A DNA stretch of 43,822 nt from an aff. Roholtiella sp. LEGE 12411. Lineage in GTDB: Bacteria > Cyanobacteriota > Cyanobacteriia > Cyanobacteriales > Nostocaceae. Shown here piece after piece: positions 1 to 43,822 of the stretch; position 1 is the first letter of the stretch; each line of letters opens with the position of its first letter. The DNA is taken from assembly GCF_015206995.1 (NCBI RefSeq), contig NZ_JADEXR010000045.1, forward strand, positions 1 to 43,822. Direction: 5' to 3'. The position numbers and the translations under genes were made by a program. The notes below the pieces were generated by a model. The model did not search any database, was not told where the DNA came from, and saw only the letters and a program-made list of their open reading frames with translations.

Positions 1-127
1 TGGTATTTAGTTGTGAGTGTGGTAACTTCAACCGTATCAGGGGGTTTTTAATTTGTCAATCGCTCCAAACCCTTGGCTGGAGCCGAATTTAGCTCTATTT
101 ACTCCCTCACGTTATCCCTTATTCCTT
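1..127. repeat. Direct repeat, left copy (127 bp)
   Basis: Bases 1-127 are identical to 3761-3887; the copies diverge at the 128th base (c versus t). The repeat starts exactly at the first base of the window, and 127 is a common maximum k-mer size for de Bruijn assemblers, so the left copy may be a contig-end overlap. Either way the sequence says that the unit between the copies, 3,760 bp long, is circular, tandem or integrated. It lies upstream of the Rep gene and of the hairpin at 195-291. Confidence 0.95.
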
Positions 128-194
128 CAAGTGAAGGCGGAAAATTAAACAAATCCACTCGTGTAGCCCTGACGAACTGAAAGATCGCTTCGCT

Positions 195-291
195 CGATTA
201 GGCGGTGGCTCTTACGGGCAGAAAAATTGTCGTGAGGATAACTAGTTCTCGCAAGCCCGCAAGAGCCACTCCGGCAACGCCCGCCTAATCG
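195..291. other. Large stem-loop, candidate rolling-circle replication origin
   Basis: The arm at 195-205 (CGATTAGGCGG) pairs perfectly with 281-291. A second arm at 206-218 pairs with 256-268 with one mismatch, and a 12-nt bulge lies on the 3' side. The loop is about 37 nt. Taking the 3.76-kb unit as a circle, the hairpin lies between the 5' end of the Rep gene and the RHH gene, where a double- or single-strand origin would be expected. No nick site of a known family was recognised, so the origin role is inference. Confidence 0.5.
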
Positions 292-407
292 CTTCCAGTT
301 CTCAGATCCTGGTTCATAAAAACAAAATTACTTGTCCTTGGAAGTCCACGGACAAAGAAAAATAATCAAAAGCTGTCAATACAGCTTGCCAGCAAAATAT
401 AAAATTC

Positions 408-491
408 GATAACACTGATAACAACGTGATAAAAGTATAGATTTTAATCGAAAGTACTGTTATTATAACGTTATCGCTACATGATAACAAT
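408..491. promoter_or_regulatory. GATAAC-rich upstream region of the RHH gene
   Basis: Four GATAAC/GTTATC words occur in the roughly 85 bp before the ATG at 492, one of them (TGATAACAATATG) running into the start codon. A ribbon-helix-helix protein commonly represses its own promoter from short repeated words, so these are candidate operators or iterons. The same word recurs in the gene itself and at 2690-2760. Confidence 0.5.
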
Positions 492-1454
492 ATGGTATCT
501 AACCGCTTTTTTTCAGGCAGAATCCCCAATGAGCTATATGAACAAGCAGAAAAACATTGTGGAGAAACTGGGGATAGTAAAACCGAAGTATTAATTAAGG
601 CTCTATCTACTTACCTAAACTTTCCAATAACAGTTCCTGGAAAAAATCTAATTGCTCCTGCCCCAGAAGTTACCAAAGAAATGTTTGAGACTCTAGAAGA
701 GAAAATAAGAATTTTAGAGGATGCACTAAAAACTTTATCTGTAAATGTTATCAACAATAATAACGATGATAACAAAAGCAAAGATACTGAAGAAATTGGG
801 GAAACTAATAATGATAACAATACAGAAACTTCTAATAACAAAACTGATAACCTCGATGTGGAAAGTAAAAGTCAAGATGTTATCATTTATGATAACAAAA
901 TTGATAATCAAGAAAGAAACGAAAGTGATAACACTTTAGAAAGTATTAATAACAAAAATGATAACAATAAGCCAAAAACGAACAAGCCCATTATCAGGCT
1001 TAATAACAAAAATAATAACAAGCCTTTACAAGCAGAAGTAAATAAAATTATAAGTGAGTCTAAAGTTTCGGAAGACTTACAAGAACTTCCAAAATTTGAG
1101 GAAATAATTACTGCTGAAGTTGTTAAAAAGACTAACTTATCACGAAGTCAAGTTGACTATTTAATGAGTAAAGCTATAGAAAAAATAAAACAGCAAGGTA
1201 AAGTGATAAAACCTAGAAAACTTTTAGAAGATCCTGTCGAAGTGATCAACAAATCTGGTATACAAATTGAGGGAAATCTTTATAGACTTTTTTATGCTGG
1301 AGAAAACTTTAAGGAGAAAGCCGTTTGGAATTTAATACCAGATAACATTAATTATCAGCAATTGATAACAGAACTTAATTATAAAGACAAAGTAAATGAT
1401 AACATTAATTATCACAATGATAACAATATTATTCTTCAAGAAGATAACGATTAG
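492..1454 (+). CDS. Ribbon-helix-helix DNA-binding protein, plasmid type
   Basis: A 320-aa protein. Residues 1-45 look like a ribbon-helix-helix domain (SNRFFSGRIPNELYEQAEKH, then a second helix ending in LSTYLNF), as in CopG/Arc-type plasmid regulators. Residues about 85-180 are a low-complexity Asn/Asp linker encoded by many GATAAC and AATAAC words. The C-terminal part (about 205-290) is a basic, helix-rich region that begins near LSRSQVDYLMSKAIEK and whose family is not recognised. The gene is the only plus-strand gene of the plasmid-like unit and its 3' end overlaps the convergent Rha-family gene by 26 bp. Likely a copy-number, partition or autoregulatory DNA-binding protein; the exact role is inference. 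Confidence 0.75.
   Translation: MVSNRFFSGRIPNELYEQAEKHCGETGDSKTEVLIKALSTYLNFPITVPGKNLIAPAPEVTKEMFETLEEKIRILEDALKTLSVNVINNNNDDNKSKDTEEIGETNNDNNTETSNNKTDNLDVESKSQDVIIYDNKIDNQERNESDNTLESINNKNDNNKPKTNKPIIRLNNKNNNKPLQAEVNKIISESKVSEDLQELPKFEEIITAEVVKKTNLSRSQVDYLMSKAIEKIKQQGKVIKPRKLLEDPVEVINKSGIQIEGNLYRLFYAGENFKEKAVWNLIPDNINYQQLITELNYKDKVNDNINYHNDNNIILQEDND
760..1450. repeat. GATAAC words inside the RHH coding region
   Basis: About 13 exact GATAAC or GTTATC words lie within the coding sequence, mostly as TGATAACAA or TGATAACAT, at irregular spacing and in both orientations. They encode the Asp-Asn-Asn runs in the linker. The same word occurs upstream (408-491) and downstream (2690-2760), so the words look selected as DNA sites and not only as protein code. 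Confidence 0.6.
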
Positions 1455-2322
1455 CTATAGCCTCTCTAGAAGCTAGAAAAACTTCGTACATCTCTTCTTG
1501 CTTAGGGCTAATACGTTTTTCATTAGTAATTTCCAAAATATACTCGTTTAACTTTCCTTGTTCTTCATAAATTTGGCGAACTGCTCGTTTCCCAAATTTA
1601 TCAACTAGATATTTAGGTAAGTTTTGAGGGATATATTTGTCTCTTAACCAAGCTTTAAAAACAGGAATTTCAATATATTCATAAGCATTACAAGGGCGCG
1701 GCCCTCTACGATCTCGAAATTTATGTATATACTCGCCTGATTGTTTTGCCCAATTTTTTAGCTCACCTTTACCTATAGATTCTTCAGTCCAACGATATTG
1801 CCCCCAGTGATGCCCAATACTTCCATCACACAAATCCATTTCATCTACAGGAACTTTATACTGTTTCTCAACTAAAAGTAATATCTCTGCCCCTTCTCGA
1901 AAAGTTGTCCATAAATTATCAGGAACCTGATGGTCAGCCATATTTTCCAAACGCCTGATATAAACACTAGTGTGTTGATGTACAACACCTCTTTGCCTAA
2001 GTAACTTTTTAGCTAAAGAAAACTTACGGACTAGCTCTAACTTAAGCTGAACTACCTCTGGAGTATTTCTACTAAGAGTCATGTAGAAAGTAGCTTGTTC
2101 TTCATTTAGCAAAACCCATTCAGGCTGAGTACCACCTTTATTACCGTCTTCTCGCGCTCCGATTTGAAATCGGAGCGCACCAAATGCTTGCTCCGCCTGG
2201 TTTCTATATTTATTAATAGTTCTCATAAAACTTTCATGCTGAATGTTTAAACCCTCGGCAATAATCCGAGAATCAACCACTAAGGCACCATCTTCATATT
2301 CAAAAACTACAATTTCAGACAT
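1429..2322 (-). CDS. Rha-family phage-type regulatory protein
   Basis: A 297-aa protein starting at ATG 2322. The N-terminal 110 residues match the phage regulator Rha pattern: VVDSRIIAEGLNIQHESFMR, then a middle segment, then LNEEQATFYMTLSRNTPEVV and a lysine-rich helix. Rha-type domains occur in phage antirepressors and regulators. The remaining 190 residues include YEYIEIPVFKAWL, of unrecognised family. The start overlaps the stop of the upstream small gene by 8 nt, suggesting translational coupling, and the 3' end overlaps the convergent RHH gene. Finding a phage-type regulator on a rolling-circle unit suggests a plasmid-phage mosaic. The role is inferred from the family only. Confidence 0.7.
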   Translation of the reverse strand: MSEIVVFEYEDGALVVDSRIIAEGLNIQHESFMRTINKYRNQAEQAFGALRFQIGAREDGNKGGTQPEWVLLNEEQATFYMTLSRNTPEVVQLKLELVRKFSLAKKLLRQRGVVHQHTSVYIRRLENMADHQVPDNLWTTFREGAEILLLVEKQYKVPVDEMDLCDGSIGHHWGQYRWTEESIGKGELKNWAKQSGEYIHKFRDRRGPRPCNAYEYIEIPVFKAWLRDKYIPQNLPKYLVDKFGKRAVRQIYEEQGKLNEYILEITNEKRISPKQEEMYEVFLASREAIANRYLLEE

Positions 2323-2632
2323 TATCTTTAAAATCCTTACGCAGTATGACTTTGAACATTTTACCTAAACGTTCTGGCAATATCTCATAACCTAACTTTG
2401 CAACATCTTCTAAGTAAACAGCAGACTTACCATTGCAAACTCTAATACTTGTTCCAGATAAATCTAACACTTTTGATTGCGTTTCGTGTTCTATAATAAC
2501 TCCACTATCTAGTTTCTGTGCATAATCCAAAATTTGCTCAACTAGTTCTTCTGGCACACGTATAGTTTTAGTCTTGCCATGCTTCCATTTAAAACGACCA
2601 CCTGCACCTTCCCTAACCCCACCTCTTGGCAT
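2315..2632 (-). CDS. Small basic plasmid protein of unknown function
   Basis: A 105-aa protein if it starts at ATG 2632, which has AGAGG nine bases upstream; a TTG two codons further upstream is also possible. It opens with PRGGVREGAGGRFKWKHGK, a Gly/Arg/Lys-rich segment, followed by TKTIRVPEELVEQILDYAQK, which resembles a ribbon-helix-helix strand and helix. Similar openings are common in small phage and plasmid proteins of cyanobacteria. It sits between the Rep gene and the Rha-family gene on the same strand and overlaps the latter by 8 nt. A DNA-binding regulatory role is plausible but not shown. Confidence 0.6.
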   Translation of the reverse strand: MPRGGVREGAGGRFKWKHGKTKTIRVPEELVEQILDYAQKLDSGVIIEHETQSKVLDLSGTSIRVCNGKSAVYLEDVAKLGYEILPERLGKMFKVILRKDFKDNV

Positions 2633-2689
2633 AATCAACCTCTGATTGTGTTACTATTTCAAATAGTACAAAAATACTATATCACTAGT

Positions 2690-2760
2690 GATAACGAGCG
2701 ATAACAAAATAATAACATAACTGATAACAAAATATATTTTATGTTATCAAGCGTTATCAA
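2690..2760. promoter_or_regulatory. GATAAC cluster between Rep and the small basic gene
   Basis: Within about 70 bp there are five GATAAC/GTTATC words plus AATAACATAAC, in both orientations. It lies in the only sizeable gap of the minus-strand gene set (2639-2772), so it is a candidate promoter/operator of the 2632-1429 genes and a second binding region for the RHH protein. Confidence 0.5.
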
Positions 2761-2772
2761 TACTAAAAACTA

Positions 2773-3747
2773 TTAGGAATCAACGAGTTTGTATTTTTTC
2801 TGTTCTCGCTTCCATTCAAAATACAAATGCCCTTCATCAACATCGCAAGCATTATCCTCACCAATCAAATCTTTTGGCTCACGCTCTAATTCAGCTATAT
2901 AAGACCGTAATACACCCCCAACTGCCACCGCCCTAGATTTGTGCAGCTGCTTGGTTAACTCCAAAAACCATTCCCGATTAGCAATTAAGTCTGACTCTTT
3001 AACTTGATATTTCAAAATCTCTGGAACAATCACCGTTGGGTCATGATGCTTAGCGATCGCCTTCACATGAGTTATTGGTTTATAGTCCAATTGTGCTGAC
3101 TGCTGCCATAACTTTGTCCAGCGTTCTTGAGATAAATAGTTAGGGCCAAAATACCCTGACGCTACCATCAACAAACAATGAATATGTGGATGGGCTTTGC
3201 CATCTCTACCTCTGGTTACTTCAATAGACTTTATCCATCCAACACCAGGAAAATCTTTGAGCTTTGTTAGTCTTATAAAAGACTTATTCATCCAATTCAA
3301 AGAAGTTCGTAATTCTTGAACTGGGCAGTTTTTTACTGTTAACGTTACAAACAACCATCGATGTTTGGGGTAGTCCTCAACAACTTTTGGCAAAGCTTGA
3401 TATGCTCTTGCCTTCCACATTAGACTCCGCCTCCATTGACATACTGGACAATAGCGTACTCGACAGAACTTTGCATTTGATAATTTGAGTTTGTAGACAG
3501 ATGGTAATGCTTCTGGAACTAGACGAAAATCCAACCACTGAGAACAGTCGTTGATGCGCGAGGAATATTTTTGATAACGACTACGGGCATAATGCTCTGA
3601 AACCCTATCAGCATTACCCCGGTGTTTATCCCAGGGTTTATCCTGTTCGGAAAAATCACTTAGCCCTGGGGTCTGGTCAGACTCAGGGTGAAGCGATAAA
3701 CTAGATTCAAAAGCATCGATGCTCGTGCCTGATTCGTAGTCAGACAC
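2773..3747 (-). CDS. rep: Rolling-circle plasmid replication initiator (Rep_1/HUH type)
   Basis: A 324-aa protein with a GTG start at 3747. It has a cysteine-rich segment CRVRYCPVCQWRRSLMW, then FVTLTVKNC, the HUH metal-binding motif HPHIHCLLM, and a downstream YQVKES that fits the catalytic tyrosine followed by lysine of Rep_1 initiators. Such proteins nick the double-strand origin, stay covalently bound and start leading-strand synthesis. The N-terminal 60 residues are acidic and variable. No frameshift is seen, so it should be functional. The candidate origin hairpin at 195-291 lies upstream of the gene if the unit is circular. The Rep family call is strong; subfamily is not assigned. Confidence 0.88.
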   Translation of the reverse strand: MSDYESGTSIDAFESSLSLHPESDQTPGLSDFSEQDKPWDKHRGNADRVSEHYARSRYQKYSSRINDCSQWLDFRLVPEALPSVYKLKLSNAKFCRVRYCPVCQWRRSLMWKARAYQALPKVVEDYPKHRWLFVTLTVKNCPVQELRTSLNWMNKSFIRLTKLKDFPGVGWIKSIEVTRGRDGKAHPHIHCLLMVASGYFGPNYLSQERWTKLWQQSAQLDYKPITHVKAIAKHHDPTVIVPEILKYQVKESDLIANREWFLELTKQLHKSRAVAVGGVLRSYIAELEREPKDLIGEDNACDVDEGHLYFEWKREQKKYKLVDS

Positions 3748-3760
3748 GCTAAAAACCCTC

Positions 3761-3887
3761 TGGTATTTAGTTGTGAGTGTGGTAACTTCAACCGTATCAG
3801 GGGGTTTTTAATTTGTCAATCGCTCCAAACCCTTGGCTGGAGCCGAATTTAGCTCTATTTACTCCCTCACGTTATCCCTTATTCCTT
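3761..3887. repeat. Direct repeat, right copy (127 bp)
   Basis: Identical to 1-127, starting 13 bp upstream of the Rep start codon. It marks the right boundary of the 3,760-bp unit. From 3888 the sequence is unrelated to that following the left copy, so this is the junction between the plasmid-like unit and other DNA, or the point where the assembler left a circular path. Confidence 0.95.
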
Positions 3888-3953
3888 TGAAACCTTTGCC
3901 AGAAAAGGAATTGGGTAAATCATACTTTCTCTTACTCAGTTGATTTTTCGTAT

Positions 3954-4280
3954 TCACAAATCAAGCGTTGTCAGCAGCCTTTGACGGTAAAACTCATGCC
4001 GCAGTCCCGATAGCACCCCAAGCAAACCTAATTCCGACCACTCGCCCAAATCCTCAGAGTGCAGATATACCTGATAGTACCCACACGAAGCGCGGGAGCA
4101 AACAACAGGATAACCCGACTCGTGGCATTTCTCAATCAGACTCAAAACCTGGAGCGAATATGTTGCGCTCTGGGTTATTTTCGCGCCTGGGATGAGTGTC
4201 AGCTGTGGCTTTTGAGAAGTACCGATTTCTCCACCCCACTGTTCCGCTAGGTACTCTTGTACTATCGTACTTATGCTGAG
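3954..4280 (-). pseudogene. Truncated gene of unknown function, cut by an IS200-type end
   Basis: An open reading frame without a proper start can be followed from about 4280 down to the stop at 3954, some 108 codons. It reads VLSISTIVQEYLAEQWGG, later PQLTLIPGAKITQ, and ends with RHEFYRQRLLTTLDL. The amino-acid composition looks like a genuine protein. Its upstream end runs directly into the IS200-type end hairpin (4286-4300), so the 5' part was probably lost to that insertion. The family is not recognised. It may have been the gene downstream of the PAPS-reductase-like fragment, in the same orientation. Confidence 0.5.
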
Positions 4281-4332
4281 AACCTCCGGCTTTTAGCCGG
4301 GGGATGAAAGCTATTCGCCTGATTTATCAGGC
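4281..4332 (-). mobile_element. IS200-type element right-end hairpins
   Basis: The sequence holds a perfect stem CCGGC/GCCGG (4286-4300) in the context CCTCCGG...GGGGATGAAAG, typical of IS200/IS605 element ends in cyanobacteria. It is followed by a second perfect hairpin GCCTGA-TTTA-TCAGGC (4317-4332). These lie just downstream of the TnpA stop codon and would be the subterminal structures recognised by TnpA. Confidence 0.7.
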
Positions 4333-4341
4333 ATTCTAGTT

Positions 4342-4767
4342 CTAATTACTTTTTTGATTTTCAATATATTTTCTCACAACTTCTGTGCTTGCTGCGCCAG
4401 TAGAGGCAACAAAGTAGCTAGGACTCCAGAGAGAAGGGAGTTTTTTTAGGTGTGGGAATTCGCGTCTGAGATGATGAGATGCCCTGCCTTTAATCCATCT
4501 AGCTACATCAGCAGGGGATTCATGGGTCGGGACATTTAAAAAACAGTGAACATGGTCTGGCATTATTTCTAAGGCGATAAGCTTCCACTCATGCTCAACT
4601 ACTAACTCTAATATAATTTCCTGTAAACGCTGTGCTACTTCTTTTGTTAGGACAGCTTTTCGCCGTTTAGGAACAAATACAAAATGGTAGTTCAAAGATG
4701 AAACTGAGCCATTCGTGCGGTAATATGTGCGCTTAATAGTGCCAGCGTAGTGTGAAGTATAAATCAA
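4342..4767 (-). CDS. tnpA: IS200/IS605-family Y1 transposase TnpA
   Basis: A protein of about 141 aa. A TTG start at 4767 is preferred because GGGAGGTGGG lies just upstream; an in-frame GTG at 4782 would add five residues. It carries LNYHFVFVPKRRK at the start, the HUH motif as MPDHVHCFLN, and the catalytic tyrosine in VVRKYIENQ near the C-terminus, with the usual length for TnpA. It is a single-strand transposase that joins hairpin-ended DNA. All catalytic residues are present, so it may still be active. The nearby TnpB element (5333-6650) has its own ends, so the two are probably separate insertions. Confidence 0.9.
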   Translation of the reverse strand: MIYTSHYAGTIKRTYYRTNGSVSSLNYHFVFVPKRRKAVLTKEVAQRLQEIILELVVEHEWKLIALEIMPDHVHCFLNVPTHESPADVARWIKGRASHHLRREFPHLKKLPSLWSPSYFVASTGAASTEVVRKYIENQKSN

Positions 4768-5332
4768 GTTCCCACCTCCCACAGCAGAGGCTGAATAGAG
4801 CCATCACCATAAACCTCTGGTAGCAGCACATCACCAGTAGGTTCGGTTCCGTCCCAGCCATTGGGGTAAGTGCCAAGGCTGATTAACTCTCGAATCCTGG
4901 CTGATTCCTCTGCATTGAGAATATCCAAGCGTGGTCTGCCCAATTTATCAGATGCTAAATTAACCTCAGCTTGAATTGCTAGGACATCCTCCAACCCCTT
5001 CAATCGCGCCTCTAATGTCAGTGGCCCCTTCTGTGCCTGTCGCTTGCTGAAATCGTTCTTCTGGTGTCGGTTTGCGAAATTCCGCCACTCGGTGTAAAGC
5101 GATCGCAGACGGGAAACGGGTTTCAGGTAAGACCAATACTCAGTACTTAAAACATAATCAAGTGCGACATCCCGCGAAGCTAACGGACACCCCATACATC
5201 CAGTCCGCGCTGCTATCTCCAGTGCTTCATCACCACCGTAAGCATCAGCAAGCATTTCGGTGGAGTACCCCAGTGCTGGAGCTTCTACCATCAGCCAATC
5301 CCAAATATGACACAAACGCCAGTTTGACATCC
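4764..5332 (-). pseudogene. PAPS-reductase/DndC-like protein, C-terminal fragment
   Basis: About 190 codons of a PAPS-reductase-superfamily protein. Coding similarity begins at SNWRLCHIWDWLMVEAP and continues through YGGDEALEI and the cysteine pair in RTGCMGCPLA, ending with QPLLWEVGT. The pattern W-x-x-C-H-x-W-D-W followed by T-G-C-x-G-C-P is what DndC-like ATP-pyrophosphatase-fold proteins show after their nucleotide-binding part. The N-terminal half with the P-loop is absent: at 5333 the sequence becomes the end hairpin of a TnpB element, and no matching 5' portion is visible beyond 6650. The codons upstream of 5332 belong to the insertion. The gene is judged broken. Confidence 0.7.
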
Positions 5333-5460
5333 TCACCGACCTGAAGGTGCGGTGATTCCAAGAATTACTTCTTGGGCTTCCTCTTTCCACGACTCGGCTT
5401 ACTTAAAGGAGTTTCCCCACTTAAGCAGAGGTCGATGTCTCCAGAGGCGTTAAGCGTTCC
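5333..5460 (-). ncRNA. Candidate omega RNA overlapping the tnpB 3' end
   Basis: TnpB nucleases use a guide RNA made from the 3' end of their own gene plus the element right end. Here the tnpB 3' end and the right end hold two hairpins: CCAAGAATTACTTCTTGG (5358-5375, covering the stop codon) and the end hairpin at 5333-5355. The guide would be the sequence beyond 5333, which is the broken PAPS-reductase-like gene. This is placement by family knowledge; the RNA's 5' limit is a guess. Confidence 0.4.
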
Positions 5461-6567
5461 CGTGTGCCCCACGGTACGAAGTCCAAGCTCAAGTATGTTC
5501 CGAGCGGCGTTCCAGTCTCTATCTAATACAAACCCACAATGGTGGCATTTATGAGTTCTTGTACTCAAAGACTTCTTGACGACTTCCCCACAGTTAGAGC
5601 AGTTCTGGCTAGTGTAGTGAGGTGGAACAGCAATCGTCACCACGCCAAACACTTTGCCGAAATACTCCAACCAATCACGGAAAGCCGACCATGCCGCGTC
5701 ACTTATAGACTTGGACAGTTTTCTATTCTTAACCATGTTCCGCACCATCAAATCCTCATAAGCAACCAAGTCGTTAGACTGGATAACGCATCTTGCCAAT
5801 TTCACAGCAAAATCTTTACGCTGCCTACTTACTTTGAGGTGTTTTCTGCTCAAGCGATTTCGTCGCTTGATTCTATTCTTACAACCCTTTTTAGTCGAGG
5901 ACATTCGGCGTTGCAACCGTTTCAAAGACTTCTCGCTTTGGAGCAGGTGTCGGGGATTCTCAACGGTTTGACCATCAGAATCGGTGTAGAAATGAGCCAG
6001 ACCAACATCCAACCCAGTAGTCTTACCCGTTGGCTCTCGCAACTCATGCCGTTCAACATCAAGGCAAAACTGAGCGTAGTACCCATCAGCACGACGAACA
6101 ACCCGAACTCGCTTAATTTGATTCAACTGGTAGAAGTGCAAATCACGGGTTCCCCACAGACGGAAGCTTCCTGCTTTAAAACCATCGGTGAAGGTGATAA
6201 TTTGCTTGTCATCCGAAAGCTTATAGCCTGTAGTTTTGTATTCCACAGAACCATGTGTTTGATGCTTCTTAAAGCGTGGGAAACCCTTCTTGGTTACATT
6301 CTTCTTGCAGTTGTCATAGAACCGAGTAATTGCCGACCAAGCCCGTTCAGAAGAAGCTTGTCGTGCCATCGAGTTAAGGTTATTAGCAAAAGGGAAATCA
6401 TGTGCCAGAACAGCGCAATAAGCGCTCAACTCATACTTCCCGACTCCCTTGTTATCCATCCAGTAGCGAAGACAAGAATTACGGATAAAACGAGCAGTCC
6501 GAATTGCTTCATCAAGCTTTTCGTATTGCTCATTACTACCCTTAAGTTTTGCCTCAAATACAAGCAT
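5365..6567 (-). CDS. tnpB: TnpB RNA-guided nuclease (IS605 family)
   Basis: A 400-aa protein with an ATG start at 6567. RuvC-like residues are in place: Asp in TGLDVGLAHF (about 190), Glu in VAYEDLMVRN (about 275) and Asp in VLDRDWNAARNI (about 350). The zinc finger is CSNCG ... CHHCG. The N-terminal domain (FEAKLKGSNEQYEKLDEAIR, RNSCLRYW) matches TnpB. Full length, no frameshift. TnpB cuts DNA at the donor site and helps retain the element. The protein ends in a basic tail (SKPSRGKRKPKK) encoded within the candidate omega RNA region. Confidence 0.93.
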   Translation of the reverse strand: MLVFEAKLKGSNEQYEKLDEAIRTARFIRNSCLRYWMDNKGVGKYELSAYCAVLAHDFPFANNLNSMARQASSERAWSAITRFYDNCKKNVTKKGFPRFKKHQTHGSVEYKTTGYKLSDDKQIITFTDGFKAGSFRLWGTRDLHFYQLNQIKRVRVVRRADGYYAQFCLDVERHELREPTGKTTGLDVGLAHFYTDSDGQTVENPRHLLQSEKSLKRLQRRMSSTKKGCKNRIKRRNRLSRKHLKVSRQRKDFAVKLARCVIQSNDLVAYEDLMVRNMVKNRKLSKSISDAAWSAFRDWLEYFGKVFGVVTIAVPPHYTSQNCSNCGEVVKKSLSTRTHKCHHCGFVLDRDWNAARNILELGLRTVGHTGTLNASGDIDLCLSGETPLSKPSRGKRKPKK

Positions 6568-6754
6568 GGTTACGCCTTTACATCTAGCGTAATTATATGA
6601 TGAATATGAGCAATAATTATGAAAAAGCCGTCGTAGAACGACGGGGCTTTAGACCCAATTTTTCGGTAAACTAGAAAAACGCTTTTACTACTTGCTTACT
6701 CCCGAAAGTGACAAAAGAGGGATAGATTCTGTCCAGAGCGGGTTGGCTGCTGTA

Positions 6755-6931
6755 CTAGCCATGTTTATCGTAGAAGGCTTTGATGTCGTCTTTGTAGTCC
6801 TGTTCGACCTCCATCTCATGCACTGTGTGTCCCTCCTCCAGCACGGGCGTCACCGAGATCTCGTCGCCAACGGCTTTCTCAAACGTCGCGATAACCTTCC
6901 CGTTCTTGTCCTTGATGACATTGATTTTCAT
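6755..6931 (-). CDS. Orphan small protein, 58 aa, unknown function
   Basis: A 58-codon gene from ATG 6931 to TAG 6755. It has a strong ribosome binding site, TAGGAGGAAGAACG directly before ATG. The protein starts MKINVIKDKNGKVIATFEK, continues with PVLEEGHTVHEMEVEQDYK and ends FYDKHG. It is acidic, has no Cys, no signal peptide and no membrane segment. Composition is GC-richer than the surrounding DNA, suggesting a different origin. An IS4 element ends 20 bp upstream of the start codon, so its own promoter has probably been replaced or lost. The family is not recognised. The good Shine-Dalgarno sequence and the balanced amino-acid use make it more convincing than a random frame. Confidence 0.6.
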   Translation of the reverse strand: MKINVIKDKNGKVIATFEKAVGDEISVTPVLEEGHTVHEMEVEQDYKDDIKAFYDKHG

Positions 6932-6950
6932 CGTTCTTCCTCCTATAGAC

Positions 6951-8587
6951 GAATGGCACTAAGAAAAGCGGAAACGCTTACCAATTAAGCAGTTTGCAAT
7001 TGTTTACGTAACTCATGCCGGGGCTTGGTCAATCTGGGGTAAGCTTTGGGGCGGCGTTTGGTGACTCGTGGTTCACTGCGACCTGGGCGGTCGGGAACGG
7101 CCTTGTGAGCAATAACTTTTAGCAAAGTACGATAAATTTGAAGACGTTTTGTTGAATGAGCAGCTAATAATTTGGAAAGAAAGTTAATTAAATGATGGCG
7201 AGTACCTTGTAGCGATAAGCGCAAGGGAGGAGTATTATAAGTAGTTCCAGCCTGCCACATTAAGTTACGAAGTAGATTGTAAGCGAGTAAATAAACATGA
7301 ATTTCTTTGCGTACCATTGAAGGTGTTTTACATCGTAAAATATCCATACCCAAGGTAGTTTTGAGGTGTCTTAAATCTAGTTCAACATCCCAACGTTGAC
7401 CGTAAAGTCCAACAATTTCCAGAGTAGAATAAGAAGATTTATCTAAAAGAGTAGTAATTAAACTAACTTGTTGAGTGCGAAAACCAGGAATAACAATGTA
7501 ATAGTAAACCTCTCGGACAGTTATACTTTTAGGTAGAGCATCAAATTCATCTTTACTCAAACCTTTTGGACAACTTTTCGGCTTATACCAAGTAACTAAC
7601 TTGTCACAATCTCCAACAATTTTACCTTTTCGCATAGCAGTTGTGCGAGATGAATGCTTACGAAATAGAGCATCACAATTAAGCTTTCTGATAGCAAACA
7701 TATCAGCGTAAGCGCAAAACGCTCTATCCCCTACAAGCACATCATTTTGTTTGAGAAAACTGTACAGGTTTCTGGCTAATTTAATATCATGAGTGTTCAA
7801 AACGTCTATGCACAGAGCAACAGCGGCTCCCGTGACTAAACTGAATATCACCCCAATTTTGGCAATTGGGAATCCACATCCTGATTTTTGGGTACTAGGC
7901 TGGGGGTATTCTTTTTGGTTCTCTACAGTGTCAGGCATCGAGACAGTTGACCCATCTATTACTTTCACATTCCGACCACACCATAAGTTTTCTTCTGTCA
8001 CTTTCTGTTCTATATTTTGTGCTGAATAATTGAAGAGGTTCTCCAATAACTTCTCTGGTAATCTTGCCCGTGCTTGGCAGTATGCACTCGTATCTGTTGA
8101 CGGAATTTCTACTTCTGATTCTGCCAGATGTGCAATTATTTTACTTACAGCATTGTGGCAAGTTTTGTCTGTATCTAATACTTGAGATAAAAATGCCCAT
8201 AAAGTTACGAATGGGTCAAACAACCGTTTTTTGTATTTAATTTTTAGCTCCGAGATTGCAAGTCTTATCACAGACTCTGGCAATAGTTCTTTAAAAGGTA
8301 GCCCCAAACTTTGGCTAAATTTATCCTTGAGGATTTGTACTCGTAGTGTCACAGTAGTATTTATGATCTTAGCTTGCTCGTCTCAGAAAAGTATTTCACG
8401 GACGAGTAAGCTTTTTATACCTCCAAAAATTTTTTAGGCAACTGTGCATCATCTCTTCATCAGCGGTAAGCGTTAGCCATGCCGTCAGGCTTATCGCACA
8501 AGTAGGTGCGATTAATTACTGCGCTCTTTGGCATTAAAAGCTGTAACCCTTATTCCGCATACCTTAGAGCTTTTCTTAGTGCCATTC
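6951..8587 (-). mobile_element. Complete IS4-family insertion sequence
   Basis: Perfect 19-bp terminal inverted repeats GAATGGCACTAAGAAAAGC at 6951-6969 and 8569-8587 enclose one transposase gene. The total is about 1,637 bp. It sits between the 58-aa gene and the 3' end of lanM. No clear target duplication was seen in the flanks, perhaps because the true ends extend a few bases further. Confidence 0.85.
6985..8352 (-). CDS. IS4-family DDE transposase
   Basis: A 455-aa protein with a GTG start at 8352. The DDE residues appear in VKVIDGSTVSMPD (first Asp), VLVGDRAFCAY (second Asp) and the YREK signature of IS4: Tyr-x2-Arg-x3-Glu-x6-Lys in YGQRWDVELDLRHLK. The C-terminal tail is rich in Arg and Lys. 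It is uninterrupted and full length for the family, so the element may be active. It is the only gene between the element's inverted repeats. Confidence 0.92.
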   Translation of the reverse strand: MTLRVQILKDKFSQSLGLPFKELLPESVIRLAISELKIKYKKRLFDPFVTLWAFLSQVLDTDKTCHNAVSKIIAHLAESEVEIPSTDTSAYCQARARLPEKLLENLFNYSAQNIEQKVTEENLWCGRNVKVIDGSTVSMPDTVENQKEYPQPSTQKSGCGFPIAKIGVIFSLVTGAAVALCIDVLNTHDIKLARNLYSFLKQNDVLVGDRAFCAYADMFAIRKLNCDALFRKHSSRTTAMRKGKIVGDCDKLVTWYKPKSCPKGLSKDEFDALPKSITVREVYYYIVIPGFRTQQVSLITTLLDKSSYSTLEIVGLYGQRWDVELDLRHLKTTLGMDILRCKTPSMVRKEIHVYLLAYNLLRNLMWQAGTTYNTPPLRLSLQGTRHHLINFLSKLLAAHSTKRLQIYRTLLKVIAHKAVPDRPGRSEPRVTKRRPKAYPRLTKPRHELRKQLQTA

Positions 8588-8652
8588 GGCTACGCCCGCC
8601 GCAGGCATCGCACCTTTTTTTTTTAGCCGACCTCACAAAATCGCATTGCTCC

Positions 8653-11600
8653 CTATTCCCATAGTAAGACTGCTGGCAACACTTCTGGGTATGCCAGTCG
8701 TAACAATTCGTAGCCAATTCCTGCCGTCCCCTGGAAAAAACCAGGATTAAACAAGGAATTTGGCAAGTTATTAAAGAGTTGATACGCACTTATTTTATCT
8801 GCTTGCCCTACCACCCAAGCTGCCTTTTTCTGTGCAGTTTCTAGCAACTGGGGACGAGATAGTTTTTGGGCTGCCACCAATAAGACTTCTATACGACCAA
8901 AATTGCCGCAACAGATATGGTCTACACCTTGTAAGCCATACTTCTGAGTAGTCTGCAATGCAACTTCCACATCTTGATATATTTCATCCGTTTGGTATAT
9001 TGACAAACCACCTAATCTTCCTAAACAAATACCGGGAGCGCCGTGACACCATGTTACCATAAACCCAGATTGGCGACGTAAGTCAGGCCAATTGGCAACT
9101 GCGGTTGAAAAAACACTGCGTTCATAGGCAATTCCCTCCTCAGCCGCTTGTAAATAAGCTTGGTCTTCAGTGACAGCATAAAGCCGTAATAAAGCATAGG
9201 CAATGCCAGCTGCCCCATGGGAGAAACCTGTTAACGGCTTTTGGGCTATAGTTTTCCAGGCTTTGGGTTGCTCTTGCTCACTGACGCGATGCACAAGTAA
9301 ATGCTGAGCGCACTGAATAGCTTTATCTAAAATCCCTAATTCACCTGTTTGCTGATAAAGTGTCAATAACCCTAAAATTGCTCCTGCTGCTCCCCCCATT
9401 ATGTCGAGTTGTTGGTCGGCGGCGATGAGTTCTGGTGTAATTAACTTAGTAACTAACTGAGCATCTTCTAGCAGTGCTGTATTTGATAAGAATTGGCTGA
9501 TTTTGACTAAAGAATAAATAATGGAGCCAATTCCTGTCCCTCCACCAATCCCAATTCGCCGCGCAAATTTTTGGGCAAATAAATCATTGGATGTCTGCAA
9601 TACTGTCCGCAAAGACTGTAAGGCATCCACAGCCAAGTTACCCCAATGGGTACTAGCCGTGACATGAGCAACTGCTGCTAAAAATAAAGCAACACCACAA
9701 CTACCATCGTAGAGACTATAACCCAAAGGCTGGAATTGGAAGCGTTCAGCATTGGGTGCATAGCCAAAGCCAATCCAGTTGACATTGCCAGAGGTGTCAC
9801 GCAGACATCTTGTTTCAATTTCCTGAGCAATGGCTTCAGCTTTCTGGAGTAATTTACAAGAAGTTAAAGGGGCAATTTGTGAAAAATCAGCTAATGAGTT
9901 GGGATCTGAGAATTCTTCAGTCACGGGAGATTGCACCACTCTGGCATAAAAAGACCCCCGGATAATCCCTACTTGGTTAGCCAAATCTGTTTGGTTGAGG
10001 TTTTGCAATCGAGTTAGAAATTGGTTGTAGCTGGGTTGTCTAAAATACTTTTCTAAAGGTTGTTCCAGCCCAACAGTGAGTGTATCGCTGCTGCAAGATG
10101 TACCAAAATAGGGAATATCTAACTGCTCCATTGCCTGAAGTTCCGATCGCAAAATCGGCCAAGCCTGCGGTTTATACTTAGATGTGAGAAAAGTTTGACT
10201 GAGAATGTCCAATTCAATACTACGTTCAATGCCATTACGGAGAAATTCTGGAGACAAAGACTTTTCTAAAAGGACTTGATAAACTTTGGTGGCGCGGAAA
10301 ATAAACCGTACCTGCTGTGCTTGTAGTGCTTTCAAAAAGTCATGATTTGTCAGCAGTGCTTGTTGGCGATCGCTCAAAAAATGATACATTTGCCTAAACC
10401 CCACGACTATTTCTTCTAAGTAGTCGTTAGGCGAGAGCGCAACCCCATCCAACATCGGTACATTTGCCTGGACAACTAACTTAACTTCCTCATAAGCCAA
10501 GTGCATTTCGTCCGTATTGACAGCTTTCCAGCGCGGCGATCGCCAGGGTGCTTGCTGGGGGTTAACACTGCCTAAAGCACTGATATCGTAAGCAATTCGT
10601 CCGTCGGGGCTAAAATCCCAACGAGGTAAAAGTCCAGTACGCAACACAGAATCCTGGAACTGTCGTTCAATCTCAGTCATTTCTTCTATTGCTTGCACAG
10701 AACCTTCTATAGGCTCGGTTTGAGGATGCAATAAAGTTTCTGTATCAATTAGTACCGGATATTCGCCGCTAGCAATTAAATTCTCGTAGTGACAATCATT
10801 CCCTCCTACAATATACAAAAGGCACAACAGCATTCCAGCACGCTGATAAAATCGCTGTGCTGCTGCTTCATCCTCGCACGGCTGTTGTTCCACATAGTCC
10901 AAAACCCAACCATAGGTATGGCAATCTAGCAGTCTCATAACTTTAAACGGTAAAGGTGCGCCGTGTTGATTGCACCAATCTAATAACCGGTTATATATGA
11001 CTTCTAAGCCTAAATTTTTGGGTTTGTAGACTAATTTTTGCCCAGATGCAAAAGTGAGAATCAAGACAGAACGACCGCGATTATGGAAGTCAGAAAGGGA
11101 GCTATAAATAACTGTAATTTTACCTAAAGAACTTTCTGGAAAATTTAAAATGCTCTCAATTTTTGCTTGATCAGCTTGCAAGCGTTGGAGAAATTCTGCT
11201 GTTGCTTCTACCCAAAAATCAACGGCTGTTGCTATTAGTCTACCTAAAACTGCATATTTTTGGAAAAACCCTAGTAACCCATCATGCCAAAGTTGATCAA
11301 CAAAATCAATATAGTATTTAATACTAGGATTACTCGATTGCCCCTCTGCTAAAAAATTTAACTTTTCTAGCATTAAATTGAGAAGATTATAATCACGGGG
11401 ACGAAAATTAGTAAATTCCAATTGTAGGGTGTTGGCACTGATATTTACCAACCTTTGTAATAAGCCGCGCTCTAATTGTAGATAAGCTTTTTCCGAAAGC
11501 AGTTTTAAAGGTAAACAGTCTGGTGATAGCAACTCCAAACAAGTGAGTAATTTCTGTCGCCCTACCAAAACAGCAGGTAGCAATACATCTTCAAAAGGTA

Positions 11601-12111
11601 ATGGCTTTTCAGGATTAATGGGGAATTGGCTAGTGTTGGAACTTACTTTATTGAAAGCGACGGGAAACTCCACCCCCTCGTGGGTGTACCGTGATAGTCG
11701 CCCCGTCGCATGGGGCATTGGGCATTGGGCATTGGTAACTTCTTCCCCATGCCCCATGCCCCATTCCCCATGCCCAAAAACTCCATCCCCTTGTGGGTGG
11801 AGTTTTTCATCTAAATTGAATTTGCTAGCAGTTTGAATAATCTCTCTCAAAGTTTCTGCCCAAGTTGGTAGCGGCTTTGATTTTGCCAGATCCGTTGCCC
11901 TGAGTAACTGACGAACTGTATCAACGCTTAATTCATCCCATTGCAACCGCTTGTGGAAACTTTCCCAATTACCTTGAGCAACAACTTTACACCAATGCTC
12001 TAATAGCTCATCGTTTACTTGCTGTTCGCCAATTAAGTCTGATCTTTTGCTGAGGCGTTCTGATAAAGAAGTTGCTAAGGCAACAACTTCTACTATATTT
12101 TCATTTGTCAT
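8653..12111 (-). CDS. lanM: Class II lanthipeptide synthetase LanM, CCG type
   Basis: A 1,152-aa bifunctional enzyme that dehydrates Ser/Thr and forms lanthionine rings. The dehydratase domain (DUF4135, about 250-800) shows KLVYKPKN near 360 and CHYENLIASGE followed by LIDTETLLHP near 455. The LanC-like cyclase domain (about 800-1150) has SHGAAGIAYAL, WCHGAPGI near 1023 and HICCGNFGR near 1067. The second zinc motif reads Cys-Cys-Gly instead of Cys-His-Gly, the mark of the ProcM-like clade that I recall as substrate-tolerant and common in cyanobacteria. Residues about 101-151 are an in-frame insertion of a dispersed DNA repeat. It is the last gene of the minus arm and starts 15 bp from a MITE-like end. 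The precursor candidate is at 29864-30175. Confidence 0.93.
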   Translation of the reverse strand: MTNENIVEVVALATSLSERLSKRSDLIGEQQVNDELLEHWCKVVAQGNWESFHKRLQWDELSVDTVRQLLRATDLAKSKPLPTWAETLREIIQTASKFNLDEKLHPQGDGVFGHGEWGMGHGEEVTNAQCPMPHATGRLSRYTHEGVEFPVAFNKVSSNTSQFPINPEKPLPFEDVLLPAVLVGRQKLLTCLELLSPDCLPLKLLSEKAYLQLERGLLQRLVNISANTLQLEFTNFRPRDYNLLNLMLEKLNFLAEGQSSNPSIKYYIDFVDQLWHDGLLGFFQKYAVLGRLIATAVDFWVEATAEFLQRLQADQAKIESILNFPESSLGKITVIYSSLSDFHNRGRSVLILTFASGQKLVYKPKNLGLEVIYNRLLDWCNQHGAPLPFKVMRLLDCHTYGWVLDYVEQQPCEDEAAAQRFYQRAGMLLCLLYIVGGNDCHYENLIASGEYPVLIDTETLLHPQTEPIEGSVQAIEEMTEIERQFQDSVLRTGLLPRWDFSPDGRIAYDISALGSVNPQQAPWRSPRWKAVNTDEMHLAYEEVKLVVQANVPMLDGVALSPNDYLEEIVVGFRQMYHFLSDRQQALLTNHDFLKALQAQQVRFIFRATKVYQVLLEKSLSPEFLRNGIERSIELDILSQTFLTSKYKPQAWPILRSELQAMEQLDIPYFGTSCSSDTLTVGLEQPLEKYFRQPSYNQFLTRLQNLNQTDLANQVGIIRGSFYARVVQSPVTEEFSDPNSLADFSQIAPLTSCKLLQKAEAIAQEIETRCLRDTSGNVNWIGFGYAPNAERFQFQPLGYSLYDGSCGVALFLAAVAHVTASTHWGNLAVDALQSLRTVLQTSNDLFAQKFARRIGIGGGTGIGSIIYSLVKISQFLSNTALLEDAQLVTKLITPELIAADQQLDIMGGAAGAILGLLTLYQQTGELGILDKAIQCAQHLLVHRVSEQEQPKAWKTIAQKPLTGFSHGAAGIAYALLRLYAVTEDQAYLQAAEEGIAYERSVFSTAVANWPDLRRQSGFMVTWCHGAPGICLGRLGGLSIYQTDEIYQDVEVALQTTQKYGLQGVDHICCGNFGRIEVLLVAAQKLSRPQLLETAQKKAAWVVGQADKISAYQLFNNLPNSLFNPGFFQGTAGIGYELLRLAYPEVLPAVLLWE
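11658..11810. repeat. Dispersed repeat inserted in frame in lanM
   Basis: About 153 bp bounded by AAACTCCACCC / GGGTGGAGTTT arms, with internal heptads CCCCATG and CCCAATG, encode an unusual Gly/His/Met/Pro segment (residues about 101-151) inside LanM. A clearly related sequence with the same outer arms and the same heptads lies at 37590-37722 in the PKS gene. Both are free of stops and keep the frame. Confidence 0.8.
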
Positions 12112-12125
12112 TTACCATTCTCTCT

Positions 12126-12466
12126 TTAAGAGGTTGTTTGAAAAGTCTAATTTATTACTCACCGGGCGACTAGAAGTCGCGGCTATACAGACAAAACCTG
12201 CCTCCGCAGGTTAAAACCCTTGATTTTGTAGGGAGCAACGCGAAAAAGTGAGATCGGGGTTTAATTCTCAATTACACCTCTATATTCTCAACAAAACCTG
12301 ATTTTTTAGTTGCGATCGCATCCTGAAACAACCTATATACGTCGTAGGTTTCAGCACCTCACTGTTAGAGCGTTGCTCCCGATTTTGTATTAGTCCACGG
12401 AGGTGGACGAGAGTTTGTGTAGTAGCGAATTCTATTCGCCCCATACTTTTCAAACATCCTCTAAAG
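12126..12466. mobile_element. MITE-like repeat between lanM and the terminal NRPS
   Basis: Imperfect terminal inverted repeats AGAGGTTGTTTGAAAAGT (left, from about 12129) and its partner ending ATCCTCT (12443-12462) enclose about 335 bp with no open gene. A related copy in inverted orientation, sharing the GAATAGAATTCGCTACTACA block, is at 30504-30620. The left end is 15 bp from the lanM start codon, so it separates lanM from the NRPS genes and may supply or remove its promoter. At 12481-12518 there is also the common TCTGCGCCTCTGCGGTT dispersed repeat. Confidence 0.65.
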
Positions 12467-12528
12467 TAAAATTGCTTAATCCTCTTTCTTCCTCTGCGTT
12501 CTCTGCGCCTCTGCGGTTATTAAAACAA

Positions 12529-15500
12529 TTAGCTCAGACAGCATTTCAACTTATCTGCCAGCACACGAACATGGGGTTCAGCCAGGATTGTCACATGATC
12601 GCCCGGTACTTCATGAATTTCTATCGGTTCAGTAGTCAATTCACCCCAACCCAAAGCAGGTTGGCGGAAGCTTTGAGCAAACACACCCCCAGAATCCTCA
12701 GCTAGCACTTCAAAGGCACGCAGAAGGGTAATTTTACCTGAATAAACTTGCGGTACGTAATTTATTAAAGCTTGGTGACTGGCTTTTTGAACTTCCAGAA
12801 TGCGGCGAATCATATCATGTCCAGCATCGGGAGGAATGAGATTAACCCGTCTTAATTTCTCCAAAAAGTAGTTGAATTGCGCTTCTGGTGCTAACTGCTG
12901 GAGTTCTGCATAGTCAACTGACAGTTTTTTGCCAAAAAAGCGTTCTAGTACGTGCGATCGCTTCACCATCCATCTAGCATCATCTATCGGTTCGATAACT
13001 TCTCTGTGAATAGGTGCTGGTGTATCCATAATGACCAATAAGCCGATCTCTTGTCCTTGCTGTTGAAGTTGTTGAGCCATTTCAAAAGCTACAAGTCCAC
13101 CAAAGGAGTGTCCGCCCAAAAAATATGGGCCAGACGGTTGTAAAACTTGCAGGGCTGTGATATAATGCTTTGCCAATTCGGTAATTTGGGTGTAAGGCTG
13201 TCGTTGTCCCTCAACCCCAGGAGCTTGCAGAGCGTAAAGCGGCTGGTCTGGACTTAGATAACGCCCTAAAGCAATGTATCCCAGAACGTTACCACCAATT
13301 GGATGGACACAGAATAAAGGTGGTTTGGAACCTGCGGTTTGAATTCCCACAAGCGCAGACCAATATCTGTCAGGCGTTTTGTCGCGGAGAATAGTCGCCA
13401 GTTGTTCGATTGTCCCGCCTTGGAAAAGAGTCGATAGGGCTAGCTCTCGTCCGAACTGCTGCTGAATCAAAGCCATGAGACGCACTGCAAGTAAAGAGTG
13501 ACCGCCAAGGTCAAAGAAGTTATCTGTGACACCAATAGGGCGAACGTTGAGAACTTCTTCCCAAATCCTCACTAGTTCAAGTTCTAAGTTATCGCGGGGA
13601 ATAACGAGAGTATCTGCTTCTGGGCTTCTGTCTGCATTGGGGGCGGGGAGGGCTTTGCGGTCTAGTTTACCGTTGGGTGTCAGGGGTAAACTGTCTAGGA
13701 TGATCAGGGCGGAAGGCACCATGTAGTCTGGTAGGTGTTCCTTGAGATAGTCCTTTACCTGTTGCTGATTAATTGTGATGCCATTTTCAGGGACGAGATA
13801 AGCTACTAAACGCTTACCAAAGTGGTTTTCATCAGCGATCGCAATGCAGTTAAATACATCTGGGTGGTGGCGCAATACCGTCTCGACTTCCCCCAATTCG
13901 ATGCGGAAACCGCGAATCTTCACTTGATGGTCGATGCGACCAAGAAACTCAATATTGCCATCGCTAAGATAGCGGGCTAAGTCTCCAGTTTTATATAGCT
14001 GTGACGATTTTGCCTTCTCAAAGGGATTAAAAATAAATTTCTCGTCAGTCAAGTCTGGAAGGTTGAGGTAGCCACGAGCAAGTCCAATGCCACCAATGTA
14101 CAATTCTCCTGGCACTCCGATGGGGACGGGTTGGAGATGACGATCTAGAATATAGACTTGGGTATTGGCAATTGGACGACCGATGGGCGGTTGACTTTGG
14201 GTATCTGTGCATTCAGCAATGGTGGCGCAGACGGTTGCTTCGGTCGGGCCGTAAGCATTGAAGAAGCGGCGACCAGAAGCCCAACCTGCCACTAAGTCAG
14301 TAGGACAAGCTTCCCCAGCAACGATGATTGTCTGCAAAGCCGGAAGTTCCTCAGCAGCTAGCACAGCTAGTACAGATGGTGGTAATGTGACAGTTGTGAT
14401 GGCGCGCTCGCGCAACAACCGCAACAAGTTTGTACCAGGTAGTAGGTCATCAGTGGTTGCCAAACAGAGTGTTCCTCCTGCTACTAGAGCGATGAAAATT
14501 TCACTGACTGAAGCATCAAAGCTGAGAGAGGCAAATTGAAGAACACGGCTATCAGGTCGAACATCGAAAGCCTTAATTTGGGCTGTGGCTAGATTGCACA
14601 AACCTCGATGCGCTAAAAGAACACCTTTAGGCTTGCCTGTAGAGCCGGATGTGTAGATGATGTAGGCTAGTTGATCAGGCGTGACAATTTGGTTAGGGTT
14701 AGTACTGCTGTATTGGGCTATGATTTCCCATTCTTGATCTAAGCAAACAACAGTTGTTCTTTGTTCTGATTCAATGTTTAATGATTGTTGGGTAAGCAAC
14801 ACCGACAATTTGGCATCTTCCATCATGAAAGCCAGACGTTCTTGAGGATAGGTCGGGTCTAGGGGTACATAAACACCGCCAGCTTTGAAAATAGCTAAGA
14901 TGCTCACTATTGTTAAGGGCGATCGCTCCATACAAACTCCCACCCGCATCTCTGGTTTTATCCCCAGTGAACGCAAGTAATGAGCTAGCTGATTGGCTTG
15001 GGCGTTTAACTCCTGGTAGGTGAGTGTAGAGTCATTAAATATTAGTGCGATCGCGGAGCGTGCGTTAAGCGCAATCGCATCGGGCGATCGCTCAACTTGA
15101 GCCTCAAATAGCTGATGAACGCAGACATCAGCAACATACTGAGTTTGGGTATCGTTCCAATCCCACAGCAACTGCTGGCGCTCAGCTGTTGTCAATAAGG
15201 GCAACTCATGCAATCGTTGTTGTGGATTAGCAACAATGCCTTCTAGCAAGATTTGCAAATGAGTCAGCATCTGAGTAATTGTGGCAGCATCAAACAGTTC
15301 GGTTTTATACTCTAACCACCCCACTAATCCTGCTTCACTTTCTTTAAAAGACAAGGTTAAATCTAACTTGGCCGTGCCGCTATCTACGGAAAGAGAACTC
15401 AAAGTCAAGTCAGAAAGCTTCAGTTCTGCTTTGGGAGCATTATAGAAAGCGAACCCGACTTGGAATAGCGGCGAGTAACTCAGATCGCGTTCTGGCTGTA

Positions 15501-16764
15501 ATTCCTCCACCAATTTCTCAAAGGGCAAGTCTTGATATTTGTATGCTTCCAGTGTCATGTCCCGCACCCGTTCTAGCAGCGTCAAAAAAGTCGGGTTGCC
15601 GGAAAGGTCAGTTCGTAGCACCAAGGTATTGACAAAACAGCCAATTAGCTGTTCTACTTCCTGTTGGCTACGACCTGCTGTAGCTGTGCCTACTAGCAAA
15701 TCTTCCTCACCTGTGTAGCGGTAAAGTAAGGTCTTAAATGCTGCCAGCAGCATCATAAACAAAGTTACCCCTTGCTGTTGACTTAGCTTCTTCAGTGCCT
15801 CTGTTAAAGTTTTAGTCAATGTTAGCTGTTGCCTTGCTCCTTGAAAATTTGGCAATGGCGGACGTGGGCGATGCCTACGGCAAGCTTCGCTAACGCTAGG
15901 TAACTGCAACAATGGCAAGTAGCCACCCAGTTTCTGTTTCCAGTAGGCAAGGTGAGTGGAAAGCACCTGATCCTGTAACCACCGTCGCTGCCAAACCGCA
16001 AAGTCTGCATACTGGATAGACAGTTGGGGAAGTATATGCGGGATGCCACAAGAGTTGGCTTCGTAAAGTACCCCCAATTCCTCAATCAGCACACTCATAG
16101 ACCAAGCATCAAAGATAATGTGATGAATGGTCAAAATTAGCACATAATGCACTTCATCCAATTGCAGCAGAGTTGCCCGCAGCAAAAGACCTGTAGACAA
16201 ATCGAAAGGTTGTTGCGCTGACACTGTTGTAAGCCGCGTCACTTCAGCTTGCTGATGCTCTTTTGGCAGATATCTGATATCCACCTGCTTGAGCGTTAAG
16301 GTGAAGTTGGGAACAATAACTTGCATTGGTTCCCCGTCTACTAGCTTAAAAGTGGTGCGGCAGATTTCGTGACGGCGAACAATTTCATTCAAGCTCTGTT
16401 CTAATGCTGCTACGTTGAGTAAACCCTGAATTTCAACTGCTCCAGAAATGTTGTATACCGAGCTACCGGGCGTTAATTGGTCGAGAAACCACAACCGTTG
16501 TTGAGCAAAAGAAAGAGGAAGTTTGCCATCCCGTGGGGTGGGTAGCAATGGTTGACAAGTCGCAGGAGTAGCTGTAGCTTGACACAGAAAATCGAGGATT
16601 TCCGTTTTCCTCTGAGATAATTCGGCTTTTAAAGCAGGTGTCAGCGTTCCTTGGGGGGCGCTATAACGGAGGCGAAGCTCCTGCGGAGCCGCTGCGCTAA
16701 CGCCTTCTACCCACAGTTTAATATTACTCCGGCGCAGATCAGACAAAAACTCGATAGTTGTCAT
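12529..16764 (-). CDS. Terminal NRPS, TubC-C-A-PCP-TE, aromatic (Tyr-like) residue
   Basis: About 1,411 aa from ATG 16764, which has GGAGGAAGGAG just upstream and overlaps the previous stop as ATGA; a longer frame to 16815 is less likely. Order: TubC-like docking domain (1-60, MTTIEFLSDLRR), C domain with HHIIFDAWS near 215 (Asp-Ala instead of Asp-Gly), A domain (YTSGSTGKPKG near 705), PCP (FFDLGGHSLLA near 1081) and thioesterase (GHSFGGL near 1218, His in PGDHVTI). The specificity residues read D-A-S-T-I-A-A-V-C, close to the Tyr code DASTVAAVC that I recall, so Tyr or Phe is likely. TE release ends the chain. Three short palindromic repeats are inserted in frame. Confidence 0.92.
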   Translation of the reverse strand: MTTIEFLSDLRRSNIKLWVEGVSAAAPQELRLRYSAPQGTLTPALKAELSQRKTEILDFLCQATATPATCQPLLPTPRDGKLPLSFAQQRLWFLDQLTPGSSVYNISGAVEIQGLLNVAALEQSLNEIVRRHEICRTTFKLVDGEPMQVIVPNFTLTLKQVDIRYLPKEHQQAEVTRLTTVSAQQPFDLSTGLLLRATLLQLDEVHYVLILTIHHIIFDAWSMSVLIEELGVLYEANSCGIPHILPQLSIQYADFAVWQRRWLQDQVLSTHLAYWKQKLGGYLPLLQLPSVSEACRRHRPRPPLPNFQGARQQLTLTKTLTEALKKLSQQQGVTLFMMLLAAFKTLLYRYTGEEDLLVGTATAGRSQQEVEQLIGCFVNTLVLRTDLSGNPTFLTLLERVRDMTLEAYKYQDLPFEKLVEELQPERDLSYSPLFQVGFAFYNAPKAELKLSDLTLSSLSVDSGTAKLDLTLSFKESEAGLVGWLEYKTELFDAATITQMLTHLQILLEGIVANPQQRLHELPLLTTAERQQLLWDWNDTQTQYVADVCVHQLFEAQVERSPDAIALNARSAIALIFNDSTLTYQELNAQANQLAHYLRSLGIKPEMRVGVCMERSPLTIVSILAIFKAGGVYVPLDPTYPQERLAFMMEDAKLSVLLTQQSLNIESEQRTTVVCLDQEWEIIAQYSSTNPNQIVTPDQLAYIIYTSGSTGKPKGVLLAHRGLCNLATAQIKAFDVRPDSRVLQFASLSFDASVSEIFIALVAGGTLCLATTDDLLPGTNLLRLLRERAITTVTLPPSVLAVLAAEELPALQTIIVAGEACPTDLVAGWASGRRFFNAYGPTEATVCATIAECTDTQSQPPIGRPIANTQVYILDRHLQPVPIGVPGELYIGGIGLARGYLNLPDLTDEKFIFNPFEKAKSSQLYKTGDLARYLSDGNIEFLGRIDHQVKIRGFRIELGEVETVLRHHPDVFNCIAIADENHFGKRLVAYLVPENGITINQQQVKDYLKEHLPDYMVPSALIILDSLPLTPNGKLDRKALPAPNADRSPEADTLVIPRDNLELELVRIWEEVLNVRPIGVTDNFFDLGGHSLLAVRLMALIQQQFGRELALSTLFQGGTIEQLATILRDKTPDRYWSALVGIQTAGSKPPLFCVHPIGGNVLGYIALGRYLSPDQPLYALQAPGVEGQRQPYTQITELAKHYITALQVLQPSGPYFLGGHSFGGLVAFEMAQQLQQQGQEIGLLVIMDTPAPIHREVIEPIDDARWMVKRSHVLERFFGKKLSVDYAELQQLAPEAQFNYFLEKLRRVNLIPPDAGHDMIRRILEVQKASHQALINYVPQVYSGKITLLRAFEVLAEDSGGVFAQSFRQPALGWGELTTEPIEIHEVPGDHVTILAEPHVRVLADKLKCCLS

Positions 16765-18641
16765 AATTCTCCTTCCTCCAATGCGCCTTGAAGATGTGGA
16801 CTTTCTTTTACCCAACGCAGAGTTTCAATGCTTTCGGCTTGAGTCGCTAATGTTGGGGACTCAAATAGCGATCGCAGAGGTAATTCTACCTGAAAGGCTC
16901 TGCCCATGCGAGAAACAAGCTGGGTGGCGTTAAGGGAGTGTCCGCCTAATTCAAAAAAATTGTCGTTTAATCCTACTCTGTCAAGATTCAAGACTTGTGA
17001 CCAGATTTGCGCCAACTGTGTCTCGATGGGTGTCTGAGGGGGTACGAAAGTTCGGCTTTGCTGGCGGTTAGGTAATGGGAGCGATCGCCTATCCACTTTC
17101 CCACTGATGGTTTTCGGCAAGACATCCATCACCACAAACACCGAAGGAATCATCGATTCTGGCAGGGATTCTAATAAAAAATTTCTCAACTCACCTGATT
17201 CGAGTTCTTCTTTGAGAACAACGTAAGCACACAGATATATATTACCATTTGGATCATTGCGATCGATGACAGCTACATCTTTAACTAAGGGATGCGATCG
17301 CAGAGCATTTTCAATTTCCCCTAATTCTATTCTCACCCCTCTAATTTTTACTTGCCCATCTCTACGACCCAGGCATTCAAAATTTCCGTCTTCTAAAATT
17401 CGTCCTAAATCGCCTGTTTTATAGACAATATCATGGTGATTACTACTAAAAGGATTTTGAATAAATACTTTATTAGTGGACTCAGGCTGTTGATAATATC
17501 CCAAGGTGCGATAGGGAGTCCGAATATAAATTTCACCCACCATTCCCGGAGGACAGACTTTTCCTTGATCATCCACAACTAAAGCCGCAGCCCCATCCAT
17601 TGGTTTACCAATAGGGATAGAATGCCGTTGTCGATCAGCAGATTTGACAAAATAAAAGAACTTCGTCATTGTCGTTTCCGAAGCACCATAAAGATTAACT
17701 AACTGAATTCTGTCACCGTATACGTCCATCCATCGGCTGATATCTGCGGATAGCAAAGGTTCACCAGATAAAAGAATATACTGTAAAGATGAAAATTTTT
17801 GCTGGTCTAAATCCTCATTCAGAATCGAACGAAATAACGAAGGCACACAATGAATCAGATTAATTTGCTGATTATCTATCCACTCAATCAACTTTCTCGC
17901 ATCAAGAATAATATCAAGATTTTCTGGGATGCAAACTACACCGCCAGAACATAATGGTACAAAAATATCTCTTAAAAAAGCATCAAAAACAGGATTGATT
18001 AATTGGCTAACTTTGGTGAATTCATTAATTCCAAATATTTTGATTTCCCAATTGATAAAATGGGTAATAGCTTTGAGACGACCGGCAATTCCTTTGGGCT
18101 TTCCCGTCGAGCCAGAGGTGAAGTACAAATAACACATATCGTCCGGTTCTACCTGAATATTCGGTTTTTCGATTTTAGAATATTCTGCATACTCATTCAG
18201 GTAATAACTTTGCGAATTAAAATTATTAAAAACTTGATTTTCATCCAGACAAATAACTGGCGATCGCAAAAAGCCCGTTATTTTTTCATCGCTAATTTTC
18301 GTTAATCCTTTGGCATCGACGATTAACCATTGTGGAACTAATTCTGAAATGATGATATTAATTCGTTTTTCAGGTAAATCGGTAACTAGCGGTACAAAAA
18401 CACAGCCGGCTTTTAAAATGCCAATGATGGCAATAATAACTTTGACAGAATCTTGAGCCAAAATTGCCACAAGCGAACCTTTAGCCGCACCATGCTCAAT
18501 GAGAAAATTTGCCAATTTATTGGACTGCGTTTCAATCTCACCATAGGTAAATTTTTGCTCACCGCAATCAATAGCTGTATTATTGCTAAATTTTTCAGCA
18601 GTTTGGCTAAACCAGTCTTGAATATAAATTTGCGAACTCAT
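16761..18641 (-). CDS. Stand-alone NRPS A-PCP, acidic residue predicted
   Basis: A 626-aa protein with ATG at 18641. A domain about 1-510 (YFTSGSTGKPKG near 178, KIRGVRIELGEIE, KTISGKVDRRSL) and PCP near 564 (FFELGGHSLNA). It has no C domain; the upstream NRPS ends in a C domain, which should supply it. The specificity residues read D-A-R-H-L-S-L-M-T from the VFDAFLRDIF and LIHCVPSLF segments. The start D-A-R-H is shared with the microcystin McyB methyl-Asp code as I recall it, and D-P-R-H occurs in McyE for iso-linked Glu. Together with the adjacent racemase this suggests D-Asp or D-Glu, perhaps linked through the side-chain-proximal carboxyl group. Confidence 0.88.
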   Translation of the reverse strand: MSSQIYIQDWFSQTAEKFSNNTAIDCGEQKFTYGEIETQSNKLANFLIEHGAAKGSLVAILAQDSVKVIIAIIGILKAGCVFVPLVTDLPEKRINIIISELVPQWLIVDAKGLTKISDEKITGFLRSPVICLDENQVFNNFNSQSYYLNEYAEYSKIEKPNIQVEPDDMCYLYFTSGSTGKPKGIAGRLKAITHFINWEIKIFGINEFTKVSQLINPVFDAFLRDIFVPLCSGGVVCIPENLDIILDARKLIEWIDNQQINLIHCVPSLFRSILNEDLDQQKFSSLQYILLSGEPLLSADISRWMDVYGDRIQLVNLYGASETTMTKFFYFVKSADRQRHSIPIGKPMDGAAALVVDDQGKVCPPGMVGEIYIRTPYRTLGYYQQPESTNKVFIQNPFSSNHHDIVYKTGDLGRILEDGNFECLGRRDGQVKIRGVRIELGEIENALRSHPLVKDVAVIDRNDPNGNIYLCAYVVLKEELESGELRNFLLESLPESMIPSVFVVMDVLPKTISGKVDRRSLPLPNRQQSRTFVPPQTPIETQLAQIWSQVLNLDRVGLNDNFFELGGHSLNATQLVSRMGRAFQVELPLRSLFESPTLATQAESIETLRWVKESPHLQGALEEGEL

Positions 18642-18647
18642 ATTATT

Positions 18648-19469
18648 TTAATTATATTTACCTATTTTTTGAGGAGTATTGAAGTCTTGCGAAAATATCT
18701 GAGAGATAAACCGGAAAGCTGCAATTGTATTTGGGAAATCGGTGTACTCTTGGAGGAGTGAGATATTCCATAATTCTTGAGCTATAATAGTCAATGGATC
18801 TAAAAAGATATCTTCTTTTCCATTTCCTCCAACCAAATTCAAGTGTTTATTTAACAAATGAATTTCTGTGCAGCCTGCAATAAAGTTTTGTACATTATAC
18901 TTAGCTTGCAAAGCTTCCAAAATAGGTAGACATTTTTGTAATTCACCTTTAACTTTCAGATAATAAATCATCTGGTGAATTAGCTTTTGATCACTTTCAT
19001 CAGGTAACACAATGTAATTATTAGTATACTGCCAGAGAATATGGTTTTGAAATATTTCTAACTTTTGCGTTCCGGTTGAGCAAATTAATAGATGCTTCTT
19101 CTGTTGGTCTAAAATCTTTTTTAAGATGATATCTACTAGAGATATAACTCGTTCCCTTAGCTGATAGGGGAGTTTGGGTAATAAGTAATGAGATGTTATA
19201 CAACAGATGACAATGTTTGAGACATCTAATTTACACAGTTGATATAAAGCCTCTATTAAATTAGCAAGTAAAATTTGATCATTTCCCCTGAGCAAAGCCT
19301 CGGTTCTATCAGGAAAAGTGGGATCAGAATAAACAATAACTTTAGGTGATTGTTGTTCGCGTTGACCTAAGAGATTATATTCATATATTGTTTTCAAAAA
19401 TTCAGCTGATGCCAAAGGCCCCATACCACCTATAATGCCTAGCATTTTCTGGTTACGACTTTCCATCAT
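18648..19469 (-). CDS. Aspartate/glutamate racemase, McyF-like
   Basis: A 273-aa protein of the Asp/Glu racemase family. It has the N-terminal IIGGMGPLASAEF, the first catalytic Cys in NIVICCITSHYLLP and the second in NFIAGCTEIHLL. PLP-independent racemases of this family use such a Cys pair. It lies between the first NRPS and the stand-alone A-PCP, ending 6 bp before the latter's ATG. In the microcystin cluster McyF has the same position in logic: supplying D-Asp to an A domain of D-A-R-H type. The start could be ATG 19469 or the Met at codon 9; neither has a clear ribosome binding site. Confidence 0.85.
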   Translation of the reverse strand: MMESRNQKMLGIIGGMGPLASAEFLKTIYEYNLLGQREQQSPKVIVYSDPTFPDRTEALLRGNDQILLANLIEALYQLCKLDVSNIVICCITSHYLLPKLPYQLRERVISLVDIILKKILDQQKKHLLICSTGTQKLEIFQNHILWQYTNNYIVLPDESDQKLIHQMIYYLKVKGELQKCLPILEALQAKYNVQNFIAGCTEIHLLNKHLNLVGGNGKEDIFLDPLTIIAQELWNISLLQEYTDFPNTIAAFRFISQIFSQDFNTPQKIGKYN

Positions 19470-19641
19470 ATAAGGTAAAAAGATTTCACGAATGATATAG
19501 GGCTGCGATGATTCTCTTTTGTAAAAATGGGGTAAAACATTGAGTTTTAGTCGGCTAAAACGGCATGATTTTGTGGAAATCTAGCGAAGTAAGAAAAGAG
19601 GGATAATTACTAATCGTAAGTTAATTGATGGTCAGCAAGAA

Positions 19642-22600
19642 TTAGCAAGATTCGAGGTCAACATTGAAGCTATTGATTAGCTGCTGAGTTTCAGCTACAT
19701 CAGTCAGGGAGATTTGAGATAGAAGATGGGCACAATTGAGTGGAATATTTTCCAGCAAAACTTGAATTTGTTTCAGCATTTGGCGAATAGTGGGAGCATC
19801 AAATTGGTCGGGAGCATAAGTAATCTGTAATAACAATGTCGCTCCCATTTCTACTGTGACGCTGAGAGGAAAGTTTGTTCTTGAAAAAGAACGAACATCG
19901 AGAATTTTCAACTTGTCATTTCCCTCCAGTAAAGAAGCATCTACAGGGTAGTTTTCAAAAGTCACCAAGCTTTCAAATAAAGGCATTTCTTTGGGTACTT
20001 CACTCCACGCTTGAACCTGTAGCAATGGGCTGTACTGGTACTCAAGCAACTCAGCTTGTTGTTGTTGTAACTGCTTGAGCCAACAGAGGAGAGAGACATG
20101 AGGAGAAACCTGCACCCGCACAGGTAAGGTGTTGATTAATAGTCCCACCATTGACTCAACCCCCTCTAGTTCTGGCGGACGACCGGAAACAGTAGCGCCG
20201 AAAACAACATCTTCCTCACCACTATATCGGCTGAGGAGCAAAGCCCAAACGCCCTGAATTAAAGTGTTAAGCGTCAGATGATGCTGTCTGGCAAAGGACT
20301 GTAGAGCAGATGTCACATCGGCTGATAGTTGGATTCGCTCTTGAGCATGTTGCTGCTCAAGATTAAGCAAGCTACCAGACACGCTTACCTTTACCTGGGT
20401 TGGGGCGCGTAGTCCCCTAAGCATTTGCCGCCAGAAAGTTTCTGCCCCAGACCAGTCCTGCTGTTGCAACCAAGCAATATAGTTGCGGTAAGCAGGGCTG
20501 TCTTCTAAGTATAAATCCTGACCATTACACAATGCTTCATAGAAGTTGAAGACCTCTTTCAAAATAATGGAATTGCACCAACCATCCAGTATCAAATGGT
20601 GGTGGCTCCAGAGGAGTTGATGAATGTCTTTAGCAGTTTGGATCAGCGCCAATCGGATTGGGGGTGTGTCGCTTAGAGAAAAGCCCTGATGTAAATCTGC
20701 TTGGAGATAAGCTTGCAACTGTTCTTCTTGCTCGCTTGTGGACAAGTGACACCAGTCTTGCTGCTCCCAAGGTACTTCTAAGTTCTTTAGCACCACTTGT
20801 AGCGGTTCGTCCAAATCCTTCCAGATAAAAGCCGATCGCAAGCTAGGATAACGATTAAAGACTTTTTGCCATGCTTGCTTAAAAGCAGAAACGTTCAAAT
20901 TTCCTTGCAGAGTGAAGATTTTTTGCTGGAAATAAGGTTTAGACTCTGGTGTGTATAGGCTATGGAAGAGTAAGCCTTGCTGCAAATGCGAGAGGCAGTA
21001 GATATCTTCAATCGCAAATTTCGCGCTTAGTCGATCAATCTGTTGCTGGTTCAACTTAGCCAACGGAAAATCAGAAGGCGTGTAGCCTCCACGAGAAAAG
21101 AGGCAGTGACGGATGATTCCCTCTAGTGCGGCGATAAAATTCTCAGCTAGATTTTCAATTGTCGATCGCTTATGTACATTCTCGCTATAAGTCCAATTTA
21201 GTTGCAGTTTACCTTCAAGTGCGATCGCATCGATCGCAATTAAATGAGTCCGGGTTCCTTGCAAGCTCCGCTCGGCTCCTGTAGACTCCTTAGCTAACCG
21301 AAATAGTGTTGATTCCGATAGGACTCGATCAAACTGTCCCAGGTAGTTAAAGTTAACTTCCGGTTGAGGAAGAACTTGAAGTTTCTTGGTGATTTCTGGG
21401 TTTCCACTCAGATAGCGCAGCAATCCATAACCGATCCCCCGGTTAGGAATCTGGCGCAGTTGCTCCTTGACCGATTTCAAAGCCAAGTCAGTAGTACTAG
21501 ACACCTCGTCGCTTGCTTGTGTACTTCCCAAGTCCAGCCGGACGGGGAAACGGGTGGTGAACCAGCCAATGGTACGGGAAACATCCACATCATTAAAAAG
21601 TGCCTCCCGCCCGTGACCTTCTAAATCAACTAATAAAGTGTTTTCTCCTGTCCACTGCCTAAAGGCTAGTGCTAAAGCTGTCAATAACAAATCGTTGATT
21701 TTGCTTTGATAGGCGGCTGGAACTTCCTGCAACAGGGCTTGGGTATCTTCCCGACTGAGCGATACGCAGACAGTACGGGCAGAGGCAACGGTGTTGGGCT
21801 GCTCAAAATCATCTCTAGGCAATCGGGGGACTTGATCGAGGGAATTCCTCAGCCAATAATCAGACTCTGGCTCAAGGGCTGTAGACTGAGCATATATGCT
21901 CAGACGCTCTGCCCAATGCTTGAAAGAAGTCGTTTTGGCGGGAAGTTGGATGGCTGCACCCTGACTTAGCTGCTGGTAAGCTTTGTGGAAATCTTCTAAC
22001 CAGATGCGCCAAGAGATGCCATCCATGATTAAATGGTGGATGGCGATCGCCAAACGCCCTGATTGATGAGTACCGAGATCAAATAAAGCAACTCGCATCA
22101 TCGGTGCGGTTGACAAATTCAGCGTTACCTGCATTTTGCCAACCTCTGTCTCCATCGCACTAGTTTGCTCTAGTTCTGGGAGAGCCGACAAATCTATCCG
22201 AGAGAATGGAACAACATCGGCATTGCTGTGAATTTGCCGTAAGCCCCCTCCCCCTTGCTCAAAGCGCAAGCGCAGAGCATCGTGATGTTTGTTCAAGTGT
22301 TGTATGGCTTGCTCCAACCAGTTGGGGTTCACATTTGATGGAGTTTCCAGCAGAATCGACACATTCCAGTGATGAGGCTCAGGTAGATTCTGCTCAAAGA
22401 ACCATTGCTGAATGGCTGTCAGAGGTACTTCGCCAGTGACCAACCCCTGATCTGTTTGTAGTTCAGGTGTCTTAGTTGCTACTGCTATCAACTGTGCGAT
22501 CGTTTGATGTTGAAATAGCTGCATGGGCGTCAGACAAAGCCCCGCTTCCTTGGCTCTGGCGACAATCTGAATGCTGAGGATAGAATCTCCACCCAACTCA

Positions 22601-25600
22601 AAGAAGTTGTCTTGCACTCCCACTCGTTCGACACCCAATACTTGGGCCCAGATATTAGCCAATAGTTGTTCTTCTGGAGTGCGAGGTGCAATAAAGGATG
22701 CTTCTAGTTCGGGGCGTGTCCAGTCTGGTGCTGGTAGTGCCCGACGATCTAGTTTGCCGCTAATGCTTAACGGCAAGGCGTCCAGCATCACGAAGGCGGA
22801 GGGTACCATGTATTCGGGTAGTTGCTTCTGCAAAAAGCTGCGTAGTTCACTGATTGTCAGTGACAGCGAACGTTGTGGAACGATATAAGCGACTAAGCGC
22901 TTCGTACCCAGACCGTCATCCACGGCTATAACTACAGTTTCTCTTACCTCTGGGTGCTTACGCAGCGCCGTATCAATCTCTCCCAACTCGATGCGGAAGC
23001 CGCGAATCTTGACTTGATTGTCAATACGACCGAGAAATTCAATATTACCGTCCAGTAGATAGCGGGCTAAATCCCCTGTTTTGTAGAGCCGCGCTTCTGG
23101 TACATCGCTCAAGGGATTGGGGATGAACTTTTGTGCCGTCAAGATAGGTTCGTGGAAATACCCACAAGCAAGACATTCTCCACCAATATACAACTCCCCA
23201 GGTACACCAATTGGGCAAGGATTGAGATAAGAGTCAAGGATATAATATTGTGCGTTCTGGATTGGTTTTCCATAGGGAATGCTAATCCAATGCGGTTCTA
23301 CTTGTCCAATTGGATAATAATTAGACCAAACTGTTGCTTCAGTTGCCCCACCCAGACTAATGATCTCAACCCCTGGGAAAGCTGTTCTAACTATATCTGG
23401 TAGCGTTACTGGTATCCAATCACCGCTCAAAAAGGCCAGACGCAGTTGGCTATTTTGATTGATAGATTTTATTGTCGGGAAAAAGGGTAGTAGTTGTTGA
23501 AGTGCAGCAGGAGCAGAGTCCCACAAGGTAATCGGCTCGTTGCAAAGCAGATGCAACAATTTTTCTGGATCTCTAAGATCACGGCTAGATACTAGCTGAA
23601 TCGACCCTCCCGCAGCTAGTAATCCGAAGATGTCGTACACAGACAAATCGAAACATAAGGAAGTGATAAATAGAACTCTATCAGCTGAACTAATATTAAA
23701 CCTGCTGTTAACCCAGTTAATGAGATTAATCACGGGTTGATGACGAACAAAAACTCCCTTCGGAGTCCCTGTAGAACCAGATGTAAAAATGACATAGGCA
23801 ACGTTATCAGAGCTAACTATATCTGGCAAGTTTTCAATTGGTAACTGCTCCAGATAGGAAGACATCCAAATTTGTTGATGTTCAAATGAGTGGTCAATTA
23901 AATCAGGTTTTTGATATTTATCCAAACAAATTAAGTGTTTTAAAGCAGGTAGTTGCTGTTGTAGCTCATTTATCTGCGGCAAAAGCGAAGTCTGCGTGAC
24001 TAGATAGTTAATTTTGAGATCGCAAAGGAGCAGTTGAACGCGGACTTTAGGAAAGCTAGGTTCAACGGGCACATACGCACCTCCTGCTTTCAAAATGCCT
24101 AACACCGCCGTAATCATCTGGAGCGATCGCTCCAGATAAACTGCCACCAGTACCCCTGGTTTTACTCCCAATTGCTGCAAATGATGTGCCAACTGATTAG
24201 CTCGACAGTTCAGTTCTCGGTAAGTAATTTGCTGTTCTTCAAAAACTACAGCAATAGCATCCGGTGTTTGTTCTACCTGAGACTCAAATAGTTGATGGAT
24301 ACACAAATGCTTGGGGTAATCAGTCTTAGTATCATTAACCTCAAGCAACAACTGTCGCTCTATGTCACTCAGAATTTCTAATTCACCAATCTCAGATGTT
24401 GAGTTTTCAATTACATATTTTACTAAGTTGTAAAATTGACTTGCCAATATTTGTATCTCTTGAGTAGAAAACAAAGTATTGTCATAAAACAACTTGGCTT
24501 TCAGAGATTCATTTATATGTAAAAGAGAAAGTTGAACTTTAAATTTATCAATGCAACTATAAAAATCAAGATGAGAAAATGATATCTGACCTAAGTTAAA
24601 ATTTAATAAATCTTCGTCTTGAGATTCTCTAAAATTAAATTGAAAATGATAATATGAATCTGTTGCTTTTTTGCTTATTTCAACTTCTTTCCAGTCAAAA
24701 AAATATTGCCATTTGTATGCCTCTCTAGTAGATTCATCTACTAGACATAGTAATTTGTGGAATTGGATATTTTTTTCTATATGCGAATGAATAGGTAAGT
24801 ATTTTTCGAGGAGTCCTATAGCGTCCACCAGTTCCTCATACTTACGACAATCATAACTAGTACCTACAATAATATCTGCCTGACCAGACAGACGAAACAG
24901 AAGTATTTGCCAGCACGTCAGGAAGAAGCAAGAAACCGAAGTTTCATATTTTTGGGTAATTTCTTCAATTTTATTAACTAGATTAGATTCAATTTCCAGA
25001 CTTAAACTTTTGGGTGTAAATTCTTCTGCTTTACCGAATTTGCATTCAAAAGGAAGCGAAAAAGTAGGAATATTAGCTCTATTAATTTTCTGCCAAAACA
25101 ATTTTCCTGTTTGTTCATCTTCTGACTCAAGTAAGTCATTTTGCCATTCAGAAATATCAGCATATTGAAGGGATTCACTTGAAATATCTTGCCCATCTAA
25201 GCAGGCGGTGTAACACAAAATAATTTCACGTAACAAATTATTGAGTGTTGCTGTATCACCATAAATACTTGGCAAGCTGACAATCAGGATATGCTTAGTT
25301 GATGAGAGAGCAACTAATGATAGATGCAAAGGAATATCTTGCTCAAAATTGAAAGGTAAATTTTTCAATTCATTAACAAGTAAATCAATTTTTGTTGTTT
25401 GTTCCTTGGGTTTTAAATTAATTAAATTGTGTTCGTGGATTGATAAAAGCTTTTGATCAGATATGACCTGGACTGGTATTTTCATGCCAGGTAAGTAATG
25501 AAAGTTAGTCCGCAAGATATCATATCGATTGACCACTTTTTCTAAGGCAGCTTTTAACACCCCTTTATTGATACTTCCCTCAATCAAAATAGTACATTGA

Positions 25601-25695
25601 GAGCGGAAAGGTAAGTTATAAATACCTTGCTGCAATAGCCACAAATGTTTTTGTTGAGGAGAAAGCTGAAACCCCTCAATTGATTTCACTTGCAT
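19642..25695 (-). CDS. NRPS, degenerate C-A-PCP-E-C
   Basis: A 2,017-aa protein, ATG at 25695 with AGAGGT upstream. Order: C-like domain (1-440), whose HHxxxDG site reads VSLPSIYGDTATL and so lacks the catalytic His pair; A domain (FTSGSTGTPKG near 642, GKLDRRAL near 980); PCP (FFELGGDSILS near 1032); epimerase (HHLIMDGIS near 1222, EGHGRE, NFNYLGQFD); and a second C domain with a good HHHLILDGW near 1698. The A-domain residues read D-L-Y-D-F-S-L-V-W, nearest in my memory to Cys-type codes (DLYNLSLIW), but this is uncertain. The E domain predicts a D-residue. The final C domain feeds the stand-alone A-PCP encoded two genes downstream. Confidence 0.93.
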   Translation of the reverse strand: MQVKSIEGFQLSPQQKHLWLLQQGIYNLPFRSQCTILIEGSINKGVLKAALEKVVNRYDILRTNFHYLPGMKIPVQVISDQKLLSIHEHNLINLKPKEQTTKIDLLVNELKNLPFNFEQDIPLHLSLVALSSTKHILIVSLPSIYGDTATLNNLLREIILCYTACLDGQDISSESLQYADISEWQNDLLESEDEQTGKLFWQKINRANIPTFSLPFECKFGKAEEFTPKSLSLEIESNLVNKIEEITQKYETSVSCFFLTCWQILLFRLSGQADIIVGTSYDCRKYEELVDAIGLLEKYLPIHSHIEKNIQFHKLLCLVDESTREAYKWQYFFDWKEVEISKKATDSYYHFQFNFRESQDEDLLNFNLGQISFSHLDFYSCIDKFKVQLSLLHINESLKAKLFYDNTLFSTQEIQILASQFYNLVKYVIENSTSEIGELEILSDIERQLLLEVNDTKTDYPKHLCIHQLFESQVEQTPDAIAVVFEEQQITYRELNCRANQLAHHLQQLGVKPGVLVAVYLERSLQMITAVLGILKAGGAYVPVEPSFPKVRVQLLLCDLKINYLVTQTSLLPQINELQQQLPALKHLICLDKYQKPDLIDHSFEHQQIWMSSYLEQLPIENLPDIVSSDNVAYVIFTSGSTGTPKGVFVRHQPVINLINWVNSRFNISSADRVLFITSLCFDLSVYDIFGLLAAGGSIQLVSSRDLRDPEKLLHLLCNEPITLWDSAPAALQQLLPFFPTIKSINQNSQLRLAFLSGDWIPVTLPDIVRTAFPGVEIISLGGATEATVWSNYYPIGQVEPHWISIPYGKPIQNAQYYILDSYLNPCPIGVPGELYIGGECLACGYFHEPILTAQKFIPNPLSDVPEARLYKTGDLARYLLDGNIEFLGRIDNQVKIRGFRIELGEIDTALRKHPEVRETVVIAVDDGLGTKRLVAYIVPQRSLSLTISELRSFLQKQLPEYMVPSAFVMLDALPLSISGKLDRRALPAPDWTRPELEASFIAPRTPEEQLLANIWAQVLGVERVGVQDNFFELGGDSILSIQIVARAKEAGLCLTPMQLFQHQTIAQLIAVATKTPELQTDQGLVTGEVPLTAIQQWFFEQNLPEPHHWNVSILLETPSNVNPNWLEQAIQHLNKHHDALRLRFEQGGGGLRQIHSNADVVPFSRIDLSALPELEQTSAMETEVGKMQVTLNLSTAPMMRVALFDLGTHQSGRLAIAIHHLIMDGISWRIWLEDFHKAYQQLSQGAAIQLPAKTTSFKHWAERLSIYAQSTALEPESDYWLRNSLDQVPRLPRDDFEQPNTVASARTVCVSLSREDTQALLQEVPAAYQSKINDLLLTALALAFRQWTGENTLLVDLEGHGREALFNDVDVSRTIGWFTTRFPVRLDLGSTQASDEVSSTTDLALKSVKEQLRQIPNRGIGYGLLRYLSGNPEITKKLQVLPQPEVNFNYLGQFDRVLSESTLFRLAKESTGAERSLQGTRTHLIAIDAIALEGKLQLNWTYSENVHKRSTIENLAENFIAALEGIIRHCLFSRGGYTPSDFPLAKLNQQQIDRLSAKFAIEDIYCLSHLQQGLLFHSLYTPESKPYFQQKIFTLQGNLNVSAFKQAWQKVFNRYPSLRSAFIWKDLDEPLQVVLKNLEVPWEQQDWCHLSTSEQEEQLQAYLQADLHQGFSLSDTPPIRLALIQTAKDIHQLLWSHHHLILDGWCNSIILKEVFNFYEALCNGQDLYLEDSPAYRNYIAWLQQQDWSGAETFWRQMLRGLRAPTQVKVSVSGSLLNLEQQHAQERIQLSADVTSALQSFARQHHLTLNTLIQGVWALLLSRYSGEEDVVFGATVSGRPPELEGVESMVGLLINTLPVRVQVSPHVSLLCWLKQLQQQQAELLEYQYSPLLQVQAWSEVPKEMPLFESLVTFENYPVDASLLEGNDKLKILDVRSFSRTNFPLSVTVEMGATLLLQITYAPDQFDAPTIRQMLKQIQVLLENIPLNCAHLLSQISLTDVAETQQLINSFNVDLESC

Positions 25696-25830
25696 ATTGA
25701 TACCTCTATTTTCTTAACATCATTGAATGTCTGACCAAAAAAATCAAAATTGAAGATTAAGAAATCAACAATTTTGAATTCTCCAAAGGGGTTGACTATA
25801 TATTCTCTAATCCCGGTGTGTGGTTTTTAT

Positions 25831-25937
25831 TACAGGACTTACGCAAGTGTCACAAAAATCTCAATTTTTTGTTTGTAGTGAGGACTTTAGTCCTTACTAC
25901 GAACTTAAAATAATATGCCAGTTGCGTAAGTCCTGTA
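25831..25937. mobile_element. Small MITE-like inverted-repeat element
   Basis: Terminal inverted repeats TACAGGACTTACGCAA at 25831-25846 and 25922-25937 are perfect over 16 bp. An internal hairpin GTAGTGAGGACT / AGTCCTTACTAC lies at about 25876-25902. Possible target duplication TTAT on both sides. It abuts the stop codon of the TauD-like gene (25938) and lies upstream of the NRPS start; the hairpins could act on the transcript between these genes. Confidence 0.75.
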
Positions 25938-27068
25938 TTATTCAAGCGCAACCTGACTATAACTAAACGGTTCAGACATTCCGACTAATACTTCTTGGTG
26001 TCCGACAAATGGTGTACGTCCATGAGCCACTAGCATATTGTCTAACATTAGTATGTCCCCTTTATTGCCAGGAAAAATGACTGTTTCTTGCCGATATGCT
26101 TGGCTAATTTCATCTATTACAGAAGTTTCAATGGGAGAGCCGTCACCATAATAGGTGTTGTTGGGTAGGTCTTCTTCTGGAAATGCTAGCAAAGCTTCTC
26201 GAAGCAATGGTTCCAAAGTGGAAATGTGGAAAAAAGCAACTTGATTAAACCAAATTAGTTCATCAGTTTCAGGATGTTGAGCAATAATCGGAAGAACCGT
26301 GCGAGTTCTCAAACGATTATTATCTTTCCATTCAAATTCAATATTGTTACTAAGGCAATACTTTTCGACTACCGACTTGTCTGTAGTTTTAAAAACCCTT
26401 TGCCAAGTCTGGCTAAAATTACCGCCAAAGTTTCTAACTAACATCCACTTCTTTTGGAGAAATTGCTCTTTTATCCTAGAGTTAATATGATCAATAACTC
26501 GCCGACAATCTGCAAGCGGTATTTCTCCTCCCTGCTGTGCAGGTTCAATACAGAAAAAGAAGATTTTTAGAGGCCAGGAACTCTTATCTGAATACTCGTT
26601 ATGGAAAAATATATTTTGTTTGGGAGATGCTTCTTCATTGTGTATGTTCTGCTCAGTGGGTTCTTCTAGTAAATCACCAGAAATTGACTTGATTAACTTC
26701 TCAAATTGAGTCGAGCCATCAATACTGAAGTTTCTGAACAGAATACCTCCATACTGTAGTAACTTAGCCCTAATAAAATCTCGATTATCGCTTGCCCATT
26801 CAGCTAAATCTAACCCGTCTAAATTAGGTTTTAATACTAAAGGAAGATGAGATTGAGGGAAAATATGCTCTACTTTCACTAAGTCTTCTGGGAAAATGCT
26901 GATAGTTTTTCTAGGTAACAACCTAAATCTATCTATGTTTCTAGAATCAGAAAAATTTGAGCTTTTCATCTGAACTTTTGAGATGGCAATTGATGATTTA
27001 TTCGGTGATAACCGTAAGGGAAGGAAAGCTTGGAGGGCTTTGGTAGAAAAACTAACTATAGATATCAC
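25938..27068 (-). CDS. TauD/TfdA-family (SyrP-like) Fe(II)/2OG oxygenase
   Basis: Up to 376 aa from a GTG at 27068; the ATG at 26969 (343 aa) is equally possible, since neither start has a clear ribosome binding site. The metal-binding motif is FFHNEYSDKSSWPLK (His-x-Glu), followed by QQGGEIPLADCRRV. The distal His and the 2OG-binding Arg fit MLDNMLVAHGRTPF with its following Arg. This is the clavaminate-synthase-like/TauD pattern; SyrP of syringomycin, a relative, hydroxylates the beta carbon of carrier-bound Asp. In this cluster, next to a predicted Asp/Glu-loading A domain and its racemase, beta-hydroxylation of that residue is a reasonable guess. The H-x-E motif argues for hydroxylation and against halogenation. 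Confidence 0.85.
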   Translation of the reverse strand: MISIVSFSTKALQAFLPLRLSPNKSSIAISKVQMKSSNFSDSRNIDRFRLLPRKTISIFPEDLVKVEHIFPQSHLPLVLKPNLDGLDLAEWASDNRDFIRAKLLQYGGILFRNFSIDGSTQFEKLIKSISGDLLEEPTEQNIHNEEASPKQNIFFHNEYSDKSSWPLKIFFFCIEPAQQGGEIPLADCRRVIDHINSRIKEQFLQKKWMLVRNFGGNFSQTWQRVFKTTDKSVVEKYCLSNNIEFEWKDNNRLRTRTVLPIIAQHPETDELIWFNQVAFFHISTLEPLLREALLAFPEEDLPNNTYYGDGSPIETSVIDEISQAYRQETVIFPGNKGDILMLDNMLVAHGRTPFVGHQEVLVGMSEPFSYSQVALE

Positions 27069-27146
27069 CTGTGCTGAAATGATTGTTTAAGAACCCTCAA
27101 TCATTTCCTCCTGCATACCTACACCTCCGTAAAGTCTTAGGGCTAA

Positions 27147-27938
27147 TTAACTCCAATAGAAGACTTTTTGATCATCTTTGGAAATCGCTACGAAGCCACC
27201 GATAGTAATCCGTTCCTTGTTACCCTGGACATCAGCAACTGCATGGAAAATACTGCCACCCTGGAAAAGAATCATATCTCCAATGTCGGGATTCAGATAT
27301 CGTTTGTTGCATTTATCTAAATCCAAATCTTTTTTAGGAGTTGTCAATTGTTCGGGTAACAGATCGTAAAGAACTAGTTCTCCACCTTGTTCTGCTTTGT
27401 CGATAACTATAAAATAACTCAGGCCATTTACTATTTTGGCAATTTGATTCATGTAATCATAAGCCCCGTCTCCCAGAAATTCATTGCCTCTATGCAATTT
27501 GATTCCGCCTTTGTTGGGATGCACAAATCTGATAGTAGCCGGTGTATAAATCTTCTGTGCATCCTCTTTGGGTATCTCAACTGTTCTGCCTCCTGACATC
27601 TTAGTCAAAATGGCTTCAACTCTTGCTTCATAGTTAGTTTTGAAAAGATTTTTTAAATCCTCTCTCAATATAGTCGCATCTTGAAAGTATTGTGTTCTGT
27701 CGCTTCCCTTTGCTACCAGAATAGCGCCTTGAATTGCTCCGTAGTATAAAGGGTCTCTTACCTCTTTTTTGCTATTAAGTTTATTCTGGACACTGAGCAT
27801 TTCTTCTTTCGAGAAAACTCCTTTGATCAGCATCCCATCAATTTCGCATTTATAGATTTGATTCACTCCATCTGGATAATTGGTTATTGATTCAGCATCA
27901 ATCGTGAGCCAATTTTTGATAGCTAAATTAAAAGTCAT
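27147..27938 (-). CDS. WelO5-like Fe(II)/2OG enzyme with H-x-G motif (candidate halogenase), copy 1
   Basis: 263 aa from ATG 27938, which has AAGGCTGG upstream and lies 14 bp beyond the preceding stop; a TTG frame to 27962 is less likely. The metal site reads KLHRGNEFL: His149, Gly151. The distal His is near 232 in IFHAVADVQG, followed by Arg and TIGGFVAIS and the end VFYWS. I recall WelO5 as having VHVGNDFL and ending TIGGFLAFSKERDKIYYWS, with Gly where hydroxylases have Asp/Glu, leaving room for chloride. The N-terminal NYPDGVNQIYKCEIDGMLIK also follows WelO5. Tandem with a sister gene. Function as a halogenase is inferred from the motif. Confidence 0.82.
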   Translation of the reverse strand: MTFNLAIKNWLTIDAESITNYPDGVNQIYKCEIDGMLIKGVFSKEEMLSVQNKLNSKKEVRDPLYYGAIQGAILVAKGSDRTQYFQDATILREDLKNLFKTNYEARVEAILTKMSGGRTVEIPKEDAQKIYTPATIRFVHPNKGGIKLHRGNEFLGDGAYDYMNQIAKIVNGLSYFIVIDKAEQGGELVLYDLLPEQLTTPKKDLDLDKCNKRYLNPDIGDMILFQGGSIFHAVADVQGNKERITIGGFVAISKDDQKVFYWS

Positions 27939-27952
27939 GATTCCAGCCTTGA

Positions 27953-28753
27953 TTAACCCCAATAGTGTATTTTATGCTCGTCGTTTGATAAAGTGGCAAA
28001 GCCTCCTATGGTGATCCGAGTCTTTTGACCTTTGACTTCAGAAATTGCGTGCCATATAACGCCTTCGTGAAAAAGAACTAGATCGCCAATATCTGGGTTA
28101 TAGGATCTTTTTTGAGATTTCTCTAAATCCCAATACTTTTTATCCTTTGCTGTTTGTTCTGGCAACAGATCGTAAAGAAACAGTTCTCCACCTTGCTCTG
28201 GTTTATCGATGACTATATAATAGCCAAGACAGTCTTTGATTTTAGCAATTTGCCTTAAGTGGTCAAATGCTGGGTTAGAAATAAATTCATTACCTCGATG
28301 TAATTTGATGCCGCCTTGATTGGGATGTACAAATCTGATTTGAGCCGGAGCATATACCTGCTGGGCATTTTTTCGAGCTAACTCGACTGTTCTACCTCCT
28401 GAAATCTTAGTCAGTATCGCTTCAACAGTTGCTTCATAGCCGCTTTCAAAAAAATTTTTCAACTCATCTCTCAAGATAGCTGCATCTTGGAAGTATTTTG
28501 TTGTGTCGCTCTGGTTTTCCACCAGAAGAGCTCCTAGTAATTGCCCATAGCCTTGAGTACGACGTTGAAGTGTCAGTGCATCTTTTTGGCTCTCAAGTTT
28601 ATGTTTAACTTTGAGCATTTCTTCTTTTGAGAAAACTCCTTTGATAAGCATTCCATCGATCTCGCCTTTGTAGATCTGGTTAACGCCATCGGGATAATCA
28701 GTTACTGATTCCGCGTCAAGAGTAAGCCACAAATCGTTTTGAACGTGTGCCAC
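27953..28753 (-). CDS. WelO5-like Fe(II)/2OG enzyme with H-x-G motif (candidate halogenase), copy 2
   Basis: A 266-aa protein, GTG start at 28753 with only a weak ribosome binding site. The metal site reads KLHRGNEFI: His152, Gly154. The distal His is near 235 in IWHAISEVKG, then RITIGGFATLS and the end IHYWG. Roughly two thirds of residues match the downstream sister gene by eye, so they arose by duplication. It is the first gene of the minus arm, facing the 1.1-kb control region. Keeping Gly at the carboxylate position in both copies suggests it matters. Possible roles are chlorination of the lipid tail, of an NRPS residue or of the lanthipeptide core; the sequence cannot tell which. Confidence 0.82.
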   Translation of the reverse strand: MAHVQNDLWLTLDAESVTDYPDGVNQIYKGEIDGMLIKGVFSKEEMLKVKHKLESQKDALTLQRRTQGYGQLLGALLVENQSDTTKYFQDAAILRDELKNFFESGYEATVEAILTKISGGRTVELARKNAQQVYAPAQIRFVHPNQGGIKLHRGNEFISNPAFDHLRQIAKIKDCLGYYIVIDKPEQGGELFLYDLLPEQTAKDKKYWDLEKSQKRSYNPDIGDLVLFHEGVIWHAISEVKGQKTRITIGGFATLSNDEHKIHYWG

Positions 28754-28960
28754 AACTGAATTTTTCAGAACTAAAATTTTTTCGTTTCTAGTTGTACCAC
28801 AAAATAAAGCTAACGTGATAGCCCCATATTAAATCTATTTTGTACAGAGCCTTATGCTTATTGATGAAATTTTTATCTGTCTTAACGCTTTTCTATAACT
28901 CTCACGAGATAAAAACCAGAAGCCTTTGTTTTCATTAAGTTTTCTAAATCTAGGGGGAAG

Positions 28961-29029
28961 TTGGGTTAATGAACGAAACTCAAAACCAAGAATTCTTGAT
29001 TTTATTGGGTTTTACTTTGTTCAACCCAA
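28961..29029. repeat. Imperfect 70-bp palindrome
   Basis: The outer arms TTGGGTT / AACCCAA and the inner GAAC / GTTC pair around a centre AAGAATTCTT. Similar GGGTTTTACTTTGTTCAACCC blocks (given here as GGGTTTTACT and TTGTTCAACCC) are dispersed in cyanobacterial intergenic DNA as I recall, so it may be a repeat element and not an operator. Confidence 0.55.
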
Positions 29030-29060
29030 TTTACAAATATTTTCTTCTTTCAGAGCAATA

Positions 29061-29090
29061 TAAGACAGTTAAGACAGTTAAGACATTTAA
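29061..29090. promoter_or_regulatory. Three tandem 10-bp repeats, candidate regulator site
   Basis: The sequence repeats TTAAGACAGT-like decamers three times (TAAGACAGTT, AAGACAGTTA, AGACATTTAA). A 10-bp period puts the same face of the DNA helix in each copy, as seen for direct-repeat binding sites of response regulators. It lies about 310 bp upstream of the minus arm and 770 bp upstream of the precursor. Confidence 0.4.
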
Positions 29091-29760
29091 GGTGATATAT
29101 AATTATTTCTTAATCAAGAATTATCTAGAACTTTGATAAACTAAAAACCCTTGTAGAGACGTGGCATGGCACATCTCCGCATTCCTTAAACGAGCAATAT
29201 TTTAAATAGAACATTTAATGTTATGGTACTAACGTGGTTAAATTTCAGATTCCATATTTGCTATTGAAATTAGCTAATAAATATGAAATAATCTGATTCA
29301 AAGGCTAATCTGCCCCATCCAAAATCCTAGATATCTGAATTTTTGGTAGACAGCGGATTTCTCTGCACAAGTTCTATAAATTTGAGTAGAGACCATATCT
29401 TGCACTACTCTTATTCACCGTAGGTAAGCACTGTCCATAGCTTAGAAGTACAAAGACTTACCGAAGAAGAGTTCAGAAGTAAAAAGCCAAAATTAAGTAT
29501 GAATTATGTGCTGGTCAGTGGTAAATTACGGTTTCAAGCCCCCAGATTTATTCAGTGGAGAAAAAGAAAAAAATTCTTTATTGAAACCCCTGACTTTAGG
29601 CATGGAGCACTCTGATTTCTGGCTTCTGAATCTTTTTTATTTTTTGGTAACGCTAACCAGGGTCTACCATACAAAATTACGATATATAAGACTTGCAATC
29701 AAGCAGTGGTGAAAGGTATGAGCCTCTTGCGTGTGCGTTTTTCGCTCGTGCAGCCATAAA

Positions 29761-29819
29761 TAAGAAACACATTTAAATTGAAAACCTTGACTAAGCAAGG
29801 GTTGGAGATGTGTTTCTTA
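29761..29819 (+). promoter_or_regulatory. Stem-loop in the precursor 5' leader
   Basis: TAAGAAACACAT (29761-29772) and ATGTGTTTCTTA (29808-29819) are perfect 12-bp complements, with a nested ACCTTG / CAAGGGT stem between them. The structure ends 44 bp before the precursor ATG. It is not followed by a T-run, so a leader RNA structure controlling translation or stability fits better than a simple terminator. Confidence 0.5.
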
Positions 29820-29863
29820 GTAACAGAGAGCAAAATTACAAACAATCAATTAGGAGAGACCAA

Positions 29864-30175
29864 ATGTCACTAGCAAAATTCACTGAATTTGTAAAACAAA
29901 TTACAACAGAAAGTACAGATCCAGCTAAAAACTCAGATTTGAAAACTGCTTTTAGTGGGCTGACAAACGTTAATGGAGAAGCCAGAGTAGACGCTACAGC
30001 AAAAAAACTTGCTGAAGTGGCAAAATCTAGAGGCTTTGATGTTTCTGAGACGGATGTGAAAGAGTATTTCAATTCGCTGAAAAGCCAATATGACCTCAAC
30101 CCCATGATGGCTTCGATGATGGACAGCTATTGCAGCAGCACTTGCCATCTTGGAAGTGCAGTTGGTAAGAGCTGA
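29864..30175 (+). CDS. Nif11-leader lanthipeptide precursor
   Basis: A 103-aa peptide; ATG 29864 is chosen because TAGGAGAG lies just upstream (a longer in-frame extension to 29810 lacks one). Residues 1-87 are a soluble helical leader of Nif11 type: MSLAKFTEFV at the start and AKSRGFDVSETDVKEYF near 53-69. The C-terminus is a compact core SYCSSTCHLGSAVGKS (88-103) with Cys90 and Cys94 and Ser/Thr at 88, 91, 92, 93, 98 and 103, so up to two thioether rings. The leader does not end in a Gly-Gly. It is the first gene of the plus arm. The only LanM in the window (8653-12111) is of the ProcM-like type that normally modifies Nif11-type precursors, so the two are paired here by inference. Confidence 0.85.
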   Translation: MSLAKFTEFVKQITTESTDPAKNSDLKTAFSGLTNVNGEARVDATAKKLAEVAKSRGFDVSETDVKEYFNSLKSQYDLNPMMASMMDSYCSSTCHLGSAVGKS

Positions 30176-30209
30176 AATCTGGCTTTTCCAACTCTAATCA
30201 GAAATTTGA

Positions 30210-30309
30210 TACATCTCAGCTTTTGAAAAACCCGCTGTTCAAAAAAACAGGATTGGTAATGCTTTGTCAGCTAACTCTGCCAAAGTATATCTACTGAAGC
30301 TGAGATGTA
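30210..30309. repeat. Inverted repeat downstream of the precursor gene
   Basis: TACATCTCAGCTT (30210-30222) and AAGCTGAGATGTA (30297-30309) are perfect 13-bp complements, 74 bp apart, starting 35 bp after the precursor stop. It may be a small MITE or a transcript-stabilising/attenuating structure that lets the precursor be made in excess over the downstream enzymes. The rest of 30310-30503 holds a TTTGACTTTTGACTCTTGAC dispersed repeat and no gene. Confidence 0.55.
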
Positions 30310-30503
30310 AGCTGATGCACGTTTAGGCTGTCCAAGGTCAAGAGTTGGAAGTCCAAGCCAGCCTTTGACTTTTGACTCTTGACAATCTAAGCGCAAAATA
30401 TACAAGTTTATTTGCGTAACAGCTTATCTACTTTAAGCCTCCTCTAACTGAAATCTTGCACCTTTCTCAATAAGCATAGGGTGGGCAAGTTTGATCGAAC
30501 CCT

Positions 30504-30620
30504 AAGAGGTTGTTTGAAAAGTCCTCGGCGAATAGAATTCGCTACTACACAACCAAAGTCTACAGAGGTGGATTAACACCAAATCAAGGGTTTGTTAACC
30601 TGCAAAAGCAGGTTTGGTCT
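30504..30620. repeat. Partial copy of the 12126-12466 MITE-like repeat
   Basis: It begins AAGAGGTTGTTTGAAAAGTC, like the left end of the element at 12126, then shares CGGCGAATAGAATTCGCTAC with that element in opposite orientation, and has AACCTGCAAAAGCAGGTT. It lies just upstream of the third WelO5-family gene. Its exact ends are uncertain. Confidence 0.6.
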
Positions 30621-30682
30621 CGTGTAGCCAAGCCACTGCGACTGGTGCAAGACATGAACTATAATGAGTTTTTTGGAAAATC

Positions 30683-31540
30683 ATGCTTTATTCACCTATA
30701 GCCAAGTCTCTATACAATTTTGTTGAACTGGATGTCAGTGAAATCGGTAAGTATCCAGAGGGGATTAGAGATATTTGCGATCGCCAAATTCATGGTGTGG
30801 TGGTCAAGAATTTCTTTTCCCAGGAAGATATTACCAAAGTCGTCAGTCAACTAACGCGCAAAGGCCCATTTCCCGGCTCGCCTTTTGGAGATGTTCTGAT
30901 TTATGGCCCGGCATTATACGTATGCGATGCCGACATAACTCAGTATTGTAACGAAGCGGTTGATTTTCGTAAATATTGCCGCCAACTCTTCAGTGAAGGA
31001 GCAGATTTCGAGACGCGGTTTACAGAAGTGATTGGTGCTATGTCTGGTGGTCGTCCGGTGGAACTTCCTGTGACTCCTGATGGTTACGCCTATACTCCAA
31101 CGACAATTCGAGTTTTAGAGCCAGGTCAAGACATGGGCTGGCACTTTGAAAATCAGTTTCTGCATTGCACACCAGGATATCGTCATCTAGAAACCATAGT
31201 CGAACCCGAAGATCATCTCAGCTATTTTGTAGTATTGAGTGCTGCGGATGCTGGGGGAGAATTAGTTCTTTATGATTTAGAGTGGTCACAAACAGAGTGG
31301 CCGGATAAAGAGCATGGTGGAACCAGGAAAAATGGTCTAGTGAACGGTAAGCTGATCGCCTCAGTTATGGAAGATTACGACCAAATGTTCCTCAGTCCGC
31401 AAGCTGGTTCTCTGGTGGTGTTTGATGCGGGGAGAATTTTGCACCGCGTTTCTGCGGTTGAAGGTTCTCGTCGTCGGATCACCGTTGGTGGATTTCTTGC
31501 CTTTTCAAAGCATCGTGAAAAAGTTTTCTACTGGAGTTAG
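30683..31540 (+). CDS. WelO5-family Fe(II)/2OG oxygenase with H-x-E motif
   Basis: A 285-aa protein related to the two minus-strand H-x-G enzymes and close to WelO5 in its general pattern: GKYPEGIRDICDRQIHGVVV at the start, DAGGELVLYDLEW in the middle and RRRITVGGFLAFSKH with the end VFYWS. The metal site is GWHFENQFLH: His154 and Glu156, with the distal His near 254 in ILHRVSAVEG. The acidic ligand predicts hydroxylation or another oxidation, not chlorination. It thus gives a natural contrast to its paralogs. It heads the FAAL/PKS genes, 23 bp before the FAAL start. The ribosome binding site is weak. Confidence 0.85.
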   Translation: MLYSPIAKSLYNFVELDVSEIGKYPEGIRDICDRQIHGVVVKNFFSQEDITKVVSQLTRKGPFPGSPFGDVLIYGPALYVCDADITQYCNEAVDFRKYCRQLFSEGADFETRFTEVIGAMSGGRPVELPVTPDGYAYTPTTIRVLEPGQDMGWHFENQFLHCTPGYRHLETIVEPEDHLSYFVVLSAADAGGELVLYDLEWSQTEWPDKEHGGTRKNGLVNGKLIASVMEDYDQMFLSPQAGSLVVFDAGRILHRVSAVEGSRRRITVGGFLAFSKHREKVFYWS

Positions 31541-31563
31541 CCGATTGATAGGGCAATAATGTC

Positions 31564-33303
31564 ATGGAATTTTCTACTTTAGTAGATGCTTTGGGAAAAA
31601 GAGCGCGACACCAGCCTGACAAGAAAGCTTATACCTTTCTTAAGGATGGAGAAATAGAGACAGATACCTTAAACTATCAAGAATTAGAGCAATTGGCACG
31701 GGCGATCGCAGCTCAACTTCAGAGTTTTAACGCCAGTGGTCAACGAGCTTTACTACTATATCAGCCGGGTTTAGAATTTATTGCCGCCTTTTTCGGATGT
31801 CTCTACGCCGGGGTGATCGCTGTTCCCGTCTATCCCCCCCGTGCAAATCAATTAATGTCTAGGTTGTTGGCGATCGCAACCGATGCAGAAGCGACCTTTG
31901 CCCTAACAACCACATCAGTCCTGGCTAATACTCAGCATTGGTTGCTACAAAACCCAGAGCTAGGACAGTTGCACTGGCTAGCGACCGATGGTATCAATGT
32001 AGACATGGCACAATCGTGGGATGAACCAATTGTCAGCAGCGACACCTTAGCGTTCCTCCAGTACACCTCTGGTTCTACAGGCACTCCCAAGGGAGTAATG
32101 GTCAGCCACGGCAATTTGCTATCTAACTGTGCAGACCTTGACCTGGGATGGAATCACACACCAGACAGCATCATTGTCACTTGGCTACCAACCTTTCATG
32201 ATATGGGGCTAATCTATGGAGTTATAGAACCTTTGTATAAAGGGTGTTCTTGCTACATGATGCCCCCTGTGTCCTTTCTGCATAAACCAGTGCGATGGCT
32301 ACAGGCAATTTCGATTTACAAAGGGACTCATAGCGGCGCTCCGAATTTTGCCTACGATCTGTGCGTGCGTAAAATAACCTCAGAACAAAAAGCTACTCTG
32401 GATCTCCGTAGTTGGCAGATGGCTTTAAATGGTGCTGAACCAGTTAGAGCAGATGTTCTACAACGATTCGCCGAAACCTTTAAACCTTGTGGATTTGATT
32501 TAACTGCCTTCTGTCCCGGTTATGGTTTAGCAGAAGCTACCCTGAAAGTGGCTGCGGCGCGCCAGCAAGATGCGCCTGTGTTTTTGCAAGTTGATGCAGA
32601 TGCACTAGCACAAAATCGGGTAATGGAGGCTAGATCAGATTCGCAAAATGTGCAAACCTTAGTGGGATGTGGACGTAGCGAGATTGATACAGAAATTGCG
32701 ATCGTTCATCCCGAATCTTTCACAAAATGCCAAGCTGCGGAAGTGGGTGAGATTTGGATCTCAGGTTCCACCGTTGCTGTTGGCTATTGGAGGAAATCCC
32801 AACAGACACAAGAAACCTTTCAAGCAACCCTAAAAGACACTGATTCTAGAACGTTTCTACGTACAGGCGACTTAGGATTTATTAAGGATGGCGAGTTATT
32901 TGTTACAGGGCGACTCAAGGATGCGATTATTATCGAAGGTCGCAACCATTATCCCCAGGATATTGAACTGACTGTTGAGAATAGTCATCCAGCATTGCGA
33001 AAAAGTTGCACAGCAGCGTTTGCAGTGGAAGTCAAAGGCAGGGAGCAATTGGTAGTAGTTCAGGAAGTCGAGCGGAGTTATCTGCGACGGCTAGATGTAA
33101 ATGAAGTCGTGGGTAACATCCGTCAAGCAGTGTCAGTGGAGCATGACATCCGAATTCATACTGTTGTATTAGTCAAAACAGGAACTATTCTTAAGACCTC
33201 CAGTGGTAAAATTCAACGTCAAGCTTGCCGTCAAAAGTTTTTGAATCATACATTAGATGTGTTGACCTCAGAAAAAACGCAAAAATTAGCAGTAATTTTA
33301 TAA
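31564..33303 (+). CDS. Fatty acyl-AMP ligase (FAAL)
   Basis: A 579-aa adenylate-forming enzyme. It has QYTSGSTGTPKGVMVSHGN near 165, WLPTFHDMGLIYGV near 205, PGYGLAEATLKVA near 320, RTGDLGF and GRLKDAIIIEGRNHYPQDIE near 450. The HDMGL motif and the VYPPRANQLMSRL segment are typical of FAALs, which load fatty acids on an ACP as acyl-AMP, in contrast to acyl-CoA ligases. No carrier domain is attached; the C-terminal ACP of the next gene, 16 bp downstream, is the likely acceptor. It is expected to start the lipopeptide with a fatty acid from primary metabolism. Confidence 0.93.
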   Translation: MEFSTLVDALGKRARHQPDKKAYTFLKDGEIETDTLNYQELEQLARAIAAQLQSFNASGQRALLLYQPGLEFIAAFFGCLYAGVIAVPVYPPRANQLMSRLLAIATDAEATFALTTTSVLANTQHWLLQNPELGQLHWLATDGINVDMAQSWDEPIVSSDTLAFLQYTSGSTGTPKGVMVSHGNLLSNCADLDLGWNHTPDSIIVTWLPTFHDMGLIYGVIEPLYKGCSCYMMPPVSFLHKPVRWLQAISIYKGTHSGAPNFAYDLCVRKITSEQKATLDLRSWQMALNGAEPVRADVLQRFAETFKPCGFDLTAFCPGYGLAEATLKVAAARQQDAPVFLQVDADALAQNRVMEARSDSQNVQTLVGCGRSEIDTEIAIVHPESFTKCQAAEVGEIWISGSTVAVGYWRKSQQTQETFQATLKDTDSRTFLRTGDLGFIKDGELFVTGRLKDAIIIEGRNHYPQDIELTVENSHPALRKSCTAAFAVEVKGREQLVVVQEVERSYLRRLDVNEVVGNIRQAVSVEHDIRIHTVVLVKTGTILKTSSGKIQRQACRQKFLNHTLDVLTSEKTQKLAVIL

Positions 33304-33319
33304 AAAGAGAGATAAGTTT

Positions 33320-34780
33320 GTGTTAGATCAAGCTCAAATTCAACATTTTAAAGAAAAAGGGTGGGTTGGCCCACTCGATATTTTTTCTGCACCAGAAATT
33401 GCCGCAGTTAAAGAGTGTTTAGAAACCAATAGTCGCACCATCAAAGAAGCAGATGGTCAGCAAATAATCACCTTCTATAATAATGTTATTAACCTAGAAA
33501 CACCCCGGGATCATCATCTATTTCATCAACCAATAGTAGAAATATTTAAGAATTCAAACTTAATTCAGCGATTAAACCAAATTGCTGGGGAGAATTTATT
33601 GCTTTGGTATACTAATGTCTTTTGTAAGATGCCCGGACAAGGAGAAATAAAATGGCATCAAGCGAAAGAATTCTATACATCAAGTGACATTGATTTTGAA
33701 AAGAAAACTTTAGTTTATTCTCTCGATGAAAACCCTGTAAATTTAACTGTCTGGGTAGCACTTGAAGATGCCGACCTTGAAAATGGCTGTATGCGTTTCG
33801 CCAATGGTTCGCAGCAGCAAATATTTAAAATATTAAAAGGGAGTGTTCCAGCATCTGAAGGTGTGTTTGCTGGCATCAGTGCTCACAAAACAGTTTGGCA
33901 AAAAGAGCAACAATACTCCTTGTCTTATGAATTTGATGAAAATGACTGGGAAGTAGAAGCAGTACCAGTCAAGGCGGGTCAAGCGATCATCTTTACTGAA
34001 AGTACCATGCATTGTTCGCTGCCCAACAACTCGAATCGCCGCCGTTTGGCAATTATTGGGCGTTATGTACGTCCGAGTACTCAAGTTTATCCTTATCGCT
34101 GGAAAGGAGATTTTATTGATGAAAATGCACATAATATTAAAAGGCATTTTTGTATTTTAGTTTCAGGACGTGATGATTACGGACATAACGTAGTTAGAAA
34201 TTCGCATGATTTAGATGAGACGGAAGTGCAATTTCAACTCATGTCTAATTTGGTTCGCTTTGCTCACGTAAATATTCCTGAAGACAAACTACAATTAGAG
34301 ATTTACGGTTTAGAAAAACAGGCGTTAGAAGGAGATTGTCAAGAACAAGAACCGAATCCAATTTTGCATCCCCGCAAATACATTCAATGGCAAGCGTGGC
34401 ATCAATATCAAGGGATGAATTCTACCGAAGCGATGAAGCGTTATAGCCAATTGGTAGCGACTCTGCCACGTAAGAATAACAAAGATTCTACCAGCAGCAT
34501 CATCAATACTGGAACGGTAAATAAAGGATTATTAAAAGCTGCGGATATTCAAAATTGGTTAATCTCTTATTTAGCTGAACTATTGGAAATGCAGCCAGAT
34601 GAAATCGAAGTGGAGATTCCCTTTGAACGTTATGGTTTGTCATCGGCAGAAGGAACGGTTCTAATTGGGGATATTGAGGCTTGGGTGGGATATGAACTTG
34701 CTCCAACTCTAGTGTACGAATACCCCACTATTGAGGCTTTAGCCCAGCACATAGCAGAGGAAATGCAAGTCTTGGCGTAA
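33320..34780 (+). CDS. PhyH-family oxygenase fused to a carrier domain
   Basis: A 486-aa protein with a GTG start at 33320 preceded by AGAGAGAT. Residues 1-280 look like a phytanoyl-CoA dioxygenase (PhyH): KWHQAKEFYTSSDIDF near 112, VWVALEDADLENGCMRFANG near 145 and TMHCSLPNNSNRRRLAIIGR near 230. The C-terminal 85 residues are an ACP: IQNWLISYLAELLEM, then the phosphopantetheine site YGLSSAEG, then YPTIEALAQHI. The ACP should receive the fatty acid from the FAAL, and the oxygenase would then hydroxylate the tethered acyl chain in cis. Similar FAAL-ACP-oxygenase sets precede PKS-aminotransferase genes in other cyanobacterial lipopeptide clusters. Position of hydroxylation is unknown. Confidence 0.87.
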   Translation: MLDQAQIQHFKEKGWVGPLDIFSAPEIAAVKECLETNSRTIKEADGQQIITFYNNVINLETPRDHHLFHQPIVEIFKNSNLIQRLNQIAGENLLLWYTNVFCKMPGQGEIKWHQAKEFYTSSDIDFEKKTLVYSLDENPVNLTVWVALEDADLENGCMRFANGSQQQIFKILKGSVPASEGVFAGISAHKTVWQKEQQYSLSYEFDENDWEVEAVPVKAGQAIIFTESTMHCSLPNNSNRRRLAIIGRYVRPSTQVYPYRWKGDFIDENAHNIKRHFCILVSGRDDYGHNVVRNSHDLDETEVQFQLMSNLVRFAHVNIPEDKLQLEIYGLEKQALEGDCQEQEPNPILHPRKYIQWQAWHQYQGMNSTEAMKRYSQLVATLPRKNNKDSTSSIINTGTVNKGLLKAADIQNWLISYLAELLEMQPDEIEVEIPFERYGLSSAEGTVLIGDIEAWVGYELAPTLVYEYPTIEALAQHIAEEMQVLA

Positions 34781-34834
34781 GCTTCTGTAGGTAAAGAAAA
34801 ATGATGTTGTGATATAGATAACCAAAGGTCAAAA

Positions 34835-37800
34835 GTGGAACCTATAGCGATTATCGGCATCGGTTGCCGTTTTCCCAATGCTAACAATCCTGAGTCATTC
34901 TGGAAGCTTTTGCATAACGGCATTGATGCGATCGCCCAAGTGCCCAAAGACCGATGGGATATTGATGCTTTTTACGATCCCAATGTAGGTACTCCAGGAA
35001 AAATGAATACTCGCTGGGGTGGTTTCTTAGACATGGTGGATCAATTTGATCCTGGCTTTTTTGGGATTTCTCCCCGCGAAGCCGAACGCATGGATCCCCA
35101 GCAAAGACTAGTTTTAGAAGTAGCTTGGGAGGCTTTAGAAGATGCTGGCGTTGTACCAAAGCATCTAGCAGGTAGCCAAACTGGGGTTTTCATTGGGATT
35201 GGCAACTACGACTACGGTAGGTTTTTATGTAGCGACTTAGCCAACATCAATAGTCATAATGGCGTTGGTCTGACTCTTAGCATTGCTGCCAATCGCTTAT
35301 CTTATTTTCTGGATCTGCATGGGCCAAGTATGGCCATAGAAACAGCCTGCTCTTCATCCTTGGTAGCCGTTCACTCTGCTTGTCAGAGTTTGCGAACTGG
35401 CGAGTCCAACTTGGCCATTACTGGCGGCGTGAGTTTGATGCTATCGCCAGATATGACGATTACCTTCTCCCAAGCCCGAATGATGTCACCTGATGGCCGA
35501 TGTAAAACCTTTGACGCAAGTGCTAATGGCTATGTGCGGGGAGAGGGTTGCGGGATTGTGATTCTCAAGCGCCTCAGTGATGCCATTCAGGATGAAGACC
35601 GCATTTTAGCAGTAATTAGAGGTTCGGCAGTTAATCACGATGGACTCAGCAACGGCATTACAGCACCCAATGGCTTGGCTCAACAGGCGTTGATTCGCCA
35701 AGCTTTAAAAAATGCCCTCGTTTCACCAGCAGAAATTAGCTATGTAGAAGCGCACGGGACTGGGACTCCTTTAGGAGATCCCATTGAGATTAGAGCTATA
35801 AAGGCAGTATTGATGCAGGGTCGCTCCTCAGAACAACACTGTGGGATTGGGTCGGTAAAAACAAACATTGGGCATTTGGAAAATGCTGCCGGGATAGCAG
35901 GTTTAATAAAGGTGGTGTTATCGCTACAACATGGGGAAATTCCTCCCCACCTCCACTTGCAAAAGTTAAATCCCCATCTGGGTTTAGATGGAACGCCGTT
36001 TTTTATTCCCAGAGAATGTCAACCTTGGCCTGTAACTACTAGCGATCGCCATTTGGCTGGTGTAAGTGGGTTTAGCTTCGGTGGTACAAATTGTCATGTG
36101 ATTTTAGAAGCAGCACCAGAGGGAAGTCAAGAGTCAAAAGTCAAGAGTCAAAAGAAAGAAGTTGTAGAGCGATCTTTGCACCTACTGACGTTATCGGCTA
36201 AAAATGAGGCGGCTTTGAAAGAACTGGCGCAACGTTATGCAGATTTCTTAGCGTCTCATCCCCAGGTATCCCTGGCAGATATTTGCTTTACTGCCAACAC
36301 GGGACGGTCAAATTTTGCCCATCGGCTGGCAATTGTCGCTGAGTCACATCAACAGTTGGGCGATCGCCTCCGTAATTTTACGGTAGGCAAGGAAACATCT
36401 GGACTGTTAAATGGCAAGGTTGCCAGCCGCAAAACCCCAAAAATAGCCTTTTTATTTACAGGACAGGGTTCCCAGTACGTAGGTATGGGTCGTCAACTTT
36501 ACGAACAAGCACCCACCTTCCGAAAAACCCTCGAACGCTGTGATCAAATTCTACGTCCTTATATAGAAAAGCCCTTGCTGGAAATTCTTTATTCAGCTGG
36601 GGGTGAAAGTTCTCTTCTAGACGAAACCGCCTACACCCAACCCGCTTTATTTGCCCTAGAATATGCCCTCGCAGAATTATGGCAGTCCTGGGGTATAATA
36701 CCGGATATCGTGATTGGTCATAGTTTGGGTGAGTATGTCGCCGCTTGTGTAGCCGGTGTATTTAGCCTGGAAGAAGGTCTGAAGCTAGTTGCTGGGCGTG
36801 CTAGATTAATGCAGGTTTTGTCTCAAAATGGTGAGATGGTAGCTGTATTTGCGTCCCAAAGCAAAGTGCAAGCGGCAATTCAACCATACTCACAAGAAAT
36901 TTCCATTGCCGCAATTAACGGCCCGGAAAATATTGTAATTTCCGGTGTGCGATCGCCAATCCGGGCAGTGGTTGCCACCTTGGAAGCAGAAGGAATCAAA
37001 ACTCAACAGTTACGAGTCTCTCACGCCTTTCACTCGCCACTGATTGAACCGATGCTAGATGCCTTTGAAACCGAGGCCAGCCAAGTACAGTTTCAAACTC
37101 CACGCTTACCCCTGATTTCTAACTTGACGGGCGAAATGCTGCCTTCCGAATATATCCCTGATGCGAACTACTGGCGACGCCATACCAGAGAGCCAGTCAA
37201 ATTTATGGCGGGGATAAATACTTTATTTGAACAGGGTTATAACCTATTTTTAGAAATCGGTTCCCAGCCCATACTGGCAAGAATGGGTCAAAAATGCCAG
37301 CCAACTCCTGCAACTTGGCTCTCAACACTTAGCCAAAGGCAAGAGGATTGGCAAGTAATGCTTTCGAGTTTATCTGCTTTATACGTCCAGGGAATAAATG
37401 TCAACTGGATGGCATTTGATCAAGATTATTCCAGAAATCGGCGATCGCTTCCTACCTATCCCTTCCAACGTCAACGTTACTGGATTAAATCGGCGGCTGG
37501 AGTAGTGATGAATTTTAACGGAGATTCCAACCCCACACCAATTGAGCAAGACAGTCTTTCCCCAGTACCTAGGGTTCCAAACAATAGAGATGAAAAACTC
37601 TACCCACAAGGGAAATCGGGGATGGGGCACGGGGAAGAGTCACCAATGCCCAATGCCCAATGCCCCAAGTCGGCGGGCGGCTATCCCTCTACAGACACCT
37701 GGGGATGGAGTTTACCGCCGACTTTCGATGAAATAACGAACCGCAAAGACGCAAAGCAGGAGTATTCACAGATGGAGAGCAATCAAAATCATTCCCCAAA

Positions 37801-40800
37801 GCCGCCACAGCAGATTTTGGTAACATTGCGTTCTCTAGTAGGGAATTTACTGCAAGTAGTCCCTGAACAAGTAGATATTTATACACCTTTTCTAGAAATG
37901 GGGGCTGATTCGCTCATCCTCATTGATGCGGTGGCAAAAATTGAAAACACCTATGGCATCAAAATTGCTATTAGCCAGCTATTTGAAGAGTATCGAACCA
38001 TTGAGGCGCTGGCAACTTACATTGCTGAAAATATACCCCCAGAATTGCCACAATCATTGTCTCAGCCTGCACAGCCAAAGGAACTGCCTATAATTGATAG
38101 TACACCGATTTCGACTTCAGCAGGAGCGTTGCCTGAGACAGCATTAGAGCGAATTATGAGCCAGCAGCTGCAAGTGATGTCTCAACAGCTAGAAATCTTA
38201 CAGGGGAAGCAGGAGACTAGAACCCAGGTGCCATCTTCTTCTACATCTGCCGGAGGTGCGATCGCATCCGCCGTTAATTCTGGCCAAAACAGCAAACAAA
38301 ACCAAAAACCAGTTGCAGAAAATCAAGTTAAACAACTGAACCCGCAGCAACAGCGCCACTTAGAAGCACTAATCGCCCGATATACCAAACGGACGCAAAA
38401 ATCCAAGCAACGAGCACAAGCCAGCCGCTCGGTTCTTGCCGATAGCAGATCTGTGGCTGGATTCCGCCCTTCGATCAAGGAAATGGTTTATCCCATCGTT
38501 GGAGAACGAGCAAAAGGCTCTAAATTTTGGGATATTGACGGTAACAAGTATATCGACATCACGATGGGGTTTGGGGTGTTGCTGTTTGGTCATGGCGCAC
38601 CATTTATTACTCAAGCCTTGTCAGAACAGCTTCACCAAGGAATACAACTCGGCCCTCAGTCAAATCTAGCAATAGAGGTAGCTGAGTTAATCTGCGAACT
38701 AACTAATATGGAGCGAGTCACTTTCTGTAATTCAGGTACAGAAGCGGTGATGACGGCGCTGCGGTTGGCACGGACGACGACGAGTCGAAATAAAATTGCT
38801 TTATTTACTAATTCTTATCACGGTCATTTCGATGGGGTTTTAGCTAGGGCAGCTAGTGGTGAAACCACTGCTGTACCAACGACTGTAGGTATATCACCAC
38901 TAGCCATAGCAGATGTGCTGGTGCTGGATTATGGAAATCCCCAATCCTTGGAGATTTTGCAAACTCATGCTGGTGAATTGGCTGCCGTATTGGTTGAACC
39001 GGTGCAAAGTCGCCACCCTAATTTACAGCCTCAGCAGTTTTTACAGCAGTTGAGGCAATTGACACAAGCCGCAGGAATTGCCTTGATTTTCGATGAAGTA
39101 ATTACAGGTTTCCGCATTCATCCAGGCGGCTTTCAGGCGTATTCTGGCATTGATGCAGATTTAGTCATCTATGGCAAGATTATCGGCGGCGGGCAACCGA
39201 TGGGAGTCATCGCTGGCAAGGCAACCTACATGAATGGCATCGACGGCGGGAAGTGGAACTATGGAGATGCCTCCTATCCTCAAGCGGAAAAGACCTTTTT
39301 CGCTGGCACGTTTAACAAAAATCATCTGGCAATGGCTGGCGCAAAGGCAGTATTGCAATATCTCAAACAGGAAGGTGTCGCCCTTCAGCAGCAGTTGAAC
39401 CAGCGCACTACCCAGTTAGCTGCCATGCTAAATGCTTACTTTCAAGGAGAGAATGTACCGATAGAGTTAGCGCATTTTGGCTCCCTATTTCGGTTTGCCT
39501 CCACAGAAAATATAGATTTACTGTTCTATCATTTACTAGAAAAAGGCATCTACATTTGGGAAGGGCGTAACTGTTTTTTGTCTACGGCACATACAGATGA
39601 AGATGTTGATGATCTGATTCAGGCTGTCAAGGATAGTGTAGAAGAACTGCGGGAAGGGGGATTTTGGCTCAAATCGACCGGTAAGCAGCAAGAGGATGAG
39701 AAAGTTGTAAATTTAACATCAGCCTTGTCTACCACGCCAGCAGAAAAAAGAGGAACTACTAATAAAGCCAAAAAAGCAGCAATTGATTTGCCAACCCCTA
39801 AAGAAATTAGCGATCGCCTCACACCCCAATTCAATCAATTAATTGTCCAGCAAGACTTAGAAGCTTATCAACAAGGATTAATTCAATTGGAGGCTTTGAG
39901 TCTTACCTATGTTCTCAAAGCCTTCCAGCAAATGGGTTGGGAGTTTCACCTTGGTAAGCAATTTACATTCGCATTGATCGCTGAACAGTTGAGCGTGGTT
40001 AACCAACATCAACGGCTACTACGTCGGCTATTGGAGATGCTGGAGGAAGAAGGAATACTTCGTCAAGTTAATGATCAGTGGGAAGTGCTGCGAGTACCGG
40101 AAATTCCAGACTCACAGTTGCAGGAAAGGGCAATTTTAATTAAATACTCCGCTTTAGAAGTGGAGTTATCTTTGCTACAGCGCTGCGGACAAGAACTAGC
40201 ACAGGTATTGCAAGGAAAACGCCATCCGCTACAGTTGTTGTTTCCCAATGGGGATGCAACAAGCTTAACCAAGTTGTATCAGGATTCACCCGTAGCTCGG
40301 ATCATGAATGCTCTGGTGCAAAAGACAATTGCGATCGCATTAGAAGATTCGCCCAAGCATAGTAAAGTGCGAATCCTCGAAATTGGTGCTGGGACTGGGG
40401 GAACAACTGCCCATATCCTACCTCACCTAAGAGCCGAACAAACAGAATATGTATTTACCGATTTGTCCTCTTTATTCATAGGTAAAGCTAGGCAGAAGTT
40501 TGATGATTATCCATACATACAATATCAGGTTTTAGATATAGAACAAGAGCCGGAAATCCAAGGCTTTGCTGCTCATCAGTATGATGTAATTGTGGCATCA
40601 AACGTACTGCACGCTACTAAGTATCTGCGGCAATCACTGAAGCACGTATTACAATTGTTGGCTCCAGGAGGATTGCTAGTGCTGATGGAAGGAACGGTTC
40701 CTCAGCGTTGGTTAGATTTAATATTTGGGCTAACCGAGGGGTGGTGGAAGTTCTGCGATCGCGATTTGCGACCATCTTACCCATTACTTTCTAGTTGCCA

Positions 40801-42328
40801 ATGGGAAGAACTGTTGCACTCAAGCGGATTTAGAGAAGCTGTGTCCATTCCCTGTGCCTCAAAGCTACCCCAACAGTCCGTAATTGTGGCTGAAGCAGCA
40901 CACAAAATTCCCCTAACTGAGGCTCAAAAGCAACTCTGGGTTCTAGCGCAGATGAGTCAGGAGGGTTTAATTGCCTATAACGAATCTGTAAGTCTGCAAT
41001 TACAGGGGTTTCTTGACTTAAAGGTGATGCATCAGGCTATACAAAAAGTTGTGCATCGTCACGAAGCATTACGAACTATAATCAGCAGTCAGGGCGATTT
41101 TCAGCAGATATTGCCCTCTGTGAACATAGATGTTTCTGTAATTGATTTCTCAACTTTGGATAAATGCGATTGTGCAGAGCACAGCGCCAAAGGCGATCGC
41201 GAAATTCAAGTAGCTGAGTGGCTGCAAAAAGAGGGACGCAAACCTTTCAATCTCAGCGTTGGGCCTCTATTGCGCGTCCATATTCTCAAACTAGAGTCAC
41301 AACTCCATCTGTTAGTGCTGACTGCTCATCACATCATTATTGATGGCTGGTCAATTGATGTCATTTTCAAGGAATTAGGCACGATATATTCAGCAGAATG
41401 TCAGAGTGTTCCCTATGAACTTGAAGAACCTATGCAATTCCGAGAATATATAAACTGGCAAGAACAGCAAAGCCAGGGAGAGAAAATGCTAGGAGATGAA
41501 GCTTACTGGTTAGCGCAATTTGCTGATGCAATTCCCGTTTTAGAGTTGCCTACAGATTATCCCCGACCCCCTGTACAAACTTACGCTGGGGTTGAACAAA
41601 CTATGATTATTGATACTGACTGCTTTTGTGAAATCAAAAGTTTCAGTAGTCAACATGGATGTACCTTGTTGATGACCTTAATAGCAGTGGTTAATCTGTT
41701 ATTATATCATTTGTCAGGCCAAGATGACATAGTGATTGGTGTTCCTACTACTGGGCAATCCTGTGTAGGACGTAAAGACCTAGTTGGTTATTGTGTTAAT
41801 GTGTTGCCATTGCGGTTTTCAGTCAAAAACCAAAGGTTTATCGACTATCTTACTACTATTAAAAAAATGCTTTTGAATGGATATGAGCATCAAAATTATC
41901 CTCTTAGCCGATTGCTCAAGCAACTTAAAATCAAGCGCGATCCCAGTCGTTCACCTTTAATTTCAACACTAGTTGGGATGGATAAATTTGGCAGTGATCT
42001 CAATTTTTTGGGGCTGGAAGTTGAGGGATTTACAAATTACATTGGCATCACTCACCGGGAACTAACTTGGAATATGCTTGAGATAGACGGTCAAATGTCA
42101 TTGAAGTGTAATTACAATTCAGATATTTATAGTGCCTCTACAATTCAGCATTGGATGCAGCAATTTGAAACAATTTTACGCACTGTGATTAAACAGCCTG
42201 ATATTTTGATAGATGCGATCGCAGAAAGACTTACTCAATCAGACAAACGAAAACAGATTGCAGAAGAACAAAATTTAGAAGCAGCTAGTATCCGAAAGTT
42301 AAAGAACTTGAAGCGGAAAGCGAGATGA
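34835..42328 (+). CDS. Hybrid PKS: KS-AT-ACP-aminotransferase-methyltransferase-C
   Basis: A 2,497-aa megasynthase, GTG start at 34835 with AAAGG upstream. KS (1-425): Cys in TACSSSLVA near 172, EAHGTGTPLGD near 305, NIGHLENAAG near 342. AT (535-840): GHSLGEY near 628, HAFHS, the malonyl type. ACP near 990-1065: GADSLIL. Class III aminotransferase (1190-1610): SYHGHFDG, IFDEVITGFR, with PLP Lys in IYGKIIGGGQPMG. Methyltransferase (1690-2010): LEIGAGTGGTT near 1845. C domain (2025-2470): HHIIIDGW near 2165. It extends the fatty acyl chain by one malonyl unit, makes a 3-amino group, may methylate, and couples it to the first amino acid. Repeat-derived linkers lie near 430 and 920-970. Confidence 0.94.
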   Translation: MEPIAIIGIGCRFPNANNPESFWKLLHNGIDAIAQVPKDRWDIDAFYDPNVGTPGKMNTRWGGFLDMVDQFDPGFFGISPREAERMDPQQRLVLEVAWEALEDAGVVPKHLAGSQTGVFIGIGNYDYGRFLCSDLANINSHNGVGLTLSIAANRLSYFLDLHGPSMAIETACSSSLVAVHSACQSLRTGESNLAITGGVSLMLSPDMTITFSQARMMSPDGRCKTFDASANGYVRGEGCGIVILKRLSDAIQDEDRILAVIRGSAVNHDGLSNGITAPNGLAQQALIRQALKNALVSPAEISYVEAHGTGTPLGDPIEIRAIKAVLMQGRSSEQHCGIGSVKTNIGHLENAAGIAGLIKVVLSLQHGEIPPHLHLQKLNPHLGLDGTPFFIPRECQPWPVTTSDRHLAGVSGFSFGGTNCHVILEAAPEGSQESKVKSQKKEVVERSLHLLTLSAKNEAALKELAQRYADFLASHPQVSLADICFTANTGRSNFAHRLAIVAESHQQLGDRLRNFTVGKETSGLLNGKVASRKTPKIAFLFTGQGSQYVGMGRQLYEQAPTFRKTLERCDQILRPYIEKPLLEILYSAGGESSLLDETAYTQPALFALEYALAELWQSWGIIPDIVIGHSLGEYVAACVAGVFSLEEGLKLVAGRARLMQVLSQNGEMVAVFASQSKVQAAIQPYSQEISIAAINGPENIVISGVRSPIRAVVATLEAEGIKTQQLRVSHAFHSPLIEPMLDAFETEASQVQFQTPRLPLISNLTGEMLPSEYIPDANYWRRHTREPVKFMAGINTLFEQGYNLFLEIGSQPILARMGQKCQPTPATWLSTLSQRQEDWQVMLSSLSALYVQGINVNWMAFDQDYSRNRRSLPTYPFQRQRYWIKSAAGVVMNFNGDSNPTPIEQDSLSPVPRVPNNRDEKLYPQGKSGMGHGEESPMPNAQCPKSAGGYPSTDTWGWSLPPTFDEITNRKDAKQEYSQMESNQNHSPKPPQQILVTLRSLVGNLLQVVPEQVDIYTPFLEMGADSLILIDAVAKIENTYGIKIAISQLFEEYRTIEALATYIAENIPPELPQSLSQPAQPKELPIIDSTPISTSAGALPETALERIMSQQLQVMSQQLEILQGKQETRTQVPSSSTSAGGAIASAVNSGQNSKQNQKPVAENQVKQLNPQQQRHLEALIARYTKRTQKSKQRAQASRSVLADSRSVAGFRPSIKEMVYPIVGERAKGSKFWDIDGNKYIDITMGFGVLLFGHGAPFITQALSEQLHQGIQLGPQSNLAIEVAELICELTNMERVTFCNSGTEAVMTALRLARTTTSRNKIALFTNSYHGHFDGVLARAASGETTAVPTTVGISPLAIADVLVLDYGNPQSLEILQTHAGELAAVLVEPVQSRHPNLQPQQFLQQLRQLTQAAGIALIFDEVITGFRIHPGGFQAYSGIDADLVIYGKIIGGGQPMGVIAGKATYMNGIDGGKWNYGDASYPQAEKTFFAGTFNKNHLAMAGAKAVLQYLKQEGVALQQQLNQRTTQLAAMLNAYFQGENVPIELAHFGSLFRFASTENIDLLFYHLLEKGIYIWEGRNCFLSTAHTDEDVDDLIQAVKDSVEELREGGFWLKSTGKQQEDEKVVNLTSALSTTPAEKRGTTNKAKKAAIDLPTPKEISDRLTPQFNQLIVQQDLEAYQQGLIQLEALSLTYVLKAFQQMGWEFHLGKQFTFALIAEQLSVVNQHQRLLRRLLEMLEEEGILRQVNDQWEVLRVPEIPDSQLQERAILIKYSALEVELSLLQRCGQELAQVLQGKRHPLQLLFPNGDATSLTKLYQDSPVARIMNALVQKTIAIALEDSPKHSKVRILEIGAGTGGTTAHILPHLRAEQTEYVFTDLSSLFIGKARQKFDDYPYIQYQVLDIEQEPEIQGFAAHQYDVIVASNVLHATKYLRQSLKHVLQLLAPGGLLVLMEGTVPQRWLDLIFGLTEGWWKFCDRDLRPSYPLLSSCQWEELLHSSGFREAVSIPCASKLPQQSVIVAEAAHKIPLTEAQKQLWVLAQMSQEGLIAYNESVSLQLQGFLDLKVMHQAIQKVVHRHEALRTIISSQGDFQQILPSVNIDVSVIDFSTLDKCDCAEHSAKGDREIQVAEWLQKEGRKPFNLSVGPLLRVHILKLESQLHLLVLTAHHIIIDGWSIDVIFKELGTIYSAECQSVPYELEEPMQFREYINWQEQQSQGEKMLGDEAYWLAQFADAIPVLELPTDYPRPPVQTYAGVEQTMIIDTDCFCEIKSFSSQHGCTLLMTLIAVVNLLLYHLSGQDDIVIGVPTTGQSCVGRKDLVGYCVNVLPLRFSVKNQRFIDYLTTIKKMLLNGYEHQNYPLSRLLKQLKIKRDPSRSPLISTLVGMDKFGSDLNFLGLEVEGFTNYIGITHRELTWNMLEIDGQMSLKCNYNSDIYSASTIQHWMQQFETILRTVIKQPDILIDAIAERLTQSDKRKQIAEEQNLEAASIRKLKNLKRKAR
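36125..36158. repeat. AGTCAAAAGTC heptad repeat in the KS-AT linker
   Basis: AGTCAAGAGTCAAAAGTCAA-type heptads continue through this short stretch of the PKS gene, encoding a Ser/Lys/Gln-rich linker (SQESKVKSQKK). The same word family occurs in noncoding DNA at 30350-30385 and 34825-34836, so it is a dispersed intergenic repeat that has entered the reading frame. Confidence 0.6.
37590..37770. repeat. Dispersed repeats inserted in frame in the PKS gene
   Basis: At 37590-37722 a relative of the lanM repeat (11658-11810) is found: the arms AAAACTCTACCCACAAG and GGGGATGGAGTTT with CCAATGCCC heptads between. It is followed at about 37738-37760 by AACCGCAAAGACGCAAAG, a relative of the TCTGCGCCTCTGCGGTT repeat seen at 12490-12518. 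Together they make the linker before the ACP, with no stop codon. Confidence 0.75.
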
Positions 42329-42329
42329 T

Positions 42330-42818
42330 ATGAAAAATTTGGTTAATCATGACACAAATAATCAAATCCAACTAGAAAACTTTCAAGTTTTGCCAAAATT
42401 TGTTGGTACTTGGGAAGGTAAGTGGACTCGTCTAGACCAAGATGGTAATGAAATTGAGCGATTTACATCAGTTTTACACCAAAACATTGTTAACAATCAA
42501 TGGGTACAAACTAATCAGAATAAATATCCTAATGGCCAAATTGTTAACATAAGTTTTTTTGGCAAGGCTGTGGGAAAGGGTCAGGTACTTTTTGAAAGTC
42601 CCGATTATCCTTATTGTAACTTCCAGATGCTTGTAGACGAATATAGTGATCATGTAATCATCATTAACGTATCAGATAAAATAGCGGGTTTTCCATTAGC
42701 AATTGAAACTATCAACTTAATTAATGATCACCAGAGAATCAGAACTTTACAACAGTTTAAACCACCCGATGGAAAATTCTCTGGGTTCATGATTGTTGTT
42801 GAACACAAGATTATTTAG
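42330..42818 (+). CDS. DUF3598-like lipocalin-fold protein
   Basis: A 162-aa protein beginning one base after the PKS stop codon, so probably co-translated. The N-terminal FVGTWEGKWTRLDQDGNE matches the opening of cyanobacterial DUF3598 proteins (G-T-W-x-G plus alternating beta strands), a lipocalin-like fold. It has no signal peptide or membrane segment. DUF3598-like proteins recur in cyanobacterial biosynthetic loci, but a specific role is not known to me; binding of a lipid or lipopeptide intermediate is a plausible guess. It is the last gene of the plus arm. Confidence 0.65.
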   Translation: MKNLVNHDTNNQIQLENFQVLPKFVGTWEGKWTRLDQDGNEIERFTSVLHQNIVNNQWVQTNQNKYPNGQIVNISFFGKAVGKGQVLFESPDYPYCNFQMLVDEYSDHVIIINVSDKIAGFPLAIETINLINDHQRIRTLQQFKPPDGKFSGFMIVVEHKII

Positions 42819-43191
42819 CTGATAAAATTTGTACCCGTTCAGGGCAGGGCTATTTCATTCTAAAAAGTGGTTCTACCGATCCCCTTATGAAAAAAAAGTA
42901 TTTTAAACGAGAAAAAAGAGCTAAACCTCATCCATCTTGAGAACTGGAGTTTTGCCAGAAGAAATATTACTCTGAAGAAGTAGGTGTAGTAGAGAACAAA
43001 ACGAGGATGCTTAAAGTAGAGTGCGATCGTTGGAATCGGGAGCATCCCAGTTTTTTGCAAAGAAAGCGAAAATCAGTCAGGATAAGTAAGACGAGTGTAT
43101 TTACTTACTGGAGTTTAGACTAAACGCATGACAAAGTAACTCAGGATAACTGAGTCACAAGCTTTACACTCCAAAATTGAAAATCGAAGAG
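42819..43191. other. Intergenic stretch without recognised gene
   Basis: 373 bp between the DUF3598-like gene and the partial transposase. GTTCAGGGCAGGGCTATTTC at 42837-42856 may be the outer end of the insertion sequence to which the transposase belongs, but the other end is outside the window. The frames present here are short and show no coding character. Confidence 0.4.
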
Positions 43192-43822
43192 TTAAGCAGA
43201 TTGTGGCGTTTGTTTTTTGGGTTTTGTGGTGCTTTTTTTGACGGTTGGATAACGAATTCTACGAGTGCGAGTTTGACCTTCTGGCCATCCAGGAGACTTT
43301 CCACGGGGTTTGGGAACCTGAGCTGGTGTCCCAATTGCCGCGAAAACTTCTCCCATTGCTTGAGCCACTCGTCCGGGACTCAGCTTGGGTTTTGGTTTTT
43401 GCCAAGGTAGAGGGTTGTCGGTAACAAAATCGCGTGCTAACCATAATTCCCAGGTCATGAGTGGTAAAAGATCGCTCCATCGCTCACACTGTTCTGGAGT
43501 GCTGAGATTTGGAAGCGTCCAATGTAGTCGTTGTTTGGCAAATCTATACCAGTGGTCAATCGCAAATCGGCGAAAGTAAAGTCGCCATAACTCAGACAGA
43601 GGAGACATTTCAATTCCAACCCACACCAACCATAAAGGTTTAGTTTTTGGCTGCCCTAATTCATCCAAGCGTTGAATTTGAATTAGATTCATGGAGTGTT
43701 GAGAAGACTGTTGAAAATGGAGATTACACCACAGGTGGATGGACATCCGCCCCATTTTTGAATCATTGACCTCTAATTTTTGGTCAGGTATCCACCATGT
43801 AGTGGAGTCATTTAGCTTGAAC
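43192..43822 (-). CDS. DDE transposase, C-terminal part, runs off the window
   Basis: The reading frame is open from the stop at 43192 to the window edge, and upstream of the internal ATG at 43755 it continues with TTWWIPDQKLEVNDSKMGR, so the true start lies outside. Visible are PLWLVWVGIE, LWRLYFRRFAIDHWYRFAKQ and LLPLMTWELWLARDF, with a Lys/Pro/Arg-rich tail. The F-x-I-D-H-W-Y-R-F-x-K-Q segment looks like the last catalytic Glu region of an IS4/IS701-like DDE transposase, although Glu is not evident. The family name is tentative; that it is a transposase is fairly sure. Confidence 0.75.
   Translation of the reverse strand, partial: FKLNDSTTWWIPDQKLEVNDSKMGRMSIHLWCNLHFQQSSQHSMNLIQIQRLDELGQPKTKPLWLVWVGIEMSPLSELWRLYFRRFAIDHWYRFAKQRLHWTLPNLSTPEQCERWSDLLPLMTWELWLARDFVTDNPLPWQKPKPKLSPGRVAQAMGEVFAAIGTPAQVPKPRGKSPGWPEGQTRTRRIRYPTVKKSTTKPKKQTPQSA

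Follow-up and report, generated by a model that had tools for sequence, protein, structure and literature searches.

Paired WelO5-family enzymes, candidate halogenases, in a conserved cyanobacterial lipopeptide-type gene cluster

Gene content of the locus

The DNA analysed here, referred to below as the window, is a whole contig of 43,822 nucleotides from an aff. Roholtiella sp. LEGE 12411, genes past its ends being out of view. Three genes of the WelO5 family (W1, W2 and W3) lie in it among NRPS, PKS and lanthipeptide-type genes:

8653..12111, minus: LanM, DUF4135 and LANC domains, conserved Cys1022 and Cys1067-Cys1068
12529..16815, minus: NRPS, TubC_N-C-A-PCP-TE, terminal module
16761..18641, minus: NRPS, A-PCP
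18648..19469, minus: Asp/Glu racemase-family protein
19642..25695, minus: NRPS with degenerate C-like domain, A, PCP, probable E domain and C
25938..27068, minus: TauD-type Fe/2OG oxygenase (FHNEY, H-x-E), between W2 and the NRPS gene
27147..27962, minus: W2, WelO5-family Fe(II)/2OG enzyme, H-x-G (LHRGNEF), TTG start at 27962
27953..28753, minus: W1, WelO5-family Fe(II)/2OG enzyme, H-x-G (LHRGNEF), GTG start
29864..30175, plus: LanA, class II lanthipeptide precursor-like ORF of 103 aa with C-terminal DSYCSSTCHLGSAVGKS and an upstream AGGAGA
30683..31540, plus: W3, third WelO5-family enzyme, H-x-E (GWHFENQF), predicted hydroxylase
31564..33303, plus: FAAL-like fatty acyl-AMP ligase
33320..34780, plus: HctB-like protein with a SyrB2/CytC3-type halogenase domain (WHQA, H-x-A), an acyl-CoA-binding domain and a carrier domain
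34835..42328, plus: PKS/NRPS protein, KS-AT-ACP-aminotransferase-methyltransferase-C
42330..42818, plus: DUF3598 protein

Two reading frames with the LHRGNEF motif had been pointed out in the earlier note, and both are indeed present on the minus strand with the His and Gly where they were said to be: His152/Gly154 in W1 and, in W2, His157/Gly159 from the TTG at 27962 or His149/Gly151 from a possible internal ATG start at 27938, the latter being the numbering that the note had used. The shared ending RITIGGF...YW(S/G) was also read correctly (YWG in W1, YWS in W2), and the WelO5 motif HVGNDF with its terminal YYWS, cited there, is seen in a protein identical to the WelO5 of the PDB (290 residues). 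Both window proteins match Pfam family PF22814 (WelO5; cut-off 27 bits) over the whole profile (1-277), W1 with 336 bits (E 2.5e-100) and W2 with 335.6 bits (E 3.4e-100). W1 is 34% identical to WelO5, and within the window W1 and W2 are each other's closest relatives (63-64%).

The pair is therefore real, but two more enzymes had escaped the note: W3, a further WelO5 homologue with H-x-E, and the HctB-like halogenase, which has H-x-A. The PF22814 search of the window's own genome returned W1, W2 and one third member; W3 scores 385.6 bits (E 1.9e-115) and carries Glu at WelO5 position 166, where the H-x-G pattern of WelO5-type aliphatic halogenases has Gly. In the HctB-like protein the PhyH, ACBP and PP-binding profiles are each over their cut-offs; its halogenase domain matches CytC3 with E 1.3e-22, its WHQA aligns with the WHQA of SyrB2 and CytC3, and against TIGR01762 ('chlorinating enzyme') it reaches 117 bits, below the cut-off of 226.

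As to the surroundings, the pair had been placed in a lipopeptide/lanthipeptide locus, and the NRPS genes on the same strand, the precursor at 29864-30175 and the LanM gene at 8653-12111 agree with this; with NRPS/PKS genes as neighbours, the setting differs from the alkaloid one, as had been supposed. In the NRPS encoded at 19642-25695 the first condensation-type domain lacks HHxxxDG and reads SLPSIYGD; its homologues in two other genomes (G353 and G507, see below) are ~460 aa shorter, and that of G507 adjoins an asparagine synthase-like gene. The A-domain pocket of the last NRPS module is, we presume, reminiscent of a Tyr-type code. The left flank of the window (1429-8352) holds genes for a Rep_1 replication protein, a Phage_pRha protein, IS200/IS605-type transposases and an IS4 transposase.

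Distribution of the cluster and of its lanthipeptide genes

When PF22814 was searched against 388 genomes of the order (E <= 0.001), 36 matched, and in four of them (the window genome G000, G353, G003 and G332) W1, W2 and W3 lie on one contig. A W1/W2 profile, built from the rows of these four and of PCC 9431 and run on 217 genomes of the family, matched 21, with the pair found at E < 1e-100 in five (G000, G353, G507, G492 and G449). A PF22814 search of 386 genomes of the phylum, a sample overlapping the order set, revealed no additional cluster. Plasmid carriage was considered and rejected for the collection at hand, as W1 had no tblastn match among 72,556 plasmid records. The total is seven clusters (window, G353, G003, G332, G507, G492 and G449), all of which keep both W1 and W2, and the trio of W1, W2 and W3 is present in the window and in six other genomes. 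The G353 contig belongs to an uncultured Nostoc MAG and that of G507 to Fischerella sp. PCC 9431.

The FAAL, HctB-like, NRPS and racemase-like genes were found in every cluster; a match to the PKS gene was obtained in six, the exception being G353, whose contig stops within 1.4 kb of the HctB-like gene. The TauD gene was matched in only three (window, G003 and G449), which means that the gene run W2-TauD-NRPS is not constant. In G492, W3 and FAAL are each in two frames, and the PKS and NRPS genes are split. The G449 assembly is 38% contaminated, so that weight should be placed on the single 312-kb contig bearing its cluster rather than on the genome.

PCC 9431 deserves separate mention, as it encodes (L097, 10470-11342) the protein identical to the PDB WelO5 over 290 residues, ~22 kb from the W3 of the conserved cluster. 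In the available text of PMC4558948, H. welwitschii UTEX B1830 is also called Fischerella sp. PCC 9431; if both names denote one strain, the source of WelO5 also carries W1 (Gly), W2 (Asn) and W3 (Glu). With the W1/W2 profile on the 217 family genomes, two further genomes of this genus (G504 and G506) gave one WelO5-like match each and no other.

Cys1022, Cys1067 and Cys1068 of LanM, which we take to be the LanC zinc ligands, are invariant in eight rows, as are Cys90 and Cys94 of LanA in five. LanA matches Nif11 with E 0.021, under the cut-off, and a GG motif, looked for before its Cys region, was not seen there. The LanA profile matched four of the 217 family genomes, always inside the W1/W2/W3 cluster (three of the four had supplied its rows, G492 had not). 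LanA is found in the G003 and G332 clusters too, which brings the LanA clusters to six, each with a LanM. In all six, LanA lies between W1 and W3, 473-1273 bp from the former and 146-508 bp from the latter; the association of LanA, W1 and W3 across these clusters is strong.

In G332, moreover, W2 adjoins the NRPS genes and W1 remains by LanA. Together with the position of LanA between W1 and W3, this suggests that W1 could act on the lanthipeptide, and it may be supposed that W1 and W2, or W1 alone, modify LanA as Fe/2OG halogenases of a ribosomal peptide, possibly in a lipopeptide-lanthipeptide hybrid. The confinement of the LanA profile matches to the cluster is consistent with this, as is the WelO5-like gene of another genome (G465), which abuts a lantibiotic dehydratase-like gene. 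However, we consider such a role distinctly unlikely. The G449 cluster retains W1, W2 and W3 along with the FAAL, HctB-like, PKS, TauD and NRPS genes, but ABC-transporter, HlyD and FtsX genes stand at the place of LanA; G449 is not among the LanA profile matches in the 217-genome set, and the LanM genes that it does have adjoin unrelated double-glycine precursors on contigs other than that of the cluster. The window pair is codirectional with the TauD and NRPS genes. Since G449 keeps the trio and the lipopeptide genes without LanA, the WelO5 genes follow the lipopeptide genes. The lanthipeptide link drawn in the earlier note is thus weaker than was implied there: LanA and LanM occur in six of the seven clusters, but all three WelO5 genes persist in G449 without either of them in the cluster.

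WelO5-like genes were also observed in other settings. The H-x-G gene of G465 (L102, 9383-13260, minus) has as its immediate neighbour a gene for a lantibiotic dehydratase N-terminal-domain protein; a 65-aa ORF nearby resembles NHLP-type precursors, and terpene synthase-like, AspH-family and tryptophan-halogenase genes are found in the neighbourhood. The WelO5-family proteins of G184 (L044) and G133 (L045) have an H-x-H metal site, and those of G091 (L042) and G154 (L043) have H-x-E; the G154 gene contains an internal stop and has nearby a LanM gene whose product is 39% identical to the window LanM. In G460 (L101) and G395 (L103), WelO5-like HVGNDF genes are oriented divergently to NRPS genes whose products have 2170 and 2142 aa, the former with two A and two C domains, and form a second WelO5-NRPS neighbourhood.

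Iron sites, fold and phylogeny

With the numbering taken from the protein identical to the PDB WelO5 over 290 residues, the His and Gly of LHRGNEF align with His164 and Gly166, the second His with His259 and the conserved Arg with Arg270. H-x-G, the distal His and the 2OG Arg are all kept in the window W1 and W2, i.e. the site is of the halogenase type. An H-x-x-x-E triad, which the earlier note had named as the contrary, hydroxylase case, is ruled out for LHRGNEF: its Glu aligns with WelO5 Asp168 and varies between E, Q and D in the 14 W1/W2 copies. Nine columns are acidic in all 14, and four of these (W1 residues 22, 45, 211 and 239) are non-acidic in most of the eight WelO5-like rows. Residues 22 and 45 are N-terminal, 211 belongs to the lid segment, where all six W3 rows also have Glu at this position, and 239, four residues past the distal His, is Glu in WelO5 itself; the alignment suggests no obvious replacement ligand among them. 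In AspH-type hydroxylases, an Asp four residues ahead of the distal His holds the iron-bound water; by sequence offset, this place is occupied by Gly or Ala in 14/14 W1/W2 copies.

Position 166 is Gly in all seven W1 proteins. In W2 it is Gly in four and Asn in three (G353, G507 and G492), the H-x-N copies retaining both His and the Arg; chlorination by W2 therefore cannot be general in the pathway. W3 has Glu there in six clusters (in G492, in the second frame of the split gene) and Gly in one: the G332 orthologue (L038, 7043-8029) has Gly both at 166 and at 189, and may be regarded as a candidate natural switch between hydroxylase and halogenase. At the position of WelO5 Ser189, the window W2 has Ser and W1 has Gly, the sole such case among the 14 copies; Ser is found in 8/8 WelO5-like rows. 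In WelO5, Ser189 is reported to help favour chlorination over hydroxylation.

The predicted structure of W1 matches the WelO5 fold far above the next family; its best neighbours not of the WelO5 type are the dioxygenases 3w20, OkaE, FtmOx1 and AsqJ. The assignment of the pair to aliphatic halogenases, made in the earlier note, thus gains from PF22814 membership, from the H-x-G site with its distal His and Arg column and from the fold of W1. It is weakened by the fact that H-x-G is not sufficient: AspH has a two-His site without a carboxylate and, in the available text of PMC13168262, does not halogenate its EGF-domain substrates. Iron-halogenase homologues, as excerpts of PMC8406957 put it, need not be halogenases. 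By the AspH precedent, W1 and W2 might be hydroxylases or other oxidases despite H-x-G, with a tightly held water replacing the carboxylate. The Gly in place of Ser189 in the window W1, the three H-x-N copies of W2 and the dioxygenases next to the W1 model point the same way. Nevertheless, we find this somewhat unlikely and prefer chlorination by W1 and by W2 with H-x-G.

The lid, defined as the segment from the GGEL strand to the P-x-x-G-D turn, spans the substrate-scope region 215-232 of WelO5 (PMC5480362, available text). It measures 36 residues in WelO5, 36-52 in the WelO5-like H-x-G rows (6/8 matched by the pattern), 40 in W3 (six rows) and 24-32 in W1/W2 (12/14 matched), the pattern being unmatched in G492_W2, G449_W2, G460_x and G395_x; the two longest W1/W2 lids (32) come near the 36 of WelO5. 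From the shorter lid we infer that the W1/W2 pocket is more open than that of WelO5.

In the tree, which carries a long-branch warning and from which G154_x (a fragment) and the two-frame G492 W3 (also outside the six-row W3 counts) were omitted, W1 and W2 make up a separate 14-member clade (support 100/99). Within it W1 forms one weakly supported group (70/71) and W2 does not form one, although a single W2 clade is not rejected (p-AU 0.064). Only the joint clade is firm in this phylogeny; W1 and W2 may or may not represent a pair of orthologous lineages of ancient origin. At least five changes at residue 166 are needed on the 31-row tree, and four on a 29-row tree without G091_x and G042_x, Glu/Gly within W3 and Gly/Asn within W1/W2 being one change each. 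Support for the order in which W3, WelO5 and W1/W2 branch is weak, and the H-x-G of W1/W2 may or may not be inherited in common with that of WelO5.

Among the G353/G492/G507 pairs, dN/dS by the NG86 method ranges from 0.13 to 0.20 in the three W1 comparisons and from 0.12 to 0.17 in the three W2 comparisons; by YN00 the values are 0.12-0.14 and 0.10-0.26, respectively, 0.26 being the W2 pair G353/G492. It is 0.09 (NG86) for three W3 pairs (window, G353 and G507) and 0.10-0.18, at dS >= 2, for three G003/G332 pairs. As the dN/dS of W2 is close to that of W1, the H-x-N copies are under much the same constraint as the H-x-G ones and show no obvious decay. One could still imagine that one of the two proteins is a non-catalytic or regulatory partner, its metal site drifting from Gly to Asn and the protein kept as a subunit; the contrast of Gly in 7/7 W1 with Asn in 3/7 W2 and the retention of both genes in every cluster would fit. 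We regard this as very unlikely, because the H-x-N copies retain both His and the Arg under constraint like that of their W1 neighbours, and in the window both W1 and W2 are H-x-G.

Proposed pathway and comparison with known systems

In our opinion, with a probability of roughly 55%, W1 and W2 are tailoring enzymes of a conserved orphan lipopeptide pathway, in which W1 and the H-x-G W2 chlorinate and W3 hydroxylates. Family membership, the fold of W1, the iron-site residues, the gene order and the recurrence in seven genomes are the observations behind it, and the order of steps, substrates and activities are predicted from them as follows. The HctB-like protein would receive a fatty acid from FAAL on its carrier domain and chlorinate the acyl chain with its H-x-A domain; the PKS would extend the chain and install a (probably methylated) beta-amine, the NRPS would add about three residues, and the TE would free the product. 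In W1, and in W2 with H-x-G, chloride should bind in the position that the absent carboxylate leaves open, and these enzymes would chlorinate an unactivated C-H of the peptide, of an amino-acid unit or of a carrier-bound intermediate; the shorter lid would fit a larger or differently presented substrate than the alkaloids of WelO5. W3, with Glu at position 166, is expected to hydroxylate. LanA and LanM would make or contribute a lanthipeptide in six of the seven clusters, being apparently unneeded for the persistence of W1, W2 and W3. A very improbable extension of this scheme is that the locus makes one hybrid compound in which a chlorinated beta-amino lipopeptide is linked to a lanthipeptide, the RiPP part being chlorinated by W1, with Gly, Asn and Glu sites dividing chlorination, a third chemistry and hydroxylation among themselves.

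Efforts to engineer the chlorination of unactivated carbons can start from WelO5, and the W1/W2 clade adds family members that belong to a lipopeptide pathway and whose substrate is probably bulkier or presented in another way. The residue altered in WelO5 G166D varies naturally between Gly, Asn and Glu among these paralogues and between Glu and Gly among W3 orthologues, which makes other determinants of chlorine versus oxygen testable on natural sequences; the same trio in six other genomes offers a natural comparison of this choice in one fold.

A search of the open-licence literature found no report of WelO5 homologues in a lipopeptide setting or of this gene set. Iron halogenases in 'several distinct orphan BGCs' are mentioned in the available part of PMC8406957, and that of PMC4558948 refers to a 'Cluster 17', likewise orphan, which contains genes for an asparagine synthase and a racemase; as far as these excerpts go, the latter may correspond to the NRPS arm in PCC 9431. 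Earlier surveys may thus have counted the gene set, though it is undescribed in that literature.

Several known systems share parts of the locus. We know of no WelO5 homologue in puwainaphycin- or microginin-type clusters; the aminotransferase is presumably common to both of them and to the locus. A FAAL start and an NRPS/PKS line are likewise shared with both (for puwainaphycin: PMC4219810, available text), and the putative microginin cluster differs in having a dimetal-carboxylate halogenase (PMC8406957, available text). AspH belongs to another Pfam family than PF22814. Its two-His iron site without a carboxylate is common to W1/W2, but it is a hydroxylase of protein domains (PMC13168262, available text).

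HctB, the hectochlorin halogenase, compared here by description and not by sequence, is described in the accessible text of PMC6218459 as having three domains (halogenase, acyl-CoA and ACP), the same halogenase-ACBP-ACP architecture as in the window. The same excerpts give it His111 and Val113, whereas the window protein has H-x-A as in SyrB2/CytC3, without a carboxylate in all seven clusters; with Ala in place of Val113, the site is not identical to that of HctB. Unlike HctB, it is encoded between FAAL and an aminotransferase-PKS. A 2026 preprint (PMC12871659, available text) calls HctB the sole known iron halogenase for fatty acyl chains in its family; the HctB-like protein, if it acts as drawn above, would be a second one.

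The natural substrates of characterised WelO5-type enzymes are, in the available text of PMC8407142, hapalindole-type alkaloids, engineered variants acting on other molecules. From WelO5, AmbO5 and Wi-WelO15, all of PF22814, W1 and W2 differ in their own clade, shorter lid and NRPS/PKS setting, and W1 also in lacking Ser189. The engineered WelO5 G166D variant (PDB 5IQU) resembles W3 in having a carboxylate at the same position; W3, however, is natural and has Glu instead of Asp, and its G332 orthologue has Gly there.
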